Virus record (IMG/VR): IMGVR_UViG_3300045918_000845
Coordinates: 1 to 44,036 of that record
Reading direction: 5' to 3' (one strand)
Source: a virus
Length of the DNA: 44,036 nucleotides
The notes below the pieces were generated by a model that was given only the letters and a program-made list of their open reading frames with translations, was not told the origin of the DNA and made no database searches. Every line of letters starts with the position of its first letter. Position 1 is the first letter of the stretch. The translations under genes and the position numbers were made by a program. Shown piece by piece: positions 1 to 44,036 of the stretch.

Positions 1-966
1 ATGGCAAAAGACCGTTCCTCCCCACTTTCCGCGATTACCTTTTACTGCAAGCCGGATAAACACACGTTTACGGTCGAGCCGAGAAGGATTATTTCTGCGC
101 CAGAATTAGAGCATCATCCTTTTGAGTATTTTGCTGATTGCCCGAAATGCGGGACCGAGTGCGGACAAGTTCACTGGCAGCGCAATTTGCTGAAGGCTTA
201 CGTTAACGCAACCGGGCCGCGTACTGAGGATGGCAAGGCGGCAACCGCCGCGAATCTTGAAGGTCATCCCACTAAGGACGAATCGCTACGCACACGGTTT
301 AATGCGATGTCGCACGGGCTATCGGCGCGCACGGCAACCTACTTCCCTTCCAAGCCTGACGGCTATGCATTTTGTAAAACATGCGATGTGAACCGAGATC
401 ATTGCAGGACACAACCGGCTTGCGTGAAAAAGACCGAGTTGTTTATGGTGCATCACGCCGCTTTTGAGCAGCGAAATCCCAAGCACTTGATGGGAATCTA
501 TGCGGATTTGCAGGCTTCTATTTTTGCGGTGTTGCAGCAGATTCTCCAGACCATCATCGCAGACGGAGTGAAGATCACTACGCCGGAGTGCTCGACCGAC
601 AAGGATGGCAATTGCATCATTGCGCGGTATTTCTATCAGGACGCGGACGGAAACACACAATCCAGAATTATTTCAAATATCGAAGCGCATCCGCTGTTCC
701 GGCCGTTGGGTGAGATTTTGACGCGCACCGGGCTTTCGCTCTCTGATATGGGCATGACAGCTAAGATTATTGAGGATGAAGATGCAGAGCTGGGCAAGCT
801 GAATGACGGGGCAGCGCAGCGCGAAGAGTTGGGCGATTACCAGCGCAGACAGGTCGAGGCGTTGGAAGGGTTGCGCGGCGTGATGGAGGCAGCGCGGATA
901 AATAAGGCACGTGATCCGGTATTGCTGGAGCATCAAGCGCAACAGATCGGCGTAGATCGTGGCTGA
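1..966 (+). CDS. Putative terminase small subunit (321 aa)
   Basis: This is probably the DNA-recognition subunit of the packaging motor. The call rests mainly on position: it sits directly upstream of, and overlaps by 8 nt, the large terminase gene. The N-terminal third carries two cysteine-rich stretches, CPKC with a further Cys at residues 47-54 and an 'FCKTCDVNRDHC' segment near residue 125, which look like zinc-binding knuckles. The C-terminal half is helical and contains 'LTRTGLSLSDMGM', reminiscent of the C-terminal part of other phage small terminases. The protein is longer than most small terminases (about 150-200 aa), which fits an added zinc-ribbon N-terminus. The first base of the window is its ATG, so its promoter and RBS cannot be seen. 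Another DNA-binding packaging accessory protein is possible. Confidence 0.6.
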   Translation: MAKDRSSPLSAITFYCKPDKHTFTVEPRRIISAPELEHHPFEYFADCPKCGTECGQVHWQRNLLKAYVNATGPRTEDGKAATAANLEGHPTKDESLRTRFNAMSHGLSARTATYFPSKPDGYAFCKTCDVNRDHCRTQPACVKKTELFMVHHAAFEQRNPKHLMGIYADLQASIFAVLQQILQTIIADGVKITTPECSTDKDGNCIIARYFYQDADGNTQSRIISNIEAHPLFRPLGEILTRTGLSLSDMGMTAKIIEDEDAELGKLNDGAAQREELGDYQRRQVEALEGLRGVMEAARINKARDPVLLEHQAQQIGVDRG

Positions 967-2554
967 GCGTGTCAATAAATCCACGCGTATCCGCCTCACG
1001 AATCGCGCCGAGGTGGAGATCATGCGCTACGCCCTACCCGACCCCGTGACGGGAATCAAGCAGCATGCGTTGTGGCACAAGCACGTTCATAACGTGAATC
1101 TCGATGTGATGCAGGTATTGCGGATGATTGAGATGGATCAGCACTGCAACACGATTGATTTTTCTTGCCGACGCACGCGTAAGACTTCTACGAAAGAACT
1201 TCATAACCTTGAAACGATGGCGACCTCGCCGGGATTGGAGCTGGGTATCGTTGCGCCGCGTCAGAAACAGAGTATGAACAATCTGAATTACATGCTGGAA
1301 GCGATCAAGCGCTCCCCGATGTTGGCGGCCTATATCGCGTTCAATCGAGGTCGGCAGAGGTTAAACGATAGCGGATTTATGTTTGCCAACGGCTCGAAGG
1401 TAACAGCTTACGGGATCATGGGGCAGATCGACGGCGACTCATTAGCGATGGCCTCATTGGAAGAAGTTGACGATATGCCCGCCGATAGATTGCTGTCGCG
1501 CTTTCTGCCGATGTTGGGCGCATCCGAACGATTGGGGATGAGCATCAAGATCGAGCCATCAATTCGTATCTCAGGCGTATTCAAGGGGGCAGACGTACTG
1601 CAAGGGCTTATCAATTCAGGCAAATATCACGTTCTCCCGACTGTAGATGTGTACATGGGGCAGGAGCTGGGGATTATTAGCCGGGATTGGGTGGACTCGA
1701 TGCGTGCCCAGCAGACGGAAGGCGAGTGGCTGAGGCAGTTTTTGTGCATGAACATTGCGGCGACGAACTGGATTTGGGAAAAGCATATTCAGAAGGCGAA
1801 GACCGTCGGGCTGGCGGCGGGGATGGAGATCGTGGAGCCGTTGCCGGGCAAGCGTTACAAGAAACGCGGCATTCTCTCTTTTGGCTACGACCATCTTGGA
1901 CACGGGGAAAGTCTTCATGCCTCGCGCAGCGCGTTAGTCGTGACGGAATTGATCGGTAATTTTGTGGTGACGATTCGCGTGCGCACTTGGCCAGCGGATA
2001 CCGATGAGGGCGTGATCGAGCGCGACCTGCTGGCGGAGTGGGAATATTTCCGACCCGACTATGCGATGGGCGATGCTTACGGTATCGGGCTGATGACCTC
2101 GGTGAACGAGCTGCTGTTTCGTAAAGGGTTGGTGGAAGTAGATATCAAAACTGTCGGCGACGGCAAGAGTTCGCAAAGTACGTGGACGCAATGGCCGTTT
2201 TCACCCATTCGATTTCAAGGCATGACCAAGCATGCAATGGCTTCCGCCGTGCGCAGTGTGTTCCATAACGGTCGAGCGGCAATGCCATTTTTTGAAGAGG
2301 ATGATCCTGCTTGTATTGACTGGCGTGACCTCGTGCGGCACCTGGGCAACATCAAAGAAGAAAAAACAAAAGCGGATTACTCCTCGTTCAATCAAGCCGA
2401 TACGAAGGTCGGCGATGACTTGTTTGATGCCATGTGCGCGGCGGTATGGGCGCTGCAATGTCGCGGCGCAGAGGATGTGCCAACCGTGATCGCCAGCCGC
2501 GTGCAGACACGGGATCAGTTGATGGGGATCTCTTTGCCGGAGGCGGAAAGATGA
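959..2554 (+). CDS. Phage terminase large subunit (TerL)
   Basis: ATPase-nuclease that pumps and cuts phage DNA at the portal. The GTG start overlaps the end of the preceding gene. The N-terminal ATPase has a degenerate Walker A at about residues 69-77 ('SCRRTRKTS') instead of a canonical GxxGxGKS loop, and a Walker B with catalytic acidics in 'LAMASLEEVDD' at 162-172. The C-terminal RNase H-like nuclease begins at 'FGYDHLG' and has further conserved acidic motifs in 'GDAYGIG' and 'GDDLFDAM'. Length (531 aa) is normal for the family. Arginine-rich, lysine-displaced P-loops are known in TerL proteins, so the deviation does not imply inactivity. The gene begins a head gene cluster that runs on to the portal. 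Confidence 0.88.
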   Translation: MAERVNKSTRIRLTNRAEVEIMRYALPDPVTGIKQHALWHKHVHNVNLDVMQVLRMIEMDQHCNTIDFSCRRTRKTSTKELHNLETMATSPGLELGIVAPRQKQSMNNLNYMLEAIKRSPMLAAYIAFNRGRQRLNDSGFMFANGSKVTAYGIMGQIDGDSLAMASLEEVDDMPADRLLSRFLPMLGASERLGMSIKIEPSIRISGVFKGADVLQGLINSGKYHVLPTVDVYMGQELGIISRDWVDSMRAQQTEGEWLRQFLCMNIAATNWIWEKHIQKAKTVGLAAGMEIVEPLPGKRYKKRGILSFGYDHLGHGESLHASRSALVVTELIGNFVVTIRVRTWPADTDEGVIERDLLAEWEYFRPDYAMGDAYGIGLMTSVNELLFRKGLVEVDIKTVGDGKSSQSTWTQWPFSPIRFQGMTKHAMASAVRSVFHNGRAAMPFFEEDDPACIDWRDLVRHLGNIKEEKTKADYSSFNQADTKVGDDLFDAMCAAVWALQCRGAEDVPTVIASRVQTRDQLMGISLPEAER

Positions 2555-2564
2555 TCGGGACGGC

Positions 2565-2804
2565 ATGAGCAAGGCGCATTTTTTCGTGAAGCGCGAGCCG
2601 CCCTACCCCGAGCCGGTAAAAAAACCGTTACGGGATTTGACGGAAATCGAAAAAGCGAAAGTGGCCGAGAATCGGGAGATGGTGCGCATGCACATGCCGG
2701 AGCTGGGGCCGATGCTTAAAGAGTTAAACGATTTGGGAATGATGGACGGCTGGCGCAGTGTCGGCGAAGTGATTTTACATACGAAAGGAGTTTTAAATGA
2801 ATAA
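2565..2804 (+). CDS. Small hypothetical phage protein (79 aa)
   Basis: Not recognised. It is a charged, lysine- and proline-rich N-terminus followed by a helical segment, with no membrane segment or cysteine motif. It lies 10 nt after the large terminase stop and overlaps the next ATG by 8 nt, so it is translationally coupled in the head operon. No strong Shine-Dalgarno precedes its ATG. A packaging or portal-assembly accessory role is possible from position only. Confidence 0.6.
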   Translation: MSKAHFFVKREPPYPEPVKKPLRDLTEIEKAKVAENREMVRMHMPELGPMLKELNDLGMMDGWRSVGEVILHTKGVLNE

Positions 2805-3141
2805 GGAAAATATTGCTCGGGTATGTCATGAAATTAACGCTGCATATTGCGCAGCAATGGGTGATAACAGTCAGCCAAAATGGGATGACGCTCCTGAGTG
2901 GCAGCGCATTTCAGCCAGAATGGGCGTTGATCTTCATACGATGGGCGACTTCGGACCAGAGGCAAGTCACATAAGCTGGATGAATCAAAAAATCAATGAA
3001 GGCTGGGTATATGGAGATGTTAAAGACCCAGAAAAAAAGACTCATCCGTGTATGGTTCCATTTAACCAACTTCCAAAAGAGCAGCAGGCGAAAGATTATA
3101 TTTTTCGCGCAGTGGTGCATGCGCTTTCGGGCAGGAGTTAA
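2797..3141 (+). CDS. RyR-domain protein (114 aa)
   Basis: The second half matches the ryanodine-receptor (RyR) repeat pattern: a conserved Trp-Gly region ('EGWVYGDVKDPEKKTHPCM') followed by 'VPFNQLPKEQQAKDY'. RyR domains occur as stand-alone modules in bacteria and phages, and their function there is not established; ligand or nucleotide-derivative binding has been proposed. A clear AAAGGAG RBS lies at 2784-2790, ahead of the ATG. The gene is nested between the terminase and portal genes and is followed 2 nt later by the portal gene. Its place in the head operon suggests production late in infection. A structural role is not supported by the sequence. Confidence 0.72.
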   Translation: MNKENIARVCHEINAAYCAAMGDNSQPKWDDAPEWQRISARMGVDLHTMGDFGPEASHISWMNQKINEGWVYGDVKDPEKKTHPCMVPFNQLPKEQQAKDYIFRAVVHALSGRS

Positions 3142-3143
3142 AC

Positions 3144-4523
3144 ATGGGACTGCTTGATATTTTATTGCGGCGAAAGCCTGCTGTTAGCACGGCTCCAGCG
3201 GAACATTTGTTGCCGAACGAAACCGCATCGCAGAATGCGGCTACCAGCGAAATAGGCCGCCGCCCTACGCCTGAAGCGCAGATGAAATATATGTACCGGC
3301 TGTTCTGGGTTGATCCAGACCTGCGGCAAGCCATACTCGACATCCGCGAAATGGAACGGACAGACGGGCGGGTGCGGCGCATTCATGCGCAGATCGCGCT
3401 TGATACCGTGAAGGGTGGTTTGATTTTGCAACAAGGGCAAGAGAGCACTCAACTGGATGGCGAATGGAAAGATTTTCAGCGCAACTTGCAACTCAACCGC
3501 GTGGAGAAATTAAAATCAGATGCCCGCTTACTGGCTATGCAGGGTTCATTGCCGCTGCAATGGATATTTGACGATCAAATGAACGTAGTGGGATCGGTGG
3601 CGATGCCCGCTGAAACGATCATGCCGAACGTAGACGCGGACGGACGATTTAAAGATGTGACCAAGGCCTATATCCAGCGCGACATCTTTACCGGCGGCGA
3701 GTTGGCCAGCTTCCCGCTTTATAAGCTGACGGTTGCGCGTTTTGACCCCGACAATTACGACGACATGGGCAGCTTAGGCAGGCCGCTACTGGACGCTTCG
3801 CGCACTACTTGGCGCAAGCTGAGCATGGCCGAAGAAGACCTTGTTATCCGTCGTCGGATGCGCGCACCGTTGCGTATGGTGCACGTGCTTAAAGGCGCGA
3901 GCACCGACGAAGTGCAAGCCTATCGCGATCAGGTGGAAAAAGATCAGGCGCAGGGCGCAACTACCGACTACTACACGAACAAGGAAGGCGGCGTGAATTC
4001 GGTGCAGGGCGATGCTGCTCTTTCCGAGATCGGCGACATCGTGCATTTGCTGAATACCTTCTTTGCCGGAACGCCTGTACCGAAGGGAATGATGGGTTAC
4101 AGCGACGGGCTGAGCCGCGACATTCTGGACGATGTGAAGGGCATGTACTACGACAATATTGATGTGTTTCAGGACACGCTCGCCTTTGCTTACGAGCAAG
4201 GATTCCGGCTGCATCTGCTACTGAAGGGCGTCAACCCGGACGATGAAGATTTCCAGATCGTGTTTGCAGAGCGCCGCACCGAATCCCCATCTCAAACTAC
4301 TGACAGGGCATTAAAGCTACAAGCTTTGGGATTGCCGAAAGGATTGGTATGGGAAGAGCTTGGCTACGACCCAGCTTACGTTGAGCGGCGCAAAAAATGG
4401 GAGGCGGAGAACTATGACCCGTACCCATCGGATACACCGGCAGCGGCGGCGGTACCGAACGTCAGTATCACGCCGGGAAATGAGCGCAAGGGTGGCAGTG
4501 GGACGGCAATAAGCAATGGCTGA
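3144..4523 (+). CDS. Phage portal protein
   Basis: Forms the dodecameric ring at the capsid vertex through which TerL packages DNA. The 459-aa length, the position between terminase and MuF-type genes, and internal features support the call: an N-terminal 'FWVDPDLRQAILDIREMER' segment, an acidic central clip-like region, and a C-terminal helical stem ending in an Ala/Pro-rich tail. An RBS (GCAGGAG) lies just upstream of the ATG. The 3' end overlaps the next gene by 8 nt, as is usual for portal-MuF pairs. It resembles SPP1/Mu-type portals more than lambda portals, but I cannot place the subfamily exactly. Confidence 0.82.
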   Translation: MGLLDILLRRKPAVSTAPAEHLLPNETASQNAATSEIGRRPTPEAQMKYMYRLFWVDPDLRQAILDIREMERTDGRVRRIHAQIALDTVKGGLILQQGQESTQLDGEWKDFQRNLQLNRVEKLKSDARLLAMQGSLPLQWIFDDQMNVVGSVAMPAETIMPNVDADGRFKDVTKAYIQRDIFTGGELASFPLYKLTVARFDPDNYDDMGSLGRPLLDASRTTWRKLSMAEEDLVIRRRMRAPLRMVHVLKGASTDEVQAYRDQVEKDQAQGATTDYYTNKEGGVNSVQGDAALSEIGDIVHLLNTFFAGTPVPKGMMGYSDGLSRDILDDVKGMYYDNIDVFQDTLAFAYEQGFRLHLLLKGVNPDDEDFQIVFAERRTESPSQTTDRALKLQALGLPKGLVWEELGYDPAYVERRKKWEAENYDPYPSDTPAAAAVPNVSITPGNERKGGSGTAISNG

Positions 4524-5616
4524 TCCTACTCAAGCCGCCATCAAGCGCGCCACCCTCGCTGCACAGCGCGAGGTTGTGGCATTGGACGCTTCCGCGCTGG
4601 AAGAATTGCGGCAGCTCTACCGGCAGGCCGCCAACGACATCGCGCAGCGCATCGCTTCTCAGGCGGGGCGTGACGGTAACGTGATGTTGTCGGAATTGCA
4701 GAATGTGTTGGCACAGGTACAAGATCGGCTCAAGCAATTGTCGGTAGCGCGTAACGCGTTGCTGGATGGGAGTTTGGCGGCGGCGGCGGATTCCGGTACC
4801 GCGCCGTTTACGGCGGCGGGAATGGGTGCGGCGAGTGCGGGCGTATTGCCATACGCCCCTACGGCGATGCTGTCTTCGGCGGCGGCGATGACGATCAACC
4901 ACGAGGCGTTGCAGTTTGTACGCACCTTTGTTGCTGCGGACGGTTTGCAGTTATCAGATCGACTCTGGCGGCTGGATCGGCATGCGCGGGATGTGGTGGT
5001 GAACCATATCGAGCAAGCGATTATCCAAGGCCACGGCGCGGCGCAGTCAGCGCGGGAATTGATGATGAAGGGGCAAGGCGTTCCGGCAGACATCGCGGAC
5101 AAGATGAATGAGGGCAACGCACAAGCAATGAGCAACGCCACGGGCGAGCTGCTGACCGGGCAAGGAAGCCCGATGGATAACGCAATGAGGCTGATGCGTA
5201 CCGAGATTAACCGGGCGCACGGCGAGGCGTATTTCAAGAGCGCATTTTCACTACCCGATACGGCGGGCGTGCGCTTTGTGCTCTCCCCTGCTCACCCGAA
5301 GCCGGACATCTGTGATTTGCTGTCCACGCAAAACCTGTTCGGGCTAGGCGAAGGGGTCTATCCCAGCCGCGAGGCATGCCCTTGGCCAGCGCACCCAAAC
5401 ACACTGAGCTTTCTGGAAACCGTGTTCAAGGATGAGGTAACCGCAGAAGATCAGGCAGGCAAAGAAAGCAGCATGGAAGCCTTGGCGCGACTGACTCCAG
5501 AACAACGGCAAGGCGCGCTGGGGGTGAACAAGGCCGAGGTGTTCGACCAGGGAAAGCTATCCAAAGGGATGATCCGGTCGAAATGGTCGGCGGTACAGAA
5601 ACGAATTTCTAATTAG
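4516..5616 (+). CDS. MuF / SPP1 gp7-like minor head protein
   Basis: A minor capsid morphogenesis protein that associates with the portal. The diagnostic C-terminal MuF region is visible: 'RTEINRAHGEAY' near residue 230, then 'LSPAHPKPDICD' and 'CPWPAHPN', the conserved His/Cys pattern of the family. The N-terminal half is alanine-rich and helical. It overlaps the portal gene by 8 nt. Length (366 aa) is typical. No toxin or protease domain is fused at the C-terminus, unlike some MuF proteins. Confidence 0.85.
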   Translation: MADPTQAAIKRATLAAQREVVALDASALEELRQLYRQAANDIAQRIASQAGRDGNVMLSELQNVLAQVQDRLKQLSVARNALLDGSLAAAADSGTAPFTAAGMGAASAGVLPYAPTAMLSSAAAMTINHEALQFVRTFVAADGLQLSDRLWRLDRHARDVVVNHIEQAIIQGHGAAQSARELMMKGQGVPADIADKMNEGNAQAMSNATGELLTGQGSPMDNAMRLMRTEINRAHGEAYFKSAFSLPDTAGVRFVLSPAHPKPDICDLLSTQNLFGLGEGVYPSREACPWPAHPNTLSFLETVFKDEVTAEDQAGKESSMEALARLTPEQRQGALGVNKAEVFDQGKLSKGMIRSKWSAVQKRISN

Positions 5617-5627
5617 GATAAATACAA

Positions 5628-5819
5628 ATGAACGAGGATCAGAAAGCACAGTGGCTGCAAGATGTTGCCGAACTTGGTGAATCTGCTCATACGCTTTGGG
5701 AATATTGCTACGCAAAGGATGTAAAAAACGGGAAGTATTGGAAGGCGATGACAAACAATAATCGATCTGAAAGAAATAGAGAATTCAGACGAAATTCAAA
5801 TGCGAACGCAGGTAGTTAA
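5628..5819 (+). CDS. Small hypothetical protein (63 aa)
   Basis: A short, hydrophilic, asparagine- and arginine-rich protein with an aromatic-rich middle ('LWEYCYAKDVKNGKYWKAM'). It is not recognised. It begins 11 nt after the MuF gene, behind a weak AGGAT RBS, and closes the leading head block. Its lower GC content compared with its neighbours hints that it is a recent addition. Confidence 0.5.
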   Translation: MNEDQKAQWLQDVAELGESAHTLWEYCYAKDVKNGKYWKAMTNNNRSERNREFRRNSNANAGS

Positions 5820-5900
5820 TCAGGCATAGAGAGGAGGTGAGTATCATGGCTAGAAAGAGAAACGCAGCACCAAGCCCGTCTGCACCTGCTCTTCGAACCG

Positions 5901-6560
5901 GTGAAGGCAGCCTGCCGGTATTCCCCCGAAGTCATTGTCAGCTTTTCGGGTGGGAAAGATTCAGTGGTCGTGCTGGATATGTGCATGCGGCATTTCAAGC
6001 GCGTGCATGTGTTCTTTATGTACCAAGTGCCGGGCTTGTCGTTTCAAGAGGCGACATTGCGCTGGTATGAGAATAAATATGGGATCGAGATTTTGCGGGT
6101 GCCTCATCCCGAGCTGAGCGAGTTTTTGCGCTACGGGTTGTTCAGGCATCACGATTTGTCGGTGCCGGTAGTGAGTTTTAACGAGTTGTACCATTACGTG
6201 CGGCTGCAAACAGGGCAACGCTGGATCGCCGCCGGTGAGCGCATCGCCGATTCGATTGTGCGGCGCGCGATGATGAAAAAGTCGGGCAGCATTGATGTAC
6301 CACGTGGGCGGTTTTATCCGGCGGCGTATTTCCGCAAGGAAGATGTGTTGCGCTATGTGGCACAGCACCAGCTCAAAGTTTCGCCGGAGTCGCGGTTTTT
6401 GGGGCATTCGTTCCGGTCGCTCGACCCGGAAGATATGTACAAGGTGCGCAAGCACTATCCCGACGACTACGCGAAAATCGAGGAATTTTTCCCGTTTGTC
6501 GGTGCGGGGGTGGAAAAATTTATTCGCGAGTGCGAAGAGTCAGGGGAGACATTGCCGTGA
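5901..6560 (+). CDS. PAPS reductase-like PP-loop protein (IbrA-like), possible +1 frameshift at its 5' end
   Basis: An adenosine nucleotide alpha-hydrolase family protein of the phosphoadenosine-phosphosulfate reductase type. The PP-loop 'SGGKDS' at residues 16-21 binds ATP or PAPS phosphates. A C-terminal 'FLGHSFRSLDPEDMYKVRK' region completes the domain. It is followed, with a 4-nt overlap, by a ParB-like gene; the same pairing defines IbrA/IbrB, prophage-encoded regulators of Eib proteins in E. coli. The GTG start at 5901 has no RBS. A textbook GAGGAGGTG lies at 5831-5839 and serves an ATG at 5846 in another frame. One base skipped in the CCCCC run near 5925-5929 would join that start to the PP-loop frame. 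Either the sequence has a 1-nt indel, a +1 frameshift occurs, or the weak GTG is used. Confidence 0.75.
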   Translation: MKAACRYSPEVIVSFSGGKDSVVVLDMCMRHFKRVHVFFMYQVPGLSFQEATLRWYENKYGIEILRVPHPELSEFLRYGLFRHHDLSVPVVSFNELYHYVRLQTGQRWIAAGERIADSIVRRAMMKKSGSIDVPRGRFYPAAYFRKEDVLRYVAQHQLKVSPESRFLGHSFRSLDPEDMYKVRKHYPDDYAKIEEFFPFVGAGVEKFIRECEESGETLP

Positions 6561-7243
6561 GCGTTACCAAACACCAGCAGTTTGAAATGGGCCGCGTGTG
6601 GCGGCACGAGATCAGCCCGCATCCGCGTAACCCGCGCAAAATTGCCAAAAGCGCGCAGCACCGGCTAAAGGGCAAAGTTGATGAGGTGGGCATGATTACG
6701 CCGATTTGCGCTAACCGGCGCACGATGTTGATCGTAGGTGGGCATCAGCGTCTTGCTGTACTGGATAAGTTGGAGAAGTACAACGAGACGACGCGGGCGA
6801 ACGATTATCAGCTCGACGTGAGCTTTTGCGACCTCGACGACAAGCAAGAGCTGGAGATGCTGGCATTCCTGAATAACCCCGCCGCGCAGGGTGTATTCGA
6901 CCTCGACGTACTGGCCGAGATGAATTTGGAGCTGGGAGTGGATTTCAACGGCATGGGTTTCGATCAGCTCGATGTCGATTTCATGTTCGACGGCGATGCG
7001 CGGTTTTCACATGCTTTTGAAGATACCCGCGCAGTGGAGAATGAGAAGGAAAAGCTGGAGGCGATCAAGGCAGCACGCGCAAAGGGTGTTGAGAATATGC
7101 GCGGGGCGAACAGTGCCGAGTTTTATTTTGTAGTGGTATGCCGCGATCAAGACGAGATGGGCGAGATTAAAAAGCGGCTGGGAGTCCAGCCGCATGAACA
7201 GTTTGTCAGCGGCGATGCGTTGCTGGGGGCTGTGCCCGAATAA
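6557..7243 (+). CDS. ParB-like nuclease-domain protein (IbrB-like)
   Basis: A ParB/sulfiredoxin-fold protein. Residues about 20-75 contain 'HPRNPRKIAKSA' and the ParB box 'VGGHQRLAVLDKL' (GGHQR at 61-65), the phosphate-binding motif of the superfamily. The remainder is acidic and helical. The start is chosen at GTG 6557 because CAGGGGAGA lies 8-16 nt upstream and the start overlaps the PAPS-reductase stop; a more distal GTG at 6530 is possible. Paired with the upstream PP-loop gene it resembles IbrA/IbrB. In that system the pair influences transcription, but the target here is unknown. The 3' end overlaps a convergent gene on the other strand by 38 bp. Confidence 0.78.
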   Translation: MSVTKHQQFEMGRVWRHEISPHPRNPRKIAKSAQHRLKGKVDEVGMITPICANRRTMLIVGGHQRLAVLDKLEKYNETTRANDYQLDVSFCDLDDKQELEMLAFLNNPAAQGVFDLDVLAEMNLELGVDFNGMGFDQLDVDFMFDGDARFSHAFEDTRAVENEKEKLEAIKAARAKGVENMRGANSAEFYFVVVCRDQDEMGEIKKRLGVQPHEQFVSGDALLGAVPE

Positions 7244-7616
7244 GCTCATCAGGCGTGTCGTAGAGGCTGAGCTTGCCTTTGATGGGTATTGGCTCGACCG
7301 CGCGCGGGTTGCCTAGTAACCATGCCCAACCATCGGCGTGCAGGTCTTCCGGTTCGAGGTTTGCCGCTTTCGCATCAGCGAGGCGGAGAGGGCGAATATC
7401 TAACAGATCCACCACGCACAGCGCCACGCCGCGCGGCATGTGAATGCTTATTCCCTCCTCTTCGATGTGGGTCACGCTGGCGGGAAGTTTGCCGCCTTGA
7501 CTGGCGGCGATCAGCAACGGGCCGCGATAGTCGGTGCGCCAGGTGCGCACTTCGATGGTCTTCCAGCCTTGTGCAATGAACGTTGCCCAGGGTTGTTGAA
7601 CGGATAGAGTTTTCAC
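7206..7616 (-). CDS. ASCH-domain protein
   Basis: ASCH domains have a PUA-like beta-barrel fold and bind RNA or modified nucleosides; some are amidohydrolases of acetylated cytidine. The N-terminus 'MKTLSVQQPWATFIAQGWKT' and the following 'IEVRTWRTDYRGPLLIAAS' are typical ASCH signatures (Q-P-W, K-x-x-E-x-R, R-G). At 136 aa it is a stand-alone domain. It is the last gene of a minus-strand block embedded in late genes on the plus strand, and its ATG overlaps the stop of the upstream HTH gene (ATGA). A role in handling host or phage RNA or nucleotides is inferred from the fold only. Confidence 0.83.
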   Translation of the reverse strand: MKTLSVQQPWATFIAQGWKTIEVRTWRTDYRGPLLIAASQGGKLPASVTHIEEEGISIHMPRGVALCVVDLLDIRPLRLADAKAANLEPEDLHADGWAWLLGNPRAVEPIPIKGKLSLYDTPDELIRAQPPATHRR

Positions 7617-7990
7617 TGTTTGGCCTTTCTGGCTGGGCGCGGTGATGCATTAAATTCTGAAACTTTCAGCAGGGCCATATATTCGGATTCTGTTTCAGTG
7701 CATTCAGCCTGATGCTTTCCGTCACGCAGAGAATGCAGGTATTTCAGGCGCTGCGCCGGGGTGCTATTTGTTTTGATGTTGAAAAGCTCCCAGAATGCCG
7801 GATGCATGCGGCGGTAGCCTTGCGTTCCGGGTATCGCTTCCCATTGTTGCCATACGCGGCATTGTGTATATACAAGCTTGCCCGCTTCGGTCTGGGTCAG
7901 CCCTGCCGCTTCGCGGGCTTGGCGTATCTCTTCCGGTGTTGGGTTGCTGGCATCGCTTCCCTCTTTGCTTCGATTGGGGTGGTTACTCAT
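7613..7990 (-). CDS. HTH (XRE-like) DNA-binding protein
   Basis: A helix-turn-helix region spans about residues 18-50: 'TPEEIRQAREAAGLTQTEAG' then 'KLVYTQCRVWQQWE', the usual first helices and recognition helix of the lambda-repressor-like fold. The protein continues with an unusual 'RRMHPAFWELF' segment and a polar C-terminal tail, so this is not a classic CI. An RBS (GGAG, minus strand) precedes the ATG. A hairpin followed by a U-tract lies immediately upstream of the RBS and probably limits read-through into it. It may regulate the antisense cargo block. Confidence 0.72.
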   Translation of the reverse strand: MSNHPNRSKEGSDASNPTPEEIRQAREAAGLTQTEAGKLVYTQCRVWQQWEAIPGTQGYRRMHPAFWELFNIKTNSTPAQRLKYLHSLRDGKHQAECTETESEYMALLKVSEFNASPRPARKAKQ

Positions 7991-8000
7991 TCATTTCTCC

Positions 8001-8028
8001 AAAAAATCCGGCGGCACCATGCCGCCGG
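8001..8028 (-). terminator. Rho-independent terminator ahead of the HTH gene
   Basis: On the minus strand a perfect 8-bp stem CCGGCGGC/GCCGCCGG with a 5-nt loop (8008-8028) is followed by a T-rich tract (ATTTTTT). It lies between the 51-aa gene and the HTH gene and almost touches the HTH gene's RBS. It should terminate transcripts from the upstream cargo genes, or act as an attenuator for the HTH-ASCH pair. Confidence 0.75.
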
Positions 8029-8039
8029 GTGATGCAAAC

Positions 8040-8064
8040 TTAGGGAACTATATAGTTAAGTTCC
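8040..8064 (+). repeat. Left copy of an inverted repeat flanking a tiny gene
   Basis: A 25-bp AT-rich element beginning TTAGGGAACTATATAG. Its core AACTATATAGTT is a perfect 12-bp palindrome. A copy matching at 21 of 25 positions lies in the opposite orientation at 8242-8266, so the pair brackets the 51-aa gene. Function is unknown; operator sites or ends of a minimal mobile unit are possible. Confidence 0.6.
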
Positions 8065-8219
8065 TAATTTACAGCGGCGGATTTATATGCAGATTCCCAG
8101 AGTTTATAATCTTCGCTATTTATAACATGCGGGTTCTCGTATATAGTTTTGCCCAAATAGAAAGCTAAATTACCGAAGAAAGCCGCGTTTGAATTTACTT
8201 TTTTAGCCGGTTCTAACAT
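8064..8219 (-). CDS. Small hypothetical protein (51 aa)
   Basis: A short ORF beginning 'MLEPAKKVNSNAAFFGNLAF' and ending 'LWESAYKSAAVN', with a strong AAAGGAG RBS at the expected distance upstream of its ATG. It is not recognised. The amino-acid composition is AT-rich in codon choice compared with neighbours. The gene is bracketed by the inverted repeats at 8040-8064 and 8242-8266, which makes an independently regulated or transferred cassette plausible. The strong RBS is the main reason to accept it as real. Confidence 0.6.
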   Translation of the reverse strand: MLEPAKKVNSNAAFFGNLAFYLGKTIYENPHVINSEDYKLWESAYKSAAVN

Positions 8220-8241
8220 TTTGAATCTCCTTTAATTAATG

Positions 8242-8266
8242 GGAAGTTAAGTATGTAATTCCCTAA
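8242..8266 (-). repeat. Right copy of the inverted repeat flanking a tiny gene
   Basis: Reverse-orientation partner of 8040-8064; read on the minus strand it begins TTAGGGAATTACATAC. It also has internal dyad symmetry (GGGAA ... TTCCC). It lies just upstream of the RBS of the 51-aa gene, where an operator would be expected. Confidence 0.6.
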
Positions 8267-8268
8267 AC

Positions 8269-9207
8269 TTAAGCGGTGCGACGTTCGGCGCGGGATTTTT
8301 GTTGACCGAAATAAAACCATATATCGTGAGCCGGTTGAGCGGCCTTTGCTTGCACTTTGCGCGGCGGTTTGGAGTGGGCTACGGCCTTTGCGGCGTGCGG
8401 TGCTGGCTTGAGCATGGGGGCAGTCTCAACGGGCGCGGCGTGGGTTTGTGGCGCGATGGTTTGCACGTTTCCAATGCTTGCACGCAATACGGCAAGGGCG
8501 CGATCAATGGCGGGGCTATTGGCGGCTTCGATAGATTGCATAATGAATTGCTCCTTTTGAGGTTTAAGAACGGGTGCCGCCTGCGCCTTGGGTAAGGCCG
8601 AATCAGCAAAGGCGCGTCTGTTTTTTAAGACGTTAGCGCGAAAGCGTTGCAGGGCTTCGCGCCTGGCATTGATTTTGAACATTGTGCGACCAAAGGTGAA
8701 AACTCGAAACAAGGCGCTTTTTTCAGGGGCTTGCAATAGTTGCGCGTCAATTTCAGCAATAAGCGAAAGCAGCGCGTGATTTTTATCTTTGGCGATATGT
8801 TCACACCCTGGCAATTTTCCGGCGGGTTTGGGTTTTGGCCATGCCTGCAATTTGCCAATAATACGAGGTTGATTCTTTACCTTTTGGGCGGGCGTTGGAT
8901 TTCTTTTTTCCGCTTCGCGTACCCTGCTCACAAGGCGATGTCCCGCCCCGCGATTAGCGGCACGCATGGCTTGAGCCGGGGTGTTTAATTTCTCCCCTTT
9001 GTAGCTCAAGCCTGACACTAAAGCCCCGGTGTTGATATGGTAGATGCGCCAGCCTTGGCTATATTTAAAATTGCCATCGCTATCTTGACGCACGGGGTGC
9101 CCGGCGGCTAACCCATTGCGGCATTGATACGCCTGGACAACTGGATGCGACTCGTTGGACTTTCCCTGGTTAATAGTGGTGGTAAATTCTAAAATTTTGC
9201 GTTGCAT
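8269..9207 (-). CDS. Hypothetical protein (312 aa) with Ala/Pro-rich C-terminus
   Basis: Not recognised. The N-terminal 90 residues look globular ('YSQGWRIYHINTGALVSG'). The middle is basic and helical. The C-terminal 100 residues are rich in Ala, Pro and Lys and probably disordered. A good GGAGG RBS lies upstream of the ATG. It follows the DUF932 gene, 41 nt away, on the same strand, so the two are probably co-transcribed from the promoter near 10173-10200. An internal Met ('MQSIEAANSPAI') preceded by a GGAG could give a shorter product. Confidence 0.6.
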   Translation of the reverse strand: MQRKILEFTTTINQGKSNESHPVVQAYQCRNGLAAGHPVRQDSDGNFKYSQGWRIYHINTGALVSGLSYKGEKLNTPAQAMRAANRGAGHRLVSRVREAEKRNPTPAQKVKNQPRIIGKLQAWPKPKPAGKLPGCEHIAKDKNHALLSLIAEIDAQLLQAPEKSALFRVFTFGRTMFKINARREALQRFRANVLKNRRAFADSALPKAQAAPVLKPQKEQFIMQSIEAANSPAIDRALAVLRASIGNVQTIAPQTHAAPVETAPMLKPAPHAAKAVAHSKPPRKVQAKAAQPAHDIWFYFGQQKSRAERRTA

Positions 9208-9248
9208 GATTGCCTCCTTCTGCCCGGCTTGCGCCGGGCGAGGTTTAA

Positions 9249-10112
9249 TTAGTGAGCAAGCAGATTTTTCATTTCTTCAGCCAGTACCCACATGCCGCGA
9301 TTGAGTGCGACGTTTTGGTCGATGCCTTTAACTTCGCGTGTCCTGGTGCGGGCAAGATGGCCGATTGCGTTTGCTTTAACGCCGCGAATTCCGCCGCGAA
9401 TGATGTTTTCTTGCACGGCGTTGAAGGTTGTCCAAAGGTCGGGCGATTGGTCGGCAATACGGCGCGGCCTGATGATTTGATCCGCTTTGATGCCGCAGTT
9501 TGCGGGGTCTTCGAAACGTAGCGCAAGGGCGGCGCGGCCTAGAATTATTTGATGCTCATGCGTTAGGTTGACGGCCTTCATGCTTTCGATGGCTTCGCCT
9601 ACGCGGTCGAAGTCTTCCACGATGCGGCACGCGCCTTCGATCACGTTGTCGAGCGCATTACCTGAATGACGCACTTTTATTTCGTTGTCGGTTTGGCCGA
9701 CGATCAGGCCGTTTGAGCATACTAGGCGAAACACGCCAGCCATGAGTTGAAAGCCGCTTGATCCGTCGTGCGAGTTGACGATGATTACTTCGCGCGCTTC
9801 GGCGGCATCCAGTTGATCCTGACGGCGAAAGCGAATTAAATGTTTTCCGAAGCCTTTTTTATCTTCGGTGCGGGTTGCTGCCTGAGTCACCTTGACAGGG
9901 TAGAAGCCTTCCGAGCGCATTCCGTTTACCAGGTCAAGGGTGGGTATATAGGCATAACGATCAGAGCGGCTACCGTGTGCATCCGGCGCGAATATTGCGG
10001 GGGCGATGGTAGCTAGTTCGTTGTCGTCAAGCGGGCGCGAATAGCCTAAGCCTGCGCGTTGTATGTGATGTGCTGATGGGCGGTGTGCGCTGATGATGTT
10101 TGATGCTTGCAT
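9249..10112 (-). CDS. DUF932 phage/plasmid-like protein
   Basis: The sequence matches the DUF932 family, which is frequent on phages and plasmids and has no settled biochemical role. Visible features are an N-terminal segment with 'RYAYIPTLDLVNGMRSEGF', the central 'VIIVNSHDGSSGFQLMAGVF' with 'RLVCSNGLIVG', and a C-terminal segment 'TRTREVKGIDQNVALNRGMW'. Length (287 aa) is normal for the family. It is the first gene of the antisense cargo block, preceded by a consensus promoter and a long (about 60 nt) leader with GGAG near the ATG. Confidence 0.85.
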   Translation of the reverse strand: MQASNIISAHRPSAHHIQRAGLGYSRPLDDNELATIAPAIFAPDAHGSRSDRYAYIPTLDLVNGMRSEGFYPVKVTQAATRTEDKKGFGKHLIRFRRQDQLDAAEAREVIIVNSHDGSSGFQLMAGVFRLVCSNGLIVGQTDNEIKVRHSGNALDNVIEGACRIVEDFDRVGEAIESMKAVNLTHEHQIILGRAALALRFEDPANCGIKADQIIRPRRIADQSPDLWTTFNAVQENIIRGGIRGVKANAIGHLARTRTREVKGIDQNVALNRGMWVLAEEMKNLLAH

Positions 10113-10172
10113 GGTATTTCTCCAGCCCCTGTTAGCCCGAGGCGCGGTGTCTGCGATGCGCTGACAATTGCC

Positions 10173-10200
10173 ATAATACGCGCATTGCTCGTATTGTCAA
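10173..10200 (-). promoter_or_regulatory. Sigma70-type promoter with overlapping dyad operator
   Basis: On the minus strand a perfect -35 TTGACA (10195-10200) is separated by 16 bp from -10 TATTAT (10173-10178), upstream of the DUF932 gene. The same stretch carries inverted repeats: TGACAAT (10162-10168) with ATTGTCA (10193-10199), and AATACG (10175-10180) with CGTATT (10190-10195). A repressor bound there would block both promoter elements. This gives the antisense block its own control, apart from the late operon. Confidence 0.75.
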
Positions 10201-10325
10201 CCCCCCTTGTTTAAAATATACAAAAACCCCCTCAACCCCTCGTTTTTATAGGTTTATCACGCCACTTTTGTGCCTGTTTGTTGCTCGATTATTCAACGAG
10301 AATTCAGCCTGACCTGAAAAGGTCG

Positions 10326-10381
10326 AGTCTTCGCAGCGGGTCACGGCTCGCTCGCTTCACCCCGCTGCGGGAGACTTTTTA
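10326..10381 (+). terminator. Strong stem-loop followed by a T-run upstream of the capsid gene
   Basis: A long stem pairs AGTCT-CGCAGCGGG with CCCGCTGCG-AGACT (5 + 9 bp, small internal bulge), with a loop of about 20 nt, followed by TTTTT. It resembles a Rho-independent terminator on the plus strand. It sits only about 20 nt upstream of the capsid polyprotein gene, where read-through would be expected, so it may instead be a processing or regulatory structure. Its loop contains CTCGCTCGCTT, also found in a stem-loop at 30811-30864. Confidence 0.6.
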
Positions 10382-10397
10382 GAGGATCACTATCTTG

Positions 10398-12980
10398 ATG
10401 CCAGGCGCACGCAGAATTTTGCTTGAATCCGCAAACCCGGACGGGTTGCGTCGTTTCGTTTCCGAGTTGCCGAAGTCGTTATCGCTGGATGGCGAGGCTC
10501 CGCAAACTTGGGTGACGGTGACGAAGATCGGCCATTTCTACGATCCCCGCTACGGGGAGTTTGACATCACGCGCCCGATGCTGCTTTCCATGATCGATAA
10601 CTTCAACAAGGGCACCTACGGTCAGGAAGTCTTTCTGGACGTTGCGCACGAGCCCTCCAAGGGCGCGGCAGGCCGCTTTCTGAAGCTGACGGTGGAAGGT
10701 AACAAGCTGCGCGCTCTCATAGAGTGGACACCCTATGGGATTGATGCGGTGAAGGATCGCGGCTTTAAGTATTTGTCCGCCGATTACACAGAGAATTTTC
10801 AAGATAACGAAAAGCGCGCCCAGCATGGACCATTGCTGTTTGGCGCAGGGCTCACCATTCGCCCGGTTATCAAGGGTAACGAACCCGTGCAGCTTTCCGA
10901 GCCGGATGGTTCGCCCCCCACATTTTTACACCCCGATTTGCAAACCCATTTACTTCAGGAGATTCAAACCATGCATAATCTACTCGCAGAAAAACTCAAA
11001 GCCGCCCTGGCACTCATCCTCACTTTGTCTGAGCCGATGCGCGTGCAACTGTTATCCACTTTCGAAGCTGCCGTGCAACCCATCACGGATGAGGTGCAAG
11101 CCAAGCTGTTGATGGAAAAATTTGCCGAGTCCGGCAAGCAGCTCGCGGAACAGATTACTTCAGGTAGCAAAGACATCAAGCTGTCGATTGATATGTCCGG
11201 TATCAAGGGCGGAATTACCGCCGAGGATGTGAGCCGAATTTTGTCAGAGCGCGATAGCTCAGCAGCGGCAGCGGCAAAGAAGCTGGCGGAAGATCGCGGC
11301 GCGAACGTGAAGCTATTGAGCGACACGATCAACGCGGCGACCGGGCTGGATGAAGCGACGAAAAAAACACTGTCCGAACAAGTAGCCGATTTGATTACGC
11401 CCGAGATGAGCGCCGACCAGGTGAAACGCCTGGCAGAAAACCAGATCAAGCACGGCAACGAATTGGCGGTGGCCAAGCAGCTTTCAGGAATGGGCTTTTC
11501 ACGCCCTGCCGGAAACGTGCATATCACGGTGGATTCATCCAACGAAGTTAAGGCGCTGCAGGAACACGCGGATAGACGTTTCGGTTTTAGCGAGATCGGT
11601 GATGCGTCACGTTATTCGAATACTGGCGGGGTATTGCAGGCGAAAAATAAAAAGCTCGCCGATGCCGTGCTTGCTATGTATGACCAAGAGAACGGCCGTC
11701 GCTTGCACGCCGAGCACAAAATGCTTGCCGCCGGTGATAGCGTAACTTCGGATGTTGCGGTACCGGCCATTTTTGAACGCACGGTGATTCGCGAGGCGTT
11801 GTATAACCTGATCGGATTGCAGTTCGTGGATGTAGGCACACTCCCGTTCTCTGCTACTGCTCAGATTCCGTACAGCTACCGCGATACGACTGCCGCCGGT
11901 ATTGCCGGTGTGCGCACGTATGAGGGTGGCAGTGTTTTGCGTGCAGCCGTCAAGCAGACCTTTGAAGAGGCTCGCCCCATCCCGCAAAAGCTCGCGTTCG
12001 AAGTATCGGACGAGTTGCGTTATTTGACTAGCAACGGCCAACTGGATTGGGATGCCGTGGCAGAAAACGCACGCAATGCGTCCCGTATCATCGGCGAAGA
12101 TACCGAGCGCATGATCTTCAACGAGATTTTGCAGTCGTCGGATCAGTACGCTGCTGCGGCTGTCGCTATTGAAGCGGTTGGTGCGGGTAATGCGGCACTG
12201 ACCGTATTTGACTTGGCGCACTTCCCTGTTGTACGCCCCAAAAAGGTATTTGACTTGCTGGGCGCTCAGGTCGGCGCGACGCTGTATCCGGTGGTCATTA
12301 AGGTTGCGACTGTTGCCATCGCAGAATACGACGGCACCAACACGCAAGGCGCGGGGATGTATTACTCGCTGGATTACAACCTGGGTGAAATCCACTTCGT
12401 CAACCAGTTGGGCGTTGCTACGGCTCCGGCCAATGCTGCCGCTATCGAGGCGACCAGCTATACCTACGCGACCAACGTGTATGTCTTCAATACCGATCAA
12501 GGCGCAGTGGCTACCGATATGTTCTGGGATACGTTGTTGTATCGCTACGGTCTGCGCAAGAACGTGATCGAGGCGGATCGTTATCACATCGCCAACTTCG
12601 GCTTGATGAGCGGCGTAATCCGCACTCAGATTGAACAGGCGCGCAGCTTTATCGAGTCCGCCGCCAGCAACGGCACGAATCTGGATTCGGAAGGAAACCT
12701 TGGCATGGTCAAGAATGTGCCGAACTTCCGCACTACGGCACCGGGCTTGTACATGGGCGACCAACGCATTGTGATCGGCGAGCGCGGCATGACTCGCTAC
12801 CGCATGATGAAGCCTTGGACGATGGGACAGTTACAGGATCAGCGCGATGCTAGCGGCCTGTTCACCGGTAAGAAGGAAGCTTTCGGCGATCAGTTCGTTG
12901 TGCTGTATACGCCGACGCAGTTGAAAGCGGCTTACACCTCGATCGTGCTGTATTCCGCCACGGCTCGCGTTAATCGCTAA
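10398..12980 (+). CDS. Protease-scaffold-major capsid polyprotein
   Basis: One 860-aa ORF appears to hold three head functions. Residues about 1-180 resemble the Mu I-type prohead protease ('LDVAHEPSKGAAGRFLKL', 'GFKYLSADYTENF', 'LLFGAGLTIRPVIKG'). Residues about 190-370 are helical and charged, with long Ala/Glu/Lys stretches, as in scaffold domains. Residues about 395-860 read as a major capsid protein with 'FERTVIREALYNLIGLQFVD', 'ARPIPQKLAFEVSDELRYL' and the C-terminal 'FGDQFVVLYTPTQLKAAYTS'. An internal in-frame start (10971) has its own RBS, so a shorter scaffold-capsid product is likely. TTG 10395 and ATG 10398 are adjacent possible starts. The protease would be expected to cut itself and the scaffold off the capsid. 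Confidence 0.8.
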   Translation: MPGARRILLESANPDGLRRFVSELPKSLSLDGEAPQTWVTVTKIGHFYDPRYGEFDITRPMLLSMIDNFNKGTYGQEVFLDVAHEPSKGAAGRFLKLTVEGNKLRALIEWTPYGIDAVKDRGFKYLSADYTENFQDNEKRAQHGPLLFGAGLTIRPVIKGNEPVQLSEPDGSPPTFLHPDLQTHLLQEIQTMHNLLAEKLKAALALILTLSEPMRVQLLSTFEAAVQPITDEVQAKLLMEKFAESGKQLAEQITSGSKDIKLSIDMSGIKGGITAEDVSRILSERDSSAAAAAKKLAEDRGANVKLLSDTINAATGLDEATKKTLSEQVADLITPEMSADQVKRLAENQIKHGNELAVAKQLSGMGFSRPAGNVHITVDSSNEVKALQEHADRRFGFSEIGDASRYSNTGGVLQAKNKKLADAVLAMYDQENGRRLHAEHKMLAAGDSVTSDVAVPAIFERTVIREALYNLIGLQFVDVGTLPFSATAQIPYSYRDTTAAGIAGVRTYEGGSVLRAAVKQTFEEARPIPQKLAFEVSDELRYLTSNGQLDWDAVAENARNASRIIGEDTERMIFNEILQSSDQYAAAAVAIEAVGAGNAALTVFDLAHFPVVRPKKVFDLLGAQVGATLYPVVIKVATVAIAEYDGTNTQGAGMYYSLDYNLGEIHFVNQLGVATAPANAAAIEATSYTYATNVYVFNTDQGAVATDMFWDTLLYRYGLRKNVIEADRYHIANFGLMSGVIRTQIEQARSFIESAASNGTNLDSEGNLGMVKNVPNFRTTAPGLYMGDQRIVIGERGMTRYRMMKPWTMGQLQDQRDASGLFTGKKEAFGDQFVVLYTPTQLKAAYTSIVLYSATARVNR
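10971..12980 (+). CDS. Nested in-frame scaffold-capsid product (internal start)
   Basis: An ATG at 10971, in frame with the 10398 gene, has an AGGAG Shine-Dalgarno at 10957-10961, 9 nt upstream. It begins 'MHNLLAEKLKAALALILTL'. Initiation here gives a 669-aa scaffold-major capsid protein without the protease, in excess over the full-length form. Nested in-frame starts are well known between phage protease and scaffold genes (Mu I/Z, lambda C/Nu3). The initiation is inferred from the RBS. Confidence 0.6.
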   Translation: MHNLLAEKLKAALALILTLSEPMRVQLLSTFEAAVQPITDEVQAKLLMEKFAESGKQLAEQITSGSKDIKLSIDMSGIKGGITAEDVSRILSERDSSAAAAAKKLAEDRGANVKLLSDTINAATGLDEATKKTLSEQVADLITPEMSADQVKRLAENQIKHGNELAVAKQLSGMGFSRPAGNVHITVDSSNEVKALQEHADRRFGFSEIGDASRYSNTGGVLQAKNKKLADAVLAMYDQENGRRLHAEHKMLAAGDSVTSDVAVPAIFERTVIREALYNLIGLQFVDVGTLPFSATAQIPYSYRDTTAAGIAGVRTYEGGSVLRAAVKQTFEEARPIPQKLAFEVSDELRYLTSNGQLDWDAVAENARNASRIIGEDTERMIFNEILQSSDQYAAAAVAIEAVGAGNAALTVFDLAHFPVVRPKKVFDLLGAQVGATLYPVVIKVATVAIAEYDGTNTQGAGMYYSLDYNLGEIHFVNQLGVATAPANAAAIEATSYTYATNVYVFNTDQGAVATDMFWDTLLYRYGLRKNVIEADRYHIANFGLMSGVIRTQIEQARSFIESAASNGTNLDSEGNLGMVKNVPNFRTTAPGLYMGDQRIVIGERGMTRYRMMKPWTMGQLQDQRDASGLFTGKKEAFGDQFVVLYTPTQLKAAYTSIVLYSATARVNR

Positions 12981-13002
12981 CCAGTTGCCCTTAAACTCGC
13001 CG

Positions 13003-13026
13003 CCCGTTCTATAACAATGGAACGGG
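13003..13026 (+). other. Intergenic hairpin after the capsid gene
   Basis: A 7-bp stem, CCCGTTC (13003-13009) with GAACGGG (13020-13026), and a 10-nt loop lie in the 77-nt gap after the capsid stop. No T-run follows, so it is more likely an mRNA-stabilising or processing hairpin than a terminator. Confidence 0.45.
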
Positions 13027-13057
13027 AATGGCCGGGCAACATTTGAAGGAGAACGAA

Positions 13058-13516
13058 TTGAACAAAATTCCAGTTAAGAATAATACCGATATGCCTATGT
13101 ACGTAGGCGCGTCGATGGTGTTGCCAGGCGAGACACGGCATTTTGAAGCGCATGAAGTGCCGTCGCATTTGAAGCCTCAAGCGGAAGAAGTTCAGCCCGA
13201 AGAGCAGCTTGACCCGCTTGTAGAATTGATTGCCAGTAGCGTAAAGGATGTTGCTGCGCAGTTGCCTGCTCTCAGTATTGAACAGATCAAGACGCTGGGC
13301 GATTTGGAGCGGGCGGGTGCGGCACGCAAGACGCTGCTGCTTGCCATTGCTGAAGAGTTGCTGAGGCGCGCAGGTAACGAGAGCGAGCTGGCCGCTATGA
13401 GCAATGCCGAGCTGACCGCAACGCTGGAAGCGTCCTTAGGTGCTAGCGAAGAAGATGTAGACGCTGCTTTCATCGCCGCGCTTCAAGCGGAAGTCGCACG
13501 GCGCGCGGCGGTATAA
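13058..13516 (+). CDS. Post-capsid hypothetical protein
   Basis: The start is assigned to TTG 13058 because AAGGAG (13046-13051) lies 6 nt upstream; an ATG at 13028 would place that RBS inside the gene. The N-terminus 'MNKIPVKNNTDMPMYVGAS' with 'VLPGETRHFEAHEVP' is a beta-rich pattern seen in small proteins encoded after capsid genes. The C-terminal two thirds are acidic, alanine-rich and helical. A head-stabilisation or head-tail connector role is possible by position; no family is recognised with confidence. Confidence 0.55.
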   Translation: MNKIPVKNNTDMPMYVGASMVLPGETRHFEAHEVPSHLKPQAEEVQPEEQLDPLVELIASSVKDVAAQLPALSIEQIKTLGDLERAGAARKTLLLAIAEELLRRAGNESELAAMSNAELTATLEASLGASEEDVDAAFIAALQAEVARRAAV

Positions 13517-13522
13517 CGCGCT

Positions 13523-14146
13523 ATGTCAGGCACTCTATCCAAAGCCGATTTGCTCATTGACTATAAAGCCTCGCTACAGGCTTGTGCGAGTGTCTTTATT
13601 GCGGCCAATGATGTGGACTTTAACCGGCATCTGGATGCGGCGGCGGCGGATATGTGGCGGGTGCGTCCGCGCACCATGCTAGGTACGATGTTACTGACTA
13701 CCGGACAGTTTAACTATCCGGCTCCGGCTGATTTACTGCTGTTCAAGGCGGACTTATGGAGCATTGCAGCGAAGGGCATCAAGCCGTGGGATAAAAATTT
13801 CCCGGGGAAATTGCCCGATATTCAAGTGTGCATGAACGGCGCGGTGCGAGAGATTCATTTGTTGCCCGCTCCTACCTCGCTGCAAATTACCGTACTGGGA
13901 TCCACGTTCAAGTTTTACTATTTTGCGGCACATAGCATCGGCACGCTGGCGACGGATACCACTATCCTGCCGGGCGACCGCAACTTGCTGATCCTGCGGG
14001 CGCAAGCCGAGGCGATGAAAGAAATGTCGATGCGCAATATCGCTAAACCTGTGGCGATGCGGGACGGCTTATCACAAAGCACGCGTAACGGCACGCCGCA
14101 ATATTTATTCGAGCAATTAATGAAAATGTTTGAGGAGGCTAGATGA
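13523..14146 (+). CDS. Head-completion candidate (207 aa)
   Basis: Not assigned to a named family. The helical N-terminus, the length of about 200 aa, and the position between the capsid and lysis genes resemble head-completion or connector adaptor proteins that plug the portal before tail attachment. Notable segments are 'AAADMWRVRPRTMLGTMLL' and a basic, methionine-rich C-terminus. Its stop codon overlaps the start of the holin gene by 4 nt, which supports co-translation within the late operon. Confidence 0.5.
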   Translation: MSGTLSKADLLIDYKASLQACASVFIAANDVDFNRHLDAAAADMWRVRPRTMLGTMLLTTGQFNYPAPADLLLFKADLWSIAAKGIKPWDKNFPGKLPDIQVCMNGAVREIHLLPAPTSLQITVLGSTFKFYYFAAHSIGTLATDTTILPGDRNLLILRAQAEAMKEMSMRNIAKPVAMRDGLSQSTRNGTPQYLFEQLMKMFEEAR

Positions 14147-14490
14147 TGTTTAAAAATGTATTGCCACGGTTTTTCGGATTGGTTCTATTCACTGTAGCCT
14201 TATTCGTTTTTATCACTTACCTAAAACCGGAGCTGATCGGGAGTGACATTCACAAGCTCTCACTCGTCACGCTGGGCGCGTTGCTTGGATTCTGGATTGA
14301 TATGCGCGCACTCCCTTATTCCCGCCCGGATAGCTATTTAGTTGCTTTCGATTGGCGCACCTGCGGCAAACGCATGGGGGCCGCCGACTTTGCAATTGTT
14401 CAGGGCTATGAGCTAGTTTTTGCAATCGCCTGCTTTAGGCGCATCTTCTTGATGGGCATTGCAATGGTCTCTGTCGGGATGGCGATGTAA
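14143..14490 (+). CDS. Putative holin (115 aa)
   Basis: Inner-membrane pore former that sets lysis timing. Hydrophobic segments lie near residues 10-27 and 42-55, with a third near 98-115. The central 'LGALLGFWIDMRALPYSRP' is a motif I associate with putative holins of proteobacterial prophages. The stop overlaps the ATG of the lytic enzyme gene (TAATG), and spanins follow, which completes a lysis cassette. The exact holin class is uncertain. Confidence 0.72.
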   Translation: MMFKNVLPRFFGLVLFTVALFVFITYLKPELIGSDIHKLSLVTLGALLGFWIDMRALPYSRPDSYLVAFDWRTCGKRMGAADFAIVQGYELVFAIACFRRIFLMGIAMVSVGMAM

Positions 14491-15125
14491 TGCGTACCTC
14501 GCGTAAATTCATCGGCTGGAAGATATTTCTCACCGCCGTGATACCGTTTTTATTGATTGGTATTATTGGAGTAGCGATGGCAGATGTGCCGCGTGAGGCA
14601 CTTAAATATCAGCGTGACCTAATCCGTAATGCGCGTTTCGTTTGGGGATTGGATGCGCCTGTTGCGGCTCTTGCCGCGCAAATTCATCAGGAAAGCCACT
14701 GGAACAAAAACGCCCGCTCTGCTTTTGCCAGCGGGTTGACACAGTTCACACCCGATACCGCCGACTGGATCAGTGGCGCATACCCCGAGCAGCTGGGCAG
14801 CAATGCCCCGCTTAACCCGCAATGGGCGCTGCGCGCTCAGTCGATCTACGATAAACAATTATTTGATTCCAGTGAAGGCGCGACCCCGTGCGACCGCATG
14901 TGGAAAGCGATGTGGAAATACAACGGCGGCGCCGGGTGGATCAAGCGCGATGAAAAGCTGGCGGCCAAGGCTGGCGCGAATGTGCTGATCGCCAAAGAGG
15001 TCGAGCCATTTAACGCCGGACGCAGAGCCGACATGTTTAAAGAAAACCGAGATTACCCGCGTGCCATTTTGCTCAAGTGGCAACCTCTTTATATTTCATG
15101 GGGAGGCGAGATTGTATGTGGATAA
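14490..15125 (+). CDS. Lytic transglycosylase endolysin with N-terminal signal anchor
   Basis: Peptidoglycan-cleaving enzyme of the SLT (goose-lysozyme-like) fold. Residues 10-30 are a hydrophobic signal-anchor or signal peptide ('FLTAVIPFLLIGIIGVAMA'). The catalytic Glu is E68 in 'QIHQESHWNKNA'. 'SGLTQFTPDTADW' and 'KAMWKYNGGAGW' are the further family motifs. The signal segment suggests host Sec-dependent export, as in SAR-type endolysins. It lies in the lysis cassette and overlaps the spanin gene by 10 nt. Confidence 0.85.
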   Translation: MRTSRKFIGWKIFLTAVIPFLLIGIIGVAMADVPREALKYQRDLIRNARFVWGLDAPVAALAAQIHQESHWNKNARSAFASGLTQFTPDTADWISGAYPEQLGSNAPLNPQWALRAQSIYDKQLFDSSEGATPCDRMWKAMWKYNGGAGWIKRDEKLAAKAGANVLIAKEVEPFNAGRRADMFKENRDYPRAILLKWQPLYISWGGEIVCG

Positions 15126-15643
15126 ACCTTATCCCCTGGCAAGGCCGTGCGCTGGCGCTGTTGCTGCTGGCACTTGCCGGTATCGTGTTTGGTTTTGTAG
15201 CTGGATTGCGTTACGAGTCGAACAGCCGGGACGCGCAGGATTTGAAAACGGCGCGCAACGGCGAAGATCGGTTTATGCGCGCGCTGGACGTTGGTCGGAA
15301 ACGTGCGGCGGACGTAATCGAATGGAAGAGTAAATCAGATATTTATTACCGTCACTGGCAAGAAAGGCTCAACTATGAAACTAACGCAAACCTTGCGCAA
15401 TGCGCTACGACCGACTCACCTACTGTGCAGCTTAGTCCTGTTTGGATCAGCTTGTACAACGCAGCATGGATGCCCTCCCTCGACGCTCAAGGCGATTCCG
15501 GCAGAGCTGCTGGTGAAGTCATCGAAGCCGGTACTGTTACACCCGGCGAAGCCCTTGCCAACATCGGAGAAAATGCCCGGCTCTGTGGTGAAGACCGCAA
15601 GCGCCTCGACGAACTAATCGATCACCTGAAAGAGACGGAGTAA
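15116..15643 (+). CDS. Inner-membrane spanin (Rz-like)
   Basis: Start assigned at ATG 15116 because of the GGGAGG at 15101-15106. One N-terminal membrane segment (about residues 12-31, 'ALALLLLALAGIVFGFV') is followed by a long charged, helical periplasmic region, the layout of Rz-type i-spanins. The 175-aa length fits. An o-spanin-like lipoprotein gene lies entirely inside it in another frame, as in lambda Rz/Rz1, which strongly supports the call. Together they disrupt the outer membrane after peptidoglycan is cut. Confidence 0.8.
   Translation: MWINLIPWQGRALALLLLALAGIVFGFVAGLRYESNSRDAQDLKTARNGEDRFMRALDVGRKRAADVIEWKSKSDIYYRHWQERLNYETNANLAQCATTDSPTVQLSPVWISLYNAAWMPSLDAQGDSGRAAGEVIEAGTVTPGEALANIGENARLCGEDRKRLDELIDHLKETE
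15375..15617 (+). CDS. Outer-membrane spanin lipoprotein (Rz1-like), nested
   Basis: An 80-aa ORF nested wholly within the i-spanin gene in an alternative frame. It has a signal peptide ending in a lipobox-like 'LVLFGSAC' with the modified cysteine at residue 27, followed by a Pro/Ser/Lys-rich mature region typical of Rz1 proteins. A weak AAAGG lies upstream of its ATG. Position -3 of the lipobox is Gly, slightly unusual but acceptable. The Rz/Rz1 arrangement is well established for proteobacterial phages. Confidence 0.72.
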   Translation: MKLTQTLRNALRPTHLLCSLVLFGSACTTQHGCPPSTLKAIPAELLVKSSKPVLLHPAKPLPTSEKMPGSVVKTASASTN

Positions 15644-15646
15644 GTC

Positions 15647-15814
15647 ATGCCACTGGATAAAGATGCCGCTAAAGAAGTGGTTAAGGAGGCGCTCAAGGAA
15701 TGGTTGGATGAGAAATATGCCGATTTCGGCAAGTGGACTATGGCCGGGCTAGCCGCTACGGTGATCGCGGGCGGAACGTATTTATTTCTGCTAAGCAGCG
15801 GGTGGCACAGATAA
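15647..15814 (+). CDS. Small single-TM protein (55 aa)
   Basis: The N-terminal half is amphipathic and charged ('KDAAKEVVKEALKEWLDEKY'). The C-terminal half is one membrane span ('MAGLAATVIAGGTYLFLL') ending in a basic tip. The ATG is close behind the i-spanin stop with GGAG upstream, and the stop overlaps the next ATG (TAATG). Position beside the lysis cassette suggests an accessory holin- or antiholin-like role, but its sequence does not identify it. Confidence 0.65.
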   Translation: MPLDKDAAKEVVKEALKEWLDEKYADFGKWTMAGLAATVIAGGTYLFLLSSGWHR

Positions 15815-16356
15815 TGGAACAGAGCTACACCCTTGATGATGAGAGCACTCGCGCCGCGCTGAATAAAGCGCCGGGGGTGATCGCGCAAAATCTTGAGCTG
15901 GCGCTGGATCGGGCGGCACAGGAAGGCGCGGATATGATGATCGCCGAGGCCAGCAAAAGCGATGTAACGGGTAATTTGAAAAGTTCGATACGGGTACGCG
16001 CTTCCACGTTGTCGCGTTTTATCACTCCGACGGTGAATTATGCCGAAGCGGTGGAAGAAGGCACCGGCCCTGCGGCAGGCAAGGCGCGCTACTACCCGAA
16101 CCCGGACAACTTGCTGGATTTTTTACGCCAGTCACCGGCAGCACGCGGGTTTAAGTGGGCGCGCAAGAGCAGCTCGAAACGCGGCGAGCAGGATATGGAG
16201 TTGCGGTTCCGCTCCCGGGCGTTGGCGATGTCGATCTATATGAAGGGAACCAAGCCCGCGCCGTTCGTTGCACCAACCGCCGAGAAATTAACTAGCCGTT
16301 TCTTTGAGGTAATGGATGTGGGTGTTGAGCGCGGTGTGATGGAGTCGATGGCATGA
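15814..16356 (+). CDS. HK97 gp10-like head-tail/tail-completion protein
   Basis: The start is set to ATG 15814, coupled to the stop of the 55-aa gene. The pattern of an N-terminal helix, 'GNLKSSIRVRAS', then 'NYAEAVEEGTGPAAGKARY' and a C-terminal 'PAPFVAPTAEK' is that of HK97 gp10-like proteins, which join the tail to the head completion complex. At 180 aa it is of usual length, and it is followed by a putative tail terminator. Assignment is by motif order and gene order. Confidence 0.72.
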   Translation: MEQSYTLDDESTRAALNKAPGVIAQNLELALDRAAQEGADMMIAEASKSDVTGNLKSSIRVRASTLSRFITPTVNYAEAVEEGTGPAAGKARYYPNPDNLLDFLRQSPAARGFKWARKSSSKRGEQDMELRFRSRALAMSIYMKGTKPAPFVAPTAEKLTSRFFEVMDVGVERGVMESMA

Positions 16357-16769
16357 GCACGCTCAGTATTGCGATGGAAGCAATCAAGGCCGCGCTGGCC
16401 GCAAAATATCCGGCGCGGGTGGTAACGCGTGATTTGCTTGATTTTGCACAGCGCGCCGAAGCCGATTTAACGGCGGGCATCTATACCGTCGTGTCGAAAG
16501 ATGAAAATGATTATACGCACACGTTGGGGCGCGAAGCATCGGACGGAAAACACCAGATCGGGTTGCTGTGTCAAATCAAGGTTGCCGAAGGATTGCCGCC
16601 CTCTGCCGCAGAGGATGCCGAAGGTGTAATGATCGATGAGATCAAAGCCTTTTTGCGCAGCCGTACACTGTTGACCAATACTTTACGTGCGACCGGATTT
16701 AGGCAGAGCCGCCAGCTTGAATCGCCGTATGGCTGGGTTGCGTTTGATCTGGTAAGGCAGGGCGATTAA
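16353..16769 (+). CDS. Putative tail terminator / tail completion protein
   Basis: A 138-aa protein in the position where gpU-like tail terminators occur, between the gp10-like gene and the tail tube gene. The N-terminus 'MEAIKAALAAKYPARVVTRD' and C-terminal 'SPYGWVAFDLVRQ' suggest an alpha/beta fold. It overlaps the preceding stop by 4 nt. The call depends largely on gene order. Confidence 0.6.
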   Translation: MSTLSIAMEAIKAALAAKYPARVVTRDLLDFAQRAEADLTAGIYTVVSKDENDYTHTLGREASDGKHQIGLLCQIKVAEGLPPSAAEDAEGVMIDEIKAFLRSRTLLTNTLRATGFRQSRQLESPYGWVAFDLVRQGD

Positions 16770-16790
16770 TTTTTTTAGAAAGGAAGAATC

Positions 16791-16988
16791 ATGGCAAAGA
16801 AGAGTACGGATTTGAATGACGATAACACGGGTGACGTGACGACCGAAACTGTTGCTCAGGGTACGGGTGTTATTGCTCCGGTGGTAGTTGATGCGACTAT
16901 CGCTGATGCTGTGATTGATCCGTATCACTGCCACGGCGGAAGCTATGTGGTGGACGATGCCACGCAAACCCGCAAGCCCAACGCATAA
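16791..16988 (+). CDS. Small acidic hypothetical protein (65 aa)
   Basis: A Thr/Val/Asp-rich protein with a C-terminal 'HCHGGSYVVDDATQTRKPNA'. It has a good AAAGGAAG RBS. Small proteins of this kind commonly sit just upstream of tail tube genes in Mu-like and related phages, but no function is known to me. Confidence 0.6.
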   Translation: MAKKSTDLNDDNTGDVTTETVAQGTGVIAPVVVDATIADAVIDPYHCHGGSYVVDDATQTRKPNA

Positions 16989-17014
16989 GCACTAATTTAT
17001 TTTGGAGAGATGAC

Positions 17015-18178
17015 ATGAAATTATTAATCACGACGCTGCTGTTAAAAATCGAAGCTACCAACGGTGTTGATTCAAATCCAACCGGTGCGGCCAACGCTGT
17101 CTTGTTGCGCGGCAACCCGACACTAAACCCGCTGGAAGCAACGGAAGATCAGCGCAATAGTATTCTGCCGTACTTCGGCAATATGGGATCAATGCCCTCT
17201 GCCGCGTTCGGGCAACTCGATTTTGAAATGGAATTGGCCGGTTCCGGTACTGCCGGAACACCGCCAGCCTACGGCCCTGTGCTGCGTGCGTGCGGATTAT
17301 CAGAAACGATTCTTGCCGCTCCCGTAGCGGGTTCGGCACAGGTAGGCGGAACAATAACCAGTATCGTGCTTGCTGCCGCCGCTTCCGCAGTCAATAATTT
17401 CTATAGCGGGATGCCGATCAGCATCACCGCCGGGACGGGTGCCGGGCAAAGCGGCATCATCGTGGACTACAACGGCGCGACCAAGACGGCTATTGTCGCC
17501 TCTTCCGCATGGGTAGCTCCAGACGCAACCAGCGCCTACAGTATCGGTGCGAACGTGGCTTACCGCCCCATTACTCAGGCACTTGAATCGGTCACGATGT
17601 ATTTCAACATCGACGGAGTGCAGCATAAATTTTTGGGTGTGCGCGGCACGGCAACTATTCCACAAATTAGCGCAGATAAGTTGCCCACTTCGAAAGTCTC
17701 TCTCACCGGGGTTTATGTTCCGGTCGTTGATGGCGCCTCCCCTGCGGTTGTATTAACCGGATGGCAGCGTCCCTTAATCGCCAACGCCGTCAACACCTCT
17801 TTCTTTTCGTTGCACGGCTATAACGCCGCCGCGCTGGATTCGCTCAGTATGGACTTGGCCAACGTCATCGCGAAGGTGTCGCGCCCTGGTATTCCTCAGC
17901 GCGTGGATATTACCAACCGCAAGCCTGCGGGCAGCGTGAGCATGGAAGCGGTGCATGTTGCCGCGCACGATTGGTTCGGCGATTGTCGCGCCGCTACACC
18001 GGGGCCTTTGGCTTTGACCCATGGTACGGTTGCGGGAAATATCTTTTCACTCAGCGCTCCGGCTGTTGTGCTCAAGGCGCCGAAGTATTCGGACAGTAAC
18101 GGCACGGCCATGATCGGTATGACGATGGATGTCACGCCGATTGACGGTGGTGATGAATTTGCATTTGTGACGTATTAA
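17015..18178 (+). CDS. Major tail tube protein
   Basis: The 387-aa protein lies between the tail terminator and the tail chaperone genes. The N-terminus 'MKLLITTLLLKIEATNGVDS' with 'FGNMGSMPSAAFGQLDFEME' and the C-terminal beta-rich 'GMTMDVTPIDGGDEFAFVTY' fit tail tube subunits of long non-contractile tails. Residues about 105-190 ('GMPISITAGTGAGQSG' ...) look like an inserted beta-domain that may decorate the tube. GGAGAG precedes the ATG. Confidence 0.75.
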   Translation: MKLLITTLLLKIEATNGVDSNPTGAANAVLLRGNPTLNPLEATEDQRNSILPYFGNMGSMPSAAFGQLDFEMELAGSGTAGTPPAYGPVLRACGLSETILAAPVAGSAQVGGTITSIVLAAAASAVNNFYSGMPISITAGTGAGQSGIIVDYNGATKTAIVASSAWVAPDATSAYSIGANVAYRPITQALESVTMYFNIDGVQHKFLGVRGTATIPQISADKLPTSKVSLTGVYVPVVDGASPAVVLTGWQRPLIANAVNTSFFSLHGYNAAALDSLSMDLANVIAKVSRPGIPQRVDITNRKPAGSVSMEAVHVAAHDWFGDCRAATPGPLALTHGTVAGNIFSLSAPAVVLKAPKYSDSNGTAMIGMTMDVTPIDGGDEFAFVTY

Positions 18179-18231
18179 CGGCAGTCGTTAGTCGATAGTT
18201 TTTAGTTAAATCAAAGAAAGAGGAAAAAGAC

Positions 18232-18600
18232 ATGCCAATCAGAATGGAAGACGAAAACGAAGAGCGCATCATCAAGGATAGCCCGGTGATTATTTCCAAG
18301 CCGATTGATGGCGGAAAAGTACAGACCCACGAAATCACGGCTGACTTTTTGCTGCTGGATCAGGATCAATACGACAACTTGATGGAAAGCCTGAAAGATA
18401 GCAGCGAGTCTCCCGATGCAGGAATTTTGCGCAAGGTGGTGCGCAACCTGAAGGGGTTCACCGACGCGGACGATAAGCCGATTGATTTCTCTGCCTCGCT
18501 GCTGGAGCGCGTGGTGAAGGTGCAATACATGCGCCGCGCTATCGTAGTGGCTTACATTGATATGTCGGCAGGGAATAAGGCGAAGCGAAAAAACTCATAG
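18232..18600 (+). CDS. Tail assembly chaperone (gpG-like), zero-frame product
   Basis: A 122-aa product with a strong AAAGAGGAAAAAG RBS, located between tail tube and tape measure as for lambda gpG and its analogues. The last codons contain a canonical slippery heptamer, A AAA AAC, and the stop follows two codons later. It should coat the tape measure protein during tail assembly. Most ribosomes terminate at TAG 18598-18600; a minority would shift to give the longer gpGT-like form. Confidence 0.78.
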   Translation: MPIRMEDENEERIIKDSPVIISKPIDGGKVQTHEITADFLLLDQDQYDNLMESLKDSSESPDAGILRKVVRNLKGFTDADDKPIDFSASLLERVVKVQYMRRAIVVAYIDMSAGNKAKRKNS

Positions 18601-18647
18601 AGGCTGTGCGCCATTGGGCAGGGGACTCTACCGACAGTGGCGCTACA
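18588..18647 (+). promoter_or_regulatory. Programmed -1 ribosomal frameshift site with downstream stem-loop
   Basis: Slippery heptamer A AAA AAC at 18588-18594, correctly phased (codons cgA AAA AAC). Ten nt downstream, TGT-GCGCCA (18605-18613) pairs with TGGCGC-T-ACA (18638-18647), a stem with a loop of about 24 nt. A -1 shift leaves the zero frame two codons before its stop and enters the 18606-18980 frame without an intervening stop. This is the classical G/GT arrangement. Confidence 0.82.
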
Positions 18648-18980
18648 GCACTCCAGAAGCATCGAGAAGAGCTGCGCGGATACAAGTTAAGCGAAGAAGA
18701 GATTGACGCGATGATCGGCGCAGAGGCCGACGAGCAAGAGATAAACGACGATGTATTTTTAGTGTGGGCAGAGAACTGGGCGAGCTGGGAGGTGTTCAGC
18801 GCGCTTAGCTCACGCTGGCAGCAGGACGGGATGAGCGGTCGATTCTACGGGTTGCCGCGTGCCGATATTGAAAGCACATTGCGGTTGATGCAGGTCGATC
18901 CTACCCAATACAGGCAGGTCTTTGACGATCTACAGGCGATGGAAAACGAAGCATTGAGGATATTGAATCGTGGCCGCTGA
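18594..18980 (+). CDS. Tail assembly chaperone frameshift extension (gpT-like)
   Basis: The -1 frame from 18594 is open through to 18980 and adds about 128 residues to the 18232 product. The segment 'VFLVWAENWASWEVFSALSS' and following 'GMSGRFYGLPRADIESTL' resemble the small helical proteins (DUF1799-type) encoded between tail chaperone and tape measure genes. A GTG at 18606 could start it independently but has no convincing RBS, so frameshifting is preferred. It overlaps the tape measure gene by 11 nt. Confidence 0.75.
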   Translation, partial: LIEAVRHWAGDSTDSGATALQKHREELRGYKLSEEEIDAMIGAEADEQEINDDVFLVWAENWASWEVFSALSSRWQQDGMSGRFYGLPRADIESTLRLMQVDPTQYRQVFDDLQAMENEALRILNRGR

Positions 18981-21900
18981 GCATATTATTGGGATTCGCC
19001 TGACCGCCGACAACAAGGAAGCGGTCGGGGCGATCAAGGAAGTGCGCGCAGAGCAGGATAAGCTCGGCGCTTCGGCGCGCACGCTCGGCTCTGAGGCGGA
19101 CAAACTCAACGCGGCCAATGGTCGCTTAAGCGAATCATTGAACACGGTGAAGAGGTCCAGCGCGGAAGTATCTGCCGCTGTCGCACGTCAAAACTCCGTA
19201 TCTGAAAGTCAGCAGAAATATTTTGATGCACAACGCGACAAGGCGTATGCGCTAGCCAACGGATATAAAGAAGTCGAAGGGCAATTAATCAAAATTTCAG
19301 CCGCCTCGTCTGCGGATGTTGCGGCTAACGATGCGCATACCGGATCGGTTAAAACCAACTCGGCGGCAATTCGTGAATCACTGGTGCTGATGCGCGAGGC
19401 ATCAAGGGGTGACTCCACAAAGATGGCCGGTAGTGCGTCTATCCTGGCTAACGCGTTCGGTATCTTGCCCGCTATGCTAAGCCCTGTCGGGATCGGTATT
19501 GGTGCGGTGGTCGCGGCGGCTGCCGGCATGGCCTACGCTTTTGAAAAAGCTCGCGTCGAGACGGACGCGATGAATAACGCGCTGGCTGTGACTAACAACT
19601 ACGCCGGGATGACGCGCAGCGGGATGGACTCTCTAGCCCGAAGCATGGCGGACAGCGGACAGATCACCGTCGGCGCCTCCAAGGATATTGTTACCGCGCT
19701 GGTCGCCTCCGGGCAGATCGGCGCGCAGGCGATGGGCGAGGTTGCACAGCTATCGGCCAACTATGCCCGCGCGACCGGCACCGATATTGAAAAAGTGGCG
19801 CCGGAGTTGGTAAAGCTATTTTCCGATCCGCTCAAGGGCGCGGAAGAGCTGAACAAGTCGATGCACTTTTTAACTGCTGCCGATTTGGATTACATCGAAT
19901 CATTGCAGCGCGCCGGTGAAGAGCAGAAGGCGCAATTAGTTTTAGCCGAAAAGGCCAATGCTCATCTCGATAAAGAAACGCAAAGTGTCGGGTTACTAAC
20001 GTCGGCATGGAACGGATTAAAGAATGCCTACAATGGCATTGGTCACGTACCTACAACGCAAGAGTTAATCGGTCAAAAAAAGCAGGAAATTCAGACAGCC
20101 GATCAGCGATCAAACGCCGGTACGGGTTTTTTGGGTAAGAGTCATGCTGAATTAGCTGGCGAGCTGGCAATGCTGCAAGCCAAGGATGAGTTTGAGAAGA
20201 AAGATGTCGCGGCGCAAAATGAAAAAAATGAGCTGGTCAAGAACGAACTGAAACTTAGGAAGGAATTAGAAAATACCGACAGTAGCAAAGTAGCCGCGTT
20301 GCAAGTAACAATGGATTGGCTTAACAAGCAAACTCAAACCGTGAAGGTGATGGAGCGCGAGGCGCAGATTGCAGATCAGATCAACCAGATTGGCGATAAG
20401 AAAACCAAAGCGCAGCGCGAAGCGGAGGCGCTGAATAAATCGCACGCCAAGGAAGCTGCGGATGCGGAAGCGCGTATATTTATTCTGAATACCGAAACCG
20501 ACTCAACGATCAAGCTGGTTGAAGCACAGAAGAAAATTATCGAAGTACAGGCGCAAGCTAGTCATGGTGTGATTACCCAATCTGACGCGAACTACAAAAT
20601 TAAACAACTTATTCCTGAAGCGGTTGCGCAGATAGACAAGTCTGCGTCCGATAAGGAAGCTGCGGATGCGAAAAAACTCACCGAGCTTTCTACGCATAAG
20701 GCCGAGTCGATAGCACGCGAAGCAGATTCGATCAGTAAAAGAAGTATCGCGCTCGATCTCAGTACGGCATCAATGGGGAAGTCAAAGGACGAGATTGATG
20801 CGTTAAAAATTGCGGAAATTGAAAAATCGATTGCTGAGGATAAGGCGGCAATGCAATGGCTATCGCAAAACACCGTGATCGTGGCGGGGCTTGAGAAGAG
20901 AATTGCAGCAAACGAAAAGCTTATCAAGTCGGAACAGAATAACGCTCAGGAAGTCGCCAGCAAAAAATACGCACCCCAACTTGAAAACGTTTATTCCAGC
21001 GCCTTTGCGCCCGGGGCAAATGTTATTGACAGCACTGCAAAGAGTTTCGGCAAGTCGATGGGGACTGAATTTAGCAAGGGTGTTAATGACACGCTGGTGA
21101 ACGCGACCGGGATGAAGGAATTCTCTGCCAATATCGGCGCGTCTATGGCTGCGGGTATGGATTGGGTTAAGGGGATTAACTGGAAGGGCACCAAAAATGC
21201 AGACGGCAGCATGTCACAAAGTTCCGCGCCGAATTTGACCGCAGCACAAGGAAGTACATTGGCGCTGGCCGCAATCCCCATCGTGCTGTCTGCCTTGAGC
21301 AGCAGTAACGCCTCTATGAGTGCCGCACAGCGTCAATCGCTTACTGGAACCGGCAGTGTGTTGGGAGACTATGGCGCAAAGTCCGCCTCGATCGCAAACG
21401 GGATTTCTATCATCGCGCAAGCGCAGTTAGACGCTACACCGGTCACCGTGAGTATGGCCGCATCTCTCAAGTCAGTCGATGCGAGCATGCAGAACTTTTT
21501 AACTATTGCACTAAAGGCGGTAGGCGGTTCGCTCAACTCAAATTTGGGCGTTGTTTCTGGCGGCATGGCAAACCCTTTGCTCAAAATAGAGGGGGCTGCT
21601 GTCGGCGCGGGGATTGGCGCGCTAGTTGGTTCAATTGTGCCGGTAATTGGAACAGCCATCGGGGCGGTGGTTGGCGGCATCGTGGGCGCAATGGGTAGCA
21701 GCGCCAGCCAAACTGTCACCGATAAAGGGATGAGCATTAATGGCACGCTAGGCCAATTTAGGCAAGGGCAGGGAAGCATTAACCAGTACGTGACCGCAGA
21801 TCAAACGCAGAACATCCTTGGCTTGTATTCAAACACTACGAGTTCAACCAATACGGCGGGCGTAAGCGCGGACGTAAACAAGGCATTTGGCACGATATTC

Positions 21901-23925
21901 GACGGCGTGGCAGCTACCTTTAAAACGGCGGCTACGGCGATGGGGCAGGACACCTCGACTTTTGACGCGAAGATGAACGCTATGCAAGTCGGAATAGGTA
22001 GCCTGAGTTTGATGAACATGACGGTGGCAGAACAACAAAACGCCGTGATGAATGCTATTTCAAAAGCTGCGGATGCGATGGCGACGCAATTATTCCCGAC
22101 GATGGTGAAGTTTCAAGTAGCCGGAGAAGGTATGGCGCAAACCGTGATCAGAATCACTGCGCAGAATCAATCTGTAGTGACGGCATTGAATCACCTGGGC
22201 GGCGCGCAAACGGTGGCGAGTGCGAGTACATTTACGCTGACGGATAACTTAACCAAGGCCGCAGGTGGTCTGGATAGGTTGCTGGCATCGTTGCAGCAGT
22301 TCACCAAGTTTTACACCACTAGTTCACAGCAGATCAGCAATGCCTATGCAGACTCCAAGGCGCAGTTTAGCGGCACAGCGATTGATAGTCTGGTAAGCAA
22401 CAAAACTACCGCTACACAGATGGCGGCTTATGTCACGGCGGCGATGACGAGCGGAATTACCGACGCGCAAAAGGCACAGATTCTTGCCGCGTCGAATTCC
22501 TTCTCTGCATTCTTAACTGGATTACAGGCGGGGATTGACCGCCTGCGTCAATCGTATGACACGATGATTTCATCGCGGGATGCCGTAGTTGGCGCAATCA
22601 CTGGCCTGAAACAATTCAATCTGACACTGACAGACTTTCAGCGGTCGATTAAAGTTGATATGGCGATGCAGACAAATCCGCTAGCTAAATATCAGGACGC
22701 TCAAGCATTCTTTGGTCAAATCGCCGCCAAGGCCGCAACAGGTGACACGGTTGCACAGAATCGTTTGCAATCTGCCGGGCAGGATTTATTAAACGCCTCG
22801 AAAACGTCAGCCAGCTATACCCAATATCAGGCGGATATGGCGAAGGTTCTAAACGCAACTACCAATACCATCTCGTTCAACGACACGGTGATTGCCAATG
22901 GCGTAAGCATGTTGACGGCACTCGATACGCTTAACAATATCTCAGACGTGATTCGCCAGAATACTTTCGCAACCAACACGGCCACGATTGACCTGGCTAA
23001 AAAAATGGCGGACTATGCCACAGCGACAAATAACTATTCTTTGACTGCATCGACATCAAGTGCCGACGCAATCACCGCGCTGAATAGTTATATTGGCAAG
23101 ATTGATACAAACATGAAATCGTTGATTGACGCGATAACGACTGTCGTTAACGCGCTGCCAAAACCTGCGGCGGTAGTGACATCTACATCGACGTATACAA
23201 CTGCACCATATGCGTTCGTCCCGGCTACCGGATCAACAACGCCAGCCGCTGGAAATTACGGGCAGTCAACGCCAGTAGTCACATCGAGTAATGCCATTAT
23301 TAATACCGTAAATAATCAGGCTGCGCCATCGTTGACGGCAATAAGCGCGCCATCAACAACACAGACAGTTATTCCGTATGGACCGGATAACCCAGACCCT
23401 GCGCACACCAAAGCTAAAAATGCCGCATTGCTAATATTAAATAATGCAATAGCCGATACGGCAGCAGCTAATGCGTCATATCAAACTTGGAGCAATACCA
23501 ATTACCCCTCCCAAGCGCAAAATAACGCTGCGCTTTTTACTATCGCTACTGCGCAAAATAAAGCAAAAAATGCTCAGGCAACAGCCCAATCTGCCTATGA
23601 TCTTCTACCATCCTACTCAATCGGATCCAACTACATCACGCAAGATGGCCCAGCCTATATTCACCAAGGCGAAGAAATAACCCCTCGCCCATTTGTGGAC
23701 TTGCAACGTTCAGCCCGCGACGAAACCAATGCGCTACTCAAGCGCCTGACAGAAAGTAATTCCGCGCTGGTTACCGAGGTAAAGCAGCTCCGCACCGAAA
23801 ATCATGACGCACAAATCGCCATCGCGATCAGCAGCGGTAAAACTGCGAACAATACAGATAAAGCTACAAAAATTTTAACTCGCTGGCAAGCTCTTGGGCT
23901 TGGGGTAAAGGTGCTGCCAGCATGA
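18970..23925 (+). CDS. Tail length tape measure protein (1651 aa)
   Basis: The longest ORF in the window. It has long helical heptad stretches rich in Ala, Lys, Glu and Gln. The region near residue 170 ('VGIGIGAVVAAAAGMAYAF') and another near residue 885-910 are membrane-like and may take part in DNA ejection. The C-terminus has 'YIHQGEEITPRPFVDL' followed by a short coiled coil. By the rule of about 0.15 nm per residue, a tail of roughly 250 nm is predicted. That estimate is inference. The start is GTG 18970, overlapping the chaperone ORF. The size confirms a long tail, hence siphovirus morphology. Confidence 0.9.
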   Translation: MAAEHIIGIRLTADNKEAVGAIKEVRAEQDKLGASARTLGSEADKLNAANGRLSESLNTVKRSSAEVSAAVARQNSVSESQQKYFDAQRDKAYALANGYKEVEGQLIKISAASSADVAANDAHTGSVKTNSAAIRESLVLMREASRGDSTKMAGSASILANAFGILPAMLSPVGIGIGAVVAAAAGMAYAFEKARVETDAMNNALAVTNNYAGMTRSGMDSLARSMADSGQITVGASKDIVTALVASGQIGAQAMGEVAQLSANYARATGTDIEKVAPELVKLFSDPLKGAEELNKSMHFLTAADLDYIESLQRAGEEQKAQLVLAEKANAHLDKETQSVGLLTSAWNGLKNAYNGIGHVPTTQELIGQKKQEIQTADQRSNAGTGFLGKSHAELAGELAMLQAKDEFEKKDVAAQNEKNELVKNELKLRKELENTDSSKVAALQVTMDWLNKQTQTVKVMEREAQIADQINQIGDKKTKAQREAEALNKSHAKEAADAEARIFILNTETDSTIKLVEAQKKIIEVQAQASHGVITQSDANYKIKQLIPEAVAQIDKSASDKEAADAKKLTELSTHKAESIAREADSISKRSIALDLSTASMGKSKDEIDALKIAEIEKSIAEDKAAMQWLSQNTVIVAGLEKRIAANEKLIKSEQNNAQEVASKKYAPQLENVYSSAFAPGANVIDSTAKSFGKSMGTEFSKGVNDTLVNATGMKEFSANIGASMAAGMDWVKGINWKGTKNADGSMSQSSAPNLTAAQGSTLALAAIPIVLSALSSSNASMSAAQRQSLTGTGSVLGDYGAKSASIANGISIIAQAQLDATPVTVSMAASLKSVDASMQNFLTIALKAVGGSLNSNLGVVSGGMANPLLKIEGAAVGAGIGALVGSIVPVIGTAIGAVVGGIVGAMGSSASQTVTDKGMSINGTLGQFRQGQGSINQYVTADQTQNILGLYSNTTSSTNTAGVSADVNKAFGTIFDGVAATFKTAATAMGQDTSTFDAKMNAMQVGIGSLSLMNMTVAEQQNAVMNAISKAADAMATQLFPTMVKFQVAGEGMAQTVIRITAQNQSVVTALNHLGGAQTVASASTFTLTDNLTKAAGGLDRLLASLQQFTKFYTTSSQQISNAYADSKAQFSGTAIDSLVSNKTTATQMAAYVTAAMTSGITDAQKAQILAASNSFSAFLTGLQAGIDRLRQSYDTMISSRDAVVGAITGLKQFNLTLTDFQRSIKVDMAMQTNPLAKYQDAQAFFGQIAAKAATGDTVAQNRLQSAGQDLLNASKTSASYTQYQADMAKVLNATTNTISFNDTVIANGVSMLTALDTLNNISDVIRQNTFATNTATIDLAKKMADYATATNNYSLTASTSSADAITALNSYIGKIDTNMKSLIDAITTVVNALPKPAAVVTSTSTYTTAPYAFVPATGSTTPAAGNYGQSTPVVTSSNAIINTVNNQAAPSLTAISAPSTTQTVIPYGPDNPDPAHTKAKNAALLILNNAIADTAAANASYQTWSNTNYPSQAQNNAALFTIATAQNKAKNAQATAQSAYDLLPSYSIGSNYITQDGPAYIHQGEEITPRPFVDLQRSARDETNALLKRLTESNSALVTEVKQLRTENHDAQIAIAISSGKTANNTDKATKILTRWQALGLGVKVLPA

Positions 23926-25082
23926 TTATCATCGAACCCAGTCCAGTGACCAGCGTGTCGCTTGTTTCCAGCTCGATCCCGGAGACGGACGGGCTGCGCG
24001 ATTACTATTCCAATCCGGCGCTCACCTACAATCTGGGCGATAAAGTGCGCGTGGTTAATCCCTCAGTCAGCGGCGCGGCGGCTACGATCTGCACCGCCGG
24101 TTCACCCGCCGTATTCAACTGGGCATCGCATGGCTTGGTGGATGCAATCCCGGTGCTATTAGCTTCGACCGGCACATTGCCGCCCGGCTTCGTGGCGGGG
24201 GTGTTGTACTGGATTATCAATAGCGTGCCAGGCACCTTTAATCTGTCCGCCAAAAAGAATGGCATCCCGCTCGATGCGGCAAGTGCGGGCACCGGGACGC
24301 TGACGATCACCGCGCAGGTACATCAAGTTTTCAAGGCGCTTCAGGCTGTTCCCGTCAATACCTATCCGCTGCAAAGCATTACTTACTGGCAGCCGCTTGG
24401 ATCAACCAATCTGTATTCCATGTTCGATGATGTGAATGGCTCCCAATCCTCCGCGATGGATAGCATTACGGTTGTTTTTCAAGGCAGCGGCCGCCTCGAT
24501 TCTGTCGCGCTTAAAAATGTGTCGGCGGCAACCGTGCGTTTCCAGATGTCTACCGTGGCCGACGGGGCTGTTTACGATAAAACGTACAGCATGGTATCCA
24601 GCTCCGGGATCAACAATCTGTATAAATACTTTTTGGAACCGATTGTGCGGAAAGACGAATGCATCGAAATTGATATGCAGCCGTACAACAATCCGCTTAT
24701 CACTATCACCTTATCGGCCCCGGGTGAAACTGTACTGTGCGGAACCTGCAAATTCGGCAAGCGCAATGATATTGGCGAGTCGCAGTACGGTGCAAAGATC
24801 GGCATTATCGATTACTCGATCAAAGCAAAAGATGCGTGGGGGCACTACTATTTCCAAGAGGGGGATTATTCGGACACCGGAGATTTTACCGTGGTCGTGG
24901 ACAACGCTTTTATAGGGGAACTCAAGCGCAGGCTGGCCAAACTCCGCGTTACCCCTGCCATCTACATCGGCAGCACGAATTTTGATGGTTTATCTTATTA
25001 CGGGAAATTCAATGATTTCAACATCGTCATCCCCGGCCCCCTTACCTCAATCTGCACTATTTCTATCGAGAGCCTAATATGA
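23922..25082 (+). CDS. Tail-tip / distal tail protein (386 aa)
   Basis: It follows the tape measure gene by a 4-nt overlap and precedes the DGR target protein by two genes. Residues about 45-130 carry a small beta-rich domain ('PAVFNWASHGLVDAIPVLL' ... 'GTFNLSAKKNGIPLDAASAG') of a type repeated in many phage tail fibre proteins. The C-terminal half has 'YKYFLEPIVRKDECIEIDMQ' and ends in a hydrophobic beta strand. A distal tail or baseplate-hub role is inferred from position. Confidence 0.6.
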   Translation: MIIIEPSPVTSVSLVSSSIPETDGLRDYYSNPALTYNLGDKVRVVNPSVSGAAATICTAGSPAVFNWASHGLVDAIPVLLASTGTLPPGFVAGVLYWIINSVPGTFNLSAKKNGIPLDAASAGTGTLTITAQVHQVFKALQAVPVNTYPLQSITYWQPLGSTNLYSMFDDVNGSQSSAMDSITVVFQGSGRLDSVALKNVSAATVRFQMSTVADGAVYDKTYSMVSSSGINNLYKYFLEPIVRKDECIEIDMQPYNNPLITITLSAPGETVLCGTCKFGKRNDIGESQYGAKIGIIDYSIKAKDAWGHYYFQEGDYSDTGDFTVVVDNAFIGELKRRLAKLRVTPAIYIGSTNFDGLSYYGKFNDFNIVIPGPLTSICTISIESLI

Positions 25083-25570
25083 CCACGATTACACAGACGA
25101 TTGCTGTGATGCCGCCCTCGCCAAATCGAGGGATTCAGAACCCGGATGTCTACACCGCCATTGCGGATGCTTTTATGGCCGCGCTCACTGCGATGGGGCC
25201 GCAGTACACCACCTTGGCCGCACAGTTCAATATCGTGGCAGGAGAGGTTAACGCCAATGCGCTAGCGGTGGCTTCGCTGGTTCAGAGCGCACTCAGCGCC
25301 GGGCTTTCAAATGCCGCTGCCAATGCGCTGGCGGCAGCGGCATCGCAGGTTTCCGCAGCAGCATCAAGCGCGGCCGCTCAGGCTGCATGGACGGCGGCGC
25401 TGGCGGCCAATCCCAGCCTAAACCCAATTATCAGCATGCACCTCTCGACGGTGCTGGCGGATTGCAGCGTGCCTAGTTATTACAACGCATATTCAATAGG
25501 GCCACTAACAATAGGAGAGGGAGTGAATGTCACTCTCGATGATTTTTCAAACTGGACAATTCTTGGATAA
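25079..25570 (+). CDS. Alanine-rich tail-tip protein (163 aa)
   Basis: The middle consists of a long Ala/Ser/Gln-rich helical stretch, probably a trimeric coiled-coil stalk. The C-terminus is aromatic and beta-rich ('PSYYNAYSIGPLTIGEGVNV'). It is flanked by tail-tip and DGR variable protein genes and overlaps the former by 4 nt. It may be a fibre stalk or adaptor that holds the variable protein, but no family is recognised. Confidence 0.5.
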   Translation: MTTITQTIAVMPPSPNRGIQNPDVYTAIADAFMAALTAMGPQYTTLAAQFNIVAGEVNANALAVASLVQSALSAGLSNAAANALAAAASQVSAAASSAAAQAAWTAALAANPSLNPIISMHLSTVLADCSVPSYYNAYSIGPLTIGEGVNVTLDDFSNWTILG

Positions 25571-25579
25571 GGAGAAATT

Positions 25580-26947
25580 ATGAGCAATTTAAATTTACGC
25601 AGCATCACCGGAAAAGACGGTCAGCCGGTATCGTTCCCAACGGGTATTACCATCGGCACTGGAGCTGCTGGAACAGTAAATAACATCGGCATCCCCGGGC
25701 AGCGCGGATTCGGTGTCGGCATCTGTCCGAATGCCTTGCCTGCCGGAATGGTCGAAATGACCGGGTGCCGCGATCAGTCCAGCGATAACTACGGTCACTA
25801 TCAATATTCGGATGGTTCCGTGATGATCTGGTGGCCAGTCGCTTATATCAAGCGCGGTACCGGCGCGAACGGTTTGGCGATCAATCAGGATTCCATTGTT
25901 CCGTTCAGCACGTACCCTGATGTCGCCACGGCTAATGCGGCGGGTTACTCAGTCCCTCGTGCGTTCTACGACAACGGCGCGCTTCAGCCCGGATATTTCC
26001 GAGACGCCTTCAAGTGCAGCAATAACGGAGGCATCGCATCCAGCATCAAGAACGGCATCCCGGTCACGAGCGCGCAGCGCGGAATCTTGGCCACAGCGGT
26101 ATTTTCAGCTTGTACAGGCAACGCTCAAGCACCTGCCAATTTTTATTACGGCGCAATCGCCGCAGCCAAATCGCGCGGCAATAATTTCTTTCCTGCCAGC
26201 ATATTTATGAAAACATGGGCGGCTACGGTCAGCAAGGTTCACGGACAGGCCGCAACATCATCCACGTTTTGCGCATGGTATGACCCTGCTGGAATTACTA
26301 ATTTCCCCAAGGGCCTGAACAACAATGCACTGGGTGACGTGAACGATGCCGCGATAGCATATATTTCTGATGGCAACGGAACCTATGCAGGTGCTGGGAA
26401 AACAGGTAGTGCGAACTTCTTTGCTCGCACTACGCACAATGGGCAGAACTGCGGTTCGGCGGATGAAAATGGTCTGATTTATGAGATTTGCCTCGGACTG
26501 ACTTCTGATGCGACCAACATCTATATTCTGAACACCGCTGCTGCGATGAAAAATATCACCGCAGGCAATGCGCTGGCGACGGATGCGTGGGGCGCAACCG
26601 CCTATGCCGCACAGTACACGAGCCTCGGAACCACGTTCGGCGCACTGTGGGCAACTGGCGCAAACCGCACTACTTATTACGGCTCTGCCACCCAGGTGTT
26701 CAATGCCGCAGTCAGCGGTAACGCATGGGCTGCAACAGGAGCGGGCATCCCGTTAGCTACAGGCATCGGCGGCACTAACGCATTCGGACAAGACTATTTC
26801 CTGGACTACAAGCCCAATGAGATGTGCCCGATCGCTGCGTTCGGCTGGAGCGATGGTGCGGGCGCGGGGGTGTGGGCGTTGCATCTCTACGTTGTGCGGG
26901 GCGACACGAGCAACGCCGTGGGCTTTCGCTCGGCCTTGTATCTCTGA
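25580..26947 (+). CDS. DGR variable protein, tail-tip receptor-binding candidate
   Basis: A 455-aa protein with a strong AAGGAG RBS. The last 41 residues, from M415, are encoded by the variable repeat VR. The variable segment contains 'GVWAL' and ends in 'VGFRSALYL', the C-type-lectin-like scaffold signature (W...GFR) common to DGR targets such as Mtd. Residues that differ from the template are F421, G422, D425, G428, H435, Y437, V438, D442, S444, A446 and, at the boundary, A452. The N-terminal part ('PAGMVEMTGCRDQSSDNYG' onward) is a beta-rich fibre-like domain. It lies at the tail end of the tail operon, as expected for the receptor-binding protein. Confidence 0.9.
   Translation: MSNLNLRSITGKDGQPVSFPTGITIGTGAAGTVNNIGIPGQRGFGVGICPNALPAGMVEMTGCRDQSSDNYGHYQYSDGSVMIWWPVAYIKRGTGANGLAINQDSIVPFSTYPDVATANAAGYSVPRAFYDNGALQPGYFRDAFKCSNNGGIASSIKNGIPVTSAQRGILATAVFSACTGNAQAPANFYYGAIAAAKSRGNNFFPASIFMKTWAATVSKVHGQAATSSTFCAWYDPAGITNFPKGLNNNALGDVNDAAIAYISDGNGTYAGAGKTGSANFFARTTHNGQNCGSADENGLIYEICLGLTSDATNIYILNTAAAMKNITAGNALATDAWGATAYAAQYTSLGTTFGALWATGANRTTYYGSATQVFNAAVSGNAWAATGAGIPLATGIGGTNAFGQDYFLDYKPNEMCPIAAFGWSDGAGAGVWALHLYVVRGDTSNAVGFRSALYL
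26822..26936 (+). repeat. DGR variable repeat (VR)
   Basis: It aligns without gaps to the TR at 27377-27491 (offset 555). There are 14 mismatches, and all of them are at positions where the TR has A (A to G 8, A to C 3, A to T 3); the TR has 25 adenines in the span. The last mismatch (26934) lies at the 3' boundary and may be flanking divergence, leaving 13 secure ones. The 3' end CGTGGGCTTTCGCTCGG is identical in both and would serve as the IMH. Confidence 0.97.
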
Positions 26948-26958
26948 CGGCCTGAGCG
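26927..26958 (+). other. Hairpin/cruciform at the 3' end of VR
   Basis: CGCTCGGCC (26927-26935) pairs with GGCC-T-GAGCG (26949-26958), a 9-bp stem with one bulged T and a 13-nt loop that includes the end of the variable protein gene and its stop codon. The TR copy lacks the downstream arm. A DNA hairpin just beyond VR is required for efficient retrohoming in the Bordetella phage DGR, so this could be the equivalent target-recognition element. Confidence 0.6.
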
Positions 26959-26964
26959 ATAGCG

Positions 26965-27375
26965 ATGGGCCTACACGATGAAGCGAAGCTGGATCAGAAA
27001 TTTATGGAATTCGCAAAGCTGATGAATATTCATCTCAATCATTTTCCGAACCATGAAAAGTACGGACTCGCGCTGGAAATTCGGCGCGCAGCTTATGAAA
27101 CTTACGGCTTCATCGTGGAAGGCCAAAAGCGTTTTCACAAAAAAACTGCGCTTTCTAATCTGGATATTCGGCATGAACAGTTACGGATGCTGATTCGCTT
27201 AGCGTACACGCTGGGCTATTTCGAATTCAAGGACGGAAAACGCGTAGAGAAATCACCGGTCGAACAGGGCGAGCATCGTTACCTTGCGCTCTCTCGGCTG
27301 GTGGACGAATTAGGCAGAATGCTCGGCGGATGGATTATTGCCGAGCGGCAGCTTGATAAACGGGAGGCGTCTTAA
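26965..27375 (+). CDS. avd: DGR accessory variability determinant (Avd-like)
   Basis: A 136-aa, helical, basic protein that matches the Avd (four-helix bundle) pattern: 'FAKLMNIHLNHFPNHEKY', then 'LALEIRRAAYETYGF' and 'LRMLIRLAYTLGYF'. Avd forms a pentamer that binds the RT and the template RNA and is needed for cDNA synthesis. The ORF lies between the variable protein gene and the TR, the classic position, and ends 1 nt before the TR. The start codon is ATG, 17 nt after the VP stop. Confidence 0.9.
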   Translation: MGLHDEAKLDQKFMEFAKLMNIHLNHFPNHEKYGLALEIRRAAYETYGFIVEGQKRFHKKTALSNLDIRHEQLRMLIRLAYTLGYFEFKDGKRVEKSPVEQGEHRYLALSRLVDELGRMLGGWIIAERQLDKREAS

Positions 27376-27376
27376 T

Positions 27377-27491
27377 ATGTGCCCGATCGCTGCGTACAAC
27401 TGGAGCAATGGTGCGAGCGCGGGGGTGTGGGCGTTGAATCTCAACAATGTGCGGGGCAACACGAACAACAACGTGGGCTTTCGCTCGGACT
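27377..27491 (+). repeat. DGR template repeat (TR)
   Basis: The invariant donor of sequence information, transcribed into RNA and reverse transcribed with errors at A. In the VP reading frame it has nine AAY codons (AAC or AAT), the usual design that lets mutated A positions give many residues without creating stop codons. It starts 1 nt after the avd stop codon and lies 139 nt upstream of the RT gene. Confidence 0.97.
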
Positions 27492-27630
27492 CGGAATCAC
27501 CTCAAAGACTGCAGCTAGGTCAAAGTGGAACCAAGGGAGACGCTTTCCGGCGCGTGGCTTTTGCCACGGCGAAATCGGATGGCTTCCGTCTTTCTGGTAG
27601 GGCGATTAATCGTCTCGAAAGTCAGGCGAT
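27492..27630 (+). ncRNA. DGR spacer between TR and RT (probable template RNA 3' part)
   Basis: A 139-nt stretch without a credible gene. In the Bordetella phage DGR, cDNA synthesis is primed in the equivalent spacer RNA, which folds with Avd-RT. Short complementary stretches exist here (for example GGCTTTTGCCACGGCG), but I cannot fold it reliably. An ORF crossing TR and this spacer is not a protein gene. Confidence 0.55.
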
Positions 27631-28680
27631 ATGAAGCGCATCGGACATTTATACGAACAGGCATTTACCCGTGAAGCGTTGCTGATCGCTTTTCATGCGG
27701 CGGCACGTCACAAGCACGGCAAACGCGCCTGCTTTAATTTTGAAAAACATCTGGCGTTAAATCTGGATGATCTATACAACGAACTCGCCGACGGTAGTTA
27801 TGTACCACGGCCTTACTATAGCTTTATGGTGTACGAACCCAAGGCGCGCCGCATCTATGCGCCCACGTTTCGCGATTTGGTGGTACAGCACGCAATCTAT
27901 CGCGTGATCTCGCCCATCTTTGAACGTGGATTCATCGATCAATCGTTTGCGTGCCGCGTCGGGCTTGGAACGCACAAGGCCGCTGATTACGCACAGGCGG
28001 CCTTGCAGCGTATCCCGCGCGACAGCTACACGCTCAAGCTCGACATCCGCAAATTCTTCTATCGTATTGATCGCTGCATCTTGCGTGGACAGATCGAGCG
28101 CAAGATCAAAGATGCGCGATTTGTTGAACTTATGATGATGTTTGCCGACCACGGAGAGCCTATCGGCATTCCCATCGGTAACCTGCTATCGCAACTCTTC
28201 GCGCTGATTTATTTGAACCCGCTGGATCACTATATTAAGCGTGAGCTAGCGGTGCAAAATTATTGCCGCTACGTGGACGACTTCGTGATTTTCGGCGTAT
28301 CTCGCAAACTTGCCATTGAATATCAACGCCTGATTGTTGAGTTCATCGGCTTTGAATTGAAATTGGAATTATCTAAATCAACCCTTGCGCCCGTCTCGCG
28401 TGGGATTAATTTCGTCGGGTATCGCACCTGGGCAGGAAAGCGTTTTATCCGTCGCCACAGTTTAGGAAATTTTCGCAAAGCGATGCGGCGCGGAAATATC
28501 GAATCAGCAGCATCTATTTTCGGGCATGCACGTCATACCCATTCTTTGCAGCACATGCTTAACTTTACTAAGGAGCTTCACTATGATTACTATCGTCAGT
28601 TACCAAAAATATATCGACGCTCAAATCACACGCACACTGCGCATGCCGATGGACGATCAGCATCAAATGCTCGGCATTGA
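27631..28680 (+). CDS. DGR reverse transcriptase
   Basis: A 349-aa RT of the DGR lineage. Motif A is 'LKLDIRKFFYRID' (D138). The catalytic box is 'YVDD' (Y214-D217). The 'PIGNLLSQL' stretch (182-188) carries the SQ signature that distinguishes DGR RTs from retroviral or group II QG forms. The C-terminal thumb is 'RHSLGNFRKAMRRGN'. It lies directly after avd, TR and spacer, all on the same strand as the target gene. Catalytic residues D138, D216 and D217 are intact, so activity is plausible. The last 98 nt overlap the next gene in another frame. Confidence 0.95.
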   Translation: MKRIGHLYEQAFTREALLIAFHAAARHKHGKRACFNFEKHLALNLDDLYNELADGSYVPRPYYSFMVYEPKARRIYAPTFRDLVVQHAIYRVISPIFERGFIDQSFACRVGLGTHKAADYAQAALQRIPRDSYTLKLDIRKFFYRIDRCILRGQIERKIKDARFVELMMMFADHGEPIGIPIGNLLSQLFALIYLNPLDHYIKRELAVQNYCRYVDDFVIFGVSRKLAIEYQRLIVEFIGFELKLELSKSTLAPVSRGINFVGYRTWAGKRFIRRHSLGNFRKAMRRGNIESAASIFGHARHTHSLQHMLNFTKELHYDYYRQLPKIYRRSNHTHTAHADGRSASNARH

Positions 28681-29002
28681 ACTAGCTACACTGGCGGACG
28701 GCACCACTTACGTCAGTCTACCGGACGGTGCAAAGCTCCCGACAGATCAGCCGGAAGAAATCGCCGCCAGCATTAAAATCGTGAAACCAACGGCATCTCA
28801 ATTACTGGATATTAAGGCGGCTAGTCCTCACGTGCGTTTTATTAATCAGCAAATCGCTGATCAAATATCTGCACACTACAGCATGGCCGATGAAATCAAG
28901 TTAATCCGCACTGCGCCATCTCCAGAGCACGCCGTTTATAACCAGCACTGCGAGGATTGCCGCGCATGGGGCCGCGCTGAAAAAGCAAAACTCGGACTCT
29001 AA
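28583..29002 (+). CDS. Hypothetical protein overlapping the RT gene (139 aa)
   Basis: The start is ATG 28583, with an AAGGAG RBS at 28570-28575 that lies inside the RT gene. The N-terminus is 'MITIVSYQKYIDAQITRTL' and the C-terminus has 'HCEDCRAWGRAEKAKLGL' (Cys-X2-Cys). The function is not recognised. Genes here in tail modules are often tail-fibre assembly chaperones. The long overlap shows tight packing and coupling to the DGR. Confidence 0.6.
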   Translation: MITIVSYQKYIDAQITRTLRMPMDDQHQMLGIELATLADGTTYVSLPDGAKLPTDQPEEIAASIKIVKPTASQLLDIKAASPHVRFINQQIADQISAHYSMADEIKLIRTAPSPEHAVYNQHCEDCRAWGRAEKAKLGL

Positions 29003-29024
29003 ATATCATCAATGGAGGCTAAAA

Positions 29025-29324
29025 ATGACTAACGATCAAATGCTGTTAAATATTTTACTAATCGCGTACTTGTGTCTGCTGTGTTTTGATTTTTACTCAA
29101 CATATTATGCCGTTACGTCGCACGTCGGATATGAAAAAAATCCGCGTATGGCTTGGCTGATCAGCAAAACAAATCTTTTCGCTGCGCTTGCCATCAAAAC
29201 GATATTCAGCATCGCGTTGGGGGTGTGGCTGTATTGCGACACTCAGATATTGGGGCTGGGGATACTAACCGTCGTTTACGTCTGGTACATGTACGGAAAC
29301 TACAGGGTTATTGAAGGGAAGTAA
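29025..29324 (+). CDS. Small membrane protein, DUF5658-like (99 aa)
   Basis: Three hydrophobic segments near residues 6-30, 50-71 and 75-92. The pattern 'DFYSTYYAVTSHVGYEKNP' followed by 'NLFAALAIKTIFSIAL' resembles DUF5658-type inner-membrane proteins. A good GGAGG RBS lies 8 nt upstream of the ATG. It is the last plus-strand gene before a block of minus-strand accessory genes, which marks it as a possible moron or superinfection factor. Confidence 0.65.
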   Translation: MTNDQMLLNILLIAYLCLLCFDFYSTYYAVTSHVGYEKNPRMAWLISKTNLFAALAIKTIFSIALGVWLYCDTQILGLGILTVVYVWYMYGNYRVIEGK

Positions 29325-29366
29325 CGTTGATCGCCGCAGGGCTATTATCGCTTGATTTTTAGCGCC

Positions 29367-29606
29367 TTAGAATGGAACAAAGTTCAACGTGCCGCTTACT
29401 GTGCCGCTGCGCCCTGTAGCCGCATAGGGCGACATGCTTGAATTTTCCAATATTGGACTGTTAGCGAAACTAACTGAACCGGCAATTAGGCTGCTGGTGG
29501 TATGAATTGCGGGCGCTACGATACTTGGCCACATAGATCTCATTGTGGAGTTCCGGGAGAGGTTGCTGGCGGATTCGGTTGTCTTTGTCTGTTGGCATCG
29601 GGGCAA
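29367..29606 (-). CDS. Doubtful small ORF (79 aa) downstream of the lipoprotein
   Basis: Ser/Thr-rich reading frame whose C-terminal part ('YAATGRSGTVSGTLNFVPF') is compositionally protein-like. Its proposed start lies within the lipoprotein gene in another frame, and no clear RBS was found. It could be a broken tail- or fibre-like remnant, or a continuation of the lipoprotein lost by frameshift. Low confidence. Confidence 0.25.
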   Translation of the reverse strand: MPRCQQTKTTESASNLSRNSTMRSMWPSIVAPAIHTTSSLIAGSVSFANSPILENSSMSPYAATGRSGTVSGTLNFVPF

Positions 29607-29830
29607 TCGATGCGCAGTTCCTTGCGATCAGACCCTGCAAATTCCGAGAGCGTTGTATAGCCTAATGGGCAAATTTCATTTGCTTTGTCGTAGCATATAT
29701 TCCATCCGAGAGCGGAGCCACAAGCAATCAAGTACTCAGTTACCCCGTTGGTGTGTTTAATCTGCTGAGTCGTAGTACACCCCATTAGTGTGGACAATAG
29801 GATAACGACTGCAATGTGTGTTGGCTTCAT
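29540..29830 (-). CDS. Small lipoprotein (96 aa)
   Basis: An N-terminal signal peptide with a canonical lipobox 'LMGC' (Cys at residue 18) and a cysteine-rich mature part ('YLIACGSALGWNICYDKANE', 'CPLGYTTLSEFAG', 'IDCPDANRQRQ'). It resembles a family of small bacterial outer-membrane lipoproteins and is likely expressed from the lysogen as a moron. An exclusion or envelope function is possible but unproven. Confidence 0.7.
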   Translation of the reverse strand: MKPTHIAVVILLSTLMGCTTTQQIKHTNGVTEYLIACGSALGWNICYDKANEICPLGYTTLSEFAGSDRKELRIDCPDANRQRQPNPPATSPGTPQ

Positions 29831-29979
29831 ATCATCAGACTTCGTTTAAATGATGCGCTCTAGCTACTGCTACGAGGGCATTAGACATAGAATTAGGTTG
29901 TCGTTGTCACCATCACGCCCCTCAGTTAAACAGCGATAGTAAAGCCAACTGCTTTCTATGGGCAAGCGGTGGAATCTAG

Positions 29980-30186
29980 TTATTTTCTTATCAACGTTTC
30001 TCTCGTTTGAGAGGTGGACTGGATTACCGTTGGAACATGCTTTGCATCGTGCTCGTTAATAACATCAAAAATAATTTTAGGCTGTTCAGATTCCTTTAGC
30101 TTACCCAGAAGTTCATCTCCCCATTTTATATCAAGTAGCGCATGAGTCAATGTTTTAATTGCCTTAACTGTTTCTTCGTTCGACAT
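29980..30186 (-). CDS. Small hypothetical protein (68 aa)
   Basis: A hydrophilic helical protein with a good AGAGGGA RBS on the minus strand. It is probably co-transcribed with the Arc-like gene, which lies 18 nt upstream. No family recognised. Confidence 0.6.
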   Translation of the reverse strand: MSNEETVKAIKTLTHALLDIKWGDELLGKLKESEQPKIIFDVINEHDAKHVPTVIQSTSQTRETLIRK

Positions 30187-30204
30187 AGTGTTTCCCTCTA
30201 TTAT

Positions 30205-30495
30205 TTAATTGAAAAGAGATAGCAGCGCAAGCTGTTTTTCTACGGGCATGCGACGGAATATAGTGAGCAGCTTGCGCTCGATGTCAGTGATGTCAGATGT
30301 GTAACCACCAGAAACGGGGTGCTCCATCGTGTAGCGCGGATGCTCATCAATAGCCATATTTTCAAAGCTGCGCTTTAGCCTGAGAACGATCTCAACATTC
30401 AAACTTCGGCCATTTATTTTGGCCTCATTACTGAGTCGTTCTTTTAGGTCTGGCGGCATTCTTATGCCAAATGGTGGGATGTCTCTTACTTTCAT
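30205..30495 (-). CDS. Arc-like ribbon-helix-helix regulator
   Basis: The N-terminal 45 residues fit the Arc/Mnt pattern: a beta strand 'VRDIPPFGIRMPPDLKERLS' and a helix with 'NEAKINGRSLNVEIVLRLKR'. The C-terminus has an added 'DIERKLLTIFRRMPVEKQL' helix that may aid oligomerisation. The start at ATG 30495 is favoured; an upstream in-frame ATG at 30522 adds nine residues. Divergent to it is a second, smaller Arc-like gene, and the shared intergenic region holds operators. It is a candidate for the lysogeny switch. Confidence 0.75.
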   Translation of the reverse strand: MKVRDIPPFGIRMPPDLKERLSNEAKINGRSLNVEIVLRLKRSFENMAIDEHPRYTMEHPVSGGYTSDITDIERKLLTIFRRMPVEKQLALLSLFN

Positions 30496-30537
30496 TTCTC
30501 GCGCTTTCTCATGTTCCACCATGTAACCATAAATAAG

Positions 30538-30566
30538 TTGACATGTGGTGTGTCACTGTGTAATGT
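30538..30566 (+). promoter_or_regulatory. Sigma70 promoter for the plus-strand Arc-like gene
   Basis: TTGACA (30538-30543), 17-bp spacer, TAATGT (30561-30566). It is the best plus-strand promoter match I found in the regulatory region. The -10 overlaps a direct repeat that is likely an operator. Confidence 0.78.
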
Positions 30567-30584
30567 GTGTGTCTCACAGTGTAA
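30553..30584 (+). promoter_or_regulatory. Tandem operator repeats
   Basis: TCACTGTGTAA (30553-30563) and TCACAGTGTAA (30574-30584) are direct repeats with one mismatch, 21 bp apart, about two helical turns. Within them CACTGTG and CACAGTG also form an inverted repeat. The first covers the -10 of the promoter. Binding of an Arc-like protein here would repress transcription. Confidence 0.65.
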
Positions 30585-30598
30585 CCATTGAGGCAAAA

Positions 30599-30769
30599 AT
30601 GAAGATTGCAGCAACAGCAAAAGATAAGTCAGTTCGGGTGCGATTCCCCGAGGCAGTACTAGAGAAGCTGAATGAGTCATCCGCACAGGAAGGACGTAGC
30701 CGAAATACGGAAATCATTAAGCGGCTAAGTGAAAGTCTCGGCCTCGGACGGCACAAGTCCAGAAGATAA
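30599..30769 (+). CDS. Arc-like ribbon-helix-helix regulator (56 aa)
   Basis: A short Arc/MetJ-type DNA-binding protein: beta strand 'KSVRVRFPEAVLEKLNESSA' then helix 'QEGRSRNTEIIKRLSESLG'. The start is ATG 30599 with GAGG upstream; a longer in-frame ORF begins at 30545 but would start within the promoter. It is divergent to the minus-strand Arc-like gene; together they look like a two-repressor switch, analogous to phage P22 Arc/Mnt or the Cro/CI layout. Confidence 0.78.
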   Translation: MKIAATAKDKSVRVRFPEAVLEKLNESSAQEGRSRNTEIIKRLSESLGLGRHKSRR

Positions 30770-30776
30770 ATAGGTA

Positions 30777-30810
30777 GTCCCGCCCTACGGTTGTCGCCGT
30801 AGTGCGGGAC
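30777..30810 (+). other. Very stable stem-loop in the regulatory region
   Basis: GTCCCGC (30777-30783) pairs with GCGGGAC (30804-30810) and CTACGG (30785-30790) with CCGTAG (30797-30802), with a hexaloop TTGTCG and one C-T mismatch. It lies right after the Arc-like stop. There is no T-run, so it is either a weak terminator, a processing site or part of a regulatory RNA. Confidence 0.6.
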
Positions 30811-30864
30811 GGGTGCTCGTGATACTCGCTCGCTTTGTCAGCAGCTACAGTATCCCGCTCACCC
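30811..30864 (+). other. Second stem-loop with CTCGCTCGCTT loop
   Basis: GGGTG...GATACT pairs with AGTATC...CACCC (6 + 5 bp with an internal mismatched part). The loop contains CTCGCTCGCTT (30825-30835), the same 11 nt as in the loop of the stem at 10326-10376. It lies ahead of the CII-like gene and may be a leader structure. No T-run follows. Confidence 0.5.
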
Positions 30865-30902
30865 TCCAACATTGAAACATTAAGTTTTCGGAGGGTTTAA
30901 CA

Positions 30903-31364
30903 ATGGGCAAGTCAGTCTCACAAGACGCGCAGGCGGCGTTTTATCGGGTGGTACATGATCGCGATGTGGCGAAGTTGGCGGCGCAGATGGGGATGTCTCC
31001 CGGTGTGCTGTACAACAAGGCTAATCCGACCGAGGGCAACCACCATAAGCCCACGCTGGCCGATTGCATCATCATCACTAATCTCACCGGCGATAAGCGT
31101 ATCGCGCAAGCCTTTGCGGCTTCGGTGGGGGGCGTGTATCACGACCTGCCAGACCTCTCTACGCTTTCCACAGACGCTTTGATCGTTCACCTCATGCGTA
31201 TTCAGATTCGCAACGGCTCGTTTCATCACGAGATTCACGAGTCGCTTTCCAATGACGACAAGATCGACGCAAAGGAGTTTGCCCGCATCAAGAGCGAGGC
31301 GCAGGAATATATCGCGATGATTTTAGAGTCACTGGCACGCATGAGGGAGATGGGCGGTGGCTAG
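30903..31364 (+). CDS. CII-like phage regulator
   Basis: A 153-aa protein of the phage CII-like (CP76) family: 'FYRVVHDRDVAKLAAQMGMS' then 'PGVLYNKANPTEGNHHKPTL' is the typical N-terminal DNA-binding motif with its 'LYNKxNP' signature, followed by a helical C-terminus. GGAGGG lies upstream of the ATG. It is the first gene of the long early operon and probably influences the lysis-lysogeny choice. Confidence 0.82.
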   Translation: MGKSVSQDAQAAFYRVVHDRDVAKLAAQMGMSPGVLYNKANPTEGNHHKPTLADCIIITNLTGDKRIAQAFAASVGGVYHDLPDLSTLSTDALIVHLMRIQIRNGSFHHEIHESLSNDDKIDAKEFARIKSEAQEYIAMILESLARMREMGGG

Positions 31365-31554
31365 GCAGTACACCTCCCCCGCTCCCCAGTTTGCGTTACC
31401 ACTGGAGAGTACGGAGCCGCCTGAAAACTTGATGCGTGCCGCATGGCGGCGCAGTCGGTTGAAGTTGGATTTTGATGAGGCGATGAAGGTGCGCCACTTC
31501 CGAATCTGTTTGAAGCACTTGGCAATGAGTATGGCTAACGAGAGGAGAAAGTGA
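31357..31554 (+). CDS. Small basic protein (65 aa)
   Basis: A basic, arginine-rich protein from a GTG start (31357) overlapping the CII-like gene by 8 nt. 'MRAAWRRSRLKLDFDEAMK' then 'RHFRICLKHLA' indicates a helical DNA- or RNA-binding helper, but no family is recognised. Confidence 0.55.
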   Translation: MARQYTSPAPQFALPLESTEPPENLMRAAWRRSRLKLDFDEAMKVRHFRICLKHLAMSMANERRK

Positions 31555-31775
31555 TGGACATTATTCGGTTTCACCCGGCAACAAAACTGGCAGATATTAA
31601 CCGTCTTGCCCGTGAATTAGGCGGGCGCGTGGTATGCGTGAACGGTTCGGTGCGCATCCGCCGCATGCAAGAGTTAACCGGCGAGGCGATGAAGCGCATC
31701 GAGCGGGAGGATTTTGAGGGCGCGCTGGGCAATATTCGTTCAGCCATGGCGTTGATCGAGGGGGTGGCATGTTGA
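31554..31775 (+). CDS. Small hypothetical protein (73 aa)
   Basis: The start ATG 31554 overlaps the preceding stop by one base, with AGAGGAG upstream. The sequence 'RLARELGGRVVCVNGSVRIR' then 'AMKRIEREDFEGALGNIRSA' suggests a two-part alpha/beta-helix fold. Not recognised. Confidence 0.55.
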   Translation: MDIIRFHPATKLADINRLARELGGRVVCVNGSVRIRRMQELTGEAMKRIEREDFEGALGNIRSAMALIEGVAC

Positions 31776-31930
31776 TTACATTGCGCAGAGTTATCCGTAT
31801 GACTATTTCATCTTTTATAGGGGCAACGGAGTTGATAGCGAATACAGCTTTCTACCTCAAACAAGGGTATCGATTTGGCAATGCTGTGAACTTGGCCAGA
31901 AAAACTATTCCGATGCGGGGTGGGCGATGA
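31769..31930 (+). CDS. Short phage protein (53 aa)
   Basis: A small ORF with overlapping ends on both sides (ATG 31769 inside the previous gene, TGA overlapping the next ATG). 'LIANTAFYLKQGYRFGNAVN' followed by 'LARKTI' matches a pattern, an aromatic-G helix then A-x-x-L-A-R-x-T, that I have seen in short proteins of proteobacterial phage early operons. Function unknown. Confidence 0.6.
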   Translation: MLITLRRVIRMTISSFIGATELIANTAFYLKQGYRFGNAVNLARKTIPMRGGR

Positions 31931-32121
31931 GTTTACAAAATGAATTGCTTAACCTCGCTAGCAGGGTAGGTGTAATTGAGCATGAGCGGGATCGGCTTTT
32001 TTCACATCTGGCGCACGCTAACCAGGTGATGCAGTTACAGGATGCCGAGGTAGCAGAACTGAAGGCGCAACTAGCTTCGGCTCAGGCGATCAGTACGGGT
32101 TTGTTGTCACAGGTTTCATAA
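31927..32121 (+). CDS. Small coiled-coil protein (64 aa)
   Basis: Nearly the whole sequence is a heptad-repeat helix ('LLNLASRVGVIEHERDRLF', 'AEVAELKAQLASAQAIST'). Overlaps the preceding gene by 4 nt. No function assigned. Confidence 0.55.
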   Translation: MSLQNELLNLASRVGVIEHERDRLFSHLAHANQVMQLQDAEVAELKAQLASAQAISTGLLSQVS

Positions 32122-32147
32122 ATCAATATCAAAAAGGAGCGAGCGAA

Positions 32148-32804
32148 ATGTTAAAAAAATATCTGACCGAGGATGAGCAAAAGAAGTTGCTCACTGTTAT
32201 CAAGCAAACAAATACCGATGTGGCGCGGCGTGATTATTCTTTAATCAATCTGCTGATTAATTCCGGCATGCGCATTGGCGAGTGCCTGCGCTTGAGGGTG
32301 AACGATGCCGCCGCTGCTCTCAAGAGCGGCTATCTCTATATTCCCAAGGAGTACCGCAAGGGGCGCAAACACGATCACGAGGTACTAGTGACGGTTTCGG
32401 TTCGCCAGGCTTTGCACGAGCTGCTGTTGCTGCGTGTCGATGCAGAACTGGACGAGGCGCTGATTGTGTCGCGCAAGAGCGGTGGACGCAACTGGAGTGC
32501 GCTCACCGTGCGCGCCTTTGAGATGCGTGTGACCTACTGGGCAAAATTTGCCGGAATGCCGCAAGGCGTTAGCCCGCACTGGTTTCGCCACACCCGAGGT
32601 ATGAACATCGTGCGCCGCACTACTTCGAACGATCCTCTGGGCATCGCTAAGGCCGCGCTGGGGCATCGTTCTATCCGTTCCACCGAGATATACGCCCGGC
32701 AGTCGCGGGAATCGGTAGAAAAGGCGTTGCGCGAGGTCGATGCGAAGCCGAGATTACGGATAGCGGATTTGAGGAAGATGCATGAAGGGAGGGTAGGCGC
32801 ATGA
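32148..32804 (+). CDS. Short tyrosine recombinase
   Basis: Catalytic domain of a tyrosine recombinase with all key residues: R42 in 'SGMRIGECLRL', H144 and R147 in 'PHWFRHTRG', H173 in 'LGHRSI' and the nucleophile Y182 in 'TEIYARQ'. There is no N-terminal core-binding domain, so DNA binding may need a partner. It stands inside the early operon with a good AAAGGAG RBS, away from the integrase. Possible roles are inversion or excision, or resolution of replicated phage DNA. Confidence 0.82.
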   Translation: MLKKYLTEDEQKKLLTVIKQTNTDVARRDYSLINLLINSGMRIGECLRLRVNDAAAALKSGYLYIPKEYRKGRKHDHEVLVTVSVRQALHELLLLRVDAELDEALIVSRKSGGRNWSALTVRAFEMRVTYWAKFAGMPQGVSPHWFRHTRGMNIVRRTTSNDPLGIAKAALGHRSIRSTEIYARQSRESVEKALREVDAKPRLRIADLRKMHEGRVGA

Positions 32805-33025
32805 AGAAAAGTAAAGTCGTTTATCTCATGACTAATAGCCAAATGGTTACCGATGCATTGAAGAAATTGGGAAATCAAAAGTCATGCGCCATAGCAGAAT
32901 ATTGCGGACTCACTGGTCCTGCTCTATCTGGAACATTGGCAAGTTTGGAGAGACGGAAAATTATCGATTCCAGCTTAACTTCAGGCGGCGAAAAGTTTTT
33001 CTTTATGAGCGAGGTGGCAGCATGA
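32801..33025 (+). CDS. Small winged-helix-like protein (74 aa)
   Basis: The pattern 'VTDALKKLGNQKSCAIAEYC' followed by 'GLTGPALSGTLASLERRKII' is that of a MarR/winged-helix DNA-binding unit. Overlaps both neighbours by 4 nt. Probably a small transcriptional regulator in the early operon. Confidence 0.6.
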   Translation: MKKSKVVYLMTNSQMVTDALKKLGNQKSCAIAEYCGLTGPALSGTLASLERRKIIDSSLTSGGEKFFFMSEVAA

Positions 33026-33390
33026 TAACAATGACACTAAATGAGTTTCATGACGCTTTGAAGGCGCAAGGCGTTCCCATAGAGCATTGCGCATTCAAGT
33101 GCCCTATCTGCCAAACAATACAGTCGGGCATAAGCTTAATTTCCGCAGGAGCTGGAAAAACATTTGATGATGTTGAGCGTTACCTCGGATTTTCTTGCGT
33201 CGGGCGATTTACCAAGGCGGGGCCGCATAAAAAAGGCGCGGCGCCGGGTAAAGGGTGTGACTGGACGCTGGGCGGCTTATTTTGCATACACAAGCTGGAG
33301 GTGGTTACCGAGGATGGTATCAGACACCCCCGATTTGAATTGGCAACGCTAAAAGAAGCGCATGCCCTGATAAGCGAGGTGACGGCATGA
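33022..33390 (+). CDS. Cysteine-rich phage protein, VVA0879-like (122 aa)
   Basis: The start is ATG 33022, overlapping the previous stop. 'FKCPICQTIQSGISLISAG' is a zinc-knuckle-like 'CPxC' followed by 'FSCVGRF' and 'GKGCDWTLGGLFCIHKLEV', the pattern of the VVA0879-type phage family. No biochemical function is known. Confidence 0.68.
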   Translation: MITMTLNEFHDALKAQGVPIEHCAFKCPICQTIQSGISLISAGAGKTFDDVERYLGFSCVGRFTKAGPHKKGAAPGKGCDWTLGGLFCIHKLEVVTEDGIRHPRFELATLKEAHALISEVTA

Positions 33391-33800
33391 TTACCGAGAC
33401 AATAGAAGTAGTACAAATAGAGGCTGTCCCGTTAGAGATTTCATTCGGCGGCGTTATCTGGAAGAAAGTTGAGCGCCCCGATTCTGATCTTGAATATTCT
33501 GCTGTGACAGAAGACGGTAACGAAATCCGAGTTTATAACTATCCGCGTGGAGGCTGGTTCTGGGGTTGTGAATTTAAACAGATGCTTAAAAATATCGAAA
33601 CGCAGGGTATGAGTAAAGGAATTTCTGGCGTTGTAGATGATCGAGCTACCGCGATGCTGTGCTGCCTTGATGGAAAATCAATATTGATCGCAGACCTCAC
33701 GCTAATGTTGAATGTCGTGATGCCCGATTCGCAATACGCCAAAGGTTTCTGTGCGGGTCAGGATGACATCAAGGCGAAGATTGCAGAGGTGACAGCATGA
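33387..33800 (+). CDS. Hypothetical protein (137 aa)
   Basis: No recognised family. The sequence is acidic with a central aromatic segment ('NYPRGGWFWGCEFKQMLKN'). Overlaps both neighbours by 4 nt, so it is part of the coupled early operon. Confidence 0.6.
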   Translation: MITETIEVVQIEAVPLEISFGGVIWKKVERPDSDLEYSAVTEDGNEIRVYNYPRGGWFWGCEFKQMLKNIETQGMSKGISGVVDDRATAMLCCLDGKSILIADLTLMLNVVMPDSQYAKGFCAGQDDIKAKIAEVTA

Positions 33801-34048
33801 AATGCGCATGCGTATCAGACATCGAAAAGAGGGCGACCGAAAAGTTTAAAGAGCACAGTCCGTTTAAGCGGCCAGTTAAGCGGGTAGTCATGGGTGGTGT
33901 CACGCTAGCCATTACTGACGCACTGTGCGAATCAAGGACGGTGAATTATCTTGAAATTGAACTTGAAGGGCAAAATAAAATAGAGAAGATGGCGATGTTT
34001 CACACCTTCTGTCCATTCTGTGGCGTTAAAGAGGAGTCCAAAGCATGA
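33797..34048 (+). CDS. Small hypothetical protein with C-terminal zinc-knuckle pattern (83 aa)
   Basis: N-terminal 'CAC' and C-terminal 'FCPFCG' could bind a metal ion. The middle is basic and beta-rich. Coupled by 4-nt overlaps. Not recognised. Confidence 0.58.
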   Translation: MKCACVSDIEKRATEKFKEHSPFKRPVKRVVMGGVTLAITDALCESRTVNYLEIELEGQNKIEKMAMFHTFCPFCGVKEESKA

Positions 34049-34431
34049 ACGTCAAACAATCTACCGTCCCCATGCTCACGATCACCGGCGTTAAAGCGCT
34101 CGATCCGATCCGGGTATTCATTGAGGACTATACCGAAGGAAAAGCGCAGATAACGATCACTTGCTTTAGTAGTGCATGGGTCGGGTATTGGGGAGCGATG
34201 GGGCAGCGAAACATGCGCGAGTTTTTTACCAGTTGCGATGCCTCGTATCTGTCCACCAACCTTATAGTCAGCGACAACTTGAAGCGAGATAAGAGCAGCG
34301 AGAAATACCTTATTCGCATCATCGAAGCGGTACAGGTCGGATTGCGCGAGGTGATTACAGATGAATCAAAGCCATGCAAGCACGTGATCATTGTCGCGGA
34401 CGAATGCGCTATCTGTGGAGCACAAGCATGA
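34045..34431 (+). CDS. Conserved phage protein (128 aa)
   Basis: Contains 'ITITCFSSAWVGYWGAMGQ' and 'MREFFTSCDASYLSTNL', a pattern common in unannotated early phage proteins, and a C-terminal 'CAICG'. Function unknown. Coupled to neighbours by 4-nt overlaps. Confidence 0.62.
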   Translation: MNVKQSTVPMLTITGVKALDPIRVFIEDYTEGKAQITITCFSSAWVGYWGAMGQRNMREFFTSCDASYLSTNLIVSDNLKRDKSSEKYLIRIIEAVQVGLREVITDESKPCKHVIIVADECAICGAQA

Positions 34432-35051
34432 GCGCCCGCAAGAACCACCGCAAGAACAAACCGCAGTGCGACCGTAAATATCGCCCGAAGCATATCCATA
34501 TCCCCGTCATGCGCGGCTTGCGTGAAGAGTTCGGCATTGTGCTGCATAGCGCGCTCACTGCTGCGGAGCTGGGGCATTTCAGCAAAGACCAATACGACCG
34601 TATCGGGCAGGCGCTCAACTGCGTTTGGGGCGCGCTTGAGTTGCGTCCACCAAAGAACTTGGAAGCGGCCAAACTGGTGATCGAGGGCGCGATGCGGGCG
34701 ATGAATGACGCAGGCCGTCGCGGTGATGCTTCCGGTATCTGGGTGCTGCGCGAATTGGAGCAAGTTGCAGTGTTGGCCGGTATTCATAAGGCCGAAGAGT
34801 GTCTGCCTCGTATGGATGTGTTCAGTCTCTTTGAGTCTATCCAACAGTTCAAGTTGATGAAGATCGAAGAAATGCAAACCTACGAAATAACCGCCCTGTC
34901 TCCGATGTCTAAATGCTTGGAAAAAATACGGGTTCAGGCATCAAACCCAATGGAGGCAGAGCAGCAAAAGTCTGATCTGGTCAGTCAAGGCTACGTGACG
35001 ATGCAAAGCAGGTTGATTTTAGAGGGAGATAGTCATGCCAACCTTAATTGA
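34428..35051 (+). CDS. Hypothetical protein (207 aa)
   Basis: The start is set to ATG 34428, overlapping the previous stop by 4 nt. The N-terminus is very basic ('SARKNHRKNKPQCDRKYRPK'), while the rest is helical ('WGALELRPPKNLEAAKLVI'). A nucleic-acid-binding role is possible. Not recognised. Confidence 0.58.
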   Translation: MSARKNHRKNKPQCDRKYRPKHIHIPVMRGLREEFGIVLHSALTAAELGHFSKDQYDRIGQALNCVWGALELRPPKNLEAAKLVIEGAMRAMNDAGRRGDASGIWVLRELEQVAVLAGIHKAEECLPRMDVFSLFESIQQFKLMKIEEMQTYEITALSPMSKCLEKIRVQASNPMEAEQQKSDLVSQGYVTMQSRLILEGDSHANLN

Positions 35052-35400
35052 TGCCGATTTTGTCAACGGCGGATTCGAGCTTCTGGCCGGATTCTTCGTG
35101 CTCGATCATTGCCGCATGCTGTACGCGCATAAACAGGTGCGCGGCGTGTCGATGCCTGCCGTGTGCTTCTTTACGCTGTGGGGAATGTGGAATCTCTATT
35201 ACTACCCGGCATTGCATCAGCCGATGAGCTTTTACGGCGGGCTGTTTGTCGTCGTGGCCAACGGGCTGTATGTCGGGATGATGATGAGTTACAGGAGACT
35301 TGATGCGCGATCACGGTATGTGTCAGAGACTGTGCCGGGCGATGAGTTTTATCTAGCTCCTGAGAGCGTTGGTATGCATAGAGGTATAAATCATGACTAA
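35035..35400 (+). CDS. Conserved phage membrane protein (121 aa)
   Basis: Two or three hydrophobic segments, with 'VNGGFELLAGFFVLDHCRM' and 'FFTLWGMWNLYYYPALHQP'. This pattern is repeatedly found in early regions of phages of Proteobacteria, and its role is unknown. GGGAG precedes the ATG, which overlaps the previous gene by 17 nt. Confidence 0.65.
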   Translation: MPTLIDADFVNGGFELLAGFFVLDHCRMLYAHKQVRGVSMPAVCFFTLWGMWNLYYYPALHQPMSFYGGLFVVVANGLYVGMMMSYRRLDARSRYVSETVPGDEFYLAPESVGMHRGINHD

Positions 35401-36031
35401 GAGCCGTGGAATCCTTCCGCCGCGTAAGGTGTGGACGGATGCAGAGATTGAACTATTAAAAACAACATATCCAAATCAGCGCGCCAGTGTTATTGCCGCT
35501 GCAATTGGGTGCAGTGTTGATCTTGTATATGCCAAGGCATGCCGTTTAGGTTTAAAGAAATCGACAGAGTTCAAAGCGGGGCCCGATAGCGGTCGTCTGG
35601 ACGGCGTGATGGGCTCCGATACCCGTTTTAAGAAAGGTCAGATGCCCTGGAACAAAGGTACGAATTTCATCGCTGGCGGACGATCTTCAGAGACTCAATT
35701 TAAGCGGGACAGCATACCGCATAACGCTGTTCCGGTCGGAACGACAGTAATGGCGACTATTGGTTATCTTAAAACGAAAATTGCCGAATCTAACAAGTGG
35801 GCGTGGACGCACCGTATGAATTGGGAGGCTATGTACGGCCCAATTCCAAAAGGAATGATGCTGGTATTCAAAAGCAAGGATCACGAGAACTGCGACCCGT
35901 CGAATCTTGAGCTAATTACGCGCCAGGAACACATGAAGCGGCATACGTTGCATAACTATCACCCAAAAATCAAACAACTTATTTTTCTAACCGGCGCGCT
36001 ACAAAGAAGGATTAACCATCATGGCAAATGA
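35393..36031 (+). CDS. HNH endonuclease
   Basis: A 212-aa nuclease of the homing type. The N-terminal helix-turn-helix-like part ('WTDAEIELLKTTYPNQRASV' to 'KACRLGLKK') resembles GcrA/Myb-type DNA-binding regions. The middle has 'RFKKGQMPWNKGTNF', and the C-terminal HNH core has 'WTHRMNWEAMYGPIPKGMML', then 'DHENCDPSNLELITRQEHM'. Overlaps both neighbours. It could be a free-standing homing endonuclease or a packaging-associated nuclease; the early location favours homing. Confidence 0.8.
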   Translation: MTKSRGILPPRKVWTDAEIELLKTTYPNQRASVIAAAIGCSVDLVYAKACRLGLKKSTEFKAGPDSGRLDGVMGSDTRFKKGQMPWNKGTNFIAGGRSSETQFKRDSIPHNAVPVGTTVMATIGYLKTKIAESNKWAWTHRMNWEAMYGPIPKGMMLVFKSKDHENCDPSNLELITRQEHMKRHTLHNYHPKIKQLIFLTGALQRRINHHGK

Positions 36032-36260
36032 CGCAACCGAATTGCGCGAACACCTGTTCGCCACCCTGAAAGGCCTGAAGGACAAAAGCATCGACATCGA
36101 CCAGGCTAAGGCGATGTGCGAGGTATCGAGAAATATTATTGATCTGGCCAAGGTCGAGGTTGATATGGCGAAGGTGACGGGAGCGGATATTTCGGGCGGT
36201 TTTCTTGCGCCTGAAAAGCCTGCAATTACGGGGTCTACGGTGCATCGACTGAGAGGGTGA
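36021..36260 (+). CDS. Small conserved phage protein (79 aa)
   Basis: Helical acidic protein ('TELREHLFATLKGLKDKS', 'CEVSRNIIDLAKVEVDMAKV') of the type found near replication genes in many phages. Overlaps the HNH gene by 11 nt. No known function. Confidence 0.62.
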   Translation: MANDATELREHLFATLKGLKDKSIDIDQAKAMCEVSRNIIDLAKVEVDMAKVTGADISGGFLAPEKPAITGSTVHRLRG

Positions 36261-36262
36261 TT

Positions 36263-36478
36263 ATGACAAGAAAACGAGTGAACCCGCAGCAGGAAGCGGA
36301 CAAGTGGAATGCGTCGGTCAACGTGGGTGATGAGATCGAATATCGAAGCTATCCCGACTCCGCTCCAGAACGGTTTCAGACGCGTACAGATGCGGAAGTA
36401 CTGAGCGGACATACGGCGGTTGTATGGCTCAAAGGTAAATCTGGATGCGTGTGTGTTGATGCTTGTCGCAAGATTTAG
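36263..36478 (+). CDS. Small conserved phage protein (71 aa)
   Basis: Start ATG 36263 with GAGAGG upstream. 'DKWNASVNVGDEIEYRSYPD' and 'EVLSGHTAVVWLKGKSG' with a C-terminal 'CVCVDAC' are recurrent in early phage proteins. Not assigned. Confidence 0.65.
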   Translation: MTRKRVNPQQEADKWNASVNVGDEIEYRSYPDSAPERFQTRTDAEVLSGHTAVVWLKGKSGCVCVDACRKI

Positions 36479-36487
36479 GAGATGACT

Positions 36488-36985
36488 ATGTTGATGGCTA
36501 AAGCACGTAAAGAAGAAATTGAAATAGCACTAAAGCTGGCTGCGTTGCTGGAGAACGTAGAGAGCGGCTATTACCCGATGCCGACGGATGGTAGCGATAG
36601 CGAAGATGAGCCGTCGTTCTTTGACCCAGACGATAAAGCGCATATACGGGCGTTTTATGATCGGGCGATGGCACTTATGAGCGATGCGCCGGGTGGGATA
36701 TTTCGCGTGGTTGGCGGGTTCCATACGCTGATGACAAACGACATTGTTGATCCCGATATTAACCATTTGAAGCTGCACCCACGGTTTGAGCTGGCATTGA
36801 AAGATGCAGAGCGATACCGCTGGTTGAAAACGCGCGACATCGACACGATACATCGTGGTGGAATTTTCTGCGGGATTGTGCCGGACAACGTGGTGATTAA
36901 CGGTGAACATTTAGATGCTGCGATTGATCGGGAAATTATGCTTCAAAACCCGCCTCCTCCCATGAAGAGTACGCATAGTGGATAA
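36488..36985 (+). CDS. Hypothetical phage protein (165 aa)
   Basis: Start ATG 36488, chosen because AGGAG at 36477-36481 is correctly spaced for it; the ATG at 36482 is too close. The N-terminus is helical and basic, the middle acidic, and the sequence ends 'PPPPMKSTHSG'. The segment 'DAERYRWLKTRDID' is a common pattern in phage early proteins. Not assigned. Confidence 0.6.
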   Translation: MLMAKARKEEIEIALKLAALLENVESGYYPMPTDGSDSEDEPSFFDPDDKAHIRAFYDRAMALMSDAPGGIFRVVGGFHTLMTNDIVDPDINHLKLHPRFELALKDAERYRWLKTRDIDTIHRGGIFCGIVPDNVVINGEHLDAAIDREIMLQNPPPPMKSTHSG

Positions 36986-37259
36986 CGAAGAAATAAGGTT
37001 GGCGCTCATATCGAAATTAAGGCGGGGCGCGCCGTACACAGAGAGTGACTTGACTGCCTTTGCTTTGGGCGTGGAGTGGGCGACAAAATATGAACGTGAG
37101 CAATGCGCACTCGTTGCCGAATCAGCCGCTAAGAAAATGGGCGACATAGGCCGCCAGCATAGAGATTCTGGAAACGCTGACTTAATGGATAGGTGCTACT
37201 CAAGAGCTTTGCAATGCACACAGGTAGCAGCAGATATACGGACGCGTTTATGCAGGTAA
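36978..37259 (+). CDS. Hypothetical protein (93 aa)
   Basis: GTG start overlapping the previous gene by 8 nt. Helical ('YTESDLTAFALGVEWATKYE', 'QCALVAESAAKKMGDIGRQ'). It resembles no family I know. Last small gene before the replication protein. Confidence 0.55.
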   Translation: MDNEEIRLALISKLRRGAPYTESDLTAFALGVEWATKYEREQCALVAESAAKKMGDIGRQHRDSGNADLMDRCYSRALQCTQVAADIRTRLCR

Positions 37260-37283
37260 TAAATTAACAACAGGGACGAGACT

Positions 37284-40043
37284 GTGGCAAGCATAGAAGA
37301 ATTAAAAAATCGTATCGATCTTGAAGAGTTGGCAGAGCGACTCGGTATGAAGCGTCCAGGCAATAAGGGGAACTGGTGCAGCCCTCACCATGCGGATAAA
37401 TCTCCGTCGGTGGAGATTGCGCCGGTGCGGAATCCGAAGACTTGGCGCGATTACTCCGGTGATGATGGCGGCTCGTGCATCGATCTGGTGATGTATGTGC
37501 TGGGCATGGACGATGTGGGCGATGCGATCAAGCATTTGCACGATATGTACGGCATCCCGCTCGATAAGCCGCAACGTAATGAGAATGAGCCGAAGCGCGA
37601 GGCGAGCCGTGCGGAGTACATCGCAGAGCGCAGCGTTGGTGCGATTGCCGAGAAGGCGGTTGACTATCTGGCGGGGCGCGGGATCTCGGAGGCGGTGATT
37701 CGTCGCGCGATCAAAAAAGGCAGTGTCGGATTTAACGACTATGCCAGCGTGAAGGTAGCCGAGGGCAATGCGGGGCATGGCGGGCCTGCGGTAGTATTTA
37801 TCACGCGATCACTTAATCCCGGTCACGTGATGGCGGTGGATATGCGTTATCTCGACCCTGTTAAAAACGGCAATGTGAAGACGCAGTGCCAGGGCGAGAA
37901 ATATGGCTACGGTTGGACTTCGGATATTAAGAAGCTGCATGCGGCGCATACGGTTTATATCGTTGAGTCGCCGATCAATGCGCTGTCGATTGAGTGCTGC
38001 GAGTTGAACGGATCAGCAGCCTTCGCCACACGCGGCACGGGCAATGTGGGCAATATCAATTGGGGATTTTTGAAGGGTAAGAAGGTCGTGATCTGTATGG
38101 ATAACGATCAGCCCAATGACAAGGGTATCCGCCCGGGCTTAAAGGCGGCTTGGGATTTGCACGAGAGGCTGACTTCGCTCGATATTTCGGCGCTGATGGT
38201 CGATCAGGAACGCTGGAAGTATGACGACGAGGAGCCGATCAATGATGTGAATGACTGGCTCAAGCCTAGCGTAGATAAGAAGCCGATGGGACTGGAGCCG
38301 CTGAAGCGTGCATTGTATAGGTTAGAGCCTTGGCTGATACCGGGACAACCCGGACTTGATAAGAAAGATGGCTTTACAGGTAAGCGGCGTGTGTATCTAC
38401 CGTCTCACGATGACTCTAAATATTGGCGATACCGCGTGCGGGAGGATTTCACCAATTACGTGACCGAGAAGATCGACGCAGAGACCAAAGAGACGCGACT
38501 GGAGTATGCGGAGCTGTGCGGCTTTCGTATCGCGGCAATTTCGCGGGTGACAATTGCCGGGGCTACGTCCACCATGACGGGGGATGATGATAATCAACCC
38601 AAGGTATCGTTTGCCATCAGCGTGCAGACACCACGCCACGGGGCCACGCTGGTGCGTCGCACGATTGAAGATGAGCGGCTGCATAACATCGAGACGTGGA
38701 AGAAGCTGGGGCCGGTGTATAACCAGTCCGCCTTTTCACGCATGGTGAATATTTTAGAGCGGGCGGCGAATATCGGGGCGCGCAATGCGGCCAACTTCGT
38801 CGGGCTGTGCTACCGCGACGGCAAGCTGATTGTGAACGAGGGGCCGGATTGCTATTTCACCAACCCCGAACAGCAGTGCCCGTACCATAATCTTTCGTTT
38901 AACTCCGGCACCGTCATTGACGCACGCCGTGTGATCGAGGCGTATCAGGCTACCTTTAAGCAGAACGCGGCCTTGCTGCCGATGGTGTGGGGCTTGGGCG
39001 GACATTTGAAGGTGCTGCTTGGATTCTGGCCGCACATGATGATGCAGGCGGATAAGGGGCAAGGTAAATCGACGCTGATTAAGCGCATGGAGCGGTCGCT
39101 GGGCTTCACGATGTTTTCTGGCCAGTCGCTGCAAACTGAGTTCCGCCTGCTCACCTCGATCTCGCATACCTCACACCCTGTGGGATGGGAAGAGCTTTCG
39201 GCACGCCGTCAGGACATCATCGACAAGGCTGTGGGGCTGCTGCAAGAGAATTACCAGTACACGGTAAACCGTCGCGGCTCGGACATGACGGAGTTCTTAA
39301 TCTCGGCACCGGTGCTGCTGGCCGGTGAAGATGTGCCGGTGCGGTCACTGATCGGTAAGCTGGTGCGCACAGAGCTGACGGGTAAGAAGGGGCCGATTAT
39401 GTCGGACGATCTGCCGCGCTTCCCTGTAAAGCAGTGGCTAGAGTTCTTGTCCACGTTGCAACGCGGGCAGGTACTGGAGCTGTATGGCCGCATGCGTGAA
39501 TTCTGCCTCGATCGCTCAATGGCGGGAAAGCAGGACGACGGCGCGGTGCGTATGGCCAGTAACTATGCGGCGCTGCTCACTTGCTGGCGCTATCTGTGCG
39601 AGTTCTCGGGTATCGACCCCAAGCAGGGCGATTTCAGCCAGGACTTGCTTGAGGAGATGAACCGCCATATCAAGGAAACCAGCTCCGACCGTGAGCCTTG
39701 GGTATGGATCGTGGAAACGCTGCTGTCTGAGATTGCGTCACGCCAATACTTTCACCCTTATGCTTGGGGTGATGTCAACGGCGAGGAGTGCCTGCTGATC
39801 CGCACCAGTCACGTGATGGAGCACTTATCCCGTACTCCTGCCCTGCGTGAGAAATGGAACGGCCTGCCGGTGAAGTCTGACCGCGTGTTTAAGAAGCAAA
39901 TGCAACAGGCCGGGGTGATTGTGTCGGATTCGGTAGAGCGCACCATCGGTGAGCGTCGTATCGGCCACCTCACCGCCATTAGCCTCTCAAAGCTAGAGCT
40001 GTTTAGTCTTTATGCAACTCCAGGAACGGGGATTATGCAATGA
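37284..40043 (+). CDS. Replicative primase-helicase
   Basis: A 919-aa multidomain replication protein. Residues 31-45 carry a degenerate CHC2-like zinc site ('WCSPHHADKSPSVEI'). A Toprim-like primase catalytic region follows ('HTVYIVESPINALSIE' near 222 and 'KKVVICMDNDQPNDKG' near 265). The C-terminal helicase has Walker A 'ADKGQGKST' (K595-S596) and an arginine-rich end. The GTG start (37284) has GGGACGAG upstream. Phage proteins that combine primase and helicase open the origin and prime both strands, so this protein should direct phage replication; a repeat-rich region follows directly. Confidence 0.86.
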   Translation: MASIEELKNRIDLEELAERLGMKRPGNKGNWCSPHHADKSPSVEIAPVRNPKTWRDYSGDDGGSCIDLVMYVLGMDDVGDAIKHLHDMYGIPLDKPQRNENEPKREASRAEYIAERSVGAIAEKAVDYLAGRGISEAVIRRAIKKGSVGFNDYASVKVAEGNAGHGGPAVVFITRSLNPGHVMAVDMRYLDPVKNGNVKTQCQGEKYGYGWTSDIKKLHAAHTVYIVESPINALSIECCELNGSAAFATRGTGNVGNINWGFLKGKKVVICMDNDQPNDKGIRPGLKAAWDLHERLTSLDISALMVDQERWKYDDEEPINDVNDWLKPSVDKKPMGLEPLKRALYRLEPWLIPGQPGLDKKDGFTGKRRVYLPSHDDSKYWRYRVREDFTNYVTEKIDAETKETRLEYAELCGFRIAAISRVTIAGATSTMTGDDDNQPKVSFAISVQTPRHGATLVRRTIEDERLHNIETWKKLGPVYNQSAFSRMVNILERAANIGARNAANFVGLCYRDGKLIVNEGPDCYFTNPEQQCPYHNLSFNSGTVIDARRVIEAYQATFKQNAALLPMVWGLGGHLKVLLGFWPHMMMQADKGQGKSTLIKRMERSLGFTMFSGQSLQTEFRLLTSISHTSHPVGWEELSARRQDIIDKAVGLLQENYQYTVNRRGSDMTEFLISAPVLLAGEDVPVRSLIGKLVRTELTGKKGPIMSDDLPRFPVKQWLEFLSTLQRGQVLELYGRMREFCLDRSMAGKQDDGAVRMASNYAALLTCWRYLCEFSGIDPKQGDFSQDLLEEMNRHIKETSSDREPWVWIVETLLSEIASRQYFHPYAWGDVNGEECLLIRTSHVMEHLSRTPALREKWNGLPVKSDRVFKKQMQQAGVIVSDSVERTIGERRIGHLTAISLSKLELFSLYATPGTGIMQ

Positions 40044-40143
40044 CCTACATCCTCCCCCGCACCCCCTTGATAGGAAAGCTACCGCCTTGGGGCGGGCTTC
40101 GCCCTTATATTCTGAAAGGAAGGGGGGGGGGCGCACCGAAATG

Positions 40144-40505
40144 CGTGGATTTAGCTGTTTTTTCTGCTAAGTCATTGATCGTGGAGCGGAACGCTCCCAC
40201 GGGTTTGGGTTGTTTTTCCACGAGTTGCGTTTTGGCTTCCACGGTTTGTCCTGTTTTATCCACGAACGCTGTTTTTCGATTTCGACCCCGTTTATATCTC
40301 TATCTCTCTCTTTTTAAAAAGAAAGAAAGAAGAAAAGACGGGCTAAAAATGAAAAATCCAATCCACGGATATGAACAACTGCCTAAAAAAGAAGCCACGG
40401 GTTTTAAGTGCCATCCACGGGTTTTCCGTGGATGGTCGTGGGTGATGTTTTCCAATAGCAGCAAGGGTTTGAGTGGTGATATTGAAGCCATCCACGCATC
40501 CACGG
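40144..40505 (+). repeat. CCACGG(G)TTT repeat cluster, candidate replication origin
   Basis: The 498-bp stretch after the primase-helicase gene (40044-40541) holds no convincing protein gene. CCACG occurs on the plus strand at 40197, 40218, 40239, 40260, 40363, 40395, 40415, 40492 and 40500, and CGTGG at 40144, 40180, 40427 and 40437. The first four are exactly 21 bp apart. CCACGGGTTTTCCGTGG (40415-40431) is a palindrome. The region also has a 7-G run, a pyrimidine tract and an A-rich tract. Iterons with helical phasing beside a replicative helicase suggest an origin. Confidence 0.6.
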
Positions 40506-40541
40506 CTTGTTTTGCTAGTGGGTACTTTGAAAGAGGTGAAA

Positions 40542-41018
40542 ATGATTAAGCATGTGACTAGAGAAACTATATTTTCACCCTGTCGCATATACCGCTATGC
40601 GCTGTGGCGCGAGTGGATTGGTGGTGACGGCTATGTGATGTTTGTGGGCCTTAACCCGAGCACGGCTGACGAGATACTGGATGATCAGACAATACGACGC
40701 TGTATAGCTTTTGCTAAGGCATGGGGCTACGGCGGGTTATATATGACGAACCTGTTTGCCTTCCGTGCCACCAAACCAAAGGATATGAAGGTCGTGGACG
40801 ATCCTATCGGTCCTGAAAACGATTTGTACTTGATGGCGCTGGCAGAAGAGGCTGGCGTTATTGTCGCGGCGTGGGGCGCGAACGGAACACATAGGGGGCG
40901 AGATGCTGAAGTGCGTAGGCTGCTGCCTACGCTGCATTGCCTGTCGCTGACAAAGGACGGGCACCCCGGACATCCTCTGTATTTGCTGAAAACACTCACT
41001 CCGGTACCGATGGAATGA
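40542..41018 (+). CDS. DUF1643 protein
   Basis: A 158-aa protein with the DUF1643 pattern: 'RYALWREWIGGDGYVMFVGL', then 'NPSTADEILDDQTIRRCIAF', 'NLFAFRATKPKDM' and 'VAAWGANGTHRGRDAEV'. Start ATG 40542 with AGAGGTG upstream. The family is common in phages and has no assigned activity; a nucleotide-related or DNA-modification role is often suspected. The stop overlaps the next gene's start. Confidence 0.85.
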   Translation: MIKHVTRETIFSPCRIYRYALWREWIGGDGYVMFVGLNPSTADEILDDQTIRRCIAFAKAWGYGGLYMTNLFAFRATKPKDMKVVDDPIGPENDLYLMALAEEAGVIVAAWGANGTHRGRDAEVRRLLPTLHCLSLTKDGHPGHPLYLLKTLTPVPME

Positions 41019-42016
41019 ACGACCTGATCGAATCATTCCTTGAGTTCAAACAGCACAACGCTGGCCGCTCTGAGCGGACGGTGCAGGCGTATCGACTCGC
41101 GCTTTCTCGCCTGGTTGAATTCTTCGCTCAGCGCGATCCGCTGCTGGCCACTCATGACGAGCTGGTGGTGTTCTCCGGTATCTGGCTGCATAAGCGCGGT
41201 CTGACTGATCCATTGAGCCGCCGCCCGCATGTGGCCGCCATTCGTGAGTTCTTTCGCTGGCTGCTGGATAACAAGCATATTCGCGGCAATCCCGCCGAGG
41301 GCCTGCCTTATCCAAAGTCAGGCCGAAAGATTCCGCGTGTGATGACGCTGAAGAGTGCCGAGAAACTGATGTGGGCACCTGATTTCAACACGTTTGAAGG
41401 GGTGCGCGATGGTGCGATGTTGGCGCTGTTAGTGGGTTGCGGCTTGCGCGCCTCGGGTTTGGTGAGTCTGAATGTAAGCAACGTGATCGAGGATGAGGTT
41501 GACGGTAAAGCGCGCTTGATTTTGAAGGTGACAGAGAAAGGCAACAAAGAGCGCCGTATCCCTGTGCCGCCTGAGGCCGATATGTTGCTGCGTCTGTATA
41601 TGGCGCTTGAAGATTTGAAGGTGATTAACCGTCTCCTGGCTAACGGTGATCTAGTGTTGTTCGTCAGTAAAAAAAATCGCACTTGCACGATTGATGAGTA
41701 TCGCGGCGAAAAGCGGCGTTTGAATCGCCGTGCTGTGTTGGAGATGATAGCCAAGTATGGACGGCGCGCTGGTATTCCTGCTGATCAGTTGCACCCGCAT
41801 GCAATGCGTCACTTGTTTGGCACTGAGTTGATCGAAGAGAACGTGAATATGCTCAATGCACAGGCGCTGATGGGTCACGAAGACGCGAGCAGCACGAAGA
41901 TATACACACACATTGCAATGCGCAGTCTAACGCGTGAGATAGATCGTGCGAACCCGTTGGCCAAGATGAACACGCCGGTGACTGACTTACTCAAGCAACT
42001 TAAAGGTAAGGGTTGA
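41015..42016 (+). CDS. XerC/XerD-like tyrosine recombinase
   Basis: A 333-aa complete tyrosine recombinase. The N-terminal core-binding domain ('FLEFKQHNAGRSERTVQAYR') is intact. Catalytic residues are R145 ('GCGLRASGL'), a Lys in 'EKGNKERRIPV', H262 and R265 ('HPHAMRHLFG'), H288 ('MGHEDAS') and Y297 ('KIYTH'). It overlaps the DUF1643 gene by 4 nt. Xer-like enzymes on phages resolve multimers or act at dif-like sites, so this may be the phage's resolvase or an alternative integrase. The window-end integrase is a separate family member. Confidence 0.87.
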   Translation: MNDLIESFLEFKQHNAGRSERTVQAYRLALSRLVEFFAQRDPLLATHDELVVFSGIWLHKRGLTDPLSRRPHVAAIREFFRWLLDNKHIRGNPAEGLPYPKSGRKIPRVMTLKSAEKLMWAPDFNTFEGVRDGAMLALLVGCGLRASGLVSLNVSNVIEDEVDGKARLILKVTEKGNKERRIPVPPEADMLLRLYMALEDLKVINRLLANGDLVLFVSKKNRTCTIDEYRGEKRRLNRRAVLEMIAKYGRRAGIPADQLHPHAMRHLFGTELIEENVNMLNAQALMGHEDASSTKIYTHIAMRSLTREIDRANPLAKMNTPVTDLLKQLKGKG

Positions 42017-42020
42017 AGTG

Positions 42021-42173
42021 ATGAGCGAAGCGATGCGCTTAACAAGTTGCTGGCTGGCGCAACTCTCATACGGGGTGGCAGCGGTAGAAATCAAAACCTA
42101 TACAAACATGATAGGTATACGGCGCAGTGATGCGGTCGTGCGTGGGCTGCAACTAAGGTCAATAACGGGCTAA
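42021..42173 (+). CDS. Short ORF (50 aa) after the recombinase
   Basis: ATG 42021 lies 4 nt after the recombinase stop and is preceded by AAGGGTTGAAG. It begins 'MSEAMRLTSCWLAQLSYGVA' and ends 'RRSDAVVRGLQLRSITG'. No family recognised; plausible but unproven. Confidence 0.4.
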   Translation: MSEAMRLTSCWLAQLSYGVAAVEIKTYTNMIGIRRSDAVVRGLQLRSITG

Positions 42174-42200
42174 AACAGTTAGCCTGTCACAACTGTTTTT
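42172..42200 (+). terminator. Rho-independent terminator
   Basis: AAAACAGTT (42172-42180) pairs with AACTGTTTT (42191-42199) in a 9-bp stem with a 10-nt loop. The 3' arm ends in a TTTTT run and the next bases are ATT. It should end the long early operon that starts near the CII-like gene. Confidence 0.72.
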
Positions 42201-42255
42201 ATTCGGCGTTTGGGTAGAAAGCGAAGTTCAGCAATGAAAGAACAAAGGGGGAACG

Positions 42256-42798
42256 ATGTTTAGCAAGCATGAAAAGCGAAGTTCAGAGCATGAAACCGCC
42301 ACGAATCACGCGCAACAAGGGGAACTGTTCGAAGGGGTGGGGGGTCGGCAGGCATATCCATCCCCTCGCCGCCGGGGGGGTGGGTACCAACATATATGCA
42401 CCCTTTCAAATTTCGAAAAAACCATTGAGCAAAAAATGCGTGACCCGCGCATGGATGAGCTGCGCGAGATGGGGGTACAACAACACTGGCTAAAAATCGC
42501 AGAAGAGGTCGGCGTGGATGATTTCCTGAAAATTTGGCGAATTTTAGACCGTGAAGCACAGTCCTATGACTCGTGCGGAAATGGCCGCTTACTCGTTCCA
42601 ATGCGCCTGTATTCAACCTATCTGCGCTATCAACGCAATCGCTATATCAACACATTATCCTGTTCAGGGATGCCGCCAAGCGCCATACAAAAGAAGCTGA
42701 TCGAGCAGCTGCATGAAAAAATCAGCATCCGTAACATTTCAAGAGTTGCGAAAATGCGCAATGATGCGGCGCAGGGACGCGCCAGCAATAACGGCTGA
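42256..42798 (+). CDS. Hypothetical protein with possible C-terminal helix-turn-helix (180 aa)
   Basis: AGGGGGAACG precedes the ATG. The N-terminal 45 residues are low-complexity ('AYPSPRRRGGGYQH'), the middle has 'MDELREMGVQQHWLKIAEEV' with 'FLKIWRILDREAQS', and the C-terminal 40 residues could form a helix-turn-helix ('MPPSAIQKKLIEQLHEK', 'ISIRNISRVAK'), similar to Mor-type activators. It sits just upstream of the excisionase-like gene. Role not determined; a regulator of integration is possible. Confidence 0.5.
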   Translation: MFSKHEKRSSEHETATNHAQQGELFEGVGGRQAYPSPRRRGGGYQHICTLSNFEKTIEQKMRDPRMDELREMGVQQHWLKIAEEVGVDDFLKIWRILDREAQSYDSCGNGRLLVPMRLYSTYLRYQRNRYINTLSCSGMPPSAIQKKLIEQLHEKISIRNISRVAKMRNDAAQGRASNNG

Positions 42799-42801
42799 CA
42801 C

Positions 42802-43140
42802 ATGCGCACCCTCGACCTCAACGAAGCTGCCCTCTTCCTGCGCCTGCATCCGCATACGCTTGAAGCTAAGGCTCGTGCGGGTGAAATACCAGGGGCGAAG
42901 CCGGGTAAGTGCTGGGTTTTTCTTGATGTTGACCTTGCGGACTGGTTGCGCGGACAATATCGATCACAAAAAAAAGAAGAGGGGGGTTTGTGTCAATCTA
43001 TAAGCGTGGAAACGTCTATTGGTGTGAGTGGGAGATCGGCGGCAAAAGAGTTAGAGAGACGACTGGGGCAACCGAGCGCCAAGCCGCGCAAGAGTACCAT
43101 GACCGCCGACGTGCTCACATTTGGCGCGCATCGAAACTAG
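42802..43140 (+). CDS. Excisionase-like HTH protein
   Basis: A MerR/excisionase-like helix-turn-helix: 'LDLNEAALFLRLHPHTLEAK' followed by 'GEIPGAKPGKCWVFLDVDL' and a 'WLR' motif. The C-terminal part (from about residue 60) overlaps the integrase gene in another frame and may be less constrained. It is 3 nt after the preceding gene and overlaps the integrase start, the usual Xis-Int order. Likely a recombination directionality factor. Confidence 0.72.
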   Translation: MRTLDLNEAALFLRLHPHTLEAKARAGEIPGAKPGKCWVFLDVDLADWLRGQYRSQKKEEGGLCQSISVETSIGVSGRSAAKELERRLGQPSAKPRKSTMTADVLTFGAHRN

Positions 43141-44036
43141 GAGACCGGCTCGTTCAAACGTGGGATGAGGCGGCACTGCAATGGGTCGATGAGCATGCCG
43201 TTCATAAAAAGAGTTTCGAGACGGATAGATTAAGGCTTAAATGGCTGACCGTTAAACTGACTGGAAAAAGTATTGATTCGATTACGACCGATGAGATGTT
43301 AAAAATTCGCAAAGAGCTTTTAATCACCCGCTCAGCCTCAACCGCTAATCGCTTCCTGGCTGTCATTTCTGCGGTACTCAACTATGCCCACTCAAAAGAC
43401 AAATTATCTGGCGTACCTAAAATCCCCCACTTGGCGGAAGAAAATGAGCGTTTTATCTGGTTAACGCAAGAGCAAGCTGATGCATTTATTGCTGAGCTCC
43501 CAACGCATTTAGCGGACATGTCCAGATTTTCGCTTGCTACAGGCCTGCGCCGGGCTAACGTTACCGAATTAACCTGGAATGATATAGACCGAAATCGAAA
43601 TATTGCATGGATATGGGCCGACGCAGCAAAAGGGAAAAAACATATCAATGTCCCTCTCAACGAAGACGCGATGGCTGTAATCAAAGAGCGTTATGAGCAA
43701 AAAGACAAGGATGAGAAAAGCGCACGTCACCCAAAATATGTTTTCACGTATCGAGGTAATCCAATTTTTCGGGTAACAACCGCAGCGTGGTACAAGGCGG
43801 CAAAACGCGCAGGAATAGATCCTGATTTTACTTTTCACGGGCTGAGGCATACATGGGCAAGCTGGCATGTTATGGCCGGAACCCCGCTTGAGGTACTAAT
43901 GAAGCTAGGCGCATGGCGGTCGCTCGATATGGTAATGAGATATGCTCATCTTGCGCCGAACTTCACTGCGAACTACGCGGGGAACTCAAAAAGAGTCCCC
44001 ACAAAATCCCCCACACCCGCTTTAAACCAAGCCTAA
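42990..44036 (+). CDS. Phage integrase (tyrosine recombinase)
   Basis: A 348-aa site-specific integrase. The N-terminal part 'SIYKRGNVYWCEWEIGGKRV' is the small arm-binding-like fold common to phage integrases. Catalytic residues are R187 ('TGLRRANV'), H283 and R286 ('FHGLRHTWASW'), W/H-box 'LGAWRSL' and Y318 ('RYAHL'). GTG start at 42990 with AGAAGAGGGGGG upstream. It is at the right edge of the window, and the stop is the last base, so attR is outside. Expected to catalyse attP-attB recombination. Confidence 0.9.
   Translation: MSIYKRGNVYWCEWEIGGKRVRETTGATERQAAQEYHDRRRAHIWRASKLGDRLVQTWDEAALQWVDEHAVHKKSFETDRLRLKWLTVKLTGKSIDSITTDEMLKIRKELLITRSASTANRFLAVISAVLNYAHSKDKLSGVPKIPHLAEENERFIWLTQEQADAFIAELPTHLADMSRFSLATGLRRANVTELTWNDIDRNRNIAWIWADAAKGKKHINVPLNEDAMAVIKERYEQKDKDEKSARHPKYVFTYRGNPIFRVTTAAWYKAAKRAGIDPDFTFHGLRHTWASWHVMAGTPLEVLMKLGAWRSLDMVMRYAHLAPNFTANYAGNSKRVPTKSPTPALNQA

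Follow-up and report, generated by a model that had tools for sequence, protein, structure and literature searches.

A complete diversity-generating retroelement with a predicted C-type-lectin-fold target in a phage tail module

The window analysed here is the whole 44,036-nucleotide stretch of the IMG/VR virus record IMGVR_UViG_3300045918_000845. Its plus strand carries, in this order, a tape measure gene (18970-23925), two genes, a target gene, avd, a template repeat (TR), a spacer, a reverse transcriptase (RT) gene and a short gene overlapping the RT end. The features of this diversity-generating retroelement (DGR) are the following:

25580-26947, plus strand: DGR target gene, 455 aa, with a C-terminal C-type-lectin (FGE-like) domain predicted from a structural model, Foldseek and a profile search
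26822-26936, plus strand: variable repeat (VR), the last codons of the target (codons 415-452), delimited by direct comparison with TR
26919-26944, plus strand: inferred IMH region at the 3′ end of VR, from TR GACT and VR GCCT in related pairs
26949-26971, plus strand: DNA hairpin/cruciform with a GATA (GRNA) loop, GGCCTGAGC-GATA-GCGATGGGCC
26965-27375, plus strand: avd, accessory variability determinant, 136 aa, from Pfam, phrog and NCBIfam
27377-27491, plus strand: TR, starting 1 nt past the avd stop and recognized by its A-only mismatches
27492-27630, plus strand: TR-RT spacer, a predicted structured RNA of 139 nt, from covariation
27631-28680, plus strand: DGR reverse transcriptase, 349 aa, from phrog, solved structures and the SQ motif
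28583-29002, plus strand: downstream gene overlapping the RT end, found directly after the target in cassette-less relatives

Exact comparison of the two repeats reproduced what the first-pass annotation had read from the letters: an ungapped alignment of 115 bp with 14 mismatches, all at TR adenines (A to G 8, A to C 3, A to T 3), on 25 TR adenines, and none at the other 90 TR positions. The probability that 14 random mismatches would all hit the 25 adenines is 1.25e-11. TR adenines lie mostly within AAC/AAT codons, no mutable TR codon can be converted to a stop, and about 1e14 protein variants are reachable from TR. VR ends 8 nt ahead of the target stop codon, and codon comparison confirmed the 11 residue differences claimed for it (residues 421, 422, 425, 428, 435, 437, 438, 442, 444, 446 and 452). 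When both strands of the 44 kb record were scanned in an A-insensitive way, no further VR or TR was detected; the VR/TR pair scored 90/90, and the match ranking after it 42/90. The complete lack of non-A differences between VR and TR argues for recent homing. That two similar copies 555 bp apart are an ordinary diverged gene duplication has a negligible probability and is refuted by the pattern itself, with differences at 14 of 25 A sites versus 0 of 90 non-A sites and the same one-way substitution recurring in 66 pairs.

Those 66 VR/TR pairs, from the window and its relatives, showed mismatches at 54% of A, 0.6% of C, 0.4% of G and 1.7% of T positions. The value for thymine corresponds to 26 of 1511 sites, compared with 0.4-0.6% for G and C, and in 24 of the 26 changes T is replaced by G, mostly at the first two codon positions and spread across many sites. 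Such mismatches can be seen, for example, in the related loci numbered L089, L113, L079, L038 and L049, while the window VR/TR pair has none. Possibly, this signal reflects a minor misincorporation at template U, or an unexplained drift of TR; we are doubtful that template U would be a second, weak site of mutagenesis for the RTs of this target family, and propose it only tentatively from the substitution counts. Throughout the 66 pairs, an A before G changed to G only (69/69), and an A before T mostly to C. The adenine changes appear to be context-dependent, and selection may also contribute.

At the 3′ end of the repeats, TR ends with GACT and VR with GCCT in 62 of 66 related pairs, and the mismatch of TR A27489 with VR C26934 is most readily interpreted as a fixed difference between IMH and IMH*. 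Because it is fixed in nearly all relatives, it is not counted as mutagenesis, leaving 13 changes at 24 adenines; thus all 14 annotated mismatches do fall at TR adenines, but about 13 of them would be mutagenic. The GATA-loop hairpin, inside which the avd start codon lies, is located 12 nt 3′ of VR, so that both an IMH and a GRNA-loop hairpin are found where phage-type DGRs have them. Its stem is imperfect, its 6 Watson-Crick pairs flanking an internal loop of GA/GA type, whereas the GRNA-loop hairpins of phage DGRs, located 4–34 bp past VR, were reported with stems of 7–10 bp (Guo et al., PMC3240598). A hairpin whose stem has 6 or more Watson-Crick pairs was present at 45 of 65 related DGR loci with a VR/TR pair, versus 1.6% of shuffles. 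Among 12 relatives without RT, it was absent in 8, and a copy or remnant was kept in 4.

Avd was found where it had been placed, between target and TR. It matched Pfam bAvd (PF22296) with 53.5 bits, above the cut-off of 40, and phrog_3206 Avd (6e-19), and the NCBIfam Avd model with 66.7 bits, under the cut-off of 80. The spacer between TR and RT contains covarying helices. An alignment of 29 sequences supported five helices with 94.6% of cells paired and 117 double-sided changes, versus 35 in shuffles; the covariation score was 0.48 versus 0.155 in shuffles, none of 500 shuffles reached it, and it dropped to 0.10 or less when the helix partners were slid. Single-sequence folding was not significant (z -1.5), and the covariation test was decisive. 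Searching Rfam with the spacer gave no match. The BPP-1 spacer is known to fold and to recruit bRT-Avd (PMC12875486), and by analogy the window spacer RNA may play the same recruiting role.

The RT carries within 27631-28680 all three motifs that had been listed for it, LKLDIRKFF, YVDD and IGNLLSQ (SQ), and it belongs to phrog_1423 (6e-104), as expected of a DGR-type RT. No interruption is seen in target, Avd, TR or RT, in agreement with the claim that all components are intact. Compared with the related locus L015, the RT showed a dN of 0.10 and a dS of 1.93; a dN/dS of about 0.05 indicates that it is under purifying selection. Its nearest solved structure was 8ub7 (E 5e-54), which we take to be the BPP-1 DGR enzyme; group II intron RTs reached 1.5e-21 at best. 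The structural paper on 8ub7 (Nature 2025) is cited in PMC12875486. Models of defence and group II RTs also match the window RT, as would be expected if the enzyme were a group II intron, retron or defence RT that has incidental repeats beside it; these matches are due to the RT fold common to all. The much better match to 8ub7, the SQ motif, Avd as a neighbour, the A-only repeats (P 1.3e-11) and the A-specific VR/TR pairs at 66 loci refute such an assignment, which we consider highly improbable. Moreover, of 73 non-redundant related loci with at least 1.8 kb of sequence downstream of the target, 62 have the RT after it.

Modelling of the target with AF2 on an 88-sequence alignment reached a mean pLDDT of 94, compared with 41 when only the 18 close sequences were used. 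The top PDB matches of this model in Foldseek were three chains of TaqVP (E about 1e-14; the best, 5vf4, with E 7.9e-15 and TM about 0.6), followed weakly by Mtd, and an independent profile search with the target returned 5vf4 as its sole match (E 1.7e-6). The structure prediction that the first-pass annotation had proposed for the C-terminal domain has thus given a lectin-type fold matching TaqVP, and we are confident in the modelled C-type-lectin-type fold, with VR at the 3′ end of the ORF that encodes it. The target was also called a tail protein, and here the position 3′ of the tape measure gene agrees, yet no named tail family does: searches of Pfam and NCBIfam with the target gave no family match, and so its role as a tail-module protein is assigned by position together with the fold. 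Among its viral matches, many bear the annotation tail collar fiber protein, and a search against plasmids gave no match. As for this fold family in general, the variable residues would be expected on one exposed face of the protein.

The first-pass annotation had also spoken of a prophage. Three tyrosine recombinase genes are encoded in the window (32148-32804, 40937-42016 and 42990-44036), the first consisting of a catalytic domain only (218 aa); the record itself is a stand-alone IMG/VR virus contig without host flank. From these recombinases, it is plausible that the phage is a prophage. The structural half of the phage also carries a PAPS-reductase-like gene (5901-6560), a ParB-like gene (6530-7243) and a DUF932 gene (9249-10112). 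A megablast search of phage records with the window gave no match. Its primase is 61% identical to those of Burkholderia phages and 68% in genomes of the order containing a Rhodocyclaceae relative, which is suggestive of the host, and the phage probably infects Proteobacteria. Relatives of the target were found in MAGs and isolates, mainly of Beta- and Gammaproteobacteria, as well as in Zeta- and Alphaproteobacteria and Desulfuromonadales-type lineages. In Psychrobacter sp. 72-O-c there are three DGR loci (L048, L049, L050): two lie on the same contig and agree in both VR and TR, and the third, which differs, is on another contig.

Loss of the avd-TR-RT cassette recurs among these relatives. 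Four loci (L073, L101, L046 and L063) keep the lectin-fold target and lack the cassette; in L073 (4001-5818) only 24 nt separate the target from the downstream homologue of window 28583-29002, and no RT match exists anywhere in its 34 kb record. Two further loci, read by eye, appear to be partial losses, L112 by a deletion in place that stretches between the middle of avd and a point close to the RT end and L124 by a truncated avd with unrelated sequence in the place of RT. Such matched relatives, with the target and without the cassette, offer a natural with/without comparison.

Variation of VR in populations and related phages, which the first-pass annotation had proposed to look for, is seen in sister phages of the window (L004, L005 and L006, with an RT 78% identical to the window RT). 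L004 and L005 have identical TRs. Over 5.4 kb they are separated by 19 substitutions and one 3-bp indel; VR, with its 115 bp, accounts for 17 of these substitutions, each at the position of a TR adenine. Between L005 and L006, 4 of 6891 positions differ, 2 of them in VR. Likewise, L007, L008 and L016 have one common TR sequence and different VRs at about 92–93% overall identity. Sequence comparison of the sister phages shows, in our reading, recent adenine-directed change within the target family, consistent with mutagenic retrohoming. No such change separates the two copies of the window phage: IMGVR_UViG_3300045825_000820 (L003/L017; 34263 bp, with the same first base as the window judging by its size and offset) is identical across the compared parts (19580-34263), VR included. 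A degenerate pattern scan of IMG/VR for the same TR with a different VR returned only this identical record. Thus, no VR variation is seen in the window phage because the sole other sequenced copy has the same VR.

Perhaps, then, the DGR was formerly active and is now silent in the window phage, its parts intact and its VR frozen. The identical VRs of the two sequenced copies and the recurrent cassette loss in relatives (the six loci named above) would fit this; however, both copies may stem from one population, every ORF is intact, the RT keeps its low dN/dS against L015, the spacer RNA and IMH are conserved, and VR and TR are free of non-A divergence. We judge a silenced element improbable, and infer instead from the intact genes, the low RT dN/dS and the lack of non-A drift that the window DGR copy is itself active.

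Taken together, our analysis supports reading the locus as a complete DGR whose target has a C-type-lectin fold and lies in a phage tail module, and we consider it very probable that it is a BPP-1-type DGR of a temperate phage, rewriting the C-terminal lectin-type domain of its target. All parts are present at this locus and are conserved, VR and TR differ at adenines only, and the fold predicted for the target is lectin-type; the biochemical steps are proposed by analogy with BPP-1. An avd-TR-spacer-RT transcript would fold via its structured spacer and be copied by RT-Avd into a cDNA with random bases opposite template adenines. This cDNA would replace VR by retrohoming, with the IMH and the GATA-loop hairpin as guides, and about 15 residues at most would be changed in the C-terminal C-type-lectin-type domain. 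The target may bind a receptor, and the purpose would presumably be to alter which host surface gets bound.

More than 30,000 DGRs have already been catalogued (PMC8144416); the class is well known, and the window element is a well-formed further DGR rather than a new kind of system. It is a clean and complete case beyond the well-studied gut and Bordetella ones. The family to which it belongs comprises at least 66 related VR/TR loci, most of them in environmental phages and prophages of Proteobacteria, and offers a covariation-supported spacer RNA without an Rfam entry and a fixed IMH marker.

The gene order of BPP-1 (mtd-avd-TR-brt) is that of the window, with TR directly after avd in both and a spacer of 144 nt versus 139 nt in the window. 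The two RTs are about 35–38% identical and share the SQ motif, and both systems have A-only mutagenesis, a C-terminal VR and a GRNA-loop hairpin past VR. Nevertheless, the window target has no sequence similarity to BPP-1 Mtd (BLASTP E 1.7) and a weak fold similarity (E 0.01-0.3), the Avd proteins are barely similar by BLAST, the window IMH is not GC-only and its hairpin stem has an internal loop. A closer RT, 59% identical, is found in Pseudomonas phage Bise (OR683401), with the same order, the GACT/GCCT marker and a VR/TR pair in which 9 of the 25 adenines, and no other base, are changed; its target is shorter and distant (27% over 242 residues), and its DGR genes are recorded merely as “reverse transcriptase family protein” and “four helix bundle protein”. 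TaqVP of the Thermus aquaticus DGR (PDB 5vf4, PMC6328139) is alike in target fold and in the C-terminal position of VR; at 15% identity, it is a solved variable protein of another DGR and no close relative. Finally, the phage DGR clades of Roux et al. 2021 (PMC8144416) are, like the window element, phage-borne, with tail-attachment-type targets and C-type-lectin VR domains.
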